Source of the DNA: Thalassospira sp. TSL5-1
GTDB taxonomy: Bacteria > Pseudomonadota > Alphaproteobacteria > Rhodospirillales > Thalassospiraceae
DNA length: 64,000 bases
Assembly: GCF_001907695.1 (NCBI RefSeq)
Contig: NZ_KV880638.1
Span: forward strand, 310,882-374,881
Direction of reading: 5' to 3'
Of the stretch, positions 1 to 64,000 are shown one piece after another. The translations under genes and the position numbers were made by a program. The notes below the pieces were generated by a model. That model worked only from the letters and a program-made list of their open reading frames with translations, did not search any database and was not told where the DNA came from. Each line of letters opens with the position of its first letter. The stretch's first letter is position 1.

Positions 1-854
1 TCGGTCAGCTTGGAGCCCTGACCGACCTGGTTCGAGATTGATTCCCGATAGGCCTGCACAGCAGCTTCGGAGGTTTGGACCTTTTCACGCAGGGAGGCCA
101 AACGGTCATTCAGCCAGGATGTGGCCCGGCGGGTGGCCTCGAACTTGGCTTCAAGCTGATCGACGATATACTGGTCGGCAATGGTATTGGCGATCAGGGC
201 GGCCTTGCGGGCATTGGTCGAGGTAAAGCTGATCGCGATCACCTGCGAGCGGCCAACAATGCTGACATCCATATGTTCTTTGACAGTATTGATGACGCGG
301 TTGGTGCGCTCTTCGGCCTGTTCGGTTTCGCTCAGCAAAACCTCGGGCCGTTTTAAACCGATCGAGACCAGAAAATCCTCGCTGATATAGGTTTCCGGAT
401 TCAAAAGCGTTTTATACCAGGGGACGGGCCGCAGCTCTGCATTAAATTCCGGGTCTTTTTCCAGGTTCAGGTCCGTCACCACCCGGCGGATCAGCGAGCT
501 TGACTTGATGACTTCCACTTCACTGAGCAGCGCGCCCATTTCGGAAGAAACACCGCTCATGACGCTTTCAATATCGACAACCTGGTTTTTCCGGCCATCG
601 ATAATCACATTGCTGGCCGCAGTATATTTGGGGGCGATTTGAAAGACGATCAGCGTGACAAGAACAGTCAGTAAGATAACGATCGAGAAAATGACGCTTT
701 TGCGCCGCCACAGCGTGCGCAGCAATTCCTGCAGGTCGATTTCGTCACTGTCGCTGTTGGATGTGAAGTTGCTGGTCAGCGATTTCAGTCGCGACCTTTT
801 TTCTTCCGCCTGCGTATGGGCAGGGGTGGAAGGCGAAGTGGTGGAGTTGCTCAA
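1..854 (-). CDS. Polysaccharide chain-length/export protein (Wzz/GumC/Wzc family), 3' part cut by window edge
   Basis: The minus strand is open from position 1 to an in-frame stop just upstream of 896. After a Ser/Thr-rich N-tail, the segment DEIDLQELLRTLWRRKS leads into a hydrophobic helix (about residues 53-75) and then a periplasmic Wzz-type domain with motifs such as APKYTAASNVIIDG and SFTSTNARKAALIAN. The visible part ends in a predicted coiled-coil (SWLNDRLASLREKVQTSEAA). Such proteins set polymer length and couple Wzy polymerisation to export in the inner membrane. No ATG precedes the domain. TTG at 854, with a G-run six bases upstream, is the best start, and TTG at 896 is possible. 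The second membrane helix and any tyrosine-kinase domain lie outside the window. It is divergent from the O-antigen-ligase-like gene. Family is sure; start is not. Confidence 0.88.
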   Translation of the reverse strand, partial: MSNSTTSPSTPAHTQAEEKRSRLKSLTSNFTSNSDSDEIDLQELLRTLWRRKSVIFSIVILLTVLVTLIVFQIAPKYTAASNVIIDGRKNQVVDIESVMSGVSSEMGALLSEVEVIKSSSLIRRVVTDLNLEKDPEFNAELRPVPWYKTLLNPETYISEDFLVSIGLKRPEVLLSETEQAEERTNRVINTVKEHMDVSIVGRSQVIAISFTSTNARKAALIANTIADQYIVDQLEAKFEATRRATSWLNDRLASLREKVQTSEAAVQAYRESISNQVGQGSKLT

Positions 855-1069
855 ACTGGCCCCCGGTTTATATCCCTTGGTCCCGGGTTGTCCCAAACCC
901 GGATTTATTGCTTAGCTATACGGAATTTTGCGCCTTGCAGCAACCGATAGGCGATGATGTTGGCATAAATTTATGTTTATTGCTGACGCGGGCGCGCAAG
1001 GGCGGTAATTAGGCAGGGTGGGGTGCCGGGGATATTGCACCTGCGGATGCAAGAATTGGGGAGGAGAAA

Positions 1070-2458
1070 TTGGCCCGCCTGTTACGCCGCTTTGTGTTTT
1101 TCGGGTTGCTCGCCCTGGTTGCGCTGGCACCCTTGCCTTATGGCAGTAATCTTCCCTGGGCGTGGTCTTTGCTGTCTTTGTGGGTGGGTATTCTGGTGGT
1201 GCTTGATGCCATTGCCTGCCTGATCTCCCCGCCAGAGGGAGAGCGGCGGTTTTATGCCCGCATTAAAATCCCCATGATCCTGTTTTTCATCGTTGTCGCC
1301 TGGATTGTGGTGCAGGCCACCCCCGGCCTTGTGCCCGCCATTGCCCACCCCATCTGGGCAGAGGCCAGTGCGCAACTGGGCATTCCGCTCGCCCCGCGTG
1401 TGACCATCGCCCCGGACCTGACATGGGATGCGCTGATGGTGCTGCTGGCCTATGCCGGGGTGTTCTGGTTGTCGGCCCGCTATGGCCGCAGGCGCGAAAA
1501 TGCCTCATTGATGCTGAAATTCTTTGTCCTGGTCTCGACCGCTTACGCTGTTTATGGCCTGGTGGTGTATTTCGGCGGCTGGGAAACGGTGCTGTGGTAT
1601 CACAAAACCGCTTATCGCGGCGATTTGACCAGTACCTTTATTAACCGCAACAGCTATGCGACCTATGCGGCGATCGGCCTGGTTGCCTCGCTGGTTTATC
1701 TGGTTAAAATCCTCGCCCGCGATTTCCGCGATGGCGGCACCTCCCGCCAGATTGCGCGGAAAATGCTCGATGGCACCCTGGTCAGCGCCTGGCTGCCGCT
1801 GGTTGGCGTGCTGACCACCGGCACGGCCCTGATGCTTACGCATTCGCGGGCCGGGTTTGTGAGCGGGATGATCGGGGTTTTTGTGGCGCTGCTGGGACTG
1901 CGCTTTGCCCGAATTTTACCGGTCCGGTTTGGTAACGGGTTGATTGCCGGGGCGGTTTTGCTGGCGGTGGGCGGGTTTGCCATTAGTGGTGGCGGATTGG
2001 AAAAACGGTTTGGGTATCTTGAAGGGGATCAGCAAACTCGTTTGCATCTTTATGATGCCGTATCGGCTGCTGGCACACAGGCGCTATCTACAGGGTATGG
2101 CTATGGAACCTTTGAACCCGGTTTTCGGCCATTTAAGGATTTGCCTTTAAGCGGTTTAACCTGGAGCCTTGCCCATAACAGTTATCTGGAATTTTATTTT
2201 GGCGCCGGGCTTTATGGCCTTGTCATTATTATGTGTGCTTTTGTCTGTATTTTTTTCGGGCTTGTGAAGGGGGCCTTTTTAAAGGCGCACGATACGGCTT
2301 ATTTAATAACGGCTGTTTCGGCCCTGACGATTGTGGGGCTGCATGCCCTGACAGATTTTAGCATTCAGATGCCAGCGATGGGGGCGGCATTGGTGTTTGT
2401 TGCGGGGCTTGGCTATGCCAGGATTATTGTTGATACAAAAGGAAGATCACGCCCCTGA
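1070..2458 (+). CDS. O-antigen ligase/polymerase-like membrane protein (Wzy_C family)
   Basis: This 462-residue polytopic membrane protein has about ten to twelve hydrophobic helices. A large loop between two helices begins near residue 170 and holds NRNSYA (192-197). The Wzy_C signature THSRAG (257-262) starts the next conserved block. The family joins or polymerises lipid-linked glycans on the periplasmic face of the inner membrane. The start is TTG at 1070, supported by the strong Shine-Dalgarno GGGGAGGAG at 1058-1066; no ATG fits as well. The gene is followed by a 277-bp gap holding a terminator-like hairpin and the first of two epimerase-like genes. A second, unrelated Wzy candidate lies at 13.0-14.2 kb, so this one could be the ligase or serve another polymer. 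Substrate cannot be read from sequence. Confidence 0.85.
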   Translation: MARLLRRFVFFGLLALVALAPLPYGSNLPWAWSLLSLWVGILVVLDAIACLISPPEGERRFYARIKIPMILFFIVVAWIVVQATPGLVPAIAHPIWAEASAQLGIPLAPRVTIAPDLTWDALMVLLAYAGVFWLSARYGRRRENASLMLKFFVLVSTAYAVYGLVVYFGGWETVLWYHKTAYRGDLTSTFINRNSYATYAAIGLVASLVYLVKILARDFRDGGTSRQIARKMLDGTLVSAWLPLVGVLTTGTALMLTHSRAGFVSGMIGVFVALLGLRFARILPVRFGNGLIAGAVLLAVGGFAISGGGLEKRFGYLEGDQQTRLHLYDAVSAAGTQALSTGYGYGTFEPGFRPFKDLPLSGLTWSLAHNSYLEFYFGAGLYGLVIIMCAFVCIFFGLVKGAFLKAHDTAYLITAVSALTIVGLHALTDFSIQMPAMGAALVFVAGLGYARIIVDTKGRSRP

Positions 2459-2596
2459 TATTTGCGAAAACACCAATTGGTATGTTCTGCCAAGCGGTTT
2501 TATGTCTGGAGTGATATAAAATAAATTCCGGTTTCTTCTTTTCCTATCCTAATGGATGGTTGTTGTTGCACCCGTAATTTGCTTTTGAACTTTCGT

Positions 2597-2640
2597 CCAC
2601 ACACGAAGTGCGCCTGCTGGCCATTTCGGTGTGGATTTTT
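2597..2640 (+). terminator. Terminator/attenuator-like hairpin in the leader of the first epimerase-like gene
   Basis: CCACAC (2597-2602) pairs with GTGTGG (2629-2634), CGAAGTG (2604-2610) with CATTTCG (2622-2628, one G-U pair), and GCC (2612-2614) with GGC (2619-2621) around a TGCT loop. An A and six T residues follow directly. This is the shape of an intrinsic terminator, about 140 bases after the upstream stop and 100 bases before the next start. The same structure is repeated at 3983-4026. It may end the upstream transcript or act as an attenuator. Confidence 0.6.
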
Positions 2641-2735
2641 TATTTCCGCAACATGACAGGGTATTAACCGAACCGGTCGCAGGTGATGCGTCCGGTGTTT
2701 GGTCGTGCCCTGTTGTCTGTAAAGGGATATAAACG
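2597..2735 (+). repeat. Leader repeat, copy 1 (139 nt, direct repeat with 3983-4121)
   Basis: This 139-nt leader aligns without gaps to 3983-4121, at roughly four-fifths identity by eye. A 37-nt block (2618-2654 versus 4004-4040) is identical and covers the 3' arm of the hairpin, the T-run and what follows. The Shine-Dalgarno region GTAAAGGGATA is also kept. The similarity continues into the coding sequence, so gene and leader were duplicated together. Confidence 0.85.
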
Positions 2736-3731
2736 ATGGCCTGGTTGACATACGATATTACGGGGAAGCGGGTTTATATTGCCGGTCATAGCGGCATGGT
2801 TGGTTCGGCGCTTGTGCGCCGGTTTGAGCAGGAAGATTGTACAATTTTAACCCGCATGCGCAGCGAAATGGACCTTTTGGATAAGGCATCGGTGACAGCG
2901 TGGCTGATGCAGGAAAAACCTGATGTTGTGATTATTGCGGCGGGCAATTCCGGCGGGGCAATTGCCAATTTGAGCCGTGGCGAGGATTTTATGTATGAAA
3001 ACCTTGCCATAGCCAGCCACCTTATACACGGCGCCTATGAGGCCGGGGTGAAACAGCTGATTAACATTGCTGGCCCGTATATTTGCCCCGAAGATACGTT
3101 TTTACCGACGTTGGAGCGGGGGATTACGGGCGAACAGCTTAACCGTTCATGTGAAGCCTCATCTGCTGTACGGCTTTCTGCCTTGAAACTCTGTCAATTC
3201 TATCATCGGGAATATGGCGTTTCTTTTAGAACTGTTGTTCCGTTTGAAGTTTATGGGCCGGGGGATAATTTTGGCCCGCTTTCGAACCGGGTTATTCCGG
3301 CGATTATTCGTAAAGCAGTGGAAGCAAAGCAGGCCAATGCAGGGCATATGGAGCTTTCGGGTGTTGGCACGGAAGTACGTGAATTCCTGTATGTTGATGA
3401 TTGCGCCGATGCCATTGTTACCTTTCTGAAATATTATGGTTACAAGGGCCCGGTTAATATTGCGACCAGTTTTAATTTCGGTGTCAGGCTCGCGGAGCTA
3501 GGCTATATGATTGCCGATCTTGTCAGGTTTGACGGGCGGATTAAATTTTTGCGCAAAACGCAAGCTGGCAGCGAGGAGCGACGCCTTTGCGGGCAGACAT
3601 TACGGTCTATTGGCTGGTATCCGCAATGCAGCCTTGAAATGGGGATTCGTAAAACGCTGGACGCGTTTCTTAAGGGCAATTATCGGGAATATGACATGAA
3701 AAATGAACGTTTCAGGTTATGCCCGGCCTGA
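2736..3731 (+). CDS. GDP-L-fucose-synthase-like extended SDR protein, catalytic residues lost (copy 1)
   Basis: The 331-residue protein has the Rossmann motif IAGHSGMVGSALVRR (about 15-29) and the family blocks VYGPGDNF and REFLYVDD, so it belongs to the GDP-L-fucose synthase (Fcl/WcaG) branch of extended SDRs. Against E. coli Fcl recalled from memory, the catalytic Ser107-Tyr136-Lys140 triad reads Gly113-Ser142-Arg146. The epimerase acid/base residues Cys109 and His179 read Tyr115 and Arg185. The segment between these sites aligns without gaps, so this is not an alignment slip. NADP binding looks possible, but normal epimerase/reductase chemistry does not. It may be a regulatory or scaffold pseudoenzyme, or use other chemistry. 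ATG at 2736 has AAAGGGA upstream. It is a tandem paralogue of 4122-5084. Confidence 0.82.
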   Translation: MAWLTYDITGKRVYIAGHSGMVGSALVRRFEQEDCTILTRMRSEMDLLDKASVTAWLMQEKPDVVIIAAGNSGGAIANLSRGEDFMYENLAIASHLIHGAYEAGVKQLINIAGPYICPEDTFLPTLERGITGEQLNRSCEASSAVRLSALKLCQFYHREYGVSFRTVVPFEVYGPGDNFGPLSNRVIPAIIRKAVEAKQANAGHMELSGVGTEVREFLYVDDCADAIVTFLKYYGYKGPVNIATSFNFGVRLAELGYMIADLVRFDGRIKFLRKTQAGSEERRLCGQTLRSIGWYPQCSLEMGIRKTLDAFLKGNYREYDMKNERFRLCPA

Positions 3732-3870
3732 TATTAAATGCGGTGGGATTAAAGCGTTTCTTTTTTAACAAGAGCAAAATGTATTGATCGAAACTGATTA
3801 ATACAGTCCTTGGGGGGCTGGCTTATCGCGCCCTTGCCTTTTGCGAGACGGGCCGCATGGTGCCGTTGTT

Positions 3871-3920
3871 TTTAACCCGTCCCAACTCGTCCGAACCTGT
3901 CCGAACCTGTCCCAGTCCGT
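3871..3920 (+). repeat. Degenerate 10-bp tandem repeat (five units)
   Basis: Five successive 10-base units read TTTAACCCGT, CCCAACTCGT, CCGAACCTGT, CCGAACCTGT and CCCAGTCCGT. Units three and four are identical and all end in GT. They lie in the 390-bp gap between the two epimerase-like genes. The period matches one helical turn. No function is known. It may be replication slippage or a phased protein-binding site. Confidence 0.6.
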
Positions 3921-3942
3921 TCTTAATGAGTTGTCTTCATAG

Positions 3943-3965
3943 AAAACGGGTATAAGACCCGTTTT
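3943..3965 (+). terminator. Small terminator-like hairpin after copy 1
   Basis: AAAACGGGT (3943-3951) and ACCCGTTTT (3957-3965) form a perfect nine-base-pair stem with loop ATAAG, and the 3' arm ends in four T residues. It lies 18 bases before the second leader hairpin, so transcription reaching here from copy 1 meets two hairpins in a row. Confidence 0.55.
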
Positions 3966-3982
3966 GCTTACAATTAGTCTGT

Positions 3983-4121
3983 CCACATACGACGTGCGCC
4001 CGTTGGCCATTTCGGTGTGGATTTTTTATTTCCGCAACATTGCAGGACGTTAACCAAACCGGGTGCAGGGCATGCGTCTGGTGGCTGGTTGTGTTTTGCT
4101 GTCCGTAAAGGGATACAATTA
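3983..4121 (+). repeat. Leader repeat, copy 2, with the same terminator-like hairpin (3983-4026)
   Basis: This is the second copy of the 139-nt leader. The hairpin is kept: CCACAT pairs with GTGTGG (one U-G pair replaces C-G), CGACGTG pairs with CATTTCG with one mismatch, and GCC pairs with GGC around a CGTT loop. ATTTTTTA follows. Of four substitutions in the 5' arm and loop relative to copy 1, two are in the loop, one keeps pairing and one creates a mismatch. The 3' arm and T-run are unchanged. Confidence 0.8.
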
Positions 4122-5084
4122 ATGGCTTACGATATTGCAGGTAAACGTGTTTTTGTTGCCGGTCATAGTGGCATGGTTGGCTCGGCGCTTGTGCGGCGGT
4201 TGGAGCAGGAAGATTGTACAATTTTAACCCGCACCCGCAGCGAGCTGGACCTTTTGGATCAGGCGGCGGTTATGGAATGGTTGAAACAGGAAAAGCCTGA
4301 TGTTGTGATTATTGCGGCGGGTAAGTCCGGCGGGTCCATTGCCAACCGTAACCGCCCGGTGGAATTTATGTATGAAAACCTGGCCATTGGTATGCATTTG
4401 GTGCGGGGCGCATATGAGGCCGGGGTGGGCAAACTTGTGAATATTGCGGCACCGCATATTTACCCGGCAATGGCGTATGTGCCGACCAACGAACAAACAA
4501 TGATGAGTGGTCCTCTTCATGATTCCTATAAATCTTCTGCGATGGCGCGTCTTGCTGTTCTGAAGCTGTGCGAGTTTTATCATCAGCAATATAATGCAAA
4601 TTTTACCACTATTATTCCGGCCGAGATTTATGGACCGGGGGATAATTTTGATCGGCTGTCAGGCCGGGTGATGCCCGCCTTTATCCGCGAGGCGGAAGAA
4701 GCAAAGCAGGCCAAGGCCCCGTATATGATATTGCAGGGATTTAGCACGGCAGTCCGCGAGTTTATTTATGTGGATGATTTCGCCGATGCGGTTGTTACCG
4801 TTATCAAGCGTCAAAAGGGATGTTACCCGGTGAATATTGGTGCGGGTTTCAGCATTACGTTGCGGGAGCTTGTTTACAAGGTTGCCGATATTGTGGAGTT
4901 TGAAGGACAGGTCAAATTTTTGCAAAAAATGCCTGCCGGGGTGGCAGAACGTTTTCTTACCTCAACAAAAGCCAGATTTTTGGGCTGGCAGCCAAAATAC
5001 AGCCTTGAGGAAGGAATTCACAAAACCTGGCAGGCTTTTCTGCAGGGCAATTACCGGGAATATGACCTGAAACTGTTTGGTTAA
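4122..5084 (+). CDS. GDP-L-fucose-synthase-like extended SDR protein, catalytic residues lost (copy 2)
   Basis: The 320-residue paralogue of 2736-3731 has the Rossmann motif VAGHSGMVGSALVRR and the blocks EIYGPGDNF and REFIYVDD. Positions matching E. coli Fcl Ser107/Tyr136/Lys140 are Ala110/Ser139/Arg143, and those matching Cys109/His179 are His112/Arg182. Tyr-to-Ser, Lys-to-Arg and His-to-Arg are shared with copy 1, so the loss came before the duplication. The frame is open upstream to 4017, but that part is the duplicated leader. ATG at 4122 matches the copy 1 start and has AAAGGGA upstream. Continued conservation of fold and length argues for a selected role. A strong terminator follows. 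Confidence 0.82.
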   Translation: MAYDIAGKRVFVAGHSGMVGSALVRRLEQEDCTILTRTRSELDLLDQAAVMEWLKQEKPDVVIIAAGKSGGSIANRNRPVEFMYENLAIGMHLVRGAYEAGVGKLVNIAAPHIYPAMAYVPTNEQTMMSGPLHDSYKSSAMARLAVLKLCEFYHQQYNANFTTIIPAEIYGPGDNFDRLSGRVMPAFIREAEEAKQAKAPYMILQGFSTAVREFIYVDDFADAVVTVIKRQKGCYPVNIGAGFSITLRELVYKVADIVEFEGQVKFLQKMPAGVAERFLTSTKARFLGWQPKYSLEEGIHKTWQAFLQGNYREYDLKLFG

Positions 5085-5092
5085 TGTGAGGT

Positions 5093-5137
5093 CCGGTCTG
5101 ATATTATTGCCACAACACAAATATCAGGCCGGTTTTT
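5093..5137 (+). terminator. Intrinsic terminator after copy 2
   Basis: CCGGTCTGATAT (5093-5104) pairs with ATATCAGGCCGG (5121-5132), twelve base pairs with one U-G pair, and TTTTT follows. It ends rightward transcription just before the convergent minus-strand operon. Confidence 0.85.
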
Positions 5138-5163
5138 GTTGTATCTGATATTTTCGGATTACT

Positions 5164-5916
5164 TTAGGTCTGGGATTTTTGTAGTAACTGCTTTAGTTTT
5201 TCGTTCAAGAGCATCCAGGCAAATTTGCTATTGGTGACCAGATACCGCTTCCACATGCGGCGGGGTTCCTGAATGACGCGAAACAGCCATTCAAGGCCCG
5301 ATTTTTGCATCCAAATCGGCGCGCGCTTCACCTTGCCCGCCACCACATCAAAGGTGCCACCTACCCCCATAACAAAGCTTACACCGAGCTGTTCCCGCCA
5401 GCGATTTATGAAGTTTTCTTTTTTGGGGGAGGTAATGGCAACGAACAGTAACTGCGCGCCTGATGCGCGCACTTTGTTGACCATTGCTTGTTCATCATCC
5501 CAGAAATAGCCGTGATGATAACCTGCCAGTTTAAGGTCTGGATATAGTGTTTTAACCCGTCTTGCTGCTTCACTTACGACGTCATCATGTGCACCTAGCA
5601 GATAGACGGAATAACCTTTGCGTGCACTCATCCTTAGTAATTCATGGAACAGGTCTATCCCTGCGACGCGCTCTGGCACATCATGTCCCAATATTCGTGC
5701 GCCTAGTACGACACCCATGCCATCAATATTGATGATGTCACACTCGCGAACCGATGCAGCTAGTTGAGGGTCCTTCTGCATATTAACAATTTTGGCGACG
5801 TTGATTACTACGTGTTGGGTAAAGTGATTAACGGCAACGGCGTCGTCGATCCGTTGAACGGTTTCACCCATGCTGGCAACGTCCATCGGGCAATTGAGAA
5901 GCTCAATCCTGTTCAT
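5164..5916 (-). CDS. WecG/TagA/CpsF-family glycosyltransferase (GT26)
   Basis: The protein has about 250 residues from ATG 5916. Family motifs in order are NVAKIVNMQKDP, INIDGMGVV (with the family Asp), YLLGAHDDVV, ITSPKKENFI, GVGGTFDVVAGKVKRAP and GLEWLFRVIQEPRRMWKRYL. WecG and TagA transfer ManNAcA or ManNAc to a lipid-linked sugar at the cytoplasmic membrane. The same operon encodes WecB and WecC, which make UDP-ManNAcA, so ManNAcA transfer is a reasonable inference. The frame is open upstream to 5997, but ATG 5916 forms an ATGA overlap with the stop of the preceding gene, which decides the start. It is the last gene of the operon. Confidence 0.88.
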   Translation of the reverse strand: MNRIELLNCPMDVASMGETVQRIDDAVAVNHFTQHVVINVAKIVNMQKDPQLAASVRECDIINIDGMGVVLGARILGHDVPERVAGIDLFHELLRMSARKGYSVYLLGAHDDVVSEAARRVKTLYPDLKLAGYHHGYFWDDEQAMVNKVRASGAQLLFVAITSPKKENFINRWREQLGVSFVMGVGGTFDVVAGKVKRAPIWMQKSGLEWLFRVIQEPRRMWKRYLVTNSKFAWMLLNEKLKQLLQKSQT

Positions 5917-7124
5917 TGGGTTTTCTCGCGGATAAGAAAGGGTCCTTCTGTGGCAGCTACATGATGGTTGTAAAATGCCAACGCATAATAGGACCATGCC
6001 TGTGTCCAGCGGATATAGTTAATCCTGTTCGTAATCCATCGGGACTTTTGATAGATAAACTGTTTTTTTTGGGGCAAATACATCAGGTTAATTGCACGCT
6101 GTACGACCTTGTCACTCAGTAGCCTGTCTTCAGGTCGGCTCCCTACCTTGAGCAAGGTAAAAACCGCTTGGGCGAAACTGTGCATGTCGAGCGGATAAGT
6201 TGAGTGATTATAGTATTTTGCGGTGCCGTCGGCTTCAAAAAATGTACTAACATAATAGCGGTATCCTTTTTCAATACAGCAATCAAATTCATTGCTGTCT
6301 AGTACATCGCGCAGCATGCAAAGCGCTTCAAGATTATATCCGGTATGAAAACCATCAATAAACTGATGATGGTGGCGGGCCCCATACATCCACGAGCCAT
6401 CTTCTGCCTGTTCTGACACAGATAGCCGGGCCACTTTCAGGGCTTGCTGCACCAATGCATCATTGTTTTGCTGGCGTCCGGCAAAAGCACACCACGCAGC
6501 CCCCCACAGGCTGGCATTATGTACAAATGCATTTTCGCCCGGGATATAGGCATAAAAACAACGCTCATCTGTTTCGGTATAGAGGTGCCTGGAAATGAAA
6601 TGGGCAGAATCCAGTGCTATCTCGATTAACCGAGGGTCGGAAATCAATTCACCAAGTTCATACAATGCACGCGCCACATAGACTGTGGTAATGATATTGG
6701 GTTTGCCTGCGGGCACATAAAAAGCACGTGCCTGCCAGTCAAAATGATACCCCCAGCAGCTATGGTGCCATTGAGCGATGTCACTATTTTGTGTTAGCAG
6801 CCAGTCGGCCAGTTGACGGGCTTCTTCCAGATAAAAGCCGTCGCCGGTTCGGCGATAGTCTTGTAGCAATCCGGAGATAAATAGACCTATTCCTTTGGGA
6901 TTGCGTTTTTTCGGGACCATCAGGAAAGGACGTAAATTGACCGGTGATCGTTTGTTTAATTGCAGCCAGGCCAGACGTGCAAACGCGCTATGCTTAAGCG
7001 GTGTTGCTTGCAGCACGCGACTGTTCAGAGAATCAAAGGGATCATATCCGGCATAGTTATCCGCCCGGATGTCATCCAGAAGATCTCGATTGAGGCTTGG
7101 AAGGTCTGTCTCAGTTCGGAGCAT
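5913..7124 (-). CDS. Probable (alpha/alpha)6-barrel protein of polysaccharide biosynthesis, function unknown
   Basis: This is a soluble protein of about 400 residues without signal peptide or membrane helix. It has repeated helical hairpins rich in aromatic residues and motifs such as GLFISGLLQDYRRTGDGFYLEEA, WGYHFDWQARAF, NASLWGAAWCAF and DGSWMYG, as in six-hairpin glycosidase-like folds. I do not recognise a characterised family or catalytic residues. Genes of this kind are met beside two-domain dehydrogenase/Gfo-Idh genes in polysaccharide clusters, as here. ATG 7124 overlaps the upstream gene by 14 bases. An in-frame TTG at 7142 is the alternative, and neither has a strong ribosome-binding site. 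It is coupled by ATGA to the glycosyltransferase after it. Confidence 0.6.
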   Translation of the reverse strand: MLRTETDLPSLNRDLLDDIRADNYAGYDPFDSLNSRVLQATPLKHSAFARLAWLQLNKRSPVNLRPFLMVPKKRNPKGIGLFISGLLQDYRRTGDGFYLEEARQLADWLLTQNSDIAQWHHSCWGYHFDWQARAFYVPAGKPNIITTVYVARALYELGELISDPRLIEIALDSAHFISRHLYTETDERCFYAYIPGENAFVHNASLWGAAWCAFAGRQQNNDALVQQALKVARLSVSEQAEDGSWMYGARHHHQFIDGFHTGYNLEALCMLRDVLDSNEFDCCIEKGYRYYVSTFFEADGTAKYYNHSTYPLDMHSFAQAVFTLLKVGSRPEDRLLSDKVVQRAINLMYLPQKKQFIYQKSRWITNRINYIRWTQAWSYYALAFYNHHVAATEGPFLIREKTQ

Positions 7125-9291
7125 CGAAGACACTCTGATCAACCTGCATGGGTGCGCCTATTGTCATCGATTCTACCGCCATCACTGTTGCCAAACTGGT
7201 TGCCATCAAACAGTCGTAATCGATACACGCGATACCGGTCTGTAAACTTTCTAACCAGGTCGCGATCATCGAATTCTGACCTTTATCTTGCACTCCCAGC
7301 TTTATTTTTTGTTTGTGCGTATCTCCCTTAAACAACGAGATTTCCTTGAAATCGTTTATCTGAGCCGAACGCCCACCGCCAAATACTTCGATATATTCCT
7401 TTGCCATCGCTTTGGAACCGTCGGCAGTGTAGGTGATATTCGCTACGCTACCATTCGTGAAGGATAGAGCAAGGCACAAATTGTCATTTAGCAGGGCAGA
7501 TTTTTCAGCCTTGCTACTACCGATCGCATATATGCTTTTCACGTTGCTGCTAACCAGTGCCGAGGCCAGATCGATGAAGTGGCAGCCTTCGCCAATCATG
7601 CGGCCCCCGCCTGCTTGTGGGTCCTGACTCCAGTGATTGGCAGGGATATACCCCGCATTGATCCGAATATTGACCACTAACGGGCTTTGTACGCCGCTAA
7701 AGTGTTCGATGACTTTCTTTGTAGCGGGCGCGAAGCGGCGATTAAAACCCACCATTAATTGGGCTTTGCTGCTTTTGTTGTAGGCGGTATGGATCTCTGC
7801 TAACTCATCAATATGCATTGCCAGAGGCTTTTCAACATACACATGTTTGGCGGCGAGTAATGCATCGCGAACGGCAGGTCCGTGCGTATCATGGCGTGTT
7901 GCAATGACGATTGCGTCGCTATCGTTCTGAAGCAGTTCATCAAAGTGTGCTGCACAAAAAACAAAGCCGAACTGTTTGGCAACACCCTTGGCTGAACGGC
8001 CGCTGGCTGTTACCAATCCATCGAAACTAACTTTGCCATTAGCCTGCATGGGGGGTAGCAAACTCGCGGTTGCATAATTTCCTGCGCCATAAAACGAAAG
8101 TTTAATCTTGTCGCCACTAACGGTGGCAGGTTTGATTGCAATACGAGATGAGTCAGTATTGCTGTAGGACTCGGGGTTATATTGTAGCAAGATACCGAGA
8201 TAAGGTTCCGTTTTGGTGCCTTCGATTAGATTATAGGCGCTAGCCGCCTCTTTTACCTGAAAACGGTGTGTAATCAGGCTTTTGACGTCTAGTTTCCCTT
8301 GTGAGACCAGCTCAAGGAAGGTTTCCATATTGCGCTGCTCGGTAAACCGTACATAGGCTAGCGGGTAGTCATTACCATTTTCTTCATAGAAGGGATCATA
8401 GCGGCCAGGCCCGTAAGATCGGGAAATAACTACATTGATTTCTTTCTTGAAATAATTTTCGCGTGGAATGTCCATGCGTACGGCGCCAACGACCACCACA
8501 CGTCCCTTTTCGCGGGTAACTTCACCACACATTTCTATAATGGAATTGCTGGAACTACCTGCACATACGAGTACGCCATCCACACCATGTCCTGCTGTTA
8601 TCGCTCTGCAGACACTTGCGGCATCTGTGCCGGCTACCAGACCAATGGCGCCGAAACATTCGGCCTTCTTAATTAGCGATGTATCCAGATCAGTCGCAAT
8701 GACCTGACAACCATTGGCCTTGAGTAACTGAACAGTGATTTGTCCGAGCAAGCCCAGGCCGACAACCAGAAATGTTTCTCCCAGTTGCGGTTTGGACAAG
8801 CGTACGCCTTGCAATGCGATGGAGCCAACAGTTGTGAAGGCTGCTTCTTCATTACTGACATTCTCTGGTACTTTGACAATCAGGTTTTTGGGTACGGTGA
8901 TAAACTCCGCATGGTTTGCATAATTAGCACCACCACACGCAACACGATCACCTGGTTGTAACCCTTCAACCAGACCTCCGGCAGCGATCACCGCACCTGC
9001 ACAGCTATAGCCAAGCGGTGAAGGGGCATCCAGACGTGAAGTGACGGTTTGAAGTGTTTTTCTGAGTCCTTCCGTCTTGATCTTACTGATTACCTGCCTG
9101 ACCAGATCTGGGCGCGCCTTTGCTTTCTGCAACAGGCTCTTTTTTCCCATGTCGATCTTAGTTTTTTCGGTGCCAGCGCTGATGATAGAGACACTATTTT
9201 GAACCAGTACAAATTTGTCTGTCAGGGTAGGGACCGGGACGTCAGTGACTTCAATAATGCCTGTGCGAAGGGTTTGGGTAACTTGTTTCAT
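7111..9291 (-). CDS. Two-domain oxidoreductase: zinc-type alcohol dehydrogenase (MDR) fused to Gfo/Idh/MocA
   Basis: The 726-residue protein has two enzymatic halves. Residues 1 to about 350 are an MDR dehydrogenase with a GroES-like part (PLGYSCAGAVIAAG, GDRVACGG) and the nucleotide motif VVGLGLLGQITVQLL. From about residue 390, after a short linker, comes a Gfo/Idh/MocA dehydrogenase with LSFYGAGNYATASLL, VEKPLAMHIDELAEI and FNRRFAP. Both halves would bind NAD(P). The fusion is common in polysaccharide operons, but its substrate is not established to my knowledge. A sugar oxidation/reduction on an activated or lipid-linked glycan is the inference. ATG 9291 overlaps the CapK stop by ATGA. 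Base composition returns to the local norm at the start of this gene after the AT-rich block. Confidence 0.85.
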   Translation of the reverse strand: MKQVTQTLRTGIIEVTDVPVPTLTDKFVLVQNSVSIISAGTEKTKIDMGKKSLLQKAKARPDLVRQVISKIKTEGLRKTLQTVTSRLDAPSPLGYSCAGAVIAAGGLVEGLQPGDRVACGGANYANHAEFITVPKNLIVKVPENVSNEEAAFTTVGSIALQGVRLSKPQLGETFLVVGLGLLGQITVQLLKANGCQVIATDLDTSLIKKAECFGAIGLVAGTDAASVCRAITAGHGVDGVLVCAGSSSNSIIEMCGEVTREKGRVVVVGAVRMDIPRENYFKKEINVVISRSYGPGRYDPFYEENGNDYPLAYVRFTEQRNMETFLELVSQGKLDVKSLITHRFQVKEAASAYNLIEGTKTEPYLGILLQYNPESYSNTDSSRIAIKPATVSGDKIKLSFYGAGNYATASLLPPMQANGKVSFDGLVTASGRSAKGVAKQFGFVFCAAHFDELLQNDSDAIVIATRHDTHGPAVRDALLAAKHVYVEKPLAMHIDELAEIHTAYNKSSKAQLMVGFNRRFAPATKKVIEHFSGVQSPLVVNIRINAGYIPANHWSQDPQAGGGRMIGEGCHFIDLASALVSSNVKSIYAIGSSKAEKSALLNDNLCLALSFTNGSVANITYTADGSKAMAKEYIEVFGGGRSAQINDFKEISLFKGDTHKQKIKLGVQDKGQNSMIATWLESLQTGIACIDYDCLMATSLATVMAVESMTIGAPMQVDQSVFDAPN

Positions 9292-10613
9292 GGTTTTGAT
9301 ATGTTTTGAATGAGTAATTGAAATTTTCTATTCATGCTCAGTTCCAATTCATCTACTTCTTTTACAGATATAATCATTTTTCCAGATAATTTTTTATTGA
9401 AATTATCAATTAATTGTTTTTTTGCGCTCTCATTCCATCGATACCCTGGGACGATGTGAATGCTCAGATGACCTATATGATTTTGATGATATTGGATTCC
9501 ATTTATTTTTGAATAGATAGAATCATGTAGATTGAGAGCAGTAGTTGTGACTGTCGTGCCGTCAGAAAGATAAATTTTATCCCCGTTCCAACGGCCTCTT
9601 ACATTTTTAAATGTTAATCCAATATGACCGCAATCAGGACAAGTTATTCCGACAAATTCTGCATAGTCACCTGTTTTATATCTAATAAAAGGCGTTTTGG
9701 TATTTATGTATCCTGTTCCGACTAATTCGCCGAATTCTCCCGGGGTTTTTACTGGTCTTCCAAATGAGTTAATGATTTCAACGTGCCCATAGAATGGATT
9801 AGAGTGATAGTTTTCACACTTAATTCCCTCGTGTGCTAAGATTAATTTCTCGCTATGTCCATAGAATGTAAACATACGTAGACCAAGTTGTTCTTGGATC
9901 AGGGTTTTCTGCGGAATGAGGATGTTTTCGCTTCCACATAAAAATGCCTTCACATTTTCCGGTTTTTTGCTGCTTTCAAGCCAAAACTTCGATAAAATAA
10001 ACGCTGCACTTGGATATGCGTGAATAAACTGAATTTTATTTTTTTCGATATATTCTGTTATTTTTAATAAATATTGTTTCGTGAGGTTGAAATTACTAAA
10101 GCAAACTTGCCGAAGCAAGGGATCTACTTCAATATTATTCTCTCCTAAAATGTGATTTCGTAAAACTGCTCTCCATGAAATTTCTTTTGAGTATCCAGAT
10201 TTTTCCCAGCCGCTTGTCATCCAAAACCATTCCCAACCCTTTCGTGATTTATCAATATAAAATGACAATGGTTTTCCAGATGTTCCACCTGTTGTCATAA
10301 GGTCAGCATTTTTTTTGCTGGTAATAATGGATTCTTTTGATTTTATTACAATGTCTTTATCGATGAATGGAAGGTCAGTATGTGGTGAGTTGAAATCATA
10401 ATTTTCATAAAATACGCATTTTTTTGCATTCTGATAAGTTTTTTTTAGGATTTTATAAGTATACTCTTCAATGTATTTATTTTTATTCGATGTTTTTAAG
10501 AACTCATCGTTAATCTTCATTGCTCGTCTGTAACTTTCCCCGAAAACAAATTTTTTGGGAAGGTAAGATGCAGTAGTGGAAATTAAAAAATTGATATCGA
10601 TCTTTTTTCTCAT
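9288..10613 (-). CDS. CapK/PaaK-like adenylate-forming enzyme of capsule biosynthesis
   Basis: The 441-residue protein resembles phenylacetate-CoA ligase and CapK proteins. The AMP-binding loop TTGGTSGKP lies at 107-115, TFYGHSEKLILAHEG in the middle, and a CPDCGH cysteine pair near 325 precedes the hinge-like GRWNGDKIYLSDG. The family activates carboxylates as adenylates. In capsule clusters the acceptor is generally unknown, and attachment of an acyl or amino-acid group to the glycan is plausible. The gene is very AT-rich and lysine/asparagine-rich, unlike flanking genes. It is the last member of the AT-rich block, and its stop overlaps the next start by ATGA. A 133-base gap separates it from the GT4 gene. 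Confidence 0.82.
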   Translation of the reverse strand: MRKKIDINFLISTTASYLPKKFVFGESYRRAMKINDEFLKTSNKNKYIEEYTYKILKKTYQNAKKCVFYENYDFNSPHTDLPFIDKDIVIKSKESIITSKKNADLMTTGGTSGKPLSFYIDKSRKGWEWFWMTSGWEKSGYSKEISWRAVLRNHILGENNIEVDPLLRQVCFSNFNLTKQYLLKITEYIEKNKIQFIHAYPSAAFILSKFWLESSKKPENVKAFLCGSENILIPQKTLIQEQLGLRMFTFYGHSEKLILAHEGIKCENYHSNPFYGHVEIINSFGRPVKTPGEFGELVGTGYINTKTPFIRYKTGDYAEFVGITCPDCGHIGLTFKNVRGRWNGDKIYLSDGTTVTTTALNLHDSIYSKINGIQYHQNHIGHLSIHIVPGYRWNESAKKQLIDNFNKKLSGKMIISVKEVDELELSMNRKFQLLIQNISKP

Positions 10614-10746
10614 TTAAATTCTCTGTGTATTATCAGTGAATAAATTAATTTATATTGGTATTTTAGCAGTTGACAATACTCGGAAGTCTTTTCACCATTG
10701 TATGGTGATTTCACATCCTGTCATGTCGAAAAATATCTTTCATAAT

Positions 10747-11856
10747 TTAGTTGGAGCTTCTATCGTCTATTTTAATTGATTCTTGATAAATTTCTACCAA
10801 TTTTTCGGCCATTTTTGAGATGCTAAATTTTTCTTCATACATAGTTTTTGATTGAACCCCCATTTGGGTACGTAGTTTTTGATTCTTGGCCAAACTTATT
10901 AAGTTTCTTGTCAAAGCCTGTGTGTCGCCGGGTTCAATTAGATAGCCATTTTTGTCATTAACAACAGCTTCCGGAATGGATCCTACATTTGACGCAATAA
11001 TCGGAAGACCAGCATTCATTGCCTCTAGAATGCAGAGAGGAAGGCCTTCTTTATAAGACGGTAAACATAAAATATCACTTGATGACATGTGCTTTCGAAC
11101 GTCTTCAGGCGAAATCCAGCCATAAAATTCTATGTTTTCGAATTCCTGGGCCATTTCTTGGTAGAAACGTTTTTCTTTTCCTCCGCCGCAAATTTTTAAC
11201 TTCATATTCGGGATTTTTTTTTGGGTTTCAATAAAAGATTTAATTAGTGTATCAAGTCCCTTGTTTTGTGACGTTGTACCACAGAAAATTATATTGGTTC
11301 CCTGGTGAGTAGACGCTGGAAGTGCAAGGTTTGGGACACCGTTATTTAGTTCTCTGACTTCTATTTTTGAAAAATTATCCTCTACCCAAATGCCCCAATT
11401 TTTTGATAAAACTAAAATTATGTTCGCTTTTTCGAATAATATTTGGATGGATTTTTTTAGCATTCGGGGAGATTTTTGAAAAAACATCGAAAACCCACCA
11501 CCATGTAAATGTATTATATATGGGGTATTAGTTATGCGACATATGTAGGAAATTAAAATTTTCCGATAACAGCTACCTCGTGATGCAAGGTGTATATGTG
11601 CAATATCAACTTTACGGAACGCGCAAAGAATAAAAGTTTTTATTAGAGAGTATATAAAAATGTGCACTGATTTATATAAGGCTGTGTCGTTTTTTGTGGC
11701 TAAAAAGGAAAGATGAACATCTGACTCTTCCTCCTGGAAGTAACTTTTTAGGTTGCGTTGTACTTGAGAAATCCCTCCGAAGCTTGAGATGGACGGGCCT
11801 ATGTGTAGTACTCTTATAGTTTTATTAATTTCCGGTTTAATTTTCTTTGCTTTCAT
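10747..11856 (-). CDS. Glycosyltransferase family 4
   Basis: The protein has about 369 residues from ATG 11856, which overlaps the upstream stop by ATGA. The frame is open to 11883. It has a GT-B fold: N-terminal RVLHIGPSISSFGGISQVQ, then the C-terminal nucleotide-sugar half with IIFCGTTSQNKGLDTLIKSF, YGWISPEDVRKHM and the EX7E-type region EGLPLCILEAMNAGLP, followed by GSIPEAVVNDKNGYL. Such retaining transferases add one sugar to the growing lipid-linked repeat on the cytoplasmic side. Donor and acceptor cannot be deduced. It is AT-rich like its neighbours. Confidence 0.9.
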   Translation of the reverse strand: MKAKKIKPEINKTIRVLHIGPSISSFGGISQVQRNLKSYFQEEESDVHLSFLATKNDTALYKSVHIFIYSLIKTFILCAFRKVDIAHIHLASRGSCYRKILISYICRITNTPYIIHLHGGGFSMFFQKSPRMLKKSIQILFEKANIILVLSKNWGIWVEDNFSKIEVRELNNGVPNLALPASTHQGTNIIFCGTTSQNKGLDTLIKSFIETQKKIPNMKLKICGGGKEKRFYQEMAQEFENIEFYGWISPEDVRKHMSSSDILCLPSYKEGLPLCILEAMNAGLPIIASNVGSIPEAVVNDKNGYLIEPGDTQALTRNLISLAKNQKLRTQMGVQSKTMYEEKFSISKMAEKLVEIYQESIKIDDRSSN

Positions 11857-13022
11857 AGGGAATAAATATTTTTTATATGCCAAGAGCTATAGGCAAAACG
11901 AAAAGCTGCCGACAGAAGAAGAGAAAAAAATATCATTGTTGGAGTTGGTGAATAAAAATATGTACCGCCAATCAGCGAAAAAAACAATATGGAAGATAAC
12001 GCATTGGATTTTAGTATTAGTTTTGAGTTTCCGGCAGAAACCAAATAATTAGCATAGGGAAGCTGTAATTGTGAAAAGAAGAACCATGAGAGGCACAAAG
12101 AAATATAAATGTACCCGTTTTCTGGAAAATTTCCTTTCTGATAATGGAAGAAAATTGAAATTAAAGTGTAAGAAAATGGGATGATTAACGCAGTGCACTT
12201 CAAGTTTTTATTTCGGAACTCATTGAAAATTTTTGTTTTTTTTGATCCTGAGCAGTTTGCCATTTGGGGAAGATATATATTTGACAGTAACCGGCCGCTT
12301 AATGATGCAACACTGATGACCATTACTAGTTGCCCGGAAAATATAATGATACTCGATTGAGCTCCATAAATTGAAATTAATGTTGGTGATAACATTAGCG
12401 GACCGAGACTACATATGTTTGATAAAGAGTACTGTACGTATTCTAATCTATTGACCTTCGAACGGGTAGAGTATTTCATAAACGTGATATATATAAAAGG
12501 TGTTAGAGATATTGCTGGGATAAGTAGAATGTAGTCTTTTTTTATTGAATAGGTATGCGTTGTTATTGACAAAATTGTAAATATTAGTATTGCGAAAATC
12601 TCAAGTGTTACGAGTAGTTTTTTCTCTTGATTTGATATTAGGTAAGTTCGGGATAGTTGGTAAAATCCCCAAGTTATTGCCCAAAGTTCTATTGGGTAAG
12701 TGTTTTCTAGTTTTAGTATTGTTTTTAGTGTTTCTGATGCTGTTGATATTAATAATGATATGATTAAATAATCTGCGCAAATGAATGAAAATGTGCCTTG
12801 GCGGATTGATTTTTCTCTGGAGAATAATACGTTAGCCATCGACGTAGCTGTTGTTGTTACAATTAAACTTGCTATAGTTAACCCTAAAATATATTGAGTA
12901 ACTGTAGTTGTGCCGAGCTCGCTGCTCGGCGCAAGAATGCTTGGAATTGTACGTTGAAAACCTGGTGATATTACAATAATAAAATTTGTAATTGCTGAAA
13001 TGAGAAATGAAATTTTAAACAC
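11853..13022 (-). CDS. Polytopic membrane protein, probable Wzx-like flippase
   Basis: The protein has about 389 residues with ten or more hydrophobic helices and no recognisable catalytic motif. Position between wzy and a glycosyltransferase, overall length and helix spacing suit an oligosaccharide-lipid flippase. This rests on context more than on sequence. No ATG is available near the N-terminus. GTG at 13022 follows AGGTG by nine bases and is preferred over GTG at 13034; either overlaps the 3' end of wzy. It is strongly AT-rich. Confidence 0.65.
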   Translation of the reverse strand: MFKISFLISAITNFIIVISPGFQRTIPSILAPSSELGTTTVTQYILGLTIASLIVTTTATSMANVLFSREKSIRQGTFSFICADYLIISLLISTASETLKTILKLENTYPIELWAITWGFYQLSRTYLISNQEKKLLVTLEIFAILIFTILSITTHTYSIKKDYILLIPAISLTPFIYITFMKYSTRSKVNRLEYVQYSLSNICSLGPLMLSPTLISIYGAQSSIIIFSGQLVMVISVASLSGRLLSNIYLPQMANCSGSKKTKIFNEFRNKNLKCTALIIPFSYTLISIFFHYQKGNFPENGYIYISLCLSWFFFSQLQLPYANYLVSAGNSKLILKSNALSSILFFSLIGGTYFYSPTPTMIFFSLLLSAAFRFAYSSWHIKNIYSL

Positions 13023-14232
13023 GTGTGACTGCACCTAAAAAGCTGACGATCCATGTTGCAACGAAAGCCACGTCAGAAATCATTTTTATTTTAGATACAA
13101 TAGAATCTTTTTTTGTTTTAAAGCAAAATAACAGCGCCATTGAATAATATACAAACATTGGCGGCGTCGGCAATAACCCATTCCTGGTTGAGAGGTATAA
13201 GTTGTATAGGAAATATAGGAACAATATGTATAGAATATGAGATTTGTTTTCTAAAAATGCTATTCTTAAATTTTTATATACAGCGCCCATTGCGAGTGTG
13301 ATAATTATGACGCCGCTTACCCCGAAGTCTAGATAATAGTTAAATGGGGCCGCTACTGATTGAGCTGTTAGTCGTGATGGCAGGTATACGTCTCTTAAAT
13401 AATCAGATCCATGGTGGCCGTATGATGGGTTTATAATAGAAAAATACTCGCCAAATGTATATCTTCCGTTAAGTTGTTGGTGCCCCGCTATGTCACTTAC
13501 AAACGAACCAAAATTTAGAGCTCCTATTAAATCTCCATGAATAATCCAAAGTGATAATTGTAATAATGATAGTCCACTCCCGATATTTTGAGATCCGTAT
13601 CTTATAATCGCAAGAAGCGAGATAATAGAGAAAGCTGAAAATAATAAAAGAAAGAAATAAATCGTAAATTTATAAAATTTAATTCTTTTGTCAAACATAA
13701 ATATGACAAACATAGAAAAGGTCATAAGTAAAAGTTCAGATCTGTTCAGCATTAATAAATTAAACAAATAACCTATTATGATAATAGGGATAACCTTCTT
13801 TGCTAGGTTTCGGTGGTAGGCGTAAAATGAAAGTATTGCGAGTAGAGTTATAAGCCGAGCTGGGTAATCTATTAGGCCACCTAAGTTTTGACCAATTGAT
13901 CTAATTAAAGGGTTGTTACTTGTTAATGGGATATCGCCAAGGATATATATTTTTAAAAAAATGAACAGCAGACTAAAGACGACAAGGAAGTACAGTCGTG
14001 AAAAAGATATACTTTCATGATGATCTGCAGGTATTTTTTTTGTAATGTTAGGTGATATGTAGTATCCTGTTATTAATGATGTGATGAATATGAAAAATAT
14101 ACCATAATATTTTGTTATATCTGTGGCGTAGTACCCCCAAGATATTTCGTTTTTTATTTGAGACAAAAGTACTTGCGCCGAGAAGAAAAGCAGAAATAGA
14201 AGTGGCGCTGTGATTTTTTTTATATTTATCAT
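13015..14232 (-). CDS. O-antigen/oligosaccharide repeat polymerase (Wzy-like)
   Basis: The 405-residue polytopic protein has about eleven hydrophobic helices. A large polar loop in the last third contains GRYTFGEYFSIINPSYGHHG and YLRDVYLPSRLTAQS, the arrangement of Wzy polymerases that extend lipid-linked repeats in the periplasm. Primary sequence of Wzy is poorly conserved, so the call uses topology and gene order. ATG 14232 overlaps the wecC stop by ATGA. It is AT-rich, inside the foreign-looking block. Confidence 0.75.
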   Translation of the reverse strand: MINIKKITAPLLFLLFFSAQVLLSQIKNEISWGYYATDITKYYGIFFIFITSLITGYYISPNITKKIPADHHESISFSRLYFLVVFSLLFIFLKIYILGDIPLTSNNPLIRSIGQNLGGLIDYPARLITLLAILSFYAYHRNLAKKVIPIIIIGYLFNLLMLNRSELLLMTFSMFVIFMFDKRIKFYKFTIYFFLLLFSAFSIISLLAIIRYGSQNIGSGLSLLQLSLWIIHGDLIGALNFGSFVSDIAGHQQLNGRYTFGEYFSIINPSYGHHGSDYLRDVYLPSRLTAQSVAAPFNYYLDFGVSGVIIITLAMGAVYKNLRIAFLENKSHILYILFLYFLYNLYLSTRNGLLPTPPMFVYYSMALLFCFKTKKDSIVSKIKMISDVAFVATWIVSFLGAVTRV

Positions 14233-15497
14233 TTTTTTTCATTTATTTTATTTATGTGCCGGCAATATGATTTGAATTTTGTTTGAGGTTTTGTAATTAT
14301 TTCAGAGAACTCCCTGTGGTTAACTAGTTCAATTATTATATCTGAATTTTTTATTGCGTCTGTTAGGGTTGATGTGTTGAATGGATTTTTTTCATTTGAA
14401 ATATTAGGATCCACAACTTTTATTGTGCCGTCAAAATTTTCTGATACTTTTTTTATTATTTCCAAAGGGGGGCTTTCTCTGAGGTCGTCTATGTTCGGTT
14501 TAAATGTTATTCCGAGAAATGATATTGTTATTTTCTTATGGTCATTTATTTTTTTTGTTTTTAAATAAACTTTAATTGTTCGTATTATGTCTTTTGAGAC
14601 CCACTCTTTTTTTCCGTCGTTTACTCTCCTTGCCGTCTCAATTAATTTACTCTCACTTGGTGCGCTATGTACTATGAACCAAGGATCTACTGCGATACAA
14701 TGCCCGCCGACGCCGGGTCCGGGCTGAAGAATGTTGACACGTGGATGACGATTGGCAAGCGAGATCAACTCCCAGACATTAATGTCGAGTTTGTCGCAGA
14801 TCATCGATAGCTCGTTGGCAAAGGCAATGTTCACGTCGCGAAAGCTGTTTTCGGTTAGTTTGGCCATTTCGGCGGTACGGGCATTGGTGACGACACATTC
14901 GCCCTGCACGAAAGTTTTATATAGCGCACATGCCAAAGCAGAGCATTTTGGTGTCATGCCGCCCACAACACGATCATTCCTGACCAGTTCATGCAGAACC
15001 TGACCGGGTAATACCCGTTCCGGGCAATGGGCGATGCGAATATCCGAATTTTCACCCTGGCTTTGTGGAAAGGTCAAATCTGGTCGCGCTTCTGCGAGCC
15101 ATTGCGCAATTTTCTCGGTTGTACCGACGGGCGAGGTTGATTCGAGAATAACAAGATTTCCGGGCATAAGGACTGGTGCAATTGCTTTGGTGGCGGCCTC
15201 TATATAGGATAAATCCGGCTCATGATTATCTCCCTTAAAAGGGGTTGGCACGGCGATTAAAAAAGCATCAGCGGGTTCTGGCAACGTGGTGGCGCGCAGG
15301 TAACCTTCGGTTACGGCTGCATGCACAACCATATCAAGGTCAGGTTCCACAATATGAATTTCACCACGATTGATGGTATCGACCGCGTTCTGGTTTACGT
15401 CGACGCCAATCACCCTGATTTTGCGTGATGCAAATACAGCGGCCGTGGGTAGCCCGATATAGCCAAGGCCAATTACGGATACGGTATTGAATTGCAT
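14229..15497 (-). CDS. wecC: UDP-N-acetyl-D-mannosamine dehydrogenase
   Basis: The 422-residue enzyme oxidises UDP-ManNAc to UDP-ManNAcA with two NAD+. It has the N-terminal Rossmann motif IGLGYIGLPTA (9-19), the central ENSFRDVNIAFANEL block, the catalytic-cysteine motif GVGGHCIAVDP (Cys267), and the C-terminal UDP-binding part with LGITFKPNIDDLRESP. ATG 15497 has AAGGAAG upstream. The coding sequence is GC-rich up to about residue 265-275 and abruptly AT-rich after it, so the gene appears to be a recombinant joining a resident 5' part and an incoming 3' part just after the catalytic motif. It lies 42 bases after wecB. Confidence 0.95.
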   Translation of the reverse strand: MQFNTVSVIGLGYIGLPTAAVFASRKIRVIGVDVNQNAVDTINRGEIHIVEPDLDMVVHAAVTEGYLRATTLPEPADAFLIAVPTPFKGDNHEPDLSYIEAATKAIAPVLMPGNLVILESTSPVGTTEKIAQWLAEARPDLTFPQSQGENSDIRIAHCPERVLPGQVLHELVRNDRVVGGMTPKCSALACALYKTFVQGECVVTNARTAEMAKLTENSFRDVNIAFANELSMICDKLDINVWELISLANRHPRVNILQPGPGVGGHCIAVDPWFIVHSAPSESKLIETARRVNDGKKEWVSKDIIRTIKVYLKTKKINDHKKITISFLGITFKPNIDDLRESPPLEIIKKVSENFDGTIKVVDPNISNEKNPFNTSTLTDAIKNSDIIIELVNHREFSEIITKPQTKFKSYCRHINKINEKK

Positions 15498-15539
15498 AGT
15501 TCTTCCTTGCGATTGGAGCTTACGCGCGTACCTGGTTCG

Positions 15540-16658
15540 TTAACGCAGTGAAGTAAGGATGCGTTGGCAAGCCTTGCCGTCTCCGTATGGATTATGTGCC
15601 AGCGTCATGTGTCGATAGGCATTTTCGTCTGTCAGCAGGTTATTTACTTCTGTCGTAATGGTATTTGCGTCCGTTCCTACCAATTTAACGGTTCCGGCTG
15701 CCACGGCCTCCGGTCTTTCTGTTGTTTCCCGCATAACAAGTACGGGTTTGCCTAATGAGGGGGCTTCTTCCTGTACACCGCCAGAATCTGTTAGTATCAG
15801 GGTGGCCTGGGTCATCAGATAAACAAATGGTAAATAACCCTGTGGCGGGATTAGATGAATGTTTCCCACTGCTTTAAGCAGACGATTAACTGGTTCCTGC
15901 ACATTTGGATTGAGATGAACCGGATAAATGATCTGACAATCGGTGTGTTGTTTGGCAATATCCTTTAAGGCATTGCAAATGTGTTCAAAGCCCTCGCCAA
16001 AACTTTCCCGGCGATGGCCAGTAACCAGGACCAGTTTTTTTGCCGGGTCGATCATTGGATATTGGGTCGCCAGTTGGGCTTTTAACGCCGCATCCCGGTC
16101 AATTTTGTTGCGAACCCAAAGCAACGCATCAATAACCGTATTACCTGTTACGTGAATATGTTGGTCGGGAATATTTTCTGCTAGCAGGTTTGCTTTGGCA
16201 GTTGCTGTGGGGGCAAAATGATGGCGGGTGACGGCACTTGTCAGTTTGCGATTGGCTTCTTCCGGCCAAGGTGCGTAAATATTGCCCGTTCGCAATCCTG
16301 CTTCAACGTGGCCCACCGAAATTTGTTGATAATATGCCGCAAGCGAGGCCGCAAAAGTGGTCGTCGTGTCACCATGGACCAACACGAGATCCGGCTTGAA
16401 GGTTTCGAGTACGGGTTTTATGCCAAGCAAGATCGCAGTGGTTATATCGTTAAGGCTTTGTCCCGGTTTCATGATGTTGAGGTCATAGTCTGGCGTGATG
16501 TCAAACAGATGTAATACGTGATCAAGCATGTCACGATGTTGCGCTGTAACACAAACCCTGGCGTTAAAGCGCGAATCAACTGCCAGCGCTTGTACCAGTG
16601 GCGCCATTTTAATTGCCTCCGGGCGAGTGCCAAATACGGTCAGTACTTTTTGGGTCAT
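15540..16658 (-). CDS. wecB: UDP-N-acetylglucosamine 2-epimerase (non-hydrolysing)
   Basis: The 372-residue enzyme makes UDP-ManNAc from UDP-GlcNAc in the cytoplasm. Signature blocks are [36 protein letters not shown] and [22 protein letters not shown], and the length is typical. Its product feeds WecC directly downstream. The gene is of normal composition for the window, outside the AT-rich block. Confidence 0.96.
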
Positions 16659-16685
16659 TTTATCTTGCTAAGATTATTTTTATTA

Positions 16686-18083
16686 TTAATACGCATTTCG
16701 ATGCACAAACCCATTTACCAAGGTTAAAAACATAATTCGCATATCCAGCCACGGGGACCAGTTCTGGATGTAATACATATCGTGCAGTACGCGCTGGCGC
16801 ATTTTTTCGTCGGTGTCGGTTTCGCCGCGCCAGCCATTGACCTGGGCCCAGCCGGTGATGCCGGGTTTTACACGGTGGCGGGCGAAGTAGCCGTCGATGC
16901 GGGTGCGGTAAAGCTCGTTGTGGGCCGTGGCATGCGGGCGCGGGCCGACCAGCGACATATCGCCGCGCAGCACGTTAAAAAGCTGTGGCAGCTCGTCCAG
17001 GCTGGTTTTGCGCAGGAACGCGCCCAGCGGCGTAATGCGCGGGTCGTTGCGCCGCGCCTGTTGCACTTTTTCCGGTGTATCGGTCATTTTATCCACATAC
17101 ATGGAGCGAAATTTCATCACCCGGATTGTCTCGCCATTAAAGCCGTGGCGCAACTGCGCAAATAATACCGGCCCCCGGCTGGTCGCCTTGACGGCAATCG
17201 CAATGGTTAGCATGAGGGGGGACAGAATGACCAGTGCGGCCGTACCCAGCACAATATCCTCCAGCCGCTTCACCCACCATCCGCGTGCGCCAAAGGGCCG
17301 CATCGCCCGACGTAAAAACGGCAGGCCAGCGAGAATAATCCATTCGCTGGCCACGTCCCCGGCCTGGCCTTCATTCAAATCGGAAATTTCCACCAGATCC
17401 GATGAAATGGCCCCGACATCGTCGAGAATATCGGCATAGCGGATTTTATCGCTGGAATTTACCGCCATTACCACAATATCGGGCTGGGCGACGCGCATGC
17501 CATGCAGGGCATCCCGCAGGCTTTCGCTGGCCTGTGGGCCCGAGATGCCCGGCACAATGCGATGACTTTGAATAATATTAAAGCTGTGGCTTTCGGCCCG
17601 GGCGCGCAATTGCGAAATAATCAGCGGTTCCGGCGCACTGCAAATGAGCGCCACACGCGGGCGAAAATGACCCGCCGTGCCCTTGCGCCGCAGCCAGACA
17701 AACACGCCGATCCGAAGTGCGATCAAAAGGGCGGTACCGGCCAAAAGCGAATAGCCGGTCCAGAGACGGGAGAAATCCTCTGATACTTTGGCAAAATAGG
17801 CAAAAACCAGCATCAGCGCATAGGTGCCCAATTGTGCGGTAAGTAACCGGAACAGGCCGATCTGCATGGTTTCGGGGTTGAGTGTCTGATAGCCGCGGAT
17901 CATGATCATGATCATGAGATACAGCAAAGGCGCCATAAAGGTCGGAACCAGAAAATCGTCGGTCGGGAAAAAGGTATCAAACCGCAGCAGCGAGGCAATA
18001 ACCGCGCCCACCAGCAGCACGAGCACATCGCCCAGCGCAAAAAGGTCGCGTAAAATTGCCTGATTTCTGCCGTGTGTTAACAC
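16686..18083 (-). CDS. Undecaprenyl-phosphate sugar phosphotransferase (WbaP/WcaJ type)
   Basis: The 465-residue initiating transferase has an N-terminal region with four or five membrane helices (residues 12-150), a central nucleotide-binding-like part, and from about residue 275 the bacterial sugar transferase domain. The domain shows KRLEDIVLGTAALVILSP, FAQLRHGFNGETIRVMKFRSM, RKTSLDELPQLFNVL, GDMSLVGPRPH and RHRVKPGITGWAQVNGWRGET. It loads the first sugar-1-phosphate onto undecaprenyl phosphate at the inner membrane. The start is GTG 18083, chosen because AGGGGGA lies about eight bases upstream; a nearby ATG is out of frame. It is the first gene of the long biosynthetic operon. Confidence 0.93.
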   Translation of the reverse strand: MLTHGRNQAILRDLFALGDVLVLLVGAVIASLLRFDTFFPTDDFLVPTFMAPLLYLMIMIMIRGYQTLNPETMQIGLFRLLTAQLGTYALMLVFAYFAKVSEDFSRLWTGYSLLAGTALLIALRIGVFVWLRRKGTAGHFRPRVALICSAPEPLIISQLRARAESHSFNIIQSHRIVPGISGPQASESLRDALHGMRVAQPDIVVMAVNSSDKIRYADILDDVGAISSDLVEISDLNEGQAGDVASEWIILAGLPFLRRAMRPFGARGWWVKRLEDIVLGTAALVILSPLMLTIAIAVKATSRGPVLFAQLRHGFNGETIRVMKFRSMYVDKMTDTPEKVQQARRNDPRITPLGAFLRKTSLDELPQLFNVLRGDMSLVGPRPHATAHNELYRTRIDGYFARHRVKPGITGWAQVNGWRGETDTDEKMRQRVLHDMYYIQNWSPWLDMRIMFLTLVNGFVHRNAY

Positions 18084-18502
18084 CCAGCATTCCCCCTGTT
18101 AAAATCTGGCAAGTTGCACCCCGCAATCTGCCAGCCCTCGTCCCTGTAAGCCTGTTAAGCGTTTTGCACGATCTGTCTGCTGCCAAAAGCAGTATTCACC
18201 CTTTGCACCAGTGTCCCGAAACTGGTCAAACGTATAACTCTGTTAACGCTTTGCCTAGCAAGCTGACAAGAGAAATGGAACTGTCCAAAAGAATAGCAAA
18301 ATCTCGGCTATCATGTCATTCAAATGAGCATGATCTGTTTGATTTGCCGATATTTTTGGTAAGTATTTGAAATGATATAGAGATTTTGAACGATATAAAT
18401 TCTGCCGGATTATGTTGCGTCAGAAAATTTTCACGTCTTTGTCACCCGCTGGTTGCGAGTCTGGCTGCTGCGTCAGGATTGACGTTCTGTCTTTGTGAGG
18501 CG
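18084..18502. other. Intergenic region upstream of the polysaccharide operon
   Basis: About 420 bases without a convincing gene. It holds the leader of the minus-strand operon; a weak promoter-like pair TTGCTA/TTATAC with an 18-base spacer can be read on the minus strand near 18,230-18,260. Nothing repeated or structured was found. Confidence 0.4.
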
Positions 18503-18985
18503 TTAGCCTGTTCGGCGCACCAGGGCTGCCAATACCATTCCGGCGGCGGCACCGCTCAGGCTGGCTGTCATATCCGCAAGGGAGGCAATGCGGCCATTGC
18601 CAAAATGGGCCTGCATCAGTTCCAGGCCTGGGGCACCTAAAATAACCAGCAGCGCGAAAAAAAGACCGGTTTTTCGCCAGCCGCAAACCATGATCGGCCA
18701 AAACGCCATGGCGGCAAACACGCCGACATGAACAAATTTATCGAGATTGTGTTTATCCGTCACGGCAAAGCGGCGTTCTATCCCGGCATAGCCAATCGCG
18801 ACCATTGCCAGCGCCCATAACATCAAACACAAAAAACGATAACGATATAAAAATGCGACGAGCTGCCTCATGAAGCCATTGCCTGTGCCGGGGGCGGGTA
18901 TGTTCTGCGTTGCAAAGGACGTATTGTGTTCATGCTCTTTTGTCTGCGGCAGTTCTTTGCCGGATTGTGCAGTTTTATCAGGCAT
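18503..18985 (-). CDS. VanZ-like small membrane protein
   Basis: The 160-residue protein has a polar N-tail and four hydrophobic helices at about 44-65, 83-103, 107-125 and 134-156. The motif DKHNLDKFVHVGVFAAMAFW and the helix pattern fit the VanZ-like family, whose general role is unclear. Members often sit beside polysaccharide genes, as here. It is transcribed in the same direction as the operon but is separated from it by about 420 bases. Confidence 0.7.
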   Translation of the reverse strand: MPDKTAQSGKELPQTKEHEHNTSFATQNIPAPGTGNGFMRQLVAFLYRYRFLCLMLWALAMVAIGYAGIERRFAVTDKHNLDKFVHVGVFAAMAFWPIMVCGWRKTGLFFALLVILGAPGLELMQAHFGNGRIASLADMTASLSGAAAGMVLAALVRRTG

Positions 18986-19120
18986 GAAATATCCGTTTTG
19001 TCGCGTAAGGGGCTTTAGGGAGCTTAGTGCGCTTAAGCAATATATCAGGACATTCTGGTCGACAACTCTCTGTCTGTGTTTGGCAGTGTTCTTTAGGCAA
19101 AGCCGTTGGTTCGCTGTTTC

Positions 19121-19912
19121 TTAACCATCACTGGGGTGGCTGGGGGCAAAATGCCCGCCCAGTTGATAGCTTTCGCCGGGATGAATGAATTTTGCCACCG
19201 TAATAGGCGTGCCGTGAAACCAGGTGCGCCGGTGCAACACCAGACAGGGGGCGCCATAGGCAATATCAAGCCGTTTGGCGGTGATGTTATCGGCGGCAAT
19301 GGCCTCAATCAGGTGCTGGGCGTCGGAATAAGGCGCATTTTCCAAAAGCCAGGCCGCCGCCGTAATATCGCGAAAGTCCTGGCGGGCAAAGGCCGGGGCA
19401 GCGGCCAGGTTCACCCAGCGATCCTCGATCTGGACGGGCAGCCCTTCTTCGCGATGCAGGCAGATAAAATGACTGAGCATCGCGCCGGATGTTAACCCAA
19501 ACTGGGTGGCAAGGCTGGCATCGGCTTCAACCGTTTCAAATGTGATGATGTCGCAATCATGGCGATGGCCGCGTGCCAGAATATCGCGCTCTATCGCCCG
19601 GATTTCCAAAATCGGTGATTGTGCCTTGCGATCGGCAACATAGGTGCCCGCCCCGCGTGTGCGGGTTAATACCCCTTCGGCCACCAGTTCGCGGAGCGCG
19701 CGGTTGACCGTCATGCGGGATGCCTGAAAAACCGCCACCAGTTCCATTTCGGTCGGGATCTGCTGCCCGGCAAGCCAGTACCCGGAAATGACATTGCGCG
19801 CCAGCACCCGCTTGATCTGGTCATAAAGCGGACCCTTGCCATCAAGGGTCAGGCTGGTAGCGGGCAGTGTTGCGGGCAAATCCTGGGTCAAGGAACGGGC
19901 CTTTTTCGTCAT
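19121..19912 (-). CDS. hutC: Histidine-utilisation repressor, GntR/HutC family
   Basis: The 263-residue protein has an N-terminal winged helix-turn-helix (QIPTEMELVAVFQASRMTVNRALRELVAEGVLTRTRGAGTYV split over about residues 45-85) and a C-terminal UTRA ligand domain (ERDILARGHRHDCDI, EDRWVN, LHRRTWFHGTPIT). HutC represses hut genes and is released by urocanate. It is divergent from hutH, and the TGTATATACA palindromes before hutH and hutI are its probable sites. The frame continues to 20,107 through the operator region, so ATG 19912 is the likelier start, although its ribosome-binding site is weak. Confidence 0.92.
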   Translation of the reverse strand: MTKKARSLTQDLPATLPATSLTLDGKGPLYDQIKRVLARNVISGYWLAGQQIPTEMELVAVFQASRMTVNRALRELVAEGVLTRTRGAGTYVADRKAQSPILEIRAIERDILARGHRHDCDIITFETVEADASLATQFGLTSGAMLSHFICLHREEGLPVQIEDRWVNLAAAPAFARQDFRDITAAAWLLENAPYSDAQHLIEAIAADNITAKRLDIAYGAPCLVLHRRTWFHGTPITVAKFIHPGESYQLGGHFAPSHPSDG

Positions 19913-20230
19913 GTCTGGTTTTGTACCGTTGCCAAAGCGGCAACCGGCTGTAACAGCTAACCTTGATTTTGTTAAATGTATAGATGTTTTTATGTACCTG
20001 TTCGGCCCTGAACTGTCAAAAATATCGCAATAATCCGCCGTGTAGAACAGGAAATCCTTTTCCTTTGCCCGCTTGACAAAAGTCGATTTATAAATTTGTA
20101 TATACATATTGCATCAAAAACGGCCCATGACCCGAAACCGCGCGGGGTGTTGCTCTGCTGATGCTGGCGAAGACATTACAATTGACGGTGCCCGCAAACA
20201 GGGCCTTAACCTGCCGATGGTGAAATAATC
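19913..20230. promoter_or_regulatory. hutC-hutH divergent regulatory region
   Basis: This 318-base gap carries the promoters of hutC (leftward) and hutH (rightward). A -35-like TTGACA lies at 20073-20078 on the plus strand, and the HutC-type palindrome at 20097-20106 covers the -10 position, the expected place for repression. Confidence 0.65.
20097..20106. promoter_or_regulatory. HutC operator before hutH
   Basis: TGTATATACA is a perfect ten-base palindrome lying 19-28 bases after a TTGACA box. The same ten bases occur before hutI. The sequence fits the HutC sites known from proteobacterial hut operons. Confidence 0.8.
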
Positions 20231-21760
20231 ATGGAAACGATCAAGCTTGTACCGGGCGAACTGACACTGGCCCAATTGCGCAAAATTGCCGCTGGCAATG
20301 TGCAGATCGATATTGACGATGCCTGCCGCGAACGGGTTGCCATTGCCGCGGGCACTGTGGAAGAGGTGCTGAAACGCGGCAAAAGCGTTTATGGGATTAA
20401 TACCGGCTTTGGCCTGATGGCAAAAACCCGCATTGATGAAGACAGCCTGCGCGATTTGCAGCGCAATTTGGTGCTGTCGCACTGCACGGGTACGGGCGAT
20501 GCACTGCCTGATGCGGTTGTGCGGCTGATTCTGGCGCTCAAGGTCACAAGCCTTGCCGCAGGTCATTCGGGCGTGCGTCCGCTGGTGATTGATGCGCTGA
20601 TCGCCTTGTTTAACAACGGTATTTATCCGCTGATCCCGGCAAAGGGATCGGTCGGGGCATCGGGCGACTTGGCACCGCTGGCGCATATGAGCCTGGCGTT
20701 GATTGGCGAAGGCGACGTGCGCCATGAGGGACAGATCATTTCCGCAATGGCGGGCCTGGCAAAGGCCGGAATAGAGGGTGTCACCCTGGCCCCGAAAGAG
20801 GGCCTGGCCCTGTTGAACGGCACCCAGGTTTCAACCGCGCTAACCCTTTCCGGCCTGTTTGCCATCGAGGATAATTTTGCCGCTGCCGTTTTGGCCGGTT
20901 CGGTGTCGGTGGATGCCGCCAAGGGCAGCGATACGCCGTTTGATGACCGTATCCACAAACTGCGCCGCCAGCCGGGCCAAATTGCGGTCGCGGCCAAATA
21001 TCGCGAATTGCTGGCCGATTCCGAAATTCGCCGATCCCATGTTGATTGTGAACGGGTGCAGGACCCCTATTCGCTGCGCTGTCAGCCCCAGGTGATGGGG
21101 GCGTGCCTGGATCAGATCCACCATGCAGCCGTCATTCTGGAACGCGAAGCCAATGCCGTGACCGATAACCCGCTTATTTTTCCCGATCAGGGCGATATTC
21201 TGTCGGGCGGGAATTTCCATGCCGAACCGGTCGCCTTTGCCGCCGATATTCTGGCAATTGCCGCATCGGAAATTGGGGCGATTTCCGAACGGCGCATTGC
21301 GCTTTTGATTGACCCGGCAATGGTCGATTTACCGGCCTTCCTGGTGGAAAATGGCGGGTTGAATTCGGGCTTCATGATTGCCCAGGTCACGGCAGCCGCC
21401 CTGGCATCGGAGAACAAAACGCTGGCCCACCCGGCCTCGATCGACAGTTTGCCAACATCGGCCAATCAGGAAGACCATGTTTCAATGGCAACCTTTGCCG
21501 GGCGTCGTCTGGGCGATATTGCCGATAACGTGAATGGTATTCTGGCAATCGAAATGCTGGCCGCCTGCCAGGCGATTGAATTTCGCCGCCCGATGACGTC
21601 GAGCGACGCGCTGGAAAAGGTGATTGCTTCGGTTCGCGAGGTTGCAGCCTTTTATGACCGGGACCGCTATTTCGCCCCGGATATTGCAGCGGTAAAGGCC
21701 CTTTTGAAATCATCGGCCATTCATGGTTATGTTGATGACCTTTTGCCCAGCTTTGCCTGA
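20231..21760 (+). CDS. hutH: Histidine ammonia-lyase
   Basis: The 509-residue enzyme converts L-histidine to urocanate and ammonia, the first step of histidine degradation. The Ala-Ser-Gly triplet that forms the MIO cofactor is at 143-145 within GSVGASGDLAPL. INTGFG (56-61), the QDPYSLRCQPQ-like VQDPYSLRCQP and SANQEDHVSM are also present. Length is normal. The enzyme is cytoplasmic. Transcription from the divergent promoter should be under HutC control. The next gene is hutI, not hutU. Confidence 0.97.
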   Translation: METIKLVPGELTLAQLRKIAAGNVQIDIDDACRERVAIAAGTVEEVLKRGKSVYGINTGFGLMAKTRIDEDSLRDLQRNLVLSHCTGTGDALPDAVVRLILALKVTSLAAGHSGVRPLVIDALIALFNNGIYPLIPAKGSVGASGDLAPLAHMSLALIGEGDVRHEGQIISAMAGLAKAGIEGVTLAPKEGLALLNGTQVSTALTLSGLFAIEDNFAAAVLAGSVSVDAAKGSDTPFDDRIHKLRRQPGQIAVAAKYRELLADSEIRRSHVDCERVQDPYSLRCQPQVMGACLDQIHHAAVILEREANAVTDNPLIFPDQGDILSGGNFHAEPVAFAADILAIAASEIGAISERRIALLIDPAMVDLPAFLVENGGLNSGFMIAQVTAAALASENKTLAHPASIDSLPTSANQEDHVSMATFAGRRLGDIADNVNGILAIEMLAACQAIEFRRPMTSSDALEKVIASVREVAAFYDRDRYFAPDIAAVKALLKSSAIHGYVDDLLPSFA

Positions 21761-21856
21761 TTAATCTTATGTGCCGGTTTGCCAGGGCAGGCCGGGCTCG
21801 TATGACAATCTGAATGACTGCGCCATTGACGTTTTAGCGTGAATGGCGCATCATTA

Positions 21857-21866
21857 TGTATATACA
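21857..21866. promoter_or_regulatory. HutC operator before hutI
   Basis: This is a second perfect TGTATATACA palindrome, extended to ATGTATATACAT at 21856-21867, 29 bases before the hutI start. It shows that hutI has its own HutC-controlled promoter rather than depending only on hutH readthrough. Confidence 0.8.
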
Positions 21867-21894
21867 TATAAACTGCCAAGACAGGGATACAACC

Positions 21895-23124
21895 ATGTGG
21901 GATCATATCTGGATCAACGGTCAATTCGCCACGATGAACCCGGCGATTGACCAGCCCTATGGCACCCTGAAAAACGGGGCCATTGCCATACAGGATGGTA
22001 AAATTGCCTGGATTGGCGCGATGGAGGGTTTGCCAGCCGAGCCCGCGAAACTGGCCCGTCAGGTGAGTGACCTTGATGGGGCGTGGGTCACACCCGGTCT
22101 GGTTGATTGCCATACCCACCTGGTTTATGGCGGCAACCGTGCCGATGAATTTGAAAAACGGTTGAATGGTGTGAGTTACGAGGAAATTGCCCGGGCCGGG
22201 GGTGGTATCCGGTCCTCGGTCACGGCGACGCGCGCGGCCAGCGAGGATGAACTGGTGGCAAAGGCGCAAAAGCGGCTGGACAATTTGCTGCGTGAAGGTG
22301 TCACCACCATCGAAATAAAATCCGGTTACGGACTGCGGACCGAAGACGAAGCCAAAATGCTGCGCGCGGCCCGTCGCCTGGGCCGGGAAAATGAGATTGA
22401 TGTCGTTACGACATTCCTCGGCGCCCATGCCCTGCCACCGGAATATGCCGACGATGCCGATGGTTATATTGACCTCGTATGTTCGGAAATGCTGCCCGCC
22501 ATCGCCGCCGAAGGGTTGGCCGATGCGGTTGATGCGTTTTGTGAAAATATCGCCTTTAACACCGCACAAACCCGCCGTGTGTTTGAGGCCGCACGCAAGC
22601 TGAATCTGCCGGTCAAACTGCATGCAGAACAGTTAAGTGACCAGAAAGGCAGTATTCTGGCTGCTGATTACAAGGCACTTTCAACCGACCACTTGGAATA
22701 TTTGGCGGAAGACGGCGTGATTGCGATGGCAAAGGCTGGGGTAACGGCGGTGTTGCTGCCCGGTGCCTTTTATTGCCTGCGCGAGACCAAATTGCCACCG
22801 ATTGACCTGTTGCGTCAGCATGGTGTCAATATCGCCCTTGCAACCGACAGCAACCCGGGCACGTCCCCAGCCTTGTCCTTGCTGCTAATGGCAAATATGG
22901 CCTGCACCCTGTTTCGCATGACGCCCGAAGAAGCCCTGGCGGGTATTACCCGCAATGGCGCGCGGGCGCTGGGACGCGGTGAGACGCACGGAACCCTTGA
23001 AACCGGCAAGGTTGCCGATTTTGTGGTGTGGGACATCGATAGCCCTGCGGAACTTTCCTATGCCATTGGCGGCAATCCCTGCAAGGCCGTGTTTTATAAA
23101 GGTGTCGAACGTAAAATGGCCTGA
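21895..23124 (+). CDS. hutI: Imidazolonepropionase
   Basis: The 409-residue amidohydrolase opens imidazolonepropionate to formimino-glutamate, the third step of histidine degradation. It has the metal-binding HTH pair (His73, His75) in [32 protein letters not shown] and the [10 protein letters not shown] motif. ATG 21895 has AGGGA seven bases upstream. The in-frame ATG at 21856 lies inside the HutC operator and is not used here. Urocanase (hutU) and the later enzymes must be encoded elsewhere if the pathway is complete. Confidence 0.96.
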
Positions 23125-23196
23125 TCGAGGGGGGGGCTGAAAGGCCTTCGCGCGTTTGCCTGCTCGGCATTTTCATGCGTGTTTATGACCTTCATT

Positions 23197-23215
23197 ATTA
23201 ATGAGTATCATTATC
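23197..23215. promoter_or_regulatory. Fur box upstream of the AraC-type regulator
   Basis: The reverse strand reads GATAATGATACTCATTAAT, which matches the classical 19-base Fur box GATAATGATAATCATTATC at 16 positions. It lies 57 bases before the regulator start. Iron-dependent repression of this cassette is the inference. Confidence 0.8.
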
Positions 23216-23271
23216 ACTCTTAATGCCATACAATCACCAAAGGGATTGTATGTGTTAAGAAGGTTGGTCAG

Positions 23272-24249
23272 ATGACGCTGTCTCTTGTGGCGCATGACAT
23301 GTCTGCGGGTGTTCTGGAGGTCGATTCAGGCCGTTTATCCGGTTTTATGGCAAAGCAGGGGTGGCAGGAAAATCAGCTTCCTGTCCATTACGGCAGCCCG
23401 CGTTTCGTGACGGGAAATGTCGCGCCGGGAATTTCGATCACCAAAAGCGAATGTTCCCTGAAACAGGATTTCCGATCCTGCGTCGATCATGACGCGCCTG
23501 TTGCCATATTGGGCTTTGGCCTGAGGGGACACAGCAATTTTTCCTTCGGGCGTCGTTCTCCATCGTCTTTGGTGCGACCGGGTGACATATGGCTTTATCG
23601 GCCCGATGACCAGGCCATGTGCCGTCATACGCCAGCGGGTCAGGAATGCCAGATGGTGGCCCTCAAATTCAGTGGTCCCCGATTTGCCGCTGTGTTTGAG
23701 GAAATTAACGACAGCCGTTTGCAGCCCGTTACATCCGATGGTCATGCCCTGCGGTTAACGGCGAATTTGGATATGCCAAATGTGCTGCGTGATTTGCTGG
23801 GTAATCCGCTGGTAACGGGGCTGGACCGCCTGGCAGCCGAAAGTGCCGCGCTGACCTTGCTGGTGGAGTGTTTGCAAAAAACACCAACACCGGATCTTGG
23901 GACTTCCAATGCCCTTTCGCCAGAAGAAAAACGCGCGATTGCCCAGACCCGCGATTTGTTGATCAAGGATCTGTCCTGCCCGCCCGATCTTGAAACCCTG
24001 GCCCGGGCGACGGGATTTACCCATACCCGGCTTAATCGCTGTTTTCGCAAGGCTTACGGGACAACGGTTTTTGCCTGGTTGCGTGACTATCGCCTTGAAC
24101 AGGCGCGCATTTTGCTGGGCCGGGATCATCAAAGCATTACCGATATTGCCTATTTTTGTGGCTTTAGCAGTTCCAGCCATTTTGGCAGTTGTTTTCGCGC
24201 CCGCTTTGGACAAACACCACAGCAATTCCGTCAATGCCCTGATATGTGA
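23272..24249 (+). CDS. AraC-family regulator, PchR-like, of siderophore uptake
   Basis: The 325-residue protein has a divergent N-terminal effector domain and a C-terminal double helix-turn-helix from about residue 220. The DNA-binding part shows LETLARATGFTHTRLNRCF, TVFAWLRDYRLEQARILL, and ITDIAYFCGFSSSSHFGSCFRARFGQTPQQFR. PchR/YbtA-type regulators activate siderophore receptor genes when the iron-siderophore complex is present. A Fur box before the gene and the exporter and TonB receptor after it support this. ATG 23272 has AGAAGG upstream. Confidence 0.87.
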   Translation: MTLSLVAHDMSAGVLEVDSGRLSGFMAKQGWQENQLPVHYGSPRFVTGNVAPGISITKSECSLKQDFRSCVDHDAPVAILGFGLRGHSNFSFGRRSPSSLVRPGDIWLYRPDDQAMCRHTPAGQECQMVALKFSGPRFAAVFEEINDSRLQPVTSDGHALRLTANLDMPNVLRDLLGNPLVTGLDRLAAESAALTLLVECLQKTPTPDLGTSNALSPEEKRAIAQTRDLLIKDLSCPPDLETLARATGFTHTRLNRCFRKAYGTTVFAWLRDYRLEQARILLGRDHQSITDIAYFCGFSSSSHFGSCFRARFGQTPQQFRQCPDM

Positions 24250-24355
24250 CATTCGCCAAATGATGCGCGATGTTCGCCCGGTGATAGCGCCTAATCAGAT
24301 CCCTTTCTAACAGACGAGATCACACGCGTTGTTACGGAACATGGGAAGGGATCAG

Positions 24356-25597
24356 ATGGATCAGGATATTGGCCGCTCAAAAAGGTTTGGGACCACACAC
24401 CGTATTGCCAGGATATTTTTGGTTTGGGCGCTGGTTGTCAATGCGACCGGGCATTCGTTCATTCTAATTGTCATGCCAACCCTGGGGCGGTTGTTGGGGT
24501 TTGGTGATGTACAGACCGGCCTTTTAATCGGAGTGTCTGCTTTGTTGCTGGCACTGTCCGGCCCGTTTTGGGGCGGTTTTAGTGACAGAAAAGGGCGTCG
24601 CCCGGTTTTGTTGCTTGCTTTGATGACGGCCGCCGGTTTTTTGCTGCTTTTAGGCGGGATCATTCATAACCGTGCGGTGTTTGATCATTCCGGTATTTTG
24701 TTTGCTGTTTTGCTGTGCGCCCGGCTTGTTCAGGTGGGTTTTGGTGGCGGGCTTATGCCAGCGGCACAAGCCTGGCTTGCCGATCATTCCTGCCCCGATC
24801 AACGGGCGGGCGCGATGGCCCTGATGGGAATGGCCTTTGGTCTGGGCTCCATTCTGGGCGGTGTTATTGCCTGGCAAATGAGTGCGACGGCACTATTCCC
24901 GGCCCTCACATTGATCGCGGTCTTGATTTTGTCAGCCATGTTGGGGGTGTTTTTAACCCTGCATGATGATGAACGTAAAACAGGCCCGTACCGGGCGAAA
25001 CCCTTGTTTTCTTCTGAAGGGCTGGCGAATGGTTTTTGCAGTTTGCTGCCGTTTCTGGCGGTTACGGTGTGTGGCCTGTCGGTTTATGGGCTTTTGTATC
25101 AGGTAACACCCTTGCGGTTGCAGGATGTTTTTGGCTTTTCCGCCCAACAGGCCATGCAGCAAAGCGGCAGAATGATGATGCTGTCTTTGGCGGGCATGGT
25201 GATCAGCCAGGGGGTGGGCGTGCGCTTTTTACGATGCCATCCCATGACCCTGTTACAAACCGGCGCATTACTTGCCGCATTGGCCATGATGGGGGCGACG
25301 ATGGCGCCAACCCTAATGTTTCTGACATTCTCCATGATTTTGCTGGGCGTTTCGCTTGGTTTGCTGGTGCCGGGAAATCTGGCTCTGTTAAGTCTTGCTG
25401 TGGGGCCCGACGCGCAGGCTCGTGGGGCCGGCATTAATGCCATTGCCCAAGGCATTGGCATGGCAACCGGGTCGGTTGCCGGGGCGGCTCTGTATCAGAT
25501 TTCCCAGATCGCGCCTTACATGCTGAATGTGGTTCTGTTGCTGGTGATTTTGGGCATCTCGCTGTTTTTGCGCCGTAAATATGTGTTCGCAGTTTGA
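24356..25597 (+). CDS. MFS transporter of the iron-uptake cassette
   Basis: The protein has about 413 residues and twelve hydrophobic helices. The loop 2-3 motif GGFSDRKGRRP is the classical MFS signature, and PAAQAWLADHSCPDQRAGAM follows. By position between a PchR-like regulator and a TonB receptor, it may export a metallophore or take one up, as YbtX-like proteins do; the direction is not shown by the sequence. ATG 24356 has GGAAGGGA just upstream and is preferred over the in-frame TTG at 24329. Confidence 0.85.
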   Translation: MDQDIGRSKRFGTTHRIARIFLVWALVVNATGHSFILIVMPTLGRLLGFGDVQTGLLIGVSALLLALSGPFWGGFSDRKGRRPVLLLALMTAAGFLLLLGGIIHNRAVFDHSGILFAVLLCARLVQVGFGGGLMPAAQAWLADHSCPDQRAGAMALMGMAFGLGSILGGVIAWQMSATALFPALTLIAVLILSAMLGVFLTLHDDERKTGPYRAKPLFSSEGLANGFCSLLPFLAVTVCGLSVYGLLYQVTPLRLQDVFGFSAQQAMQQSGRMMMLSLAGMVISQGVGVRFLRCHPMTLLQTGALLAALAMMGATMAPTLMFLTFSMILLGVSLGLLVPGNLALLSLAVGPDAQARGAGINAIAQGIGMATGSVAGAALYQISQIAPYMLNVVLLLVILGISLFLRRKYVFAV

Positions 25598-25683
25598 TAG
25601 CTCCCTGTTCGGCATTTGATCGCGGCTTTTGCCAACACGTCCTAAGCCTTTTGCTCGGATTAATTTGGAAAAGGTGACAAAGG

Positions 25684-27804
25684 ATGCGTATCGGGAAAAG
25701 GGGCCTTGGGGCCACTGTCTCCGTCATGGCTGTCTGTTTGGGGAATGTTGTGGCCCATGCACAGGAGGTTTCTCAGCCACAGTCGAAAACGGCAAATGAT
25801 CAGGCATTGCCTGTTTTTCAAACCGAGCCGGTATTGATTGATGCGCGACGCTGGCAGGAAACGCAAGATCGTGTGCCGGGCAGTGTTTCGGTCATCGAAA
25901 AATCGGCCCTGGACAGGCCGGCGGTGGATGATTTGGCCGTGATTGCGAAAAAGGTGCCCAATGTTCAGATTGAACAAAGCACCATTTTAAAGCGCGTGGT
26001 GATCCGTGGCATGACTGCCACGGATACATCCATGCAGGACCCGGTCGGGTATTTTGTGAATGATGTCGCCCTGCCGCATGGGGCGATGCAGGCGCCGCGT
26101 TTATTTGATGCCGACAGCATGGAAATCCTGAAGGGCCCGCAGGGAACCCTTTATGGTCGCAATACCGAAGCGGGTGCGATTAAGGTTTCTACCGCCACGC
26201 CGGATTGGTCAAACAGTGCGGAAATTGGCCTGGAAACCTATTTTGAAGACGGGGCGCGAAACTGGACGCCGGGCTATGTTGCCAATGCCAGGGTTTCAGG
26301 TGTGCTTGTGCCGCAAAAGGCGGCTGCAAGTTTTGCCGTGCGGGGTGAAACAACGGATGGCGTTTATTACAACCAGTATGATGACAGCAAAAAGGGCGGC
26401 AATGACCATAATTTTACCAGCTCTGCCGGGCTGGATATATGGGCAGGTGATGAAACGGAAATAACGCTAAAAAGCGTGATAGACCGTCAGAACCTTGGCA
26501 AGCAGCGCCTTCGCTATGTCGAAGGGGCACGGGCGACCGACCGCTTTGTGACCAACTATAATTCAACAAGTTACGATGACAGCTTAACCGCCGTTCAGTC
26601 CCTGCGGGTGGATCATGAGTTTGAGGGGTTGAAACTGACAAGCGTTTCTGGCTGGACCCATTATGACCGTGATTTTCAAATGGATCTTGATGCCTGGACG
26701 CTGCCGGCTTTGCCCTCGCAGTTTTCCAATCAAAACGATGCTTTGTCCCAGGAGTTGCGCCTGTCATCCGATCAGCCGGATGCCGATTGGCGCTGGCTGG
26801 CCGGTTTGTATGGTTTTTATGAATGGTCCAATACCGATTTCCGGTTTTCCACCCCGCGCACAACCCGCCTGACCGATATTGAACAAACCGGGGTCGCGGC
26901 GTTTGGTCAGGTTGAAGTCAATGTAACGGAGAAAGTGCGGCTTGGCGGTGGGGCACGTCTTGAACGTATCAGCCAGGATGGATCGCAGCATTATGACAGC
27001 GGTACGGGCAGTCAGGCCTATTATGCGGCACAAAACACCACCACAACCTTATTGCCTAAAGTTTCGGTGTCTTATGATGTCGCCGATGGTGTGATGGCCT
27101 ATGCCTCTTATGCGCGGGGATATTTGCCCGGCGGCTATAATTATGCGCAATCAACTGATGTTGCCGGTTTCACCTATGACCCCGAATATAGCTGGACGGC
27201 GGAAACCGGTGTGAAATTCTCGGCACTGGATGGCCGCCTAACCACCGGTTTGTCGATGTTTCACACCAAAGTCACCGACATGCAGATTGTTGATTTTGTG
27301 GTTGGCGGCAATCAGAAGGTTTCCAATGCGGGCGAAGCCGAAATTTACGGGCTGGAAGCCAGTGCCGATGCGCGCGTGACCGAAGACTGGTCGGTTTATG
27401 GTTCCTTTGGGTTGCAGTATAGCGAAGCAACATCCTACCGGGTGACAACCGCAACGGGGGCAACACAGGACCTGTCGGGCAACCGGTTGCCAATGGCGGC
27501 GCACTATACCTATGCGGTGGGTTTGTCTTATCGGCAGGATGCCGATGAGGGCTGGTTTGGGCAGGCCGGGCTTAACGGGTCGGGCCCATATTATTTTAAC
27601 AGTCAGAATACCGCCCGGCAGGATGCCTATGCCATTACCGATGCGGAAATCGGCTATCGCCTCGGGCGGTCGGAAATTTCGATCTGGATGGCAAATATTT
27701 TTGATCAGGAAATCTATCGCCGGGCGACGGCAACGATGTCGGGCATGGTTGTGGAAGATGGGCAGGCCCGCACAATCGGGGTGAACTGGCGGGTAAAATG
27801 GTAA
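25684..27804 (+). CDS. TonB-dependent outer-membrane receptor (siderophore type)
   Basis: The 706-residue protein has a signal peptide ending near AHAQ (residue 27). A plug domain follows (VPGSVSVIEKSALDRP, LKRVVIRGMTATD, DADSMEILKGPQGTLYGRNTEAGAI), then a beta-barrel ending in the aromatic C-terminus GVNWRVKW. Such receptors import ferric siderophores or other large ligands with energy from TonB. No TonB/ExbBD genes are in the window. ATG 25684 has AAGGTG upstream. The last bases overlap the methyltransferase gene, so the two are probably co-translated. Confidence 0.93.
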   Translation: MRIGKRGLGATVSVMAVCLGNVVAHAQEVSQPQSKTANDQALPVFQTEPVLIDARRWQETQDRVPGSVSVIEKSALDRPAVDDLAVIAKKVPNVQIEQSTILKRVVIRGMTATDTSMQDPVGYFVNDVALPHGAMQAPRLFDADSMEILKGPQGTLYGRNTEAGAIKVSTATPDWSNSAEIGLETYFEDGARNWTPGYVANARVSGVLVPQKAAASFAVRGETTDGVYYNQYDDSKKGGNDHNFTSSAGLDIWAGDETEITLKSVIDRQNLGKQRLRYVEGARATDRFVTNYNSTSYDDSLTAVQSLRVDHEFEGLKLTSVSGWTHYDRDFQMDLDAWTLPALPSQFSNQNDALSQELRLSSDQPDADWRWLAGLYGFYEWSNTDFRFSTPRTTRLTDIEQTGVAAFGQVEVNVTEKVRLGGGARLERISQDGSQHYDSGTGSQAYYAAQNTTTTLLPKVSVSYDVADGVMAYASYARGYLPGGYNYAQSTDVAGFTYDPEYSWTAETGVKFSALDGRLTTGLSMFHTKVTDMQIVDFVVGGNQKVSNAGEAEIYGLEASADARVTEDWSVYGSFGLQYSEATSYRVTTATGATQDLSGNRLPMAAHYTYAVGLSYRQDADEGWFGQAGLNGSGPYYFNSQNTARQDAYAITDAEIGYRLGRSEISIWMANIFDQEIYRRATATMSGMVVEDGQARTIGVNWRVKW

Positions 27805-28808
27805 ATTTGGCGATGGAAAAGCACGATAACCTGCTGCCAGCGATGCTGGTTGATCTGGTTCAGGCCCCGATACGCTGGCAAATTGTCAAAATTGCCTTTT
27901 CGCAGCGTATTTTTGACCATTTGGCAACGCCAATAACGGCGCAGGATGTTGCAACAAGGCTGGGGTTTGATGCGGTGCGTTGCGAATTGTACCTTAATGC
28001 CCTGTGTGCGATGGGGTTGATTGAAAAACAGCAGGGCCTGTTTGTGAACCGGGCCGGATATGGTGCTTTTTTACAAAGCGATGGTGAAAAATCGATGGGT
28101 GACCTGATCCTTCATCTCGCGAAAACCCGGCATGATGACCTGGAGCTGCTATTGAAGGGGGGCGAAACATCTGCCCCGCTTGATATGAACCGTGCAGAAC
28201 ACTGGGATGGGGCGGCCAAAAGCCTGTTTGCCTTTCATCGCTCTGTCGCCGGAGAGCAGATGTTTGCCTGCCTGTGTGAATTGCCGGAATGGGAAACGGC
28301 CCGGCATTTTCTGGATATCGGGGCTGGGTCATCCATTTTGGCGCAAAAAATTGTCGCCTCACACCCGGCACGACGGGCCACCATCATTGATTTACCGCCC
28401 CTTGCCCAACGGATGACGCAGGAACAATTGGCGGATTTCCCGGCCCGGGACCGGATTACCGTGATGGCAGGGGATTTTAATCATGTTGATCTGCCGGAAA
28501 ATCAGGATGTGATTTGGGCATCGATGACCCTTTATTATGCCCGCGATCTGACGGCGGTGTTACGCCGGTGCCGCCAGTCCCTGGCCCCGGGGGGCGTGTT
28601 TGTCAGCTTTCACGAGGAACTGTGCCACGAACGCACCTTGCCCGAACCCCATATTGTCGGGCGGTTGATCCCGGCGATGAAGGGCAATGATGCGTCGTTT
28701 GACAAAGACCAGATTGCACAGGCCATGCGCGCCGCCGGTTTTGCCAGCATATCGGTGCGCATGGTGCAAACGGTTGTTGGGCCAATGGCCGTAACAATGG
28801 GCCGGTAG
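27798..28808 (+). CDS. SAM-dependent O-methyltransferase-like protein
   Basis: The protein has 336 residues from ATG 27798, or 331 from ATG 27813. It has an N-terminal winged-helix dimerisation part (IFDHLATPITAQDVATRLGF) and a C-terminal class I methyltransferase domain with FLDIGAGSSILAQK, DLPPLAQR, MAGDFNHVDLP and FVSFHEELCHE, as in the acetylserotonin/hydroxyneurosporene O-methyltransferase family. It overlaps the TonB receptor gene by seven bases. No siderophore synthetase lies nearby, so it may modify an imported or simple metal-binding molecule. Substrate unknown. Confidence 0.83.
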   Translation: MVNLAMEKHDNLLPAMLVDLVQAPIRWQIVKIAFSQRIFDHLATPITAQDVATRLGFDAVRCELYLNALCAMGLIEKQQGLFVNRAGYGAFLQSDGEKSMGDLILHLAKTRHDDLELLLKGGETSAPLDMNRAEHWDGAAKSLFAFHRSVAGEQMFACLCELPEWETARHFLDIGAGSSILAQKIVASHPARRATIIDLPPLAQRMTQEQLADFPARDRITVMAGDFNHVDLPENQDVIWASMTLYYARDLTAVLRRCRQSLAPGGVFVSFHEELCHERTLPEPHIVGRLIPAMKGNDASFDKDQIAQAMRAAGFASISVRMVQTVVGPMAVTMGR

Positions 28809-28871
28809 CCGTTGGGTTAGCGGTGCTGCTGGCGCGATGTGGTGACAGAATGGGCAGCGGGTTTGTGGCTG

Positions 28872-29966
28872 TCAGCCTTGCAATTTACGCAGATGCCGTT
28901 TTTGCAACCATTTTGCCAGCATCGGTGCCAGCAGCACGATTTCAAAAATGCGAACGATATGATGAAAGGCGACAAAGCTGGGTTCGATATTAAGGGCGAG
29001 CGCAATGAGCGACATTTCCGCCACCCCGCCCGGCGCAAAGGCCAGCAACACCGCCATAAAATTCAGGTCGAGCCACACCGAAACGCCATAGGCCACCACG
29101 CCGGTAAAGCCGACAATAACGATGGTTGCCAATATGGCATAGCCCGACAGCCGGATCAGAAACGCCAGTTTGACCCCGGCAAAGCGGCTGCCAATGGCGG
29201 CACCCAAAATAAGCAAACTGCCTGCCAAAAGCCATTCGGGCAAATTGCCGACCACAATGCCGCTGACATGCAGGCTGGCACTGGCCAGCATGGCGCCGGT
29301 CATTTCGGCGGCCGGAATGCGCAGGCGGCGAAACAGCACCACCGTGGCAAGGGCGCACGCCGCTGTTAGCAATCCTTCATTCAGGGTCATGATGGTGGTG
29401 TGGCCTTCGCCGTGGCTGTTGGCAACCACACCCGTCATGATCAGCACAATCATGGGGGCGGACATGACCAGCAGTAAAACACGCAGGCCCTGTGTCAGGG
29501 CGATTTCCTGTTCATTCCCGCCAGCAGCCGCCCCCAAAACCACCATTGGCGTCAAGCCGCCCGGTGTTGCGGAAAAAAGGGCTGTGGCCGGGTCCAGACG
29601 GGCCACTTTGATGTAAAACCAGGTAATGATGGCGGTAATCACGGGCACATACAGCAAAACGGCAACCATGCTGGCAGGCCAGCGCGCCGCATGGTCAAAG
29701 GTATCGGGGGTAAAGGAGCCACCCAAAAATACCCCGATGACACCCAGAATAACGGCGCGAAATTTCATTGGCACCGCCATTGGCAGGCGCAACAGGGCGA
29801 GAACGAAGGTTGCCAGCATTGGTCCCATCATCCAGGCCAGCGGCATCGCGATGTAATCGGCAATAAGCCCGCCCAGCAAACCGACAAAAAGGGCGGTAAA
29901 CAGCAGGCGGAAAAAACGCGGTGTCAGACCTGAAAAAAAACTGTTCAAACCGGATGGCAGGGCCAT
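28872..29966 (-). CDS. AbrB-family membrane protein (ammonia-monooxygenase-like)
   Basis: The 364-residue protein has about ten hydrophobic helices in two similar halves. Glycine-rich repeats such as GLLGGLIADYIAMPLAWMMGP and, later, the equivalent IPAAEMTGAMLASASLHV define the AbrB duplicated membrane domain. The ammonia-monooxygenase name is historic, and function is mostly unknown, although putative exporter or regulator roles have been proposed. It is convergent with the methyltransferase gene and upstream of a strong terminator ending the TctCBA operon. Confidence 0.8.
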   Translation of the reverse strand: MALPSGLNSFFSGLTPRFFRLLFTALFVGLLGGLIADYIAMPLAWMMGPMLATFVLALLRLPMAVPMKFRAVILGVIGVFLGGSFTPDTFDHAARWPASMVAVLLYVPVITAIITWFYIKVARLDPATALFSATPGGLTPMVVLGAAAGGNEQEIALTQGLRVLLLVMSAPMIVLIMTGVVANSHGEGHTTIMTLNEGLLTAACALATVVLFRRLRIPAAEMTGAMLASASLHVSGIVVGNLPEWLLAGSLLILGAAIGSRFAGVKLAFLIRLSGYAILATIVIVGFTGVVAYGVSVWLDLNFMAVLLAFAPGGVAEMSLIALALNIEPSFVAFHHIVRIFEIVLLAPMLAKWLQKRHLRKLQG

Positions 29967-30034
29967 GTTCTACCTGTCTATTGCTGGGGTGGCGCGATTA
30001 TTTAAATCAAATAAATCAATTTTCCAGGATTGTA

Positions 30035-30075
30035 GATAAAAAAAGGCCGGGATCATTGTGGTGATCCCGGCCTTT
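30035..30075 (-). terminator. Intrinsic terminator of the tctCBA operon
   Basis: AAAGGCCGGGATCA (30042-30055) and TGATCCCGGCCTTT (30062-30075) form a perfect 14-base-pair stem with a six-base loop, and on the minus strand a T-run follows. It sits ten bases after the tctA stop. Confidence 0.93.
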
Positions 30076-30085
30076 GATGAGATGT

Positions 30086-31603
30086 TTAGGGGGCGACGGT
30101 CGGGTCTTTTTTCGGCCGCAGGAAGCGGCCGACCACGAAGGGCGCGATGAAACCGGCAATCGCCAGAACCCAGATGCCAATCGTCAAGGGCGATCCCCAC
30201 AGAATGTTGACATCCCCATTGGAAATTTCCAGCGCGCGACGCAGGTTCTTTTCCATTTCGTTGCCCAGCAAAATGCCCAAAATGATCGGCACCGTCGGGA
30301 TATTGAGCTTGCGCAGCACATAACCGACAACACCAAAAATGATCATCATCAGCAAATCAAAGGTCGAACCCGAAATGCCGTAAATGCCGACAAAGGAAAT
30401 CATGGTGACGGCAGGCATCAGATATTTGCTGGGAACCCGCAGCACACGCACGAACAGGCCGACCAGCGGAATGTTCAGGCACAGCAGCATGATATTGCCG
30501 ATAAACAGGGCGGCAATCAGGCCCCAGACCACATCGGGACGCTGGGTAAACAAAAGCGGGCCGGGCGTGATGTTAAGTGCCATCAGCATTGCCAGCAAAA
30601 CCGCCGTGGTCCCCGAACCGGGCACACCCAGGGCCAGCATCGGTACCAGTGCGCCACCAGCCGCGGCGTTGTTACCGGCCTCCGGTGCGGCCACCCCGCG
30701 CGGATCGCCGGTACCAAAGGTGCCTTTTTTATCGCTGATCTTTTTTTCGATGGTGTAGGACACAAACGAACCCAGCGATGCGCCTGCACCGGGCAAAACA
30801 CCAGCCAAAAAGCCGATAATGGTGCTGCGGCCCATTGTGCCGGCGGTCTTTTTCAGCATCCAGAACGGTGCCGTGACACGGGCCAGTTTCTGGTTGGCTT
30901 CGCTGGGGGCGGCACCGGCCTTGTGTTCCAGGAACAGCAGGACTTCGGAAATCGCAAACAGACCGACAATCGCCACCAGGAAGTCGATGCCTTCATAAAG
31001 GTGGATATTGCCAAATGTCATGCGCGGCACACCGGTCTGGTGGTCCACGCCAACCATTGCAATGCCCAGGCCGATCATGGCGGCAATGACTGCCTTGGCC
31101 TGATTTTGCGAGGCAATGCCGCCCAGTGTGGCAAAGGCTAGCGAGAACAGGGCAAAATATTCGGCCGGACCAAACAGCAGGGCAACCTTGACCAGCTGCG
31201 GTGCCAGAAAAACCAGACCCCAGGTGGCAAAGAAGGCACCAACGAACGAAGCAATACCCGACAGGGCCAGGGCTTCACCCGCCTGACCCTTTTTCGCCAT
31301 CGGATAGCCGTCCAGCGTGGTCATCAGGGCCGGTTCATCACCGGGAATATTGAGCAGGATCGAGGAAATACGCCCGCCATACATCGCCCCGTAATAAACC
31401 GAGGTCAGCAGGATCAGCGCCGGGGTGGCGGGCAGGCCCAGCGTGAAGGCCACGGGAATAAGGATGGCAACACCGTTGGACGGGCCAAGACCGGGCAGCG
31501 CACCAATGATGGTGCCGAGGAAACAGCCAACCAGGGCAAGCGCCAGATTCTGGAAGGTCAGCGCAACGGCAAAGCCGTCGGCGAGTTGTGAGAATACTTC
31601 CAT
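30086..31603 (-). CDS. tctA: Tripartite tricarboxylate transporter, large permease TctA (system 1)
   Basis: The 505-residue permease has about twelve hydrophobic helices and the TctA signatures GALPGLGPSNGVAILIP and GVLPGAGASLGSFVSYTIEKK, plus GVAAPEAGNNAAAGGALVPML. It carries the carboxylate across the inner membrane with TctB, using cation gradients, after delivery by TctC. ATG 31603 starts one base after the tctB stop (TGAcATG). Substrate unknown; citrate-like carboxylates are typical. Confidence 0.95.
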   Translation of the reverse strand: MEVFSQLADGFAVALTFQNLALALVGCFLGTIIGALPGLGPSNGVAILIPVAFTLGLPATPALILLTSVYYGAMYGGRISSILLNIPGDEPALMTTLDGYPMAKKGQAGEALALSGIASFVGAFFATWGLVFLAPQLVKVALLFGPAEYFALFSLAFATLGGIASQNQAKAVIAAMIGLGIAMVGVDHQTGVPRMTFGNIHLYEGIDFLVAIVGLFAISEVLLFLEHKAGAAPSEANQKLARVTAPFWMLKKTAGTMGRSTIIGFLAGVLPGAGASLGSFVSYTIEKKISDKKGTFGTGDPRGVAAPEAGNNAAAGGALVPMLALGVPGSGTTAVLLAMLMALNITPGPLLFTQRPDVVWGLIAALFIGNIMLLCLNIPLVGLFVRVLRVPSKYLMPAVTMISFVGIYGISGSTFDLLMMIIFGVVGYVLRKLNIPTVPIILGILLGNEMEKNLRRALEISNGDVNILWGSPLTIGIWVLAIAGFIAPFVVGRFLRPKKDPTVAP

Positions 31604-31604
31604 G

Positions 31605-32036
31605 TCAGAACCCCCAGGGCCCGCGGGCCAGCGAGAGTTGAAGAATAAGGTGGAATACGACGTAAATGCCTACGGAAATGGATACACCGGCAGTGGCGGC
31701 GGCGACGGGTTTTGCCCCCAGACGCCAGCTTAGAATACCGGCGGTAATGGCGGTTGAAACAACGAAACCGGCCACGGGCAGGGCATAGGTGTAGGCCACC
31801 ATAACGGCAACGGCGAATACTATTTCCACCAAACGTCCGATTCCGGGCCAGTCCGGGTCGGGATCCGGCTTGATAATCGGGAAAATGGCGGCAATTGCCA
31901 GCAGGCTGGCAATCAGAATCGGGAAAAATTTCGGGCCCAGATAGTCCGTGATGAAGCTGGTTTGAATCTGGGTCGCCATGAAAATATAGAATGCAGAAAG
32001 CAACAGGCATGCAACGCCCAGAACTCTGTCACTCAT
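31605..32036 (-). CDS. tctB: Tripartite tricarboxylate transporter, small membrane protein TctB (system 1)
   Basis: The 143-residue protein has four hydrophobic helices, as usual for TctB, with the N-terminal GVACLLLSAFYIFMATQI and the block DYLGPKFFPILIASLLAI. It partners TctA. ATG 32036 has TGGAG upstream. Sequence is poorly conserved in this family, but gene order makes the call firm. Confidence 0.92.
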   Translation of the reverse strand: MSDRVLGVACLLLSAFYIFMATQIQTSFITDYLGPKFFPILIASLLAIAAIFPIIKPDPDPDWPGIGRLVEIVFAVAVMVAYTYALPVAGFVVSTAITAGILSWRLGAKPVAAATAGVSISVGIYVVFHLILQLSLARGPWGF

Positions 32037-32057
32037 GGCACGTCTCCAAAATGACGA

Positions 32058-32087
32058 GAGCGCCGCAACCAGAAGGATGCGGCGCTC
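32058..32087 (-). other. Intercistronic hairpin between tctC and tctB
   Basis: GAGCGCCGCA (32058-32067) and TGCGGCGCTC (32078-32087) form a perfect ten-base-pair stem with a ten-base loop and no T-run. Placed after the binding-protein gene, such a hairpin can protect its mRNA or cause partial termination, giving more TctC than TctA/B. Confidence 0.7.
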
Positions 32088-32102
32088 CGTAAGGGCGGAT
32101 AA

Positions 32103-33089
32103 TTACTTGATCAGACCGATTTCGCGGCTGAGTTCCTGGGTAGAGGAGATTTGGTCGGCAACGAACTTTTCAAAGTCCGGGCCAAATTTGGCAAGCGGCA
32201 TCAGGCCGTTATTTGCCATGACCTGTTTCCATTCGTCGCTGGCATAGGTGTCCTGAATGGCTTTGACCCAATAGTCATAAGCTTCATCGCTCATGCCTTT
32301 GGGGGCATAAAAACCACGCCAGTTGGCACCAATCGCATCAATACCCTGTTCCTTGGCGGTCGGGAATTTGTTGAATTCGTCGCCCGGCAGGCGGTCTTCG
32401 GCCAGAACGGCCAGAATTTTCAAATCACCCGAATCAACAAAGCCCTTGGCTTCGGAAATGTCACCGGTGAAGGCCTGAACATGCCCCCCCAGAAGCTGGG
32501 TGACGGCTTCCCCGCCGCCTTCAAAGGCAATGTATTTGACGGCACGGGCATCGGAAATGCCAGCCGCCTTGGCCGCGATCAGAACCTTGAGGTGGTCCCA
32601 GCCACCCACAGCCGACCCACCGGCAAATGCCACGCCACGGGGGTTTTCTTTAACTTTTTCAAAAAGTTCCGGCAGGGTGTTGATCGGCGAATCCTTGGCT
32701 ACGGCGATCACGCCATAATCGGCACCAATGGTACCAACCCAGCGCACCTGATCCATCGTCGAACCGGGGAATGCCCCCTGGGCCAAACGGGTGGTGGTAG
32801 CCGAAGAAGCAGCAACGATCAGGTCATTGTCGTCATTGCGCTTGGAAACGACTTCGGCATAGGCAACACCGCCGCCGCCGCCAGCCAGGTTCACAACCTG
32901 CATCGGGCTTGCGATGGTTTTAAGGTCATAAAGGGTCTTGCCGATCTGGCGGCAGGTAAAGTCCCAGCCACCGCCGGCATTGGCCGGGGCGATACATTCG
33001 GGCTGTTCGGGCTCGTAAGCAAAGGCGGAAGATGTAAAGGACAAGGCAGCAAAGATGGTTGCTGCACCAAGTGCGGCAATCTTTTTCAT
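32103..33089 (-). CDS. tctC: Tripartite tricarboxylate transporter binding protein TctC/Bug (system 1)
   Basis: The 328-residue periplasmic protein has a signal peptide ending near SSAFA (residue 24). Bug-family features are APANAGGGWDFTCRQIGKTLYD, VNLAGGGGGVAYAEVV, FAGGSAVGGWDHLKVLIA and YIAFEGGGEAVTQLLGGHV. It binds the carboxylate and delivers it to TctAB. ATG 33089 has GGGAGGA upstream. It is divergent from the tctDE regulators, which probably control it. Confidence 0.94.
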   Translation of the reverse strand: MKKIAALGAATIFAALSFTSSAFAYEPEQPECIAPANAGGGWDFTCRQIGKTLYDLKTIASPMQVVNLAGGGGGVAYAEVVSKRNDDNDLIVAASSATTTRLAQGAFPGSTMDQVRWVGTIGADYGVIAVAKDSPINTLPELFEKVKENPRGVAFAGGSAVGGWDHLKVLIAAKAAGISDARAVKYIAFEGGGEAVTQLLGGHVQAFTGDISEAKGFVDSGDLKILAVLAEDRLPGDEFNKFPTAKEQGIDAIGANWRGFYAPKGMSDEAYDYWVKAIQDTYASDEWKQVMANNGLMPLAKFGPDFEKFVADQISSTQELSREIGLIK

Positions 33090-33199
33090 GGTTATTCCTC
33101 CCAGTTTCTGGTCGCACCTTGCTGGTACGACGGTGTATAGGAGATTAGCGGCTCAACCTTTCATCAACCTGTCATCGCAAAAATTACAGGAGCAGCATC

Positions 33200-33883
33200 T
33201 TGAGAATACTGATTGTCGAGGATACCGAAGATGTGGCGGAAGCCATCCTTGCGCATTTCTCGCGTCAGGGGCATGTCTGCGAGGTGGCCGCGACGATCGA
33301 GGATGCCGGCCACTTTTTGCGTCTGGAATCCTATGACCTGATTATTCTCGATATTAATTTGCCCGATGGTTCGGGGCTGGATTTTCTGAAACAATTGCGG
33401 GCGGCCAAAAACGGGGTGTCGGTGCTGGTGCTGACCGCGCGTTTGCAGGTGGATGATAAAATCGATGCGCTGGATTTTGGTGCTGACGATTATCTGGTCA
33501 AACCGTTTGACTTGCGTGAACTCGAAGCACGGGCGCGTGCTGTGACCCGGCGCAAGCATGGGGCGAATGAGGCCGGTATTACGGTGGGCAACCTGCATTG
33601 CAATTTTGCCGATCATTCGGTGCGTGTGAATGACACCGATATTGAGCTGACCCGTCGTGAATTTATTTTGCTTGAAGCCTTTATGATGAATTTGAACCGT
33701 GTTTTGCAAAAAGAAGAGCTTTATTCCAGGTTATATGGCCTGACGGGGGAAGCCGGGCTGAATGCGGTGGAGGTCTATGTGGCGCGCCTGCGGCGCAAAC
33801 TGGCAGATGCCAGCCTGGAAATTCGTACCCTGCGCGGATTGGGATATCAGGCCGTTCCCGGTGAACAGGCTGATAAATCATAA
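33200..33883 (+). CDS. tctD: Response regulator TctD-like (OmpR family)
   Basis: The 227-residue regulator has an N-terminal receiver with acidic pocket ED (residues 8-9), phospho-Asp in LIILDINLPDGSG and Lys in YLVKPFD, then an OmpR-type winged helix from about residue 125 (ELTRREFILLEAFM, EVYVARLRRKLADASLEIRTLRGLGYQ). The start is TTG 33200 with CAGGAG eight bases upstream. It is divergent from tctCBA and overlaps tctE by one base (TAATG). It should activate tctCBA when the kinase senses its ligand. Confidence 0.92.
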   Translation: MRILIVEDTEDVAEAILAHFSRQGHVCEVAATIEDAGHFLRLESYDLIILDINLPDGSGLDFLKQLRAAKNGVSVLVLTARLQVDDKIDALDFGADDYLVKPFDLRELEARARAVTRRKHGANEAGITVGNLHCNFADHSVRVNDTDIELTRREFILLEAFMMNLNRVLQKEELYSRLYGLTGEAGLNAVEVYVARLRRKLADASLEIRTLRGLGYQAVPGEQADKS

Positions 33884-35274
33884 TGAGACCCGCCCCCGCC
33901 CCACCCATAACCCATCCCCGCCAATCGGTTGCCGTGCGTCTGGGCATGGCAATGGCGGTGATTTTGGCGGTGGTGTTGTTGGGAACGATTTTTGCCGCCA
34001 ATAAATACGGCCAGGATGCCGCCGATGAGACCTTTGACCGGCTGTTGCGCGGCGCGGCCTTGCAAATTGCCGAACGTATTCTGGTTACGGACGGGCATGC
34101 CAATGTGGATTTGCCGGTTTCTGCCTTCGAGCTGTTGTCGCTGGCTCGTGCAGACCGGGTTTTTTATCGCATTATCGGCCCGGATGGCAAAACCCTGACC
34201 GGTTATGGCGACCTGCCATTGCCTAAGGATGACAAGCGCGGGGCAGGGGCGGACCAAACCTATAATGCCCATTATAAGGGCGTGGATGTACGCGCCTATC
34301 TATTACGGCGGCAATTGGCCGAACGCTCAGTGACGGGCGATGTTAAAGTCATTGTGGCGCAAACCACATCCGAACGGCTGGCGCTCGCGCGCAGCATTAC
34401 CGCCCAGGCGGTGCTGACCATTGCCGCCGCCGGGATTGTTTTGTTGTTGCTGGTGGTGGTGGCAATGCGCATTGCCTTGCGCCCGCTGGCCCGGGTGGAA
34501 CATACGATCCTTGAACGTGATGTAAATGATTTATCCCCCATCGATATTGCTGCGCCTGCCGAAGTTGCGGTGCTGTTAGAGGCGATTAACCGTTTCATGC
34601 GTCGCCTCGACCGGCGGATTGAGGCCATGCAGAATTTTGTGGCCGATGCCGCCCACCAGATCCGAACGCCGATAACGGCATTACGGGCGCAATCGCAATT
34701 GGCCCTGGAGGAAACCGACCCCGAGGTTCTGGCCCGTTTGCACCAGCGTTTGCACGAACGTACCGTGGGGTTGGGGCGGCTGGCAGATCAGCTTTTAAGC
34801 CATGCCCTGATTGCGCACCGGGCGGATATGGCGGTGGCGCAGGAACTGGATTTGCGGCGTTTGGCCCTGGAAGCGGAACGGGAAATCCGTGCCGTTTCCG
34901 AGGCTGATATTGCGGTTGATTTGCCAGACGAGCCGGTGACGATTACCGGTGATCCGATCAGTTTGCGCGAGGCGATCAAGAATTTGCTGAACAATGCCCT
35001 GAAGCACGGCAAGCCGCCGGTAGGTTTGCGTGTGACAGCGGTTCAAGCTGGCCATGCCAGCCTTTTGGTTCGCGATGGCGGGGAGGGCATTGCCTCCGAT
35101 ATGTCCGCCCGGATTGGTGAGCGTTTTGCATCCAACGGGATTGGACCGGACAGTGCGGGGCTGGGGCTGTCGATTGTATCGTCGGTTGCGTCATCGCACG
35201 GAGCGGTTCTGGTGCGGCGCAAAACGGCGGATGGTTTTGAAATTGGCCTTGAATTTACGGTGAGCGCATCATGA
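33883..35274 (+). CDS. tctE: Sensor histidine kinase TctE-like
   Basis: The 463-residue kinase has a first membrane helix at about 20-42, a periplasmic sensor region (about 43-165), a second helix (about 170-198), a HAMP-like linker, the H-box FVADAAHQIRTPITALRAQ, N-box EAIKNLLNNALKHG and G-box DGGEGIASD with GLGLSIVSSVASSHG. ATG 33883 overlaps the tctD stop (TAATG), and its own stop overlaps the next gene by ATGA. The link to a binding-protein gene suggests that ligand may be presented by that protein. Confidence 0.92.
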   Translation: MRPAPAPPITHPRQSVAVRLGMAMAVILAVVLLGTIFAANKYGQDAADETFDRLLRGAALQIAERILVTDGHANVDLPVSAFELLSLARADRVFYRIIGPDGKTLTGYGDLPLPKDDKRGAGADQTYNAHYKGVDVRAYLLRRQLAERSVTGDVKVIVAQTTSERLALARSITAQAVLTIAAAGIVLLLLVVVAMRIALRPLARVEHTILERDVNDLSPIDIAAPAEVAVLLEAINRFMRRLDRRIEAMQNFVADAAHQIRTPITALRAQSQLALEETDPEVLARLHQRLHERTVGLGRLADQLLSHALIAHRADMAVAQELDLRRLALEAEREIRAVSEADIAVDLPDEPVTITGDPISLREAIKNLLNNALKHGKPPVGLRVTAVQAGHASLLVRDGGEGIASDMSARIGERFASNGIGPDSAGLGLSIVSSVASSHGAVLVRRKTADGFEIGLEFTVSAS

Positions 35275-36428
35275 TCAGATCCTGTGGCAGGATGGCACGC
35301 CAGATGTGGCATAAACGGTATATCCGGGGTCTGGTATGGGGGCTTATGGGCTGTTGTGCGGCTATAACCGGCATGTGGGCCATGGCTGATAAGGTTGCCA
35401 GTGCCCGGGACCGGGATTTCCCCATTCCGACCGATATTTCCGGCCGTCTGGTTATTCAAAGCACCACCGATTACATGGTAATTGCGCCCGTGATTGAAGC
35501 CTTCCAGGAACGCTGGCCGGGGATTTTGATTACGTATAACGAAGTAACCACCAACGAACTGAATGCCGCGGTTGAATATGCCTGCGCGCAGGACCGTTTT
35601 ATCGGGGATTTGATCATATCCTCGTCGATTGATCAGCAATTGAAGCTGGTTAATGATGGGTGTGCCCAGTCACCGGGACCAAATGTGGGGGAAAGCCTGC
35701 CTGATTGGGCCAAATGGCGCGATGAACTGTTTGGTCTGACCTATGAACCGGCAGTAACGGTTTATAATAAGGCCTTTTTTGCCAATCGCCCCGCGCCGCA
35801 AAGCCGGTTTGATTTGATCGACCTGTTGCGTGAAAGCGATACCTTTCGTGCCAAGGTTGGAAGTTACGATATCGAAACATCTGGTGTGGGCTATTTATTT
35901 GCCTTTCAGGATGCCATTCAGGCCAGTACCTGGGGCCGTCTGGTGGAAGGTCTTGGCCGGAATGAAGCACAGCTTTTTTGCTGTACCGGCGAGATATTGG
36001 ACCGGGTGGCCGATGGGCGGTTGCTGCTGGGCTATAATGTGTTGGGGTCCTATGCCCTGTCGCGTATTGGCCGGGATGACCGGGTGGGGATTGTCCTGCC
36101 CAGTGATTATACCCTGATCATGTCGCGGGCGGCCTTTATCTCGCGCAATGCCGAACGGCCTGGTCTGGCGCGCGCCTTTATCGATTTTATGCTGTCGCCG
36201 CCAGGGCGGGCGATTTTATCACGCGATGCCGGTTTATTATCCCCCATCGATGGCCCGGCCCGGCTTGCAAGGCTGGTTGGCAGCCCGCGAAATGCTGACC
36301 CGCAGGAGCTGCGACCAATTATGTTAACGCCGGCCCTGCTGGTGGGGCTGGATCAGGCAAAACGCAATATTTTCCTGCAACAATGGCGGGCCGCCCTGCC
36401 GCCCCGGCAATTGTCCAAACATCCCTGA
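35271..36428 (+). CDS. Periplasmic binding protein-like accessory sensor linked to TctDE
   Basis: The 385-residue protein has a positively charged N-terminus and a hydrophobic segment (about 20-42) that acts as signal or anchor. The body resembles the ABC-type Fe3+/family 1 solute-binding fold: GRLVIQSTTDYMVIAPVIEAFQERWP, LFGLTYEPAVTVYNKAFF, SRIGRDDRVGIVLPSDYTLIMSRAAFI and RAFIDFMLSPPGRAIL. No ABC permease or ATPase accompanies it. It starts inside the tctE stop (ATGA), so it is made together with the kinase and probably presents a ligand to it, as PgtC does in the PgtABC sensing system. That role is inference. Confidence 0.78.
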   Translation: MIRSCGRMARQMWHKRYIRGLVWGLMGCCAAITGMWAMADKVASARDRDFPIPTDISGRLVIQSTTDYMVIAPVIEAFQERWPGILITYNEVTTNELNAAVEYACAQDRFIGDLIISSSIDQQLKLVNDGCAQSPGPNVGESLPDWAKWRDELFGLTYEPAVTVYNKAFFANRPAPQSRFDLIDLLRESDTFRAKVGSYDIETSGVGYLFAFQDAIQASTWGRLVEGLGRNEAQLFCCTGEILDRVADGRLLLGYNVLGSYALSRIGRDDRVGIVLPSDYTLIMSRAAFISRNAERPGLARAFIDFMLSPPGRAILSRDAGLLSPIDGPARLARLVGSPRNADPQELRPIMLTPALLVGLDQAKRNIFLQQWRAALPPRQLSKHP

Positions 36429-36487
36429 TTGCGCCTGTTTCGGGGCATATCGTTTTGGCAGGTAAGCCCGTTTAAAGACAAATCTCT

Positions 36488-37459
36488 TTAATTGCGGAGC
36501 GACGGAATGCTGGAAAACACGGTTTTTAACAGTTGGGGCTGGCGGTTAACCCCGGTTTTCATGAAAATCGCCTTTAAATAGGTGCGCGCCGAATGCACCG
36601 AAATGCCAACCGCTTCGGATGCCTCGTCCAGGGCAACACCTTCGGCCAGTTTCTGGGTCAGGCGGGCTTCGGAACGGGTCAGGCCAAAGACATCCATCAG
36701 ATTGTCAACTGACGGCGGGCCCACGGTTTCAGGTTCGACCAAAACAAAAACAAAACCCGGTTTTTCGCCATTTGCTGTCGAAATGCGCTTTAGAAAGATT
36801 GATACGGCCATATCATCGGATTGTAGCGAAAATCCTTTTTGCTGCGGAAGCGAGCGACCGGGCGGCGGGTTTAGGAATTTGTCGAGGTCTTCGGGGGCAC
36901 GCTCCAGGACCAGACGGTTATCGGACTGGATATGCAAAAGCGGGCAGCGCCGTAACAGCTCGGCGGCCTGGGCATTCATATGGCGGACCGACAGGGTGTC
37001 GTCGGTTGCAATAAGCCCCAGATTGAAAATATCGAGAAATGCCGACGAAATCTGGTTTTGGGTGTTGCGGTTTTTTGTGACGGCGTCGGATATGCCCTCA
37101 AGCAGAGTCCGCAAGGGGGTGGGTTTGGGATAAAAACGGTACACGCCATGTTCGTTGACCGCTTCAAGGGCGGCTTCAAGGTCGGCATAGCCGGTGAGCA
37201 TGATGATAATGACGTCTGGCCGGGACTTGCGCAATTTCGCCGCCAACTCCAGCCCGGTCATGATGGGCATGTGAATGTCGAGAATAGCGGCATCAACCGC
37301 GGGATCCCCGGAAATAACGTCAAGTGCGTCTTGGGGGTTGTTAAAAAACAGAGCTTCCCAGTCCAGTGACATGCCACGCAAACTGCGGCGATGTGCTGCC
37401 AGAAGGTTGTCGTCATCATCGACAAAGGCAACTTTGATGCCCGAACTGGATAGTTTCAT
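36488..37459 (-). CDS. Response regulator with PAS-like middle and LuxR-type helix-turn-helix
   Basis: The 323-residue protein has a receiver at 1-125 (VAFVDDDDNLL, phospho-Asp in AAILDIHMPIMTG, Lys in RFYPKPTP), a PAS-like stretch at about 135-240 (AFLDIFNLGLIATDDTLSVRHMNAQA broken over the fold), and a C-terminal LuxR-type DNA-binding part (FGLTRSEARLTQKLAEG, ISVHSARTYLKAIFMKTG). ATG 37459 has GAGGAGGG upstream. It is divergent from the receiver-EAL gene. Likely a transcriptional output of the nearby kinase. Confidence 0.85.
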   Translation of the reverse strand: MKLSSSGIKVAFVDDDDNLLAAHRRSLRGMSLDWEALFFNNPQDALDVISGDPAVDAAILDIHMPIMTGLELAAKLRKSRPDVIIIMLTGYADLEAALEAVNEHGVYRFYPKPTPLRTLLEGISDAVTKNRNTQNQISSAFLDIFNLGLIATDDTLSVRHMNAQAAELLRRCPLLHIQSDNRLVLERAPEDLDKFLNPPPGRSLPQQKGFSLQSDDMAVSIFLKRISTANGEKPGFVFVLVEPETVGPPSVDNLMDVFGLTRSEARLTQKLAEGVALDEASEAVGISVHSARTYLKAIFMKTGVNRQPQLLKTVFSSIPSLRN

Positions 37460-37623
37460 TAAAATCCCTCCTCGTTTGGGGATATTGCCGTAAATCCGGA
37501 TATTCTATCGTCCTGAGACTGAAGCCTATCCGCTATGTCCATCGGTGCGCAACTTTATCGCACAGGGCCAAAGGCGGGCGGTCGCCTGATCGGTATGGTT
37601 CGCGCAACGGGGTAATCATCAAG

Positions 37624-38805
37624 ATGCAACACGCAGCCCTTAATTTTCGACCCACCATTTTGATGGTGGATGACGATGAAATGCTGCTGTCTTCCGTGCG
37701 TCGGACCCTGGGGAGCAGCTTTCATATCGTGACCAACAGTTCTGCTATTGCCGCCCTGGACTGGCTGGCGAAAAACTTTTCGACTGTGGATGCCGTTCTC
37801 GCCGATTTTATGATGCCGGAAATGGACGGAATTGAATTTCTGCACCGGGCGTCCGAGGTTGCCCCGGCAGTGCCGCGCATTTTGCTTTCGGGCAATGTTT
37901 CTTTCCTGTCGCTGCGTGATGCCATCAATCGGGGTATGGTCAGCCGTGTGCTGGCAAAGCCGGTTTCTCCCGCTATTTTGCGGGAAGCATTGAATGACTG
38001 CATATCCAGTCCTTTGCCTGGCGCGGCACGACACAAGGTGTCGGCGCTTGAGGTTGGCGACGCCATTGAAAAAAATCATCACAGTATTGTAGTTCAACCA
38101 AGGGTTTCGGCAAAGGATTTCAGTATCGTCGGGGGTGAAGTGCTTAGTCGCTTTTCATGTTTGCAGCAGCGCTTTACCCTTGAGGATATTATCGGGGCGA
38201 GCGAAGATCACCCGGTGATGAACCAGATGACGTCAAACGTGCTCTACTTGCTTGAAGATGCTGCAGATACCCTACAGGCGAAATTAGGGAGTTTTGCGCG
38301 TATCTCGGTGAATTGTTCGCCTTATTCACTGGCCAATATGGATTTTGTCCAGTTTCTGATGCAGCGGGTTATTGATTTTCGACGCAGGCATATCGAGCTT
38401 GAATTTGAAATTACCGAGCATAATCCCAAGGTTCTTTCTGCGGCCTTTATTCGCAATGCCAGCTTTTTGAAGGAGCAGGGGGTTCAGTTGCTGATTGATG
38501 ATTTTGGCACGGGAAACAATTCGATCCAGTTGCTGCGCCATAATTTTTATACCGGCATCAAGCTCGATCGCGGCCTTGTATCGCGTATGATGACGGAAAC
38601 GCTGGATAATTCGTTTGTTGAGTGGACTGTCCAGATCGCCCACAAGCTGGGTTTGTGCGTGATTGCCGAGGGGGTCGAGGATCTGACCGTTGCCAAACGT
38701 TTGCAGAAATACGGTGTTGATGAAATGCAGGGATATTATTTCTCGCGACCGGAAATACCCGAAAATCTGTTGATGAATAGCGTTGCCGGTATCGCAACGT
38801 CTTGA
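37624..38805 (+). CDS. Receiver-EAL protein, probable c-di-GMP phosphodiesterase
   Basis: The 393-residue protein has a receiver (residues 10-130: ILMVDDDEMLL, phospho-Asp in AVLADFMMPEMDG, Lys in VLAKPVSP) and a C-terminal EAL domain from about residue 155. The signature reads EVL (GGEVLSRF). Other catalytic elements are kept: ISVNCSP, FEITEHN, IDDFGTGNNSI, IKLDRGLV, CVIAEGVED and MQGYYFSRP. So c-di-GMP hydrolysis looks possible, gated by phosphorylation. ATG 37624 has only a weak ribosome-binding site. It is followed by the periplasmic protein and kinase genes on the same strand. Confidence 0.86.
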   Translation: MQHAALNFRPTILMVDDDEMLLSSVRRTLGSSFHIVTNSSAIAALDWLAKNFSTVDAVLADFMMPEMDGIEFLHRASEVAPAVPRILLSGNVSFLSLRDAINRGMVSRVLAKPVSPAILREALNDCISSPLPGAARHKVSALEVGDAIEKNHHSIVVQPRVSAKDFSIVGGEVLSRFSCLQQRFTLEDIIGASEDHPVMNQMTSNVLYLLEDAADTLQAKLGSFARISVNCSPYSLANMDFVQFLMQRVIDFRRRHIELEFEITEHNPKVLSAAFIRNASFLKEQGVQLLIDDFGTGNNSIQLLRHNFYTGIKLDRGLVSRMMTETLDNSFVEWTVQIAHKLGLCVIAEGVEDLTVAKRLQKYGVDEMQGYYFSRPEIPENLLMNSVAGIATS

Positions 38806-38877
38806 TCTTGTACACTATAACCCCCAAGTCTGAACCAGGTTTGGGGATCGGATTTATTTCCGGGAGGGGGAAAATAC

Positions 38878-39360
38878 ATGAAAGCTTTTGTAACTGGATT
38901 TGCACTTCTCATGGCTTTTGCCATGTGGGTGTTGCCCGCAAACCCGGCACAGGCCCGTAACGAACTGGCGGTCGTTGCACTGGACGGAACAAAAACGGTA
39001 TTTTCTTATGATGACCTCGTGAAAATGCCGTCCACAACGATTAAAACATCAACGCCCTGGACAGAAGGAAAACACGATTTTACCGGTGTTTCTTTTGCTG
39101 ACCTTTTGAAAAACAACGGCATCGAAGGCGGCAATATTCGGGTTTTCGCCCTGAATGATTATAGTGTTACGGTCCCGGCCGAACGCCTGACGGCAACAGG
39201 GGCTATTCTTGCGTATCAGTTGGATGGCAAGGCCATGTCGGTGCGCGATAAGGGTCCTTATTGGGTTATTTTCCCGTTTGACAGTGACCCTGATTTACAG
39301 ACAGATCAATATTGGTCTTATGCTGTCTGGCAGGTGAAAAGCATTAATGCTCAACCGTAA
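38878..39360 (+). CDS. Cysteine-free periplasmic protein of the sulfite-oxidase (molybdopterin-binding) fold
   Basis: The 160-residue protein has a signal peptide ending near PAQA (residue 25). The rest matches the single-domain molybdopterin-oxidoreductase-like family: FTGVSFADLLKNNGI, VFALNDYSVTVP, ILAYQLDGKAMSVRDKGPYW, FPFDSDPDL and the closing SYAVWQVKSI. It contains no cysteine at all, so the Mo-ligating Cys of true sulfite oxidases is absent and enzymatic use of molybdenum is unlikely. The gene overlaps the histidine kinase by 14 bases, so a sensory partner role in the periplasm is the inference. ATG 38878 has GGGAGGGGG upstream. Confidence 0.8.
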   Translation: MKAFVTGFALLMAFAMWVLPANPAQARNELAVVALDGTKTVFSYDDLVKMPSTTIKTSTPWTEGKHDFTGVSFADLLKNNGIEGGNIRVFALNDYSVTVPAERLTATGAILAYQLDGKAMSVRDKGPYWVIFPFDSDPDLQTDQYWSYAVWQVKSINAQP

Positions 39361-40822
39361 AAAAAACCGCAAAATTACACTGGTTTCAAACGGGGTCACG
39401 ATATTAATTCTGACCCTGTTTGTGGCCGTTTATTATTTTTATTCGATGACGATTGTGCGCAAACTCGAAGATGAACGGTTTGCCTATCGTGAAAATTTTG
39501 CCTGGGCCATGTTCCAGATACAAAAACAGTATCTGGTGCTTGATCGCGATATTCTTCGGTTTTCGGAAGACCAACGTGACGGCAGCCTGTCCTATGACGA
39601 CATCCTTTTTGATTATGATCTTTTTGTCAGCCGCGTTGCGATTGTCCGTGACGGCAGCGGTTTTAGAACCCTTCAGGAAATCCCCGAAGCAATTAAATTA
39701 TTAAAAGACCTGACTGCGTTTATTGCCGAGATTGATCAGAAAATCCGTTCCGATATGCCGCCGGCCCAGGTGGTGGCGGATATGGACAGGACACTCGAGA
39801 GTATGGCCGAGCAAATTCAGGATGTGGCGGTTCTGACAACCAATTATGTGTCGGTTTATAATTCATCCAATATCGCTGCTGTCAAAAGCGATATCGAGGA
39901 ACTGTCATATCTGTTCATATTCGGGCTTTTGGTGATGATCGGGCTGTTGGCGATTTTGCTGCGAAGCCGTCAGCGCGCCCTTCAGGCCGATATTGATGCC
40001 CAGGTTGCCCGCCAGCAGCAAAATGTTGTCGAAGAAGCTGCCGAATATGCCAAAATGCACGCGCTTGGGACGCTTGCTGGCGGGGTCGCGCACGAGATCA
40101 ATACCCCGGCCCAATATATTCACAATAATCTTGAATTTCTGTCCGACAGTTTTAACGAACTGACCGGGGCGATCCGTTATACCGATGATGGTGCCGCACG
40201 GATTGAAATTGACCGCGACCGGGTTGAATTTATGGCCGAGGAAGTGCCCCTGGCCTTACGCGAAAGCCTGGAAGGGCTGGAGCGTATTGCCGGGATTGTG
40301 CGTGGCATTCGCAAGTTTGCCCATCCGACCAACGAGTCGATTGAAACGGTGTCCGTGCCAGATGAAATTGAAACGGCCATTACCCTGACGCGCAACCAGA
40401 TCAAACATACCGCCCAGCTTGACTATAGCTACCATGCCCAAGTAACCGAAGTTGTTGGCAGGCGTAACCATCTGTCCCAGGCATTGATCAATCTGATCGT
40501 CAATGCTGGACAGGCGATTAAAGGCAATGGCATTCGTAATGGGCAAATTTCCATAATGGTCACGCAGCTAGACGCGCTGATTGAAATTCGCGTGCGTGAT
40601 AATGGCGGCGGCGTTCCCGAAGAACTGCGCAATCGTATTTTCGATTATTTCTTTACCACCAAGGAACATGGTGTTGGTACGGGGCAGGGGTTGCCAATTT
40701 GCCGTAAATTGATCCAGGATGATTTTGGCGGCGACCTTGTCCTGAGTGACGGTTTGGTTGGTGAGGCGGAGTTTGTGATCAAGTTACCGATATCGACCGA
40801 GCGATTGGAGCATCTGAGCTGA
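39347..40822 (+). CDS. Membrane sensor histidine kinase
   Basis: The 491-residue kinase has a first membrane helix at about 11-32, a helical periplasmic region (about 33-180), a second helix (about 185-206), a coiled segment, the H-box HALGTLAGGVAHEINTPAQY, N-box SQALINLIVNAGQAI and G-boxes RVRDNGGGVPEEL and GVGTGQGLPICRKL. No receiver is attached. It overlaps the cysteine-free periplasmic gene. Three receiver proteins nearby could be its targets. It is convergent with the receiver-HDOD gene. Confidence 0.92.
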   Translation: MLNRKKNRKITLVSNGVTILILTLFVAVYYFYSMTIVRKLEDERFAYRENFAWAMFQIQKQYLVLDRDILRFSEDQRDGSLSYDDILFDYDLFVSRVAIVRDGSGFRTLQEIPEAIKLLKDLTAFIAEIDQKIRSDMPPAQVVADMDRTLESMAEQIQDVAVLTTNYVSVYNSSNIAAVKSDIEELSYLFIFGLLVMIGLLAILLRSRQRALQADIDAQVARQQQNVVEEAAEYAKMHALGTLAGGVAHEINTPAQYIHNNLEFLSDSFNELTGAIRYTDDGAARIEIDRDRVEFMAEEVPLALRESLEGLERIAGIVRGIRKFAHPTNESIETVSVPDEIETAITLTRNQIKHTAQLDYSYHAQVTEVVGRRNHLSQALINLIVNAGQAIKGNGIRNGQISIMVTQLDALIEIRVRDNGGGVPEELRNRIFDYFFTTKEHGVGTGQGLPICRKLIQDDFGGDLVLSDGLVGEAEFVIKLPISTERLEHLS

Positions 40823-40940
40823 TATTTGCCGTCAGACGGGGCCGGAACGATGTGCTGGTTCTGGTGTCGGAACCCGTTCCTGTCCCCATCCCTGTTTCCG
40901 TCCAAGTCCCGGTTTTTCAGCTGTGAGTATTGCCAAAAAC

Positions 40941-40991
40941 AAAACCCGGTTTCCATTTTCTGTCAGGGATCACAGGTGGAAACCGGGTTTT
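40941..40991. terminator. Bidirectional terminator between kinase and receiver-HDOD genes
   Basis: AAAACCCGGTTTCCA (40941-40955) pairs perfectly with TGGAAACCGGGTTTT (40977-40991), 15 base pairs. The A-rich start and T-rich end make it useful for both convergent genes. Confidence 0.88.
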
Positions 40992-41055
40992 AGAGCCTTC
41001 TGCCTTTAATGCGCGCGATGGTGCAATCGCATGGCGAGCTTGTTAAGAAGGTTTT

Positions 41056-42276
41056 TTAGCGCATTTCATGCAGGCGGATGGTATCGCGTGCGATGCTGGA
41101 CCATGCAGCCCATTTCTCGCCCAGGCCAACAGCGGCCAGGTAACGTTCCGAGAGCGGGTATTTTTCTTTCACCAAACGTCCTGAACGGCCATATTCGCGG
41201 GCAAAATGCTGGGCTGCGTAGACGACTGCCAGTGTTGAGGATCGACCAGAGGGGGCCGATTCCGGCCGGTGATGGAAAGCAATATCCTCAATAATTTCGT
41301 GTTTGAAGCTCCAGAGTGCGGCCATGCAGGCCGACAGCCCGGCATGACTGATTCCCATCACATCAATTTCGGCTGAAATGATGTCGCACTGGTTCTTGTC
41401 GGCGATATGGCGGGCCGACATGCTTTGATTGGGCAACACCATTTCAATCAGTTTGCTACCGACATGCGCCAAAAGGGCTGCTGCCCGACTGGCATCAATA
41501 TTTTCAAATCCATTTTTGTCATGGCGGCCCAAATGGGCGGCAATTTCGGCCATGATTAGCGTGCGGACCAGGTCGGGGTCATTTTCGGCCGTTTCAAGGT
41601 CGCCATTGCCATAGATTTCAAACAGCAATGTCAGGGCTTTGACACTTTCAACCCCCAGCACCTCGAACAGGTGATGCAGGGTCGGTGTGCTGTGTTCAGC
41701 AATCAGGCCTTCGCGCTGGGCATAATGCTGAATAAAGGTCACGCAGTCGCGGTGGTCCATTGCATAGTGCGACAGGCTTTGTTCCGAAACCGGGCCATCG
41801 TGATACAGTGTTACCTGCATGTTGCGAAATGAGGTCGGCCACAGATAATGCGCCGGCAAACAGGACATGACCCCCAGAAGATACGGGTCCCGCAGATAGG
41901 ACCGTAAAATCAGGGCGCGTTCGATTGCATTGATGATGGATTGGTCATCACAGGGTTTCATCAAAAAATGATGCGTGGCCGACGTACCGAGCAGATTTGC
42001 ATGTTCATCAGCATATCCCGAAAGCAGAATCCGCCCGATTTCCGGGTAAAGCTGCGAGACTTTGCGAAACAGTTCTGCGCCATCCATGATGGGCATGCGC
42101 ATGTCAGATACAATGACATCCGCACTGTGATGTGAATTGAGCAGATTAAGCACTTCCTGCCCATTGTCGCAAAACTGCAAACGCCAGTTTGGTCGTTTGG
42201 CCCGAACACGACGTCGCAGGCCGCTAAGAACATTTGGATCGTCATCGACGAATATGATCGACGGTGCGTCAGCCAT
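41056..42276 (-). CDS. Receiver-HDOD signalling protein
   Basis: The protein has about 406 residues. The receiver at 1-125 has IIFVDDDPNVL, phospho-Asp in VIVSDMRMPIMDG and Lys in HFLMKPCD. The rest is an HDOD-type domain: LPAHYLWPTSFRNMQ, HHLFEVLGVESVKALTLLFE, AALLAHVGSKLIE, SHAGLSACMAALWSFKHEIIEDIAFHHRPE. HDOD proteins act in signalling, often with c-di-GMP, without known enzymatic activity. The frame is open to 42570, but ATG 42276 has AAGGGA upstream and starts right before the receiver, so it is the likely start. Confidence 0.87.
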   Translation of the reverse strand: MADAPSIIFVDDDPNVLSGLRRRVRAKRPNWRLQFCDNGQEVLNLLNSHHSADVIVSDMRMPIMDGAELFRKVSQLYPEIGRILLSGYADEHANLLGTSATHHFLMKPCDDQSIINAIERALILRSYLRDPYLLGVMSCLPAHYLWPTSFRNMQVTLYHDGPVSEQSLSHYAMDHRDCVTFIQHYAQREGLIAEHSTPTLHHLFEVLGVESVKALTLLFEIYGNGDLETAENDPDLVRTLIMAEIAAHLGRHDKNGFENIDASRAAALLAHVGSKLIEMVLPNQSMSARHIADKNQCDIISAEIDVMGISHAGLSACMAALWSFKHEIIEDIAFHHRPESAPSGRSSTLAVVYAAQHFAREYGRSGRLVKEKYPLSERYLAAVGLGEKWAAWSSIARDTIRLHEMR

Positions 42277-42733
42277 GAGTGTATCCCTTATACAGCGCAT
42301 GTCTGATGATGCGCCACGATATGACAAAACAGTTGAAGTTCCGCAGTGGCCCTCGTTTAACGGGGAGCCGCTTGCAGGGGGCACCTGTTTAAGTGCGAAG
42401 CCAATGCGCAAACAGGGTATGACGCGCTGTTTTATGCGTTTCGATGTTCCAGACAATAAAGGCCTGCAACAGGTCATCCTGGCGTGTTTGCGCCGCCGGA
42501 TTTTCGGCTGGCGACAGTGCCCTGTCAGCACCGCTGACAATGATTCTGGAGACAGCGGTCCGCTCCGCACGACAGGATGTGCGGGGGATCGGTGCCAGTG
42601 CAGTCATGTGGTCAGGTGTACGGTTCATGGCTTTGACTTCTCTGTCAGGTGCATTCTGAGCGCAACCTTAGGCAGTTTTGGATTTTCCCTACATCCCTAT
42701 TTGAGGAGTATTATAAGATGCTGAAAAGCAAAG
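42277..42733. other. Upstream region of the receiver-HDOD gene, no confident gene
   Basis: About 450 bases. A 79-codon minus-strand frame (42389-42628) and the open upstream extension of the receiver gene exist, but neither shows a recognisable domain or good ribosome-binding site. I see nothing else. Confidence 0.4.
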
Positions 42734-42770
42734 AAAAGGCGGGGATTTCCGTGAGGAGTCCCCGCCTTTT
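42734..42770 (-). terminator. Terminator after the DoxX gene
   Basis: AAAAGGCGGGGA (42734-42745) and TCCCCGCCTTTT (42759-42770) form a perfect 12-base-pair stem. On the minus strand a T-rich tail follows. Confidence 0.9.
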
Positions 42771-42796
42771 GCCGTTTCGGTCATAAAACCGGATGA

Positions 42797-43270
42797 TTAA
42801 AATTCGTAGCCGAGTTTGTGATCGAGCGAGAATCGCCCGCCACCCCGAATAAGAACCGCCAGGGCCAGCATGCCCCACATGATCGGCATTTCAACGCCGG
42901 CATCGATCCAGGCATAGCCGTTTGGCAGGTGAATGAAAAAGGCGACCGACATGAAAATAACCACGGCAGCCGCGACCGGGCGGGTCAGCAGGCCAAGAAC
43001 CAGCAGCGCACCGCCAAAAAATTCCAGTGTGCCCACCAGAAGGGCAAAGAAATAGCCAGGATGGAAACCGATACTGTCGAAATAGCCGCCCGTTCCTTCA
43101 AGGCCATAACCGCCAAACAGGCCAAACAGTTTGCCCGCACCATGCGGCATTAACAAAATACCTGTGGTGACGCGCAAGATCAGCCATGACAGGGGTTCCA
43201 GTGCCGCCCAAAGAGAACCAAGGGCGGGAATGATCGGACGGGGGCCAGACTGGCCAGCAGGATTGTTCAT
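42797..43270 (-). CDS. DoxX-family membrane protein
   Basis: The 157-residue protein has four hydrophobic helices. Family blocks are LSWLILRVTTGILLMPHGAGKLF, FALLVGTLEFFGGALLVLGLLTRPVA and a C-terminal RGGGRFSLDHKLGYEF. DoxX proteins are inner-membrane redox-linked proteins of mixed roles. It follows the pirin gene on the same strand (69-base gap), a pairing often seen in proteobacteria. A strong terminator ends the pair. Confidence 0.87.
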   Translation of the reverse strand: MNNPAGQSGPRPIIPALGSLWAALEPLSWLILRVTTGILLMPHGAGKLFGLFGGYGLEGTGGYFDSIGFHPGYFFALLVGTLEFFGGALLVLGLLTRPVAAAVVIFMSVAFFIHLPNGYAWIDAGVEMPIMWGMLALAVLIRGGGRFSLDHKLGYEF

Positions 43271-43338
43271 TTTAAAAACTCCGAATGGATTTTGGGCATC
43301 GTTACGCGATGCAAACAGGTACGGGCTGGTCGCAACGA

Positions 43339-44034
43339 TCAGGCGGCCATGTCAAACAGCAGGGCCTCGGTATCGGTTCGGGCCTGTAATTTCAGGATGT
43401 CTTCCTGGGTGATGGCGGCACCATCCCCGGCATTTAGCGTGGTTTCGCCAAGGTCAATCGTGCCGCTGACCATTTGCAGCCAGGCGATTCGTCCCTTTTG
43501 CAGGGTGTGCTCGACCACGCTGCCTTTGCCAAGATGGGCGGCATAAAGATCCACATCCTGATGGATGGTGATGGACCCATCGCGGCCTGAACGACTGCCG
43601 ATCAGCTGCAGGTCGTTTGCTGTGGCGGCGATGTCCTTTTCCTCGTAACCGGGCGCTATGCCCTGTTGCTCGGGCAGAATCCAGATTTGCAGGAAATGCA
43701 CCGGTTCGGTTTTCGAGGCATTGTATTCACTGTGACGAATGCCGGTTCCCGCACTCATGCGTTGCAGGCGGCCGGGGCGAATGACCGACCCGTTGCCAAT
43801 GCTGTCCTTGTGTTCCAGGGCCCCGTCAATGACATAGGAAATGATTTCCATGTCGCGGTGGGGGTGGGGGTCAAAACCGGCACCGGCAATAACCCGGTCT
43901 TCGTTGATAACCCTTAACGGGCCCCAGCCCATATGGTTGCGGTCATAATAATGGCCGAACGAAAAGCTGTGGTTGGAATCGAGCCAGCCAAAATTGGCCC
44001 GGCCTCTTTCGTGTGATTTGCGTATCGTAATCAT
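43339..44034 (-). CDS. Pirin-family protein (YhhW/quercetinase-like)
   Basis: The 231-residue cupin-type protein has the pirin N-terminal motif FGHYYDRNHMGWGPLRVIN and the metal-binding GFDPHPHRDMEIISYVIDG, HKDSIGN and MSAGTGIRHSEYN with the expected His/Glu ligands. YhhW-like pirins can cleave quercetin in vitro, but physiological roles vary. ATG 44034 has AGGAG upstream. Probably co-transcribed with the DoxX gene. Confidence 0.92.
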   Translation of the reverse strand: MITIRKSHERGRANFGWLDSNHSFSFGHYYDRNHMGWGPLRVINEDRVIAGAGFDPHPHRDMEIISYVIDGALEHKDSIGNGSVIRPGRLQRMSAGTGIRHSEYNASKTEPVHFLQIWILPEQQGIAPGYEEKDIAATANDLQLIGSRSGRDGSITIHQDVDLYAAHLGKGSVVEHTLQKGRIAWLQMVSGTIDLGETTLNAGDGAAITQEDILKLQARTDTEALLFDMAA

Positions 44035-44140
44035 TGTCGGCTCCTGTATCAGGGGGACATGTGTTGAAGCCAGATTACGTTGTTTTTAATTATCCACAAT
44101 CAACCAAAGGATAGACAAACTGTTTCTGAAATGGGCTTAA

Positions 44141-44932
44141 TTATCCCCCTGTCTGGCGATACGCCACCAGGGCCGCATCCTCAAGATTTTCCTTGTTGAT
44201 CTCGCCGCTGATGGCATAGCCGATTGGCCCGTCTATCCAGTAAAATGTTTCGATTTTTCCGTGACTTTGATAGCTGAAACCGGTCGATATATTGTCGGGA
44301 TTATGTCCCACCAACAGGGTCACACGCTGGTTGTTATTGTTCTCATACATCAACAATGCGCCGGGTTTATCCTCAAGCGGGACCAAGCGGCCTCCTATCA
44401 GGTGGAACCCCTGCGATGATAGATCAGGTGCGGAAAAGGAAACGCCCAGCCGTTTGCTCAGCCAGTTCACCAAATGATCCTTTTGATCGGCATAGACTTC
44501 GACAGGGTGGCGGACTTCGCTGGCATAAATGCCATATCCCGCGCTGGAAATGGCAGGCAGGGCATTTACAAAATCCCGGTTGGCCGGTGTGTCAGACAGG
44601 GTGGCTTCCATAATGGCTGCTCCGCCAAGACCACCGGCAATAAAGACCATAAAAATGGCCGCGATTTGCCGCAGGGCATAACGGCCACGGCGTTTGCCAT
44701 CGTTAGGTTCGTCGGCAAGAAATGCGGGTGCTGAGGGCATTCTGCGGCCTAAATGGGGCGGGTGGCGCAGATTACGGGTTAAGTCCTCGCGATGGCTGGC
44801 GCGTTGTCTTTCATCCTGCGTCCTGTTTGCATGAGGGTGAGGATCGTCATATTGGTTTATCTGCCGGTCACTATTGGCAAAATCGTGCGGATCGTCTTGG
44901 CCAATATCATCATCATGGTTATGCGGGCTCAT
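44141..44932 (-). CDS. Anti-sigma-factor-like single-pass membrane protein with His/Asp-rich N-tail
   Basis: The protein has about 263 residues from ATG 44932, which has GGAG six bases upstream. Residues 1 to about 75 are polar and rich in His, Asp, Arg and Asn. One membrane helix lies at about 80-100 (QIAAIFMVFIAGGLGGAAIM). The outer part (EVRHPVEV, LVNWLSKRLG, DLSSQGFHLIGGRLVP, KPGALLMYE) matches the C-terminal region of alphaproteobacterial transmembrane anti-sigma factors. The usual N-terminal zinc anti-sigma domain is not recognisable, and no ECF sigma gene is adjacent. So it may sense in the periplasm but signal differently. Confidence 0.65.
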   Translation of the reverse strand: MSPHNHDDDIGQDDPHDFANSDRQINQYDDPHPHANRTQDERQRASHREDLTRNLRHPPHLGRRMPSAPAFLADEPNDGKRRGRYALRQIAAIFMVFIAGGLGGAAIMEATLSDTPANRDFVNALPAISSAGYGIYASEVRHPVEVYADQKDHLVNWLSKRLGVSFSAPDLSSQGFHLIGGRLVPLEDKPGALLMYENNNNQRVTLLVGHNPDNISTGFSYQSHGKIETFYWIDGPIGYAISGEINKENLEDAALVAYRQTGG

Positions 44933-45262
44933 TTTGGTCTCCGTAACGCAATCACCTGGGCGCAGGCAGGAAGGGGCGGCCATGATCAACCACCCACCCA
45001 CCGGGCCGGAGCTTTCGTGCCCGAGCCGGGCGCTATATGACCGTTCCGGGTGGAAATTTCAGGATATTAGCACATTTAGCATGGTTATAGCCCGTGGTCG
45101 CGGCCGACATGTTGCAAGCCTTGGATTTGCATCAGGCGGGGTTGTGTTTTGTTTTTGCGAAAAAGGAATAAAAAACTGATCGGATGTCTGATTCCTGCCG
45201 TACCTCAATACAGTCTGGAAACGTTCTGGAATTTTGGCTCGCAGCAAGGTGATACGTGAATC
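44933..45262. other. Divergent intergenic region before the CbiX-like gene
   Basis: 330 bases between the anti-sigma-like gene and the chelatase gene. I looked for a cobalamin riboswitch, expected near cobalt genes, and saw no B12-box-like sequence. No other feature was found. Confidence 0.4.
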
Positions 45263-46054
45263 ATGTCCTATCGCGGTAAAACGACCTTATTGATTGTTGC
45301 CCACGGTACCAGTGTTGAAAATGGCGATCCGGCAGGGGATCTGGCGCGAAAGCTGTCACCAGCCTGGTTTGGTGATGTGGTGCCTGCCTATATGCGGTCC
45401 GAACCGGGCCTGGAACAGGTGCTGGATGACCTTTCGCAGCAGGGTAAAACGGACCGGTTGCTGGTGGTGCCGCTGTTTTTTAGTGCGGGGTATCTGGTGA
45501 CGGAAGAATTGCCAAAGATACTGGATGCTGCCGGTTTGTCACATGCGATGGTGTTATCCCCTGTGACCGGTTTGAACGGCTTCGTGCCAATGGTGGCCCG
45601 GTATCTGGAACAGACCTTGCGGATACAGAATTGGGCGGCCAGTGACACGACGCTGTTTTTGATTGCGCATGGTCTTAAAACCCTGCGCGAAGCAACAAGC
45701 GAACAAATCTGGCTGGCGCAGCGTGTTGCCAATGTTCTGCCGGAAATGTCGGTTTCTGTGGTCAATATTGAAGGCCAACCTTCCTTGCAGGACTGGCGGC
45801 AAAAAACGGATCGGCCCAATCGGCTGTTTTTGCCGATTCTGGCGGGGGGTGGTGTTCACGCGCGCGAGGATGTGCCCGAAATGCTGGCGCTGGTCGGGCA
45901 GGATAAGGGTGTTTTGCTCGACCCTGTCGGGACGTGGCCGGTATTGCCGCCCATTATTCTGGAGCAGGCGGCCCAAAAAGCCCGCCGGACCGTGGTCTTG
46001 GCAAATTATATGATGCCGCTTGGCAGCCGCGACCATAACAGCCTGGTTTCCTGA
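45263..46054 (+). CDS. CbiX/SirB-like chelatase with two domains
   Basis: The 263-residue protein has two similar halves. The first starts LLIVAHGTSVENGDPAGDLAR with VVPLFFSAGYLVTEELP, and the second starts LFLIAHGLKTLREATSEQ with LFLPILAGGGVHAREDVPEML. These are the two active-site His regions of long-form CbiX-type chelatases, which insert Co2+ or Fe2+ into sirohydrochlorin in the cytoplasm. No other tetrapyrrole gene is near, so the pathway is unclear. ATG 45263 follows AAGGTG. Confidence 0.85.
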   Translation: MSYRGKTTLLIVAHGTSVENGDPAGDLARKLSPAWFGDVVPAYMRSEPGLEQVLDDLSQQGKTDRLLVVPLFFSAGYLVTEELPKILDAAGLSHAMVLSPVTGLNGFVPMVARYLEQTLRIQNWAASDTTLFLIAHGLKTLREATSEQIWLAQRVANVLPEMSVSVVNIEGQPSLQDWRQKTDRPNRLFLPILAGGGVHAREDVPEMLALVGQDKGVLLDPVGTWPVLPPIILEQAAQKARRTVVLANYMMPLGSRDHNSLVS

Positions 46055-46083
46055 TCTGGCCGTCTTTTTCACGTAAAAATGTG

Positions 46084-46107
46084 CGGCTGGCTTGGTATTG
46101 CCAGCCG
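46084..46107. terminator. Weak terminator between chelatase and LysR genes
   Basis: CGGCTGGC (46084-46091) pairs perfectly with GCCAGCCG (46100-46107). On the minus strand five T residues follow a few bases later, so it suits the LysR gene better. Confidence 0.5.
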
Positions 46108-46153
46108 TAATCCGCCGGGCCAGGCCGGGTTAATTTACGGAGGGCTTGCCGGG

Positions 46154-47077
46154 TTATTCCGGTGCAATGGCGGCGTTTGACTTTTTCAATAGATAGTCGC
46201 GGAAGGTGCGTGTGGCCGAAGACAGGTTTTTTTCGGCTTCATGCACAATCAGCAATTGCCGTTTGGCCCAGTCATCGGCAATGGGGGTGCCGGAAATATT
46301 CATGTGCGATAGATGCTCTTCGACACTGGAGCGACGCAAAAAGCCGATGCCCAGCCCCGCCGCAATTACCCGACGTAACGAGCCAAAACGCATCACCTTG
46401 ATATGCGGGTGCATGGCACGGCTTAGTTTGTTGGCAGCTTCGCTGATCAAATCGTCAATCACGCCCCCTTCATGCAGGGAAATGATCTGGTATTTGATGG
46501 CATCGGCAAAATAAACCGGTTGCGGATTTTTCGGATCGGGAATGAGCGGATGCCCTTTGGGGGTCACAAGCCAGATCGGGTCATCGCAAAAAACATGATA
46601 ATCAAGGTCGTAGCGCCCGATATTGTCGGCCACCACGGCAAGGTCGGCGCGGCCTTCACGTACCGCATCAATCGATTCGCGGCTGGTCAGTTCACTGACA
46701 TCAACCGTGATACCGGGAAAATCCCGGCCAAAATCGGCCAGATAGGACGGAAGCCCCGTCAGGATGCCCGATGTCACCGTGGCCAGAAAAATCTCGCCTT
46801 TCTGACCGGCGTTAAAGTCGCTCAGTTCGTTTGACAGATGGCGCAAATCACCCAGCAGCTTTTCACCATAGCGGGCAAAAATGGTGCCTTCCGGGGTGGG
46901 TTCTACACCACGGGGCAGGCGGCGCAGCAGGCGCACACCCAAAAGGGCCTCAAGCTCGCCAATACGCCGGCTGACGGCGGATGTTGCGATATGTTCGCGC
47001 CGGGCGGCTTCATTAATGCTGCCGGCCTTAACAATGGCGACGAACAGCCTGATCGTGACGATGTCAAACTTTTGCAT
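46154..47077 (-). CDS. LysR-family transcriptional regulator
   Basis: The 307-residue protein has an N-terminal winged helix-turn-helix (VAIVKAGSINEAARREHIATSAVSRRIGELEALLGVRLLRR spans about residues 13-53) and a C-terminal effector domain (GEIFLATVTSGILTGLP, ELTSRESIDAVREGRADLAVV, ITRR-like basic end). Target and inducer are unknown. It lies beside a small gene on the same strand (80-base gap). Confidence 0.92.
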   Translation of the reverse strand: MQKFDIVTIRLFVAIVKAGSINEAARREHIATSAVSRRIGELEALLGVRLLRRLPRGVEPTPEGTIFARYGEKLLGDLRHLSNELSDFNAGQKGEIFLATVTSGILTGLPSYLADFGRDFPGITVDVSELTSRESIDAVREGRADLAVVADNIGRYDLDYHVFCDDPIWLVTPKGHPLIPDPKNPQPVYFADAIKYQIISLHEGGVIDDLISEAANKLSRAMHPHIKVMRFGSLRRVIAAGLGIGFLRRSSVEEHLSHMNISGTPIADDWAKRQLLIVHEAEKNLSSATRTFRDYLLKKSNAAIAPE

Positions 47078-47157
47078 ATAATCGTTTAGGTCGCCCGGCC
47101 CAAAACGGTCAAGCGCGATTATTACGCATCGCGATCAGGCAGGGCAGAGAAGAACGC

Positions 47158-47349
47158 TTAGTTCTTCTCGCCAAGCATGTGGGCGCGCCATTCATTAACC
47201 AGGGCAGAGTGATCGCGTGCCGGGCTGTTTTCCATGATCCGGGCAATGCGAACAGCTTCAAAAAAGTCGGCAAGCCAGGCAAATTTCGGTTTTGCCGCTT
47301 TCGGTTCTTTGTGGGAAACAGAGGCGCTGTTAAATGCGAGAGTAGCCAT
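47158..47349 (-). CDS. Small conserved-looking protein of unknown function
   Basis: The 63-residue protein starts at ATG 47349 with an excellent AGGAG seven bases upstream; the frame is open to 47418. It has a basic Ser/Ala/Lys-rich N-tail (residues 1-23) and a helical amphipathic part (FAWLADFFEAVRIARIMEN, then VNEWRAHMLGEKN). Not recognised with certainty; it recalls small DUF1127-like alphaproteobacterial proteins, but the typical Arg-rich core is not seen. The strong ribosome-binding site and sensible composition support a real gene. Confidence 0.65.
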   Translation of the reverse strand: MATLAFNSASVSHKEPKAAKPKFAWLADFFEAVRIARIMENSPARDHSALVNEWRAHMLGEKN

Positions 47350-47635
47350 TTTCAAATCTCCTTTGGCAAGGAAGTGCGGTTTGTTTTCCGTGATTTGAAA
47401 GCTAGCAAAGGCGAGCATTGCCCACTATCACCAGTTTGCGGCGTCCCCGTTCTTGTTTGGAGAACGATAACCGTTAAGCTATTGAAATTGAAGGATATCG
47501 AATTTTCGCGGCGCACAAGGAAAATGCATTATTTGTGTTTATGCTTCAAAGGAATTGGAATTATTTCTGTTATTATGTGTAAAAACGTCATTAATTATGT
47601 GAGAAAATGGCACATATTGGAAAAGAAGGGCGCAT

Positions 47636-48088
47636 ATGAATAACGACGACGACAACAATCTTTGTTACGAGCAGAAACATGGCAGCGGCCTGCAGGAAAT
47701 GCTGGGGTATCGCCTGGTGGAGTGGCAAGATGACCGTGCTGTTGTCGAACTGCATGTCGCGCCCCGGCATTGTAATCGCGCCGGAATTTTGCATGGCGGT
47801 GTCCTTGCGACGCTGCTCGATACAGCTTCCGGGTACGCCTGCTGCTATTGCACGGTTTCGGGAAATATCCGTCGCTGCCTGACTCTGTCCCTGACGACCC
47901 AATTCATGGGGCAGGCTGTTGATGGTGATATTGTGAAGGTCGAAGCGCAGCGACAGGGCGGTGGGCGCAAGATCATTTTCACAACCGCCACGGCCTATAA
48001 CGACAAGGGCGATATCATTGCGTCTGCCACCGGTACATTTCGCTATCATCGTGGCAGCGAAGATAAGGCTGGTGTGCCGCGCGATTAA
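47636..48088 (+). CDS. PaaI-like hotdog-fold thioesterase
   Basis: The 150-residue protein has the hotdog signature RAGILHGGVLATLLDTASGYA (in two overlapping parts, about 55-75) with the active-site Asp in LLDTA, then LTTQFMGQAVDGDIVKVEAQ and TTATAYNDKGDIIASATGTF. It hydrolyses acyl- or aryl-CoA thioesters in the cytoplasm; substrate unknown. ATG 47636 has AGAAGGG upstream. A bidirectional terminator follows. Confidence 0.9.
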   Translation: MNNDDDNNLCYEQKHGSGLQEMLGYRLVEWQDDRAVVELHVAPRHCNRAGILHGGVLATLLDTASGYACCYCTVSGNIRRCLTLSLTTQFMGQAVDGDIVKVEAQRQGGGRKIIFTTATAYNDKGDIIASATGTFRYHRGSEDKAGVPRD

Positions 48089-48114
48089 GGTTTTGGCTGT
48101 AGACGAGCCACACA

Positions 48115-48144
48115 AAAAGGCGCTGCCCGATGACAGCGCCTTTT
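48115..48144. terminator. Bidirectional terminator between thioesterase and dehydrogenase genes
   Basis: AAAAGGCGCTG (48115-48125) pairs perfectly with CAGCGCCTTTT (48134-48144), eight-base loop, A-rich before and T-rich after, between convergent genes. Confidence 0.88.
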
Positions 48145-48169
48145 GCGTTAGAAATTTGATATCTATCGA

Positions 48170-49747
48170 TTATTTCGGCATCTGCCATTTGCCATCGACC
48201 AGACGCGGAATGTTCAGCGGATTGCTGTCTTTCAGCGCGTCGGGCAGCAGGGCATCGGCGAAGGCCTGATAGGCGACCGGGCGGACGAAACGCTTGATCG
48301 CCAGCGAACCGACCGAGGTTGAACGCGAATCCGTGCTTGCCGGGTACGGCCCACCATGCACCATTGAATGGCACACTTCCACACCGGTCGGCCAGCCATT
48401 GACCAGGATACGACCGGCAACTTTTTCCAGAAGCGGACGCAGCTTGGTGGCAAATGCGGCGTCGGCATCGTCCATCTGGATGGTTGCGGTCAGCTGACCC
48501 AGCAGCTTGGCCGAGATTTCCAAAATCTGCTCTTCGCTGTCGCATTCAATGATGATCCCGGCCGGACCAAACATTTCTTCGGCCAGTTCCGGGTTTGCCT
48601 GCCAATCGGCCGCCGATACACGGTAAACCGCCGGGCTGCCTTCAAACGGGCCGTCAGTGTCACGGCGTTTGAGCGCACAGGTGACTTTCGGGTGTTTTGC
48701 CATGTCGTCATTGACATGATGATAGGCGCTGGAAACCCGGTCCGTCAGCATGGCCTGGCTGGCAACACCGCCCAGTTCTTCAACGGCGGTGGTCACAAAG
48801 GTATCCAGATCCGCGCCCTTAACGGCCAGCAAAAGGCCCGGATTGGTGCAGAACTGGCCGACACCCATTGTCAGCGACCCGGCCCAGGCCTTGGCAATGC
48901 CAGCGGCATTTTTCTTCATGGCATTTGGCAGCAGGTAAACCGGGTTGTTGCTGCCCAGTTCACCATAAAACGGGATCGGGTCCGGGCGGCTGACGGCAAT
49001 GTCAAACAGGGCACGGCCGCCACCGGTTGAGCCGGTAAAGCCAACGGCCTTGATTAACGGATGGGCGACCAGCGACTGACCGACAATACGGCCGCCGCCA
49101 TGCACCATGCTGAACACGCCCTTGGGCATGCCGGTTTTTTCAACTGCTGCGGCAATGGCCTGGGCGACGATTTCCGAGGTGCCGGGATGGGCGGCATGGG
49201 CCTTGAACACCACCGGGCAACCAGCGGCCAGGGCCGATGCGGTATCACCCCCGGCAACCGAAAATGCCAGCGGGAAGTTTGATGCGCCAAAAACGCCAAC
49301 CGGACCCAGGGCCTTGAACATCGAGCGGATGTCGGGCTTGGGCAGCGGGGCGCGGTCGGGCTGGGCGGTTTCGATGCGGGCTTCAAACCACGAGCCTTCT
49401 TCGATCCAGTCGGCAAAGAAGCGCAGCTGGCCGACGGTACGGCCGCGTTCTCCCTGCAGGCGGGCAGCGGGAAGGGCGGATTCAAGATTGCCCATTTCGG
49501 TCAGTTCGTCGCCGCGCGCGTCAATTTCTTCCGCACAGGCGCGCAGGAAGGCCGCCCGTTTTGCCGGTGCCATCGAGGCAAATTCCTCGGCACAGGCATC
49601 TGCCGCACGGGCCGCCTGATCTACATGTTCTTCGGTACCCTGCTGAAATTTGGTCGGCAGCTTCTCGCCGGTGGCAGGATTGTCCGCCTGAAAAACATCG
49701 GGGCCATCCAGCCATTCACCAGCAATATAGTTTTTTCCGCTCAGCAT
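48170..49747 (-). CDS. Aldehyde dehydrogenase, alpha-ketoglutaric-semialdehyde (2,5-dioxovalerate) type
   Basis: The 525-residue NAD(P)-dependent enzyme has the pattern of ketoglutarate-semialdehyde dehydrogenases: KNYIAGEWLDGPDVFQADNPATGE, GPVGVFGASNFPLAFSVAGGD, GFTGSTGGGRALFD, catalytic Glu in YGELGSNNPVYLLP and catalytic Cys in GVGQFCTNPGLLL. These enzymes convert 2,5-dioxovalerate to 2-oxoglutarate at the end of sugar-acid or hydroxyproline routes. No other gene of such a route is adjacent, so the source of the aldehyde is open. ATG 49747 has CAGGAG upstream. Confidence 0.9.
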   Translation of the reverse strand: MLSGKNYIAGEWLDGPDVFQADNPATGEKLPTKFQQGTEEHVDQAARAADACAEEFASMAPAKRAAFLRACAEEIDARGDELTEMGNLESALPAARLQGERGRTVGQLRFFADWIEEGSWFEARIETAQPDRAPLPKPDIRSMFKALGPVGVFGASNFPLAFSVAGGDTASALAAGCPVVFKAHAAHPGTSEIVAQAIAAAVEKTGMPKGVFSMVHGGGRIVGQSLVAHPLIKAVGFTGSTGGGRALFDIAVSRPDPIPFYGELGSNNPVYLLPNAMKKNAAGIAKAWAGSLTMGVGQFCTNPGLLLAVKGADLDTFVTTAVEELGGVASQAMLTDRVSSAYHHVNDDMAKHPKVTCALKRRDTDGPFEGSPAVYRVSAADWQANPELAEEMFGPAGIIIECDSEEQILEISAKLLGQLTATIQMDDADAAFATKLRPLLEKVAGRILVNGWPTGVEVCHSMVHGGPYPASTDSRSTSVGSLAIKRFVRPVAYQAFADALLPDALKDSNPLNIPRLVDGKWQMPK

Positions 49748-50121
49748 CGGGTTCTCCTGTGAGTTGGATCTGTATATCCGTTATCCAGAGGCAAGCCCGG
49801 GATCAACAGACAGCTAAAGCCATAAAAATATTCGCAATTCATGACGTTATTGTCTGTCTATACCGCAAATTCTCTCCAGATTCCGTAAAAAATCATACAA
49901 TAGTACTATATTGCATGGAATCTGTCACCCAGGCTGCAAATTGGACCGGTATTTCCGTTGCCGGGAATGTATGGGGCGGATCAGGGCCTGTAAAGTCATC
50001 ATATGAAAAGTAATGCGGTTGACATCTGGCAGCGTTGCCAGGCAGGGGTTTGGGAAAATATTGCGTGATAACAAATTGATATCGGGTGAGGTTTTATCCG
50101 TTAGTCACTCAAGGTGCGTCG
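49748..50121. other. Intergenic region upstream of the aldehyde dehydrogenase gene
   Basis: 374 bases with moderately AT-rich sequence. It should hold the dehydrogenase promoter. No gene, hairpin or repeat was recognised. Confidence 0.4.
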
Positions 50122-50997
50122 TTACAGTGATAGCAGCCAGTCTTTAAAAACCCGGATCGCGGTGCGGTCCTGGTCGCCGTTGCGGCAGACAAAATACAGC
50201 CCGCGCCCCAGTGGAACGGCGATGTCATCCAGCCGCACCAGCCTGCCAGCTTTAAGGTCTCTGGCGGCCAGCAGATGCCTTGCCAGGGCCACGCCCTGCC
50301 GGTCGATGGCGGCTTCCAAAAGCACCGCACTATCGAAGTATTTTATGTTTTTCGCCGTTAATAGATTGGGGTCGATGCCTGCTTTTATCGCCCATTGGTC
50401 CCAGCCTTTGTTAAAGGCATCATAGAGCAGCGGCAGCTCGACGATATCTCCGGCAGGCATCGGCAATTTGGCGTTGCCAACCAGGGCGGGGGCCGCAACG
50501 ACGACCAGTTCTTCATCCGCGATTTTCTCGTGAAACAGGCCGTCCCATCCGGGCAGGCCAAAGCGCAGGGCAAGATCGATTTCCGATGTGTCAAAATCTG
50601 CAATTGTGTCATCGGTTTCCAGAAACAGGGCGATACCGGGATGGCGTTTGTGGAAATCAGGCAGATGTGGCACCAGCCATTTCAGTGCGACCGAATGCGG
50701 CAGCGATAGTTTTAAAGACTGACGCTGATGTTGTCGTTTAACGGCAGAGACACCTTTTTGCAGGAGTGGAAACGCCTGTTGTGTGGATTGATAAAGTTGC
50801 TGCCCGGCGGGGGTTAATGCCACGCCATTGGGGCGGCGATGAAACAGCCTGGTTCCCAGATACTGTTCCAGCAGCTTGATTTGCTGGCTGATCGCGCCAT
50901 GCGTGACATGCAAAACATCCGCAGCCTTGCTGAGGTTTGATTGGTTTGCGGTCTCGTGAAAGGCCAGCAGGGCACGCAGGTGTTTCAAATTTTCCAT
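50122..50997 (-). CDS. LysR-family regulator, GcvA-like
   Basis: The protein has about 291 residues from ATG 50997; the frame is open to 51108 but the domain begins at this Met. N-terminal helix-turn-helix: LSKAADVLHVTHGAISQQIKL (in the GcvA style), then RLFHRRPNGVALTPAGQQLY. Effector domain follows (LALRFGLPGWDGLFHEKIADEELVVVAAP). It is divergent from the MFS exporter gene, which is the probable target. Confidence 0.92.
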   Translation of the reverse strand: MENLKHLRALLAFHETANQSNLSKAADVLHVTHGAISQQIKLLEQYLGTRLFHRRPNGVALTPAGQQLYQSTQQAFPLLQKGVSAVKRQHQRQSLKLSLPHSVALKWLVPHLPDFHKRHPGIALFLETDDTIADFDTSEIDLALRFGLPGWDGLFHEKIADEELVVVAAPALVGNAKLPMPAGDIVELPLLYDAFNKGWDQWAIKAGIDPNLLTAKNIKYFDSAVLLEAAIDRQGVALARHLLAARDLKAGRLVRLDDIAVPLGRGLYFVCRNGDQDRTAIRVFKDWLLSL

Positions 50998-51123
50998 AAT
51001 GTAAGAATTTCTAATATCTATCGACCAAAAACTCAATGGCAGCCTGGTCTGTTTGCCGCTATCCCGGCCCTTGCCAATATGTGCGTGATAAAATCTCATA
51101 TCAATCAAAGGGCTTTTTGTTTT

Positions 51124-52332
51124 ATGTGCCGGGATATTGCCAAGCCATCTGCCGCGTTACCACCTTATGGAATGCTGGCCGTTTTGTGGCTGGTGGGCTG
51201 GACCCTGCGGGTGCCCATTTTGTCAGCCCCGCCTTTGGCAACACGCATGGCAAACAGCTTTGATTTGGGTGCGGCAGGGATTGGGGCCTTGACGATGCTG
51301 CCGGTTATTGCGGTTGCGTTTGGTGCTGTGCCTGCCGCGTGGATCATTGGCCGCTTTGGCGTGCGGGCGGCAATTGTGGGTGGGCTTGTGGTCATGGTGG
51401 TGGCATCGGTGGCCCGTGGTCAGGTGCCCTCCACGGCGCTGCTGTGGGGTGTTTCTGTGGTGATGGGGTTGGGGGTTGCCGTGTTTCAAACGGCTTTGCC
51501 AGCGGCAACGCGGATTTGGACGCCCACACATACGGCCCTTGGCAGTGCGGTTTATCTGAATGGCATGATGTTGGGGGAATTATCCGGGGCAGGGTTGACC
51601 CTGCCAGTGGTGTTGCCGCTGGCAGGGGGTGACTGGCGATTTGCCCTGGTTTTATGGGCGGCGCCTATTTTGCTGATTGCGCTTTTGGTGTTGTTGGTGC
51701 GCGTGCCCAAACTGTCCGTCCATGTAGGCGGGAGCGATGATGCACCCTTTCTTTCGGCCAGGTCTTCGTTGCCGCGCGCAAATGATGGGCGTGTATGGCA
51801 ATATGGCCTGTTGTTGGGGAGCTCGGTTGTCGCCTTTTTTGTGGTCAATGCCTATATGGGCGCGATCCTTCAGGCGCGGGGCGAGGCGGATGCCCTTACA
51901 GGCGTGCTATTCGCCTATAATGTGATGCCGCTTTTTGCCTCTTTCGCGGTTGTTTTGGTTCCGAAATGGATCGGGTTTCGTCAACCGGTTGCCGTGTCGG
52001 CCCTGATCGCGGCAATCGGGCTGGCGGGCTTTATTGTTTTTGAGGGGTGGGTATCCTGGCTATCGGCCCTGGCAGTTGGCTTTGCCGCAACAATCGAGCT
52101 GATTTTACTGGTATCCTTGCCGCCGGTTATTGCGTCCGGTATTGCCGTCACCCGGCTAAGTGCGGGCATGACCCTGATTGGTTTTGGCGTAGCGTTTGTG
52201 CTGTCATTGCTGGGAGGCTTGCTGGCAGACCGCAGCGGAAGTGCGGAAACGGCCCTGATGCCGGCACTGTGTTTTATGCTGCTGGCATTTGCCGCCTTGG
52301 GCAGATTTGCCCGTTATCCGGCTTATAAATGA
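51124..52332 (+). CDS. MFS transporter, CynX/NimT type
   Basis: The protein has about 402 residues and twelve hydrophobic helices, with family features LRVPILSAPPLATRM, GAAGIGALTMLPVIAVAFGAVPAAWIIGRFGVRAA and a central hydrophilic loop. CynX/NimT members export or import small organic anions and imidazoles. ATG 51124 lies after AAAGGG; the open frame to 50941 overlaps the divergent regulator and is unlikely. Probably controlled by the LysR protein next to it. Confidence 0.85.
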   Translation: MCRDIAKPSAALPPYGMLAVLWLVGWTLRVPILSAPPLATRMANSFDLGAAGIGALTMLPVIAVAFGAVPAAWIIGRFGVRAAIVGGLVVMVVASVARGQVPSTALLWGVSVVMGLGVAVFQTALPAATRIWTPTHTALGSAVYLNGMMLGELSGAGLTLPVVLPLAGGDWRFALVLWAAPILLIALLVLLVRVPKLSVHVGGSDDAPFLSARSSLPRANDGRVWQYGLLLGSSVVAFFVVNAYMGAILQARGEADALTGVLFAYNVMPLFASFAVVLVPKWIGFRQPVAVSALIAAIGLAGFIVFEGWVSWLSALAVGFAATIELILLVSLPPVIASGIAVTRLSAGMTLIGFGVAFVLSLLGGLLADRSGSAETALMPALCFMLLAFAALGRFARYPAYK

Positions 52333-52374
52333 CATTAAGCAATGGATTGCCGCATTTTCGGGCGTGCCGTTGCT

Positions 52375-53088
52375 TCATCCGCTTTGGGTCAGGGCGCGTT
52401 CAACCTGCAAAAGGTGGGCGCGCATGGCTTCTTCGGCGCGGTTGGGGTTGCGTTGTTCGATGGCATCAACAATGGCGTGGTGCTGTTCGGATAATTTGGT
52501 GATCAGGCGGTCTGAATGGCTGCTTTCGCGCATGCGAGCCCAGGCGGCATCACGGCGCACGGCATTTACGGCCTCAAATACCGCTAAAAACAGGGTATTG
52601 CGCACACTTTCGGCCAGTTTTTGATGAAAGGCCGAATCCCATTTTTCATAATCGGCCTGGTTTTGGGCCTGGGCGGCGTTTTCCACCATCATGCGCATGG
52701 TATCAATGTCGGCTTGGGATGCCCGCAGGGCGGCAAAGCGCGCCATTGATGGTTCAATTTCAAGGCGGACTTCCATGATTTCATGGGGGCTGGTTTTGGT
52801 GGCAAGCCCTTCCAGGCGGCGCAAACGCGGGGTGGGCGGGGTGCCAACAAAGGTGCCTTGTCCCTGCCGCCGCCAGATCAGCCCGTCGGTTTCAAGTTCG
52901 TCAAGTGCCTTGCGGAGCGCACGGCGGCCCACATCAAGTTTTTCGGCCAGGCTGCGCTCGGCAATAACACGGCCATTCTCCACATATTGCCCCTGGTTAA
53001 AGGCATTGCGCAGTTTTTCGGCCAGCCCCTGTGTTGATATATCATTCATGGCGGTTTTTCTTGTTGCGACGGACGTTTCCAGTGCCAT
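52375..53088 (-). CDS. GntR-family regulator (FCD type)
   Basis: The 237-residue protein (or 224 from ATG 53049) has an N-terminal winged helix (IAERSLAEKLDVGRRALRKALDELETDGLIWRRQGQGTFV across about residues 43-82) and a C-terminal all-helical FCD domain (EIMEVRLEIEPSMARFAALRA, DSAFHQKLAESVRN, EQHHAIVDAIEQRNPNRAEEAMRAHLLQVE). FCD regulators bind organic acids. It follows the TauE/SafE gene after six bases, and the TTT operon lies divergent upstream, so it may control both. Confidence 0.9.
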   Translation of the reverse strand: MALETSVATRKTAMNDISTQGLAEKLRNAFNQGQYVENGRVIAERSLAEKLDVGRRALRKALDELETDGLIWRRQGQGTFVGTPPTPRLRRLEGLATKTSPHEIMEVRLEIEPSMARFAALRASQADIDTMRMMVENAAQAQNQADYEKWDSAFHQKLAESVRNTLFLAVFEAVNAVRRDAAWARMRESSHSDRLITKLSEQHHAIVDAIEQRNPNRAEEAMRAHLLQVERALTQSG

Positions 53089-53094
53089 CAGGTA

Positions 53095-53943
53095 TCAAAA
53101 AATCAGGTCATGGAACATGCGAATTGATGTGACGAGCAGGAAAAGCCCAAAACAGATGCGCAAGGCACGTTGCGGAATGCTGTGCGCAATGCGTGCGCCG
53201 ACTGGTGCAAACATCACGGTCATGGGTATCAGAAGGGCGGCAGCCAGCACATTGACATAACCCAGCGAAAAGGGCGGTCTGCCATCAATGCCAATGCCCG
53301 ACATGGCATAACCAATGGTGCCGGGCAGGGCAATGATCAGGCCAATGGCCGATGCGGTGCCGACAGCCTTGCGAATGTCATAACCCAGAAAACTGAGCAT
53401 CGGCACGCAAATGGTGCCCCCGCCAATGCCCATCATGGCCGAAAGCCCCCCGGCCAGAATGCCCAGTAAGGCCCATACCGATTTGGGCGGATTTTTTTGT
53501 GGGTCGGCAGACCGGTCGCGGGCCAGCATCATGTTGGTGGCGACCAGCAGGGCCACCACGGCAAAAACGCCGGTCAGAACACGCCCATCGACATGGCCGC
53601 CAATGGCCGTGCCAATAATAACGCCCACAACAATGGCAGGGCCCCAGCGTTTAAGCAGCCCGACATCAACCGCCCCTTTTTTGTAATGGCTGCGTGTTGA
53701 GGACAAGGCGGTGGCAATGATGGTGGTCAGCGATGTTGCCACGGCAATTTGCATGCGCATGCTTTCATCCACCCCCATCACGGAGAGGAAATGATACAGC
53801 ACCGGTACAATGACAATGCCGCCGCCAACACCCAGTAATCCTGCCATAATGCCGCCAACCACACCGGCAAACAGCATGGCGCCGCCCCAAACCAGATAAA
53901 GATGTGCGCCGCTTCCCAGATCCATCATTCTGAACCAATCCAA
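53095..53943 (-). CDS. TauE/SafE-family membrane permease
   Basis: The 282-residue protein has eight hydrophobic helices. Both family repeats are visible: GVVGGIMAGLLGVGGGIVIVPVLYHFL near residue 30 and GILAGGLSAMMGIGGGTICVPMLSFLGYD near 165. Members export sulfite, sulfoacetate or other organic anions. Divergent from the second TTT operon and followed by a GntR gene, which suggests export of a compound related to the TTT substrate. Confidence 0.9.
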   Translation of the reverse strand: MDWFRMMDLGSGAHLYLVWGGAMLFAGVVGGIMAGLLGVGGGIVIVPVLYHFLSVMGVDESMRMQIAVATSLTTIIATALSSTRSHYKKGAVDVGLLKRWGPAIVVGVIIGTAIGGHVDGRVLTGVFAVVALLVATNMMLARDRSADPQKNPPKSVWALLGILAGGLSAMMGIGGGTICVPMLSFLGYDIRKAVGTASAIGLIIALPGTIGYAMSGIGIDGRPPFSLGYVNVLAAALLIPMTVMFAPVGARIAHSIPQRALRICFGLFLLVTSIRMFHDLIF

Positions 53944-54106
53944 ACCAATTTTGCTTTAATGTGTTAATGGTTCTACGCATAAATCAATATTTTTGTATAG
54001 ATATTTTGCAAATGCGAAGGTTGAAAATGCCAATTTGTGGCGAATTTGTGTTTTCCGCTTGCGTTGCAGCAATGAAGGTGCAAACAATATGGGCATAAAC
54101 ATAACG

Positions 54107-54143
54107 AACCATATCTAAAATGGTTTGACTATATAATGAACCA
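54107..54143. promoter_or_regulatory. Inverted repeats over the TTT-2 promoter
   Basis: AACCAT (54107-54112) and ATGGTT (54120-54125) form an inverted repeat, and AACCA recurs at 54139-54143, giving a second inverted pair with TGGTT. A TATAAT box lies between them at 54132-54137. The TGGT/ACCA pattern resembles sites of FCD-type GntR regulators, and such a gene lies nearby. Confidence 0.55.
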
Positions 54144-54163
54144 CTTATCAGGAGGCTGGAGAT

Positions 54164-55111
54164 ATGCTTCGCAAAATTGCGATGGCGGCGGGATTGATGC
54201 TGGCCGCTGCGGCGGTAACGCCGGTTATGGCGCAGGATTATCCAAGTAAACCGATTGAATTTATTGTTCCCTGGGGCCCGGGTGGCGGTAGTGACACCCT
54301 GATGCGCATTGTTGGCCTTGGCCTGTCGGAAGTGACCGGCCAGCCGGTGCCAATTATTAATATGCCCGGCGTTGGCGGAACGGTGGGCCTGAAGGAATTT
54401 GCCAAGCGCCCGGCAGATGGCTATACGATTTCGCAAATCCACGAAGGGTTGTTAACGGCAAATAAAACCGGCATCACCGACCTGGATTGGGACAGCTTTA
54501 TTCCGGTCGCGCTGGTGGCATCTTCGCCGCAATATCTGACGCTTTCCAAAAACGACAATTTCAAAAATCTTGAGGAACTCAAGGCCTATGCAAAGGCCAA
54601 CCCGGGCAAGGTGCGCGCCGGTGTGACGCTGGGCGGGGTGCCACATTTGCACATGGCCATGATCGAGGATGCTTTGGGTGTCGAGTTCAGTTATGTCGGG
54701 TTCCGCGACACGGGTGAACGTATTCGCGCCCTGGTGGGCGGCAATATTGATATTGCCATTGGCGATGTTTCATCGGCGAGTGAGTTTGTGAAAAACGGCG
54801 ATCTGATTTTTGCCGGTGTGGGCACGGAAGAACGCACCGCCGAAGAACCCGATGTGCCAACGATGAAAGAACAGGGTTACGATTTGCAAATGGCGGTGAC
54901 CCGCGGGGTTGTTCTGCCCAAGGGCACACCGCAGCCGATTGTCGACAAGCTGGCGGATGATTTGAAAAAAGCCATGTCGCTTGATGACATTAAAACCAAA
55001 ATGAAAAATGCCGGTTCTGCCAATGTCTTCATTGGCGAGGAAGATTACAAAGCCTATCTCGAAAAACTTGATGCTGACGTGACCAAACTGGTCGGCAAGT
55101 TGCAGGGATGA
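54164..55111 (+). CDS. Tripartite tricarboxylate transporter binding protein TctC/Bug (system 2)
   Basis: The 315-residue periplasmic protein has a signal peptide ending near VMAQ (residue 22). Bug features: YPSKPIEFIVPWGPGGGSDTLMR, PIINMPGVGGTVGLKEFAK, VRAGVTLGGVPHLHMAMIED and FRDTGERIRALVGGNIDIAIGD. ATG 54164 has CAGGAGG upstream. It overlaps tctB by four bases. Substrate unknown; the operon ends in a gamma-glutamyltransferase. Confidence 0.94.
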   Translation: MLRKIAMAAGLMLAAAAVTPVMAQDYPSKPIEFIVPWGPGGGSDTLMRIVGLGLSEVTGQPVPIINMPGVGGTVGLKEFAKRPADGYTISQIHEGLLTANKTGITDLDWDSFIPVALVASSPQYLTLSKNDNFKNLEELKAYAKANPGKVRAGVTLGGVPHLHMAMIEDALGVEFSYVGFRDTGERIRALVGGNIDIAIGDVSSASEFVKNGDLIFAGVGTEERTAEEPDVPTMKEQGYDLQMAVTRGVVLPKGTPQPIVDKLADDLKKAMSLDDIKTKMKNAGSANVFIGEEDYKAYLEKLDADVTKLVGKLQG

Positions 55112-55659
55112 CGGCCGATACCCCGAAACCGGCGGCGGCAGATGCAGTGGCATCTGCTGCCACGCGGGCCAGAAACGAACTGGCCCGGCTGGTTTCCTAT
55201 ATTGTTTTTGGTGTTGCTGCAGTTTATTGCGTCTGGCGGGCATCATCCTTGCCGACATCACGCTGGGAGCCATTGGGGGCCGGGTCTTTCCCCAAGCTGG
55301 TTTTCATTGTGCTGGCAGCTTTGTGCCTGTTTGCCGCCATCAAGTCGGTGATTGATATTCACCGGAATGGCGGCATGCCCGAAGCGGTTTATGCCTTTGG
55401 GCGCTGGCTTAAAATCCGGCGCATTTCCTTTGCGATTTACGGTTTGCTGGTGATTTACCTTGGCGTGTTGTCCACGTTGGGCTTTTCGCTGGCGACGTTC
55501 GGCTTTTTGCTGATTGCGCAATTGCTGATCGCGGGTGTGACGCGCCGAACGGTTATTCAGTCTGTTATCGCCGCATTGGTGTTTTCGTTCGGGCTGAACA
55601 TGCTGTTTGCCGATGTTTTCAATGTTTTCCTGCCGCGTGGTGTTCTGATTGCCTTTTAG
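55108..55659 (+). CDS. Tripartite tricarboxylate transporter small membrane protein TctB (system 2)
   Basis: The 183-residue protein has four hydrophobic helices after a polar N-tail, longer than in system 1. RWEPLGAGSFPKLVFIVLAALCL is the TctB-type motif. ATG 55108 overlaps the tctC stop (ATGA), showing translational coupling. Confidence 0.9.
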   Translation: MTADTPKPAAADAVASAATRARNELARLVSYIVFGVAAVYCVWRASSLPTSRWEPLGAGSFPKLVFIVLAALCLFAAIKSVIDIHRNGGMPEAVYAFGRWLKIRRISFAIYGLLVIYLGVLSTLGFSLATFGFLLIAQLLIAGVTRRTVIQSVIAALVFSFGLNMLFADVFNVFLPRGVLIAF

Positions 55660-55702
55660 GCAGCGATACAGCGCCGTCACATACTGCTGAAAGTTCAGAC
55701 AT

Positions 55703-57217
55703 ATGTTGGATGCTTTTTTTCAGGGCGCGCATCAGGTTTTTGCCTTTGACACCCTGATTTATATGTTGATCGGGTCGGTTGCCGGTATTGTTGCCGCCGC
55801 GATCCCCGGTTTTACCGTGACGATGGCAATTATTCTGACCTTGCCGCTGACCTTTGCCATGGAACCCCTTCAGGGCATTTCTGTGATGTTGTCGGTATAT
55901 GTCGGGGGTTATACCGGCGGCCTGATCAGTGCGGCTTTGTTAGGTATTCCCGGCACGCCGAGTTCGGTTGCCACCACCTTTGATGCCTTTCCCATGGCGC
56001 GCAATGGCGAGCCGGGCCGGGCCTTGTCGCTCGGCGTGTGGGCCTCGTTTTTTGGCACCATTATTTCCACACTGGTGCTGATTGTTGCCGCCCCGCCGCT
56101 GGCAGTTGTGGCAGTGCGCCTGGGCCCGTGGGAATATTTTTCGCTGATCGTTTTTGCCTTAACCATTGTCGCCAGCCTGGTGGGAAATTCGCTGATTCGT
56201 GGTTTGATTGCCGGGGTGATTGGCCTGGGCCTTGCCACCATTGGGCCGGACCCGATGATGGGTCGCCCGCGCCTGACCTTTGATATGGATTTGCTGGCAC
56301 CGGGCCTGCCGTTTCTGGTGGTGCTGATTGGCATTTTCGCCATCAGCCAGCTTCTGGACGAGGTCGAAATTCACGGCAAAAAGGTCAATCATGCCCTGAT
56401 CCCCAAAAGTATCGATTTCAAAACCTGGGAAGTCATGCGCGAAGTTTTGATGCGCCCGGTTAATTTGATCCGATCATCGCTGGTGGGGGTTGTGATTGGG
56501 GCGCTGCCCGGGGCCGGGGGCTCTATTGCCAATCTGCTGGCTTATGATCAGGCAAAGCGCAGTTCCAAAACGCCGGAAAAATTCGGCCAGGGGATTGCCG
56601 ATGGGGTTGTGGCCTCCGAGGCTGGCAATTCTGCCACGGCAGGCGGCGGGTTGATCCCGCTGATTTCGCTGGGCATTCCCGGATCGGCAGTAGATGCGAT
56701 TTTAATGGCATCCCTGATGGTGCATGGCATTAGTGTTGGCCCTAGGCTGATTCTGGATCATGCCGATCTGGTTTATGGCATGTTTATCGCCCTCACCGTT
56801 GCCAGCTTTATGATGCTGGTGGTGTGTGTGGCCTCGATGCGGCTGTTTTTGCGGGTTACCGATATTCCCAAACAGTTCATTGTGCCAACCGTGATGATCT
56901 GCTGCGTGATCGGGGCCTTTGCCCTTAATAACCGCATGGGCGATCTTTATCTGCTCGGCGCGATCGGGCTGGTGGGTTACATTTTGAAATGTCTGGATTA
57001 TCCGCTGGCCCCGTTGGTTCTGGGGGTCATTCTCGGCCCGATTGCCGAAACCAATTTGCGCCGTGCGTTAATGAGTGATGGCGACTGGACGGTGTTTTTT
57101 ACCCGGCCGATTTCTGCCCTGTTTTTGGCAGCGGCGGTTTTGTCGGTTATTTTAAGCATCCGGTCGATCTGGAAAGCCCATAAAAAGGGCAATGGAAACA
57201 AAGATGCGCTCGCCTGA
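55703..57217 (+). CDS. Tripartite tricarboxylate transporter large permease TctA (system 2)
   Basis: The 504-residue permease has about twelve helices and the TctA signatures AAIPGFTVTMAIILTLPLTF, GALPGAGGSIANLLAYDQAKR and VVASEAGNSATAGGGLIPLIS. It pairs with TctB and receives substrate from the TctC of this operon. Only one base-triplet region separates it from the gamma-glutamyltransferase gene, so the two are co-transcribed. Confidence 0.94.
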   Translation: MLDAFFQGAHQVFAFDTLIYMLIGSVAGIVAAAIPGFTVTMAIILTLPLTFAMEPLQGISVMLSVYVGGYTGGLISAALLGIPGTPSSVATTFDAFPMARNGEPGRALSLGVWASFFGTIISTLVLIVAAPPLAVVAVRLGPWEYFSLIVFALTIVASLVGNSLIRGLIAGVIGLGLATIGPDPMMGRPRLTFDMDLLAPGLPFLVVLIGIFAISQLLDEVEIHGKKVNHALIPKSIDFKTWEVMREVLMRPVNLIRSSLVGVVIGALPGAGGSIANLLAYDQAKRSSKTPEKFGQGIADGVVASEAGNSATAGGGLIPLISLGIPGSAVDAILMASLMVHGISVGPRLILDHADLVYGMFIALTVASFMMLVVCVASMRLFLRVTDIPKQFIVPTVMICCVIGAFALNNRMGDLYLLGAIGLVGYILKCLDYPLAPLVLGVILGPIAETNLRRALMSDGDWTVFFTRPISALFLAAAVLSVILSIRSIWKAHKKGNGNKDALA

Positions 57218-57241
57218 GTGCTGCGAGGAGGAATTAAACCC

Positions 57242-58840
57242 ATGAAATTTACCACCGAAGGGCTTTATGCCTCGCGCCGGTCACCGGTGATGGCGCGCAA
57301 TATTGTTTCGACATCGCAACCACTGGCCGCACAGGCCGGTTTGCGGATGCTGGCCCAGGGCGGTAATGCCGCCGATGCTGCCTTGGCCGCCGCCATTGCC
57401 CTGCCGGTGGTGGAGCCAACCGGCAATGGGCTGGGCTCCGATGCCTATGCCATTATTTGGGATGGCACGGAAATTCACGGTCTTAATGCATCGGGCCGTG
57501 CCCCGGCTGCATGGTCGCCCGAACGGTTTGCCGGGCAGGAAAAAATGCCGCAACGGGGCTGGGAGGCTGTCACGGTGCCTGGTGCGGTTTCGGCCTGGCG
57601 GGCGATATCGGATAAATTTGGCAAATTGCCGTTTGAAAAGCTGTTTGAACCGGCTATCGAATATGCCAGCCGGGGCTTTGCCGTATCGCCCATCATTGCC
57701 CAGCTTTGGGCCAATGGCGCAAAAGTGTTGCATGACAAACCCGGCTTTGCCGAAGCCTTTATGCCCGGGGGCCGTACCCCCAAAGCAGGCGAGTTGTTTG
57801 TCAACCCGGCAATGGCCGAAAGCCTGCGCGATATTGCCCAGACCGGTGGGGATAGTTTTTACAAAGGTCGATTGGCGAAAAAAATTGCCGATTTTGCCCG
57901 TGAACACGGGGCAGCCCTGAATGAAGAAGACCTTGCCAATCATAAGGCGGACTGGTGTGGCACCATCAGCCAGGAATTTGGCGATGTGGCCCTGCATGAA
58001 ATTCCGCCCAACGGGCAGGGCATTTCGGCCCTGATGGCTTTGGGCATTTTGCGCCATTGCCAGATTGATCAATATGGCCCTGATGACCCCGAGGTGCTGC
58101 ATCTGGAAATTGAGGCCATGAAACTGGCCTTTGCCGATTTGCACACTTATGTCGCCGATCTGGACCATATGCGCGATGTGACGGTGGAACATTTGCTGTC
58201 AGATAATTATCTGGCATCGCGGGCGGCCCTGATTGATCCGGCGCGCGCGCAGGATTTCAAGGCCGGTGCGCCCGAACATGGCGGGACGGTTTATGTGACG
58301 GCGGCGGATGAAAGCGGCATGATGGTGTCGTTTATTCAGTCGAATTATCTGGGTTTTGGCTCCGGTGTTGTGGTGCCGGGTACGTCAATCAGCTTGCAAA
58401 ACCGGGGGCATGGCTTTTCGTTGCAGCCGGGGCATCCCAACCTGGTTGCGGGTGGCAAACGTCCGTTCCAAACCATTATTCCGGCCTTTTTGATGGGCAA
58501 GGATGGCAACCCGGTTATGAGCTTTGGCGTCATGGGCGGGCCGATGCAGGCCCAGGGGCATTTGCAAATGACGCTGCGTACCCAGCTTTGGGGCCAGGAC
58601 CCGCAAACCGCCGCCGATGCCCCGCGCTGGCAGGCCATTTCCGGGCTGGATGTGGCGGTCGAGCATGTTTTGGGGGATGAAACGATCAAAGCCTTGCGCG
58701 CCAAGGGTCATAACATTTTGGTCGAAACGCCCGATCAAACCAATTTTGGATTTGGTGGTGCGCAGCTTATTGCCAAAACCGATGCCGGATATGTTGCCGG
58801 GTCCGACCCGCGCAAGGATGGGTGCGCTGTTGGTTTTTAA
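57242..58840 (+). CDS. Gamma-glutamyltransferase-family protein
   Basis: The 532-residue Ntn-hydrolase family member has the N-terminal blocks MARNIVSTSQPLAAQAGLRML and GGNAADAALAAAIALPVVEP, then the probable nucleophile Thr in HGGTVYVTAADESGMMVSFIQS, and FGSGVVVPGTSISLQNRG, KRPFQTIIPAFL and SFGVMGGPMQAQGHLQ. Such precursors self-cleave before the Thr. No signal peptide is visible, so it is probably cytoplasmic and acts on imported gamma-glutamyl-type or related amides. ATG 57242 follows GAGGAGGA. It ends the TTT-2 operon and is followed by a terminator. Confidence 0.9.
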   Translation: MKFTTEGLYASRRSPVMARNIVSTSQPLAAQAGLRMLAQGGNAADAALAAAIALPVVEPTGNGLGSDAYAIIWDGTEIHGLNASGRAPAAWSPERFAGQEKMPQRGWEAVTVPGAVSAWRAISDKFGKLPFEKLFEPAIEYASRGFAVSPIIAQLWANGAKVLHDKPGFAEAFMPGGRTPKAGELFVNPAMAESLRDIAQTGGDSFYKGRLAKKIADFAREHGAALNEEDLANHKADWCGTISQEFGDVALHEIPPNGQGISALMALGILRHCQIDQYGPDDPEVLHLEIEAMKLAFADLHTYVADLDHMRDVTVEHLLSDNYLASRAALIDPARAQDFKAGAPEHGGTVYVTAADESGMMVSFIQSNYLGFGSGVVVPGTSISLQNRGHGFSLQPGHPNLVAGGKRPFQTIIPAFLMGKDGNPVMSFGVMGGPMQAQGHLQMTLRTQLWGQDPQTAADAPRWQAISGLDVAVEHVLGDETIKALRAKGHNILVETPDQTNFGFGGAQLIAKTDAGYVAGSDPRKDGCAVGF

Positions 58841-58893
58841 GGCTCGTTTGCCTTCTTGAGCATGTTCTTGCTCGCTGCGATGGCGTTAAAGCA

Positions 58894-58924
58894 AAAGGGA
58901 CGGGGTTTGGCACCTCGTCCCTTT
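58894..58924. terminator. Terminator between gamma-glutamyltransferase and GntR genes
   Basis: AAAGGGACGGGGT (58894-58906) pairs with ACCTCGTCCCTTT (58912-58924), 13 pairs with one G-U, five-base loop, between convergent genes. Confidence 0.87.
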
Positions 58925-58972
58925 CTATGTCGGCGAAGGTCATAAAAGCAGGCTGCTGTGGGAATTTGCCTG

Positions 58973-59743
58973 TTAGCTCGCCTTGCTGCTGGGCTGGCGG
59001 CCAAAGATGCTGGCGAAATCGGTTTTGCCAGGTTTTTCGCGATGAAGCTGCAGGCGGTCGCGGATGTTATCAAGGTGGCGGGCCATGCAGGCGGCGGCGG
59101 CATCCGGGTCGCCGCCGGTCAGGGTGCGCAGCAATTCGTCATGGTCATCATGCGAGCAATCGGCCGGTTGCGGGCTTTCATACATCGCAATGATCAACGA
59201 GCTTCGTAAAATCAGCCGTTCCAAAAATTCCTCAATCACCAGATTATTGGCAAGGCGGGCCAGCAACAGGTGAAATTCGCCTGATAGAATAATCGCGGCG
59301 CGGTGGTCGCCATCATGGTGGGCTTTGTGCTCGGCCGCCAGATGGGCGCGGATTTGCTCTGCGCGGTCCGCATTCATGTGCGCGGTCACTTTGCGCACCA
59401 CGCCATCTTCGATCATACGGCGGGCGGAAAAAACCTCAATCGCTTCGTCGATGGTGGGTTCGGCAACAAAAGCCCCGCGATTGGGAACCAGATTGATCAG
59501 CTTGTCATGGGCCAGTTGCAGAAAGGCTGCACGAATACGCGCCCGGCTGACGCCAAAGGTTTTGGCAAGGTCTTCTTCCACCAGCTTCATGCCGGGTTCG
59601 AGGCGCCGGTCCAGGATGGCGCCCAGCATTTCCTGATAAATCTGTTCTTCCGGCCGTAATTTGCCGCTGCCGGTAAAGCGTTGGGGCTCGGCGGGGTGGG
59701 CCATCGCGGCGCGTCTTTCCTGAAAGTGGGGTGAGGATGTCAT
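58973..59743 (-). CDS. GntR-family regulator (FCD type) of the PotABCD-like operon
   Basis: The 256-residue protein has a winged helix near residues 25-90 (LVEEDLAKTFGVSRARIRAAFLQLAHDKLINLVPNRGAFV in the usual arrangement) and an FCD domain (EAIEVFSARRMIEDGVVRKV, EFHLLLARLANNLVIEEFLERL, HDDHDELLRTLTGGDPDAAAACMARHLDNI). It is divergent from the ABC transporter operon. Two ATTGTTGAC-type palindromes in between are its likely operators. Confidence 0.91.
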   Translation of the reverse strand: MTSSPHFQERRAAMAHPAEPQRFTGSGKLRPEEQIYQEMLGAILDRRLEPGMKLVEEDLAKTFGVSRARIRAAFLQLAHDKLINLVPNRGAFVAEPTIDEAIEVFSARRMIEDGVVRKVTAHMNADRAEQIRAHLAAEHKAHHDGDHRAAIILSGEFHLLLARLANNLVIEEFLERLILRSSLIIAMYESPQPADCSHDDHDELLRTLTGGDPDAAAACMARHLDNIRDRLQLHREKPGKTDFASIFGRQPSSKAS

Positions 59744-59759
59744 ATAAATGTTTTACAAA

Positions 59760-59771
59760 ATTGTTGACGAT
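59760..59771. promoter_or_regulatory. Candidate GntR operator, site 1
   Basis: ATTGTTGACGAT is an imperfect palindrome (ATTGT-TG-ACGAT) 17 bases upstream of the GntR start. A nearly identical site lies at 59982. The half-site pattern TTGT-NN-ACAA is typical of FCD regulators. Suggests autoregulation. Confidence 0.6.
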
Positions 59772-59981
59772 TTACACAACAAAAAATCGAAGGAACAGTT
59801 TCGCACGTTTTAATGATAGATCAAAAAATATTCATAACATCGTGTTTGATTAAAAGATATGCAATTTATGTGCATAAAAAAGGCACTGGTGGCGTGAATG
59901 ATCAACCTGAGGATCATGAATGCCAGCTTTTGTGCGCTCTTTCTGAAGTGGCATAGCATTTGCTAACAATTCAAAACACAG

Positions 59982-59993
59982 ATTGTTGACAAT
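59982..59993. promoter_or_regulatory. Candidate GntR operator, site 2
   Basis: ATTGTTGACAAT is a perfect palindrome of arms ATTGT and ACAAT around TG, 24 bases before the ATPase start at 60018. The following bases ATTTGCAT resemble those after site 1. Confidence 0.65.
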
Positions 59994-60017
59994 TTGCATG
60001 CAGTATCGGGTGGGCGG

Positions 60018-61103
60018 ATGACGGGTAACGGGGCCATTGAGCTGATCGCTGTCAGTAAATATTACGGCAGCACAATCGCAGTCAAATCGATCGATCTCAA
60101 AATACCGGCTGGCGCCTATTGCTGTCTGATCGGTCCATCGGGCTGTGGCAAGACAACAACCCTTCGCATGATCGCCGGTCACGAGGTGATCAGCGAAGGG
60201 GATCTGCTAATCGGGCAGCGTAATGTAACGGAATTGCCGCCGGTCAAGCGCGGTACGGCCATGATGTTTCAGAATTACGCGCTGTTTCCCCATATGACCT
60301 GTGCGGAAAATGTGGCCTTTGGCCTGCGTATGCAGGGTGTTGCACCAGCCGAGCGGGCCGAACGCGCCACCGAAATGCTGGCCCGCGTGCATATGGAAAA
60401 ATTCGCCGATCGCAAACCGGACCAGCTTTCAGGAGGGCAGCAGCAACGTATTGCCCTGGCGCGCGCGCTGATTACGCAGCCCGAAGTCCTGCTGCTTGAC
60501 GAACCGCTTTCAGCGCTTGATCCCTTTTTGCGTGCGCGGATGCGCGATGAACTGCGCCGCTTGCAGCAGGATTTGGGCATTACCTTTGTCCATGTCACTC
60601 ACGCCCAGGACGAGGCCCTGGCCCTGTCGGACATGGTGGTGGTGATGGAAGATGGCGTTATCCGCCAAAAAGGCAGCCCGGAAGAGATTTTTAACCGGCC
60701 CAAATCGCGTTTTATTGCCAATTTCATGGGTGGGCAAAACATTTTCAAAGGCCGGGTCACTCGCGCAGATTCAACCGCGACCATTATCGAGCGCGGGCCG
60801 GACCAGTTTGTTTTACCGGCACATAATGATGTGAAAACCGGCGAAGACCTTGAATTTACCATTCGCACCGATCTGATCGGCTTGGCGCAGGAAATTCCCG
60901 CCGGGGCCGGGCAAAGCCAGATCCCGGTTGAAATCACCACAGTGGAATATTTGGGACTTTGGGTGCGGATCGTTGCCACCACGATCGATGGCAAGGACAT
61001 CACCCTTATGAAGACCGAAAGCGAATTTCGGCGTGCGCCTGTGCGCAGGAAGGAAAAGTTTATCGCCTATTGGGAACCCGAACACGCACATGTTCTGGCC
61101 TGA
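60018..61103 (+). CDS. ABC transporter ATP-binding protein, PotA-like
   Basis: The protein has about 361 residues. Walker A GPSGCGKTTT, Q-loop MMFQNYALFPHM, signature LSGGQQQRIALARAL, Walker B VLLLDEPLSALD and H-loop VHVTHAQDEA are all intact, followed by a C-terminal TOBE domain (PVEITTVEYLGLWVRIVA). It powers the operon's importer at the inner membrane. ATG 60018 is preferred to ATG 59994, which directly abuts the operator. Confidence 0.92.
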   Translation: MTGNGAIELIAVSKYYGSTIAVKSIDLKIPAGAYCCLIGPSGCGKTTTLRMIAGHEVISEGDLLIGQRNVTELPPVKRGTAMMFQNYALFPHMTCAENVAFGLRMQGVAPAERAERATEMLARVHMEKFADRKPDQLSGGQQQRIALARALITQPEVLLLDEPLSALDPFLRARMRDELRRLQQDLGITFVHVTHAQDEALALSDMVVVMEDGVIRQKGSPEEIFNRPKSRFIANFMGGQNIFKGRVTRADSTATIIERGPDQFVLPAHNDVKTGEDLEFTIRTDLIGLAQEIPAGAGQSQIPVEITTVEYLGLWVRIVATTIDGKDITLMKTESEFRRAPVRRKEKFIAYWEPEHAHVLA

Positions 61104-61137
61104 AATCAAAAAAACATCTTTTTATCAGGAGCTTCAC

Positions 61138-62451
61138 ATGACGACCGACAAGACCAAATTGAAGTCCATTCTGCCGAGCAAGGATGTTACCCGTCGCGGT
61201 TTCCTTAAGGGTGCAGCCGCGACAGCCGGTGTTGCCATCGGGTCTGGTGCAATTACCGGTTTTCCGACCATTTGGGCGCAGAACATTAAAAATGTGACTC
61301 TGCGCCAGTTTGGCACCGGGGTTTCCAACATCAATGCTGTTGCCGACAAGGTAAAGGAAGATCTGGGCTTTACCCTGCAAATGACGGCCCTTGATTCCGA
61401 TGCCGTGGCCCAGCGCGCTGTGACCCAGCCCAATTCGTTTGATATTGCCGATATCGAATACTGGATTTGTAAAAAGGTTTTCCCGGCGGGCACGCTTCAG
61501 CCGATGGATACCACCAAGATCAAGAATTACGATAAAATTTCGCCGTTATTCATTACCGGCAAGCTAACGCCGGAGTCCAAAATTGCCCAGGGCACGGCAC
61601 CAAACACGGTTGGCTTTGTCGAAGGCCCGGACAGCACCGAATTTGCCAGTGCGCCGACCCAGTGGATGACGTTGATCCCGACCATTTACAATGCCGATAC
61701 CCTGGGTATTCGGCCTGATTTGATCAATCGTCCTGTCAATAGCTGGGCGGATTTGCTCAGCTCCGATTTCAAGGGCAAGGCATCGATCCTGAATATCCCG
61801 GCGATTGGCATCATGGATGCGGCGATGGTGTCCGAGGCGATGGGTGAAATCACCTATGGCGACAAGGGCAACATGACCAAGGACGAAATTGACCAGACCA
61901 TTGCGTTGATGATCAAGGCGAAAAGGGACGGCCAGTTCCGCGCTTTCTGGAAGAGCTTTGATGAATCGGTCAATCTGATGTCGTCGGGCGAGGTGGTGAT
62001 CCAGTCGATGTGGTCGCCTGCCGTGGCGGCTGTGCGCTCCAAGGGGATCGAATGCAAATACCAGCCGCTCAAGGAAGGGTATCGCGCCTGGGGTGGCGGT
62101 ATTGGTCTGGCCAAGCATCTTTCCGGCCTCGAGCTTGAGGCGGCCTATGAATATATCAACTGGTATCTGTCGGGCTGGGTCGGGGCGTATCTGAACCGCC
62201 AGGGCTATTACAGTGCCGCACCGGAAACGGCCAAAAAATTCATGACCGCCGATGAATGGGGCTACTGGATGGAAGGCAAACCCGCCCAGAGCGACATCCT
62301 TAGCCCCGAAGGCAAGGTGATGGAAAAGGCTGGTGCCGTGCGCGATGGCGGTTCTTATGAAGAACGCATGGGCCATGTTGCCTGCTGGAACTCTGTAATG
62401 GATGAAAACAAACACATGGTTCGCAAGTGGAACGAATTTATCGCCGCGTGA
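61138..62451 (+). CDS. ABC transporter substrate-binding protein, PotD-like, Tat-exported
   Basis: The protein has about 437 residues with a twin-arginine leader TRRGFLKGAAATAGVAIG (residues 18-35), so it is exported folded. The body is a family 1/PotD-like binding fold: VTLRQFGTGVSNINAVADKVKED, SFDIADIEYWICKK, NSWADLLSSDFKGKASILNIPAIG and SSGEVVIQSMWSPAVAAVRSKG. The ligand may be a polyamine-like or other cationic compound; not certain. ATG 61138 has CAGGAG upstream. A GC-rich hairpin follows the gene. Confidence 0.9.
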   Translation: MTTDKTKLKSILPSKDVTRRGFLKGAAATAGVAIGSGAITGFPTIWAQNIKNVTLRQFGTGVSNINAVADKVKEDLGFTLQMTALDSDAVAQRAVTQPNSFDIADIEYWICKKVFPAGTLQPMDTTKIKNYDKISPLFITGKLTPESKIAQGTAPNTVGFVEGPDSTEFASAPTQWMTLIPTIYNADTLGIRPDLINRPVNSWADLLSSDFKGKASILNIPAIGIMDAAMVSEAMGEITYGDKGNMTKDEIDQTIALMIKAKRDGQFRAFWKSFDESVNLMSSGEVVIQSMWSPAVAAVRSKGIECKYQPLKEGYRAWGGGIGLAKHLSGLELEAAYEYINWYLSGWVGAYLNRQGYYSAAPETAKKFMTADEWGYWMEGKPAQSDILSPEGKVMEKAGAVRDGGSYEERMGHVACWNSVMDENKHMVRKWNEFIAA

Positions 62452-62466
62452 TGCGGGGATAAGGCG

Positions 62467-62493
62467 ACCGGGCCGCACATGCGGCGGCCCGGT
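62467..62493 (+). other. Intercistronic hairpin after the binding-protein gene
   Basis: ACCGGGCCGC (62467-62476) pairs with GCGGCCCGGT (62484-62493), ten perfect pairs with no T-run. It probably stabilises the upstream message or causes partial termination. Confidence 0.7.
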
Positions 62494-62514
62494 GATCCTT
62501 TGGGAAATTTCTGA

Positions 62515-63387
62515 ATGTGGCGGAACGGTATGTCAGCATCCAATTCCAAACGCGGTTCCTATTTTCTGATCACGCCCATGGCGTTGGTATTTGCCATTTT
62601 TCTGGTGATACCGCTGCTGACAATTGTTGTGGTCAGTTTCTGGGATTATGACGAATACCGCATCCTGCCCGACTTTATTTTGGAAAATTACAGCTACCTG
62701 CTGGGCTCCTCCGTGACCTGGCAAATTTATCTGAACACCTTTAAATATGCCGCGCTGACCTGGGCCTTTACGCTCGGTATCGGTTTTACCGTGGCCTATT
62801 TCCTGGCCTTTCATGTTCGCAGTCTGACCTGGCAGATTATTCTGTTTATGGTCTGCACCATTCCGTTCTGGACATCAAACATCATCCGCATGATTTCGTG
62901 GATTCCGTTTCTGGGGCGTAACGGTTTGCTTAATCAGGCGCTGATGGGGGCGGGGATTATCCACGAACCCCTTGAATTTTTACTGTTTTCCGACTTTGCC
63001 GTGGTCCTGGCCGATGTGCATTTATACACCCTGTTTATGGTGGTGCCGATTTTCAATTCGATGATGCGGATTGACCGTTCATTGATCGAGGCCGCGCGTG
63101 ATAACGGGGCTAGTGCCTGGTCCACCCTGCGCCATGTGATTTTGCCGTTGTCCAAACCCGGTATCGCCATTGGATCGATCTTTGTTATCACGGTGGTGAT
63201 GGGCGATTTTATTACGGTTCGGTTAATGAGCGGCGGGCAAAGTGCCTCCGTCGGGTTGCAGATTTCCAATGAAATCGGGCTGTTGCAATATCCGGCAGCC
63301 GCGGCCAGTGCGGTTGTGCTGCTGATCACGGTATTGCTGATCGTCACCGCCCTGTTGCGCCTCGTTGATATTCGCAAGGAGCTTTGA
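62515..63387 (+). CDS. ABC transporter permease, PotB-like
   Basis: The 290-residue protein (or 285 from ATG 62530) has six hydrophobic helices. The EAA loop is IEAARDNGASAWSTLRHVILPLSKPG. Early motif FLVIPLLTIVVVSFWDYDEY is as in PotB. It forms the channel with the next permease. Confidence 0.91.
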   Translation: MWRNGMSASNSKRGSYFLITPMALVFAIFLVIPLLTIVVVSFWDYDEYRILPDFILENYSYLLGSSVTWQIYLNTFKYAALTWAFTLGIGFTVAYFLAFHVRSLTWQIILFMVCTIPFWTSNIIRMISWIPFLGRNGLLNQALMGAGIIHEPLEFLLFSDFAVVLADVHLYTLFMVVPIFNSMMRIDRSLIEAARDNGASAWSTLRHVILPLSKPGIAIGSIFVITVVMGDFITVRLMSGGQSASVGLQISNEIGLLQYPAAAASAVVLLITVLLIVTALLRLVDIRKEL

Positions 63388-63388
63388 C

Positions 63389-64000
63389 ATGGCCATCACC
63401 CGCGAAAAACGACCGGCGGCCTTTTATTTCCTTGCTGCCTTTTTTGCCCTGTTTGTGCTGTTTTTATATGGGCCGATGCTGACCATTTTTATCCTGTCCT
63501 TTCAGGGGCCAAATGGCGGGCTGACCTTTCCGATGAATGGCTTTTCCTTTCACTGGTTTGTAAATCTGTTTCAGCAACAGGCGGTGGGCGATTTTGGCGG
63601 ATCATTCATGCGCTCGCTCAAACTGGGGCTGATTGTCATGGTGGTGACGGTTGTCGTGTCCTTCATGGCGGGCATGGCTTTCCGGCGGCGCTTTCGCGGT
63701 GATACGGTGGTGTTTTACCTTGCGATTGCCAGTTTGATTGTCCCCTCCATCCTGATCTCGCTGGGTATTGGCTTGCTGTTTAATATCTTTGAAATACAGC
63801 CGCACTGGTATAGCTCCGCCCTGGGGGCGCATCTGACCTGGACCTTCCCGTTTGGTTTGTTGATCATGTTTGCGGTGTTTAACCGTTTTGATCCCTCGTT
63901 TGAGGAAGCGGCCCGGGATTTGGGCGCGTCAAACTGGCAAACGGTGCGCCATGTGGTGCTGCCAATGGTCGCCCCCAGTCTGATTGGCGTTGCGATGTTT
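63389..64000 (+). CDS. ABC transporter permease, PotC-like, cut by the right edge
   Basis: ATG 63389 begins one base after the previous stop, with AAGGAG upstream. The 204 visible residues include an N-terminal helix (YFLAAFFALFVLFLYGPML), further helices and the EAA loop EEAARDLGASNWQTVRHVVL followed by PMVAPSLIGVAMF. This is the second channel subunit. The last helices lie outside the window. Confidence 0.9.
   Translation, partial: MAITREKRPAAFYFLAAFFALFVLFLYGPMLTIFILSFQGPNGGLTFPMNGFSFHWFVNLFQQQAVGDFGGSFMRSLKLGLIVMVVTVVVSFMAGMAFRRRFRGDTVVFYLAIASLIVPSILISLGIGLLFNIFEIQPHWYSSALGAHLTWTFPFGLLIMFAVFNRFDPSFEEAARDLGASNWQTVRHVVLPMVAPSLIGVAMF

Follow-up and report, generated by a model that had tools for sequence, protein, structure and literature searches.

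The gene pair and its surroundings

We analysed a 64,000-nucleotide stretch of the genome of Thalassospira sp. TSL5-1 (hereafter the window), in which two tandem genes for proteins similar to GDP-L-fucose synthase (GFS; Fcl, WcaG or GMER) lie beside an exopolysaccharide gene and a strain-variable polysaccharide cassette (Table 1). The second gene most likely starts at the ATG given in the table and not at GTG 4017, the start of the longest ORF, judging from the orthologue in genome G011, whose ORF begins at the matching ATG, and from the AAAGGGA sequence located just upstream. Since each copy is followed by its own 3' hairpin, each has the appearance of a separate unit.

Table 1. Features of the locus, with positions counted from the first letter of the window
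Feature	Position	Strand	Remarks
Wzy_C / O-antigen-ligase-type membrane protein, exopolysaccharide gene adjoining the pair	1070..2458	+	Pfam PF04932
Leader of copy 1	2590..2735	+	hairpin TCCACAC...GTGTGGA, then U-run, invariant TTTCCGCAA, second stem, AAAGGGA before ATG
Copy 1, GFS-like protein	2736..3731	+	331 aa; catalytic positions G/Y/S/R/R
Hairpin 3' of copy 1, possible terminator	3943..3965	+	fold z -3.1
Leader of copy 2	3976..4121	+	homologous to copy 1 leader
Copy 2, GFS-like protein	4122..5084	+	start ATG 4122; catalytic positions A/H/S/R/R
Hairpin and U-run 3' of copy 2, terminator-like	5093..5132	+	fold z -5.0
Strain-variable polysaccharide cassette (WecG-type transferase, glycosyltransferase, polymerase, WecC, WecB, others)	5164..16658	-	
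WcaJ-type undecaprenyl-phosphate glucose phosphotransferase, cassette far flank	16686..18083	-	TIGR03023 above cut-off

Within the cassette, a single ORF (7111-9291, minus strand) fuses a zinc-type alcohol dehydrogenase with a GFO/IDH/MocA oxidoreductase. Two further minus-strand ORFs (5913-7142 and 11853-13034; 409 and 393 aa) had no Pfam or NCBIfam match at E 0.001, and another (9288-10613, minus strand) encodes an acyl-CoA-ligase-like protein, whose best NCBIfam match, the DVU_1553 family, was below cut-off.

The altered active site and the history of the clade

The sequence-only reading of this locus held that both proteins keep the Rossmann motif and have lost all the catalytic residues of Fcl. 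Alignments to known structures (8du0, and 1bsv and 1e6u of Escherichia coli), together with residue mapping by MAFFT (which excluded identical sequences and L020, of over 450 aa), bore this out. The residues S107, S108, C109, Y136, K140 and H179 are replaced by G, P, Y, S, R and R in copy 1 and by A, P, H, S, R and R in copy 2, and the catalytic positions of both copies align to E. coli Fcl with no intervening gap, as had been claimed. The active site thus contains no intact Tyr-x3-Lys and Ser in these alignments, but S/R and G or A. The predicted fold is that of the extended SDR/epimerase family (PF01370), with the Rossmann glycine motif present. AlphaFold models of the two copies (pLDDT 90.4 and 87.6; the input alignment included ordinary Fcl sequences) both fold as GFS and superpose on the E. 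coli enzyme over 303-306 residues at 1.4-1.8 A (VIA-align, whose output gives ranges and not residue pairs), the identity in structural alignments being 36-39%. The NCBIfam model for GDP-L-fucose synthase (NF047922) gave 260.8 and 317.7 bits, below its curated cut-off of 500.

Loss of Tyr136 is confined to one clade. The residue is missing from nine of 214 aligned sequences (the two copies and 212 homologues among the best 120 matches listed for each), and all nine belong to this clade, whose 12 rows split off with 100/100 support in a maximum-likelihood tree of 51 proteins; the midpoint root falls on the clade branch (0.64 on the clade side, 0.32 on the other). Ten full-length members were tallied, excluding the partial P0002 and P0003 as well as P0001, P0004 and P0006, which are close or identical to genome members. 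In all ten, Ser107 is replaced by Ala or Gly, Tyr136 by Ser or Ala, and the epimerase pair Cys109/His179 by His or Tyr and Arg, while Lys140 is changed to Arg in nine and retained only in G021. No member, therefore, has the Ser-Tyr-Lys triad (S107, Y136, K140) of Fcl. The S-x3-R pattern is not universal in the clade, given the relatives with Ala136 and the Lys140 of G021.

Of the 156 positions conserved at ≥90% in 205 Fcl sequences, the ten members keep 64, are mixed at 56 and have lost 36. None of the 27 such positions in residues 3-62 was lost, versus 12 of 29 in residues 104-140 (regions picked after viewing the list). The glycine-motif positions, Arg36 and Arg209 are retained; Asn133 is lost in ten of ten and Trp202 in nine, Lys283 has become Arg in all ten, and Pro108, Arg179, Glu282 and Arg283 are new clade invariants at former active-site positions. 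Arg12, which we take to be an NADP-site residue, is also lost throughout, so that cofactor binding is uncertain. We further assume that Trp202, Arg209 and Lys283 of E. coli correspond to Trp208, Arg215 and Lys282 of human GFS (GFUS). These human residues hold GDP, and the human C116A and H186A variants have activity below detection, according to the accessible part of PMC12362431. With the GDP contacts changed and these human variants inactive, GFS activity of the clade proteins is very unlikely, to judge from their residues. Ordinary SDR redox chemistry also appears unlikely, because Ser107 is lost too, and usually Lys140.

The inference that loss of all catalytic residues leaves no enzyme is nevertheless too strong. 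In the part of PMC7949155 available, MlghC of Campylobacter jejuni is an active GFS-fold GDP-heptose C4 reductase without epimerase activity, which has Tyr109/Arg179 and Phe136 and keeps Ser107 and Lys140. By analogy with this enzyme, substitutions at 109, 136 and 179 do not by themselves prove an enzyme dead. Copy 1 resembles MlghC, as described there, in its GFS fold, in the Tyr109/Arg179 pair and in the absence of Tyr136. The clade differs from this active member of a GDP-heptose pathway in that Ser107 is lost in ten of ten members and Lys140 kept in one; the combination of Ser107 and Lys140 with Tyr109/Arg179 was not found in it.

On the tree, P0007 and G021 diverge earliest; each, found as a single gene, already encodes a protein without the residues, which indicates that the loss is older than the duplication, as the sequence-only reading had maintained. 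Part of its reasoning does not stand. It took the shared Tyr-to-Ser change as a mark of common descent, but position 136 is Ala in P0007, in G021 and in the copy-1 relatives of G026, G011 and P0005, whereas the copy-2 branch and copy 1 of the window have Ser there; Ser136 is therefore probably convergent. The Lys-to-Arg and His-to-Arg changes are indeed common to both copies, and Arg179 is invariant in the clade, although G021 keeps Lys140. Judged by eye on the tree, at least three switches from His to Tyr or back took place at position 109.

Eight intact clade genes occur in five of 29 genomes of the genus (two each in G000, G026 and G011, one each in G023 and G021), all of them open from start to stop. 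A sixth genome, G027, contains a truncated relic of 80 residues with an in-frame stop (L051, about 10231-10611, minus strand), whose leader hairpin has decayed. A sample of 385 genomes from across the class, which covers part of its species and had up to five candidates scored per genome, contained no clade protein outside G000 at E≤1e-84. A search of 5.8 billion proteins yielded, among the matches listed, at least seven clade clusters, five full-length (573-617 bits) and two partial (426 and 501 bits); the next protein, at 391 bits, has an intact site (best 120 of 8000 scored candidates). Organism names accompany three of the seven clusters, and all are Thalassospira, the genus from which this clade of GFS descendants is so far known. 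A plasmid search gave two records with short matches at 60-80%. The Wzy_C-type wzy of the window was matched at E≤1e-40 in eight of the 29 genomes, which include all the carriers; the wzy of G016 and G005 is more distant (60% and 50%), and neither genome has a clade member. Since these two lack the gene and G027 has only the relic, it is dispensable for some such loci.

Selection, genomic context and the leader

Among the orthologues of G000, G026 and G011, dN/dS was 0.20-0.35, and for copy 2 against G023 it was 0.15-0.17. Neutrality was rejected in six of six orthologue pairs, which are not independent, with fewer nonsynonymous changes (p 2e-6 to 6e-5). Both proteins, whose frames are open, are kept intact by purifying selection, and the earlier claim of two intact copies holds. 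The ratios of neighbouring genes are lower (wzy 0.10-0.16, wcaJ 0.06-0.11, wzc 0.02-0.06), and normal Thalassospira Fcl gave 0.07, from the one pair of 21 with computable dS; dS was not computable for the other 20, for one clade pair and for three wzy pairs. In copy 2, residues 101-160, the old active-site stretch, are near neutral (ratio 0.91, from a total of 34 changes in three dependent pairs), against 0.04-0.33 outside it; the same residues of copy 1 gave 0.23.

The clade genes of G000, G026, G011 and G023 sit between wzc/wzy and the variable cassette, and the single gene of G021 occupies the opposite end, before the WcaJ-type gene. In G026 and G023, manC (L044 14977-16407; L048 13437-15002) lies directly 3' of the clade genes, the cassettes being otherwise mostly unrelated. 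The four cassettes compared (that of G023 only up to the end of L048) share few genes with one another, and no enzyme gene common to all four was found in this comparison. ManC, present in three of the four, is 93% identical between G026 and G023 and 47% identical to that of G011; a WecB-type protein matches at 47% between G000 and G026 and one transferase at 39%, the remaining matches being partial (22-33%, one of 39% over 54 residues). Because of this recurrence and the 93% identity, the clade genes may be linked to GDP-mannose. Gmd (TIGR01472, E≤1e-60) was not detected in G000, G026, G023 and G021; it is present in G011, within an adjoining ManC-Gmd-Fcl set, all above cut-offs. A further Fcl was not found in G000, nor, among the matches listed, in G026, G023 and G021. 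Given the absence of Gmd from four carrier genomes and the largely different cassettes, the clade genes are independent of the GFS substrate and of any single repeat unit.

G000, G026 and G011 share a block that starts at the end of wzy (about 2200; about 1800 in G011) and runs to about 5090, with an identity of mostly 90-98% that drops locally to 66% at 2401 (G026) and 84% at 4001 (G011). It ends near the hairpin 3' of copy 2, beyond which identity drops to about 40%. Since dS in the two genes is 0.09-0.15, against 0.50-0.95 in wzy, wzc and wcaJ, and given the high identity, the block spanning the pair at the core/cassette border was recently exchanged by recombination.

All eight clade genes are preceded by an element of ~146 nt (TCCACAYACGA..TGCGCC....TTTCKGTGTGGATTTTTTATTTCCGCAA, then a second stem), with AAAGGGA before the ATG in six of the eight. 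Its 25-nt core, allowing up to three mismatches, occurs seven times in the 29 genomes, every time before a clade gene; the G023 leader escapes this search owing to one extra T. A covariance model (109 candidates scored per genome) gave nine strong matches in these genomes, namely the eight genes and the relic (E 3e-8), the next having E 0.057. In the 385 class genomes (up to eight scored per genome, stricter filters) the two leaders of G000 pass and none elsewhere reached E≤1e-3. The normal Fcl gene of G011 lacks the leader, the model matching only the two clade genes of that genome. When the model was run on the window together with 61 further loci (58 of them included because of an ordinary Fcl-type match; L121-L158 excluded), one weak match lay outside the window (L077, E 0.65). 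The exact core was not found in viral contigs.

The sequence conservation of the leader is clear, and the formation of an RNA structure is likely. Hairpin I folds in 8/8 leaders (z -2.9 to -6.7), that of the G027 relic being decayed (z -2.0), and 94.1% of leader cells are paired, a value reached by 0/500 shuffles. The covariation is weak. Two-sided changes were detected at three pairs, all in the second stem and none in hairpin I, and 120/500 shuffles reach that number; further pair types were reached by 491/500 and the covariation score by 16/500. With its repeated TCCRCA half-sites, the leader may also be a DNA operator. Copies 1 and 2 are close in their first ~60 codons too (dS 0.34-0.45, versus 0.6 to over 2 further on), and part of the likeness of their leaders is therefore due to recent exchange. 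The 5' ends of copies 1 and 2 and of the G023 gene show unusually low synonymous divergence, as if exchanged between copies, and the first 40 codons of G023 are nearer to copy 1, yet its body groups with copy 2. In G021, whose coding divergence is mostly saturated, hairpin I nevertheless matches the copy-1 and copy-2 leaders at 47-51/57 positions (46/58 for G023), with just 38-44/84 beyond it. The upstream gene in G021, a sigma-54 response regulator, is divergent, so this hairpin cannot be its terminator. A predicted 104-aa ORF on the other strand overlaps the G021 leader.

The one Rfam match in 2400-5200, to SAM_alpha and below threshold (E 0.49; 18.4 bits versus 36), lies inside the coding region and was put down to chance. 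A promoter and terminator scan gave counts under the shuffle means, the leader hairpin not being among its predictions, and a sigma-54-type promoter before the leader, judged by eye, was rejected on spacing.

Possible functions of the pair

Taking these observations together, we lean narrowly towards the view, the most economical one, that the pair are GFS descendants retained for a binding or regulatory role that lies outside sugar-nucleotide conversion; very probably, they no longer make GDP-fucose. This view is based on the residue loss, the retained predicted fold, the purifying selection, the private leader, and the finding that the genes are independent of Gmd and largely so of the cassette. 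The proteins, probably dimers, would bind a partner, NADP(H), or a nucleotide or diphosphate ligand, and would in this way adjust the exopolysaccharide machinery, their dose being set through the leader. Several observations weaken it: the activity of MlghC with Tyr109, Arg179 and Phe136 (in the accessible portion of its report), constraint below that of the neighbours with a near-neutral stretch in copy 2, the existence of loci without the gene, the presence of ManC in three of four cassettes, and the loss of Arg12. The sequence-only reading had left the choice between selected pseudoenzymes and new chemistry in a polysaccharide locus; the early loss, the intact copies, selection and the locus agree with it, and its argument from the shared Ser falls away. 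It overlooked the leader, the recombination block and the fact that the genes are independent of Gmd. Literature searches found nothing on GDP-L-fucose synthase as a pseudoenzyme or on short-chain dehydrogenase pseudoenzymes with a nucleotide sugar, and, among the matches listed for Thalassospira exopolysaccharide clusters, nothing on this pair by title or abstract start.

The MlghC precedent (PMC7949155, as far as available) also speaks for an enzyme of altered chemistry, for instance one that reduces or epimerises a different nucleotide sugar at a site remodelled around His/Tyr109, Arg179, Arg209 and Arg283. The retained Arg209 and the Lys283-to-Arg change could still allow diphosphate binding, and the invariant new residues and the recurrent ManC point the same way. 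We regard such an enzyme as a rather unlikely, if serious, alternative, considering the uniform loss of Ser107, Tyr136 and Asn133, that of Lys140 and Trp202 in nine of ten members, the inactive human C116A and H186A variants (PMC12362431, part available), the repeated switching at position 109 (seen by eye) and the lack of an enzyme gene common to the four cassettes. The position at the cassette boundary, the G027 relic with its in-frame stop, the relaxed stretch of copy 2 and the common recombination block would all suit a passive remnant, in which the fucose-synthase gene of an older cassette was stranded at the boundary and carried along by recombination. This is improbable in view of the eight open genes, a dN/dS below 1 (p ≤ 6e-5), the clade-specific invariants, a hairpin retained in 8/8 leaders and decayed in the relic, and the two copies kept by three strains.

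A separate question, silent on protein function and compatible with any of these readings, is whether the leader simply came along with the tandem duplication as a terminator or DNA operator. We hold this to be a real prospect, falling a little short of an even one. The alike first ~60 codons are what gene conversion would give, hairpin I lacks two-sided covariation, the half-sites also suit a DNA-binding protein, and the G021 leader diverges beyond hairpin I; on the other side stand the conserved G021 hairpin I despite saturated coding divergence, its divergent upstream gene, whose transcript it cannot end, and the separate 3' hairpin of copy 1.

Because leader and gene pair exclusively, and because SDR-fold proteins have turned RNA-binding or regulatory in CSP41 and NmrA (according to sources available in part), the dead GFS could be an RNA- or operator-binding autoregulator recognising the private stem-loop of its own leader. 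It would perhaps sense NADP(H) or a nucleotide sugar, and the paralogues would control one another's dose and modulate exopolysaccharide output under any cassette. We give this idea little credence. The proteins share with CSP41 and NmrA an epimerase/SDR-type fold, which in them too would be re-used outside sugar chemistry, and with pI 6.1-8.8 they are not strongly basic. If true, it would be a bacterial parallel to CSP41 derived from a fucose synthase.

The clade represents a small, clean case of enzymes that lost their chemistry, duplicated and stayed under selection, each gene with a private leader. It lends itself to testing how sugar-nucleotide enzymes may turn into regulators in exopolysaccharide loci. 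Annotation of these genes as GDP-L-fucose synthase would probably mispredict L-fucose in the strains that carry them.
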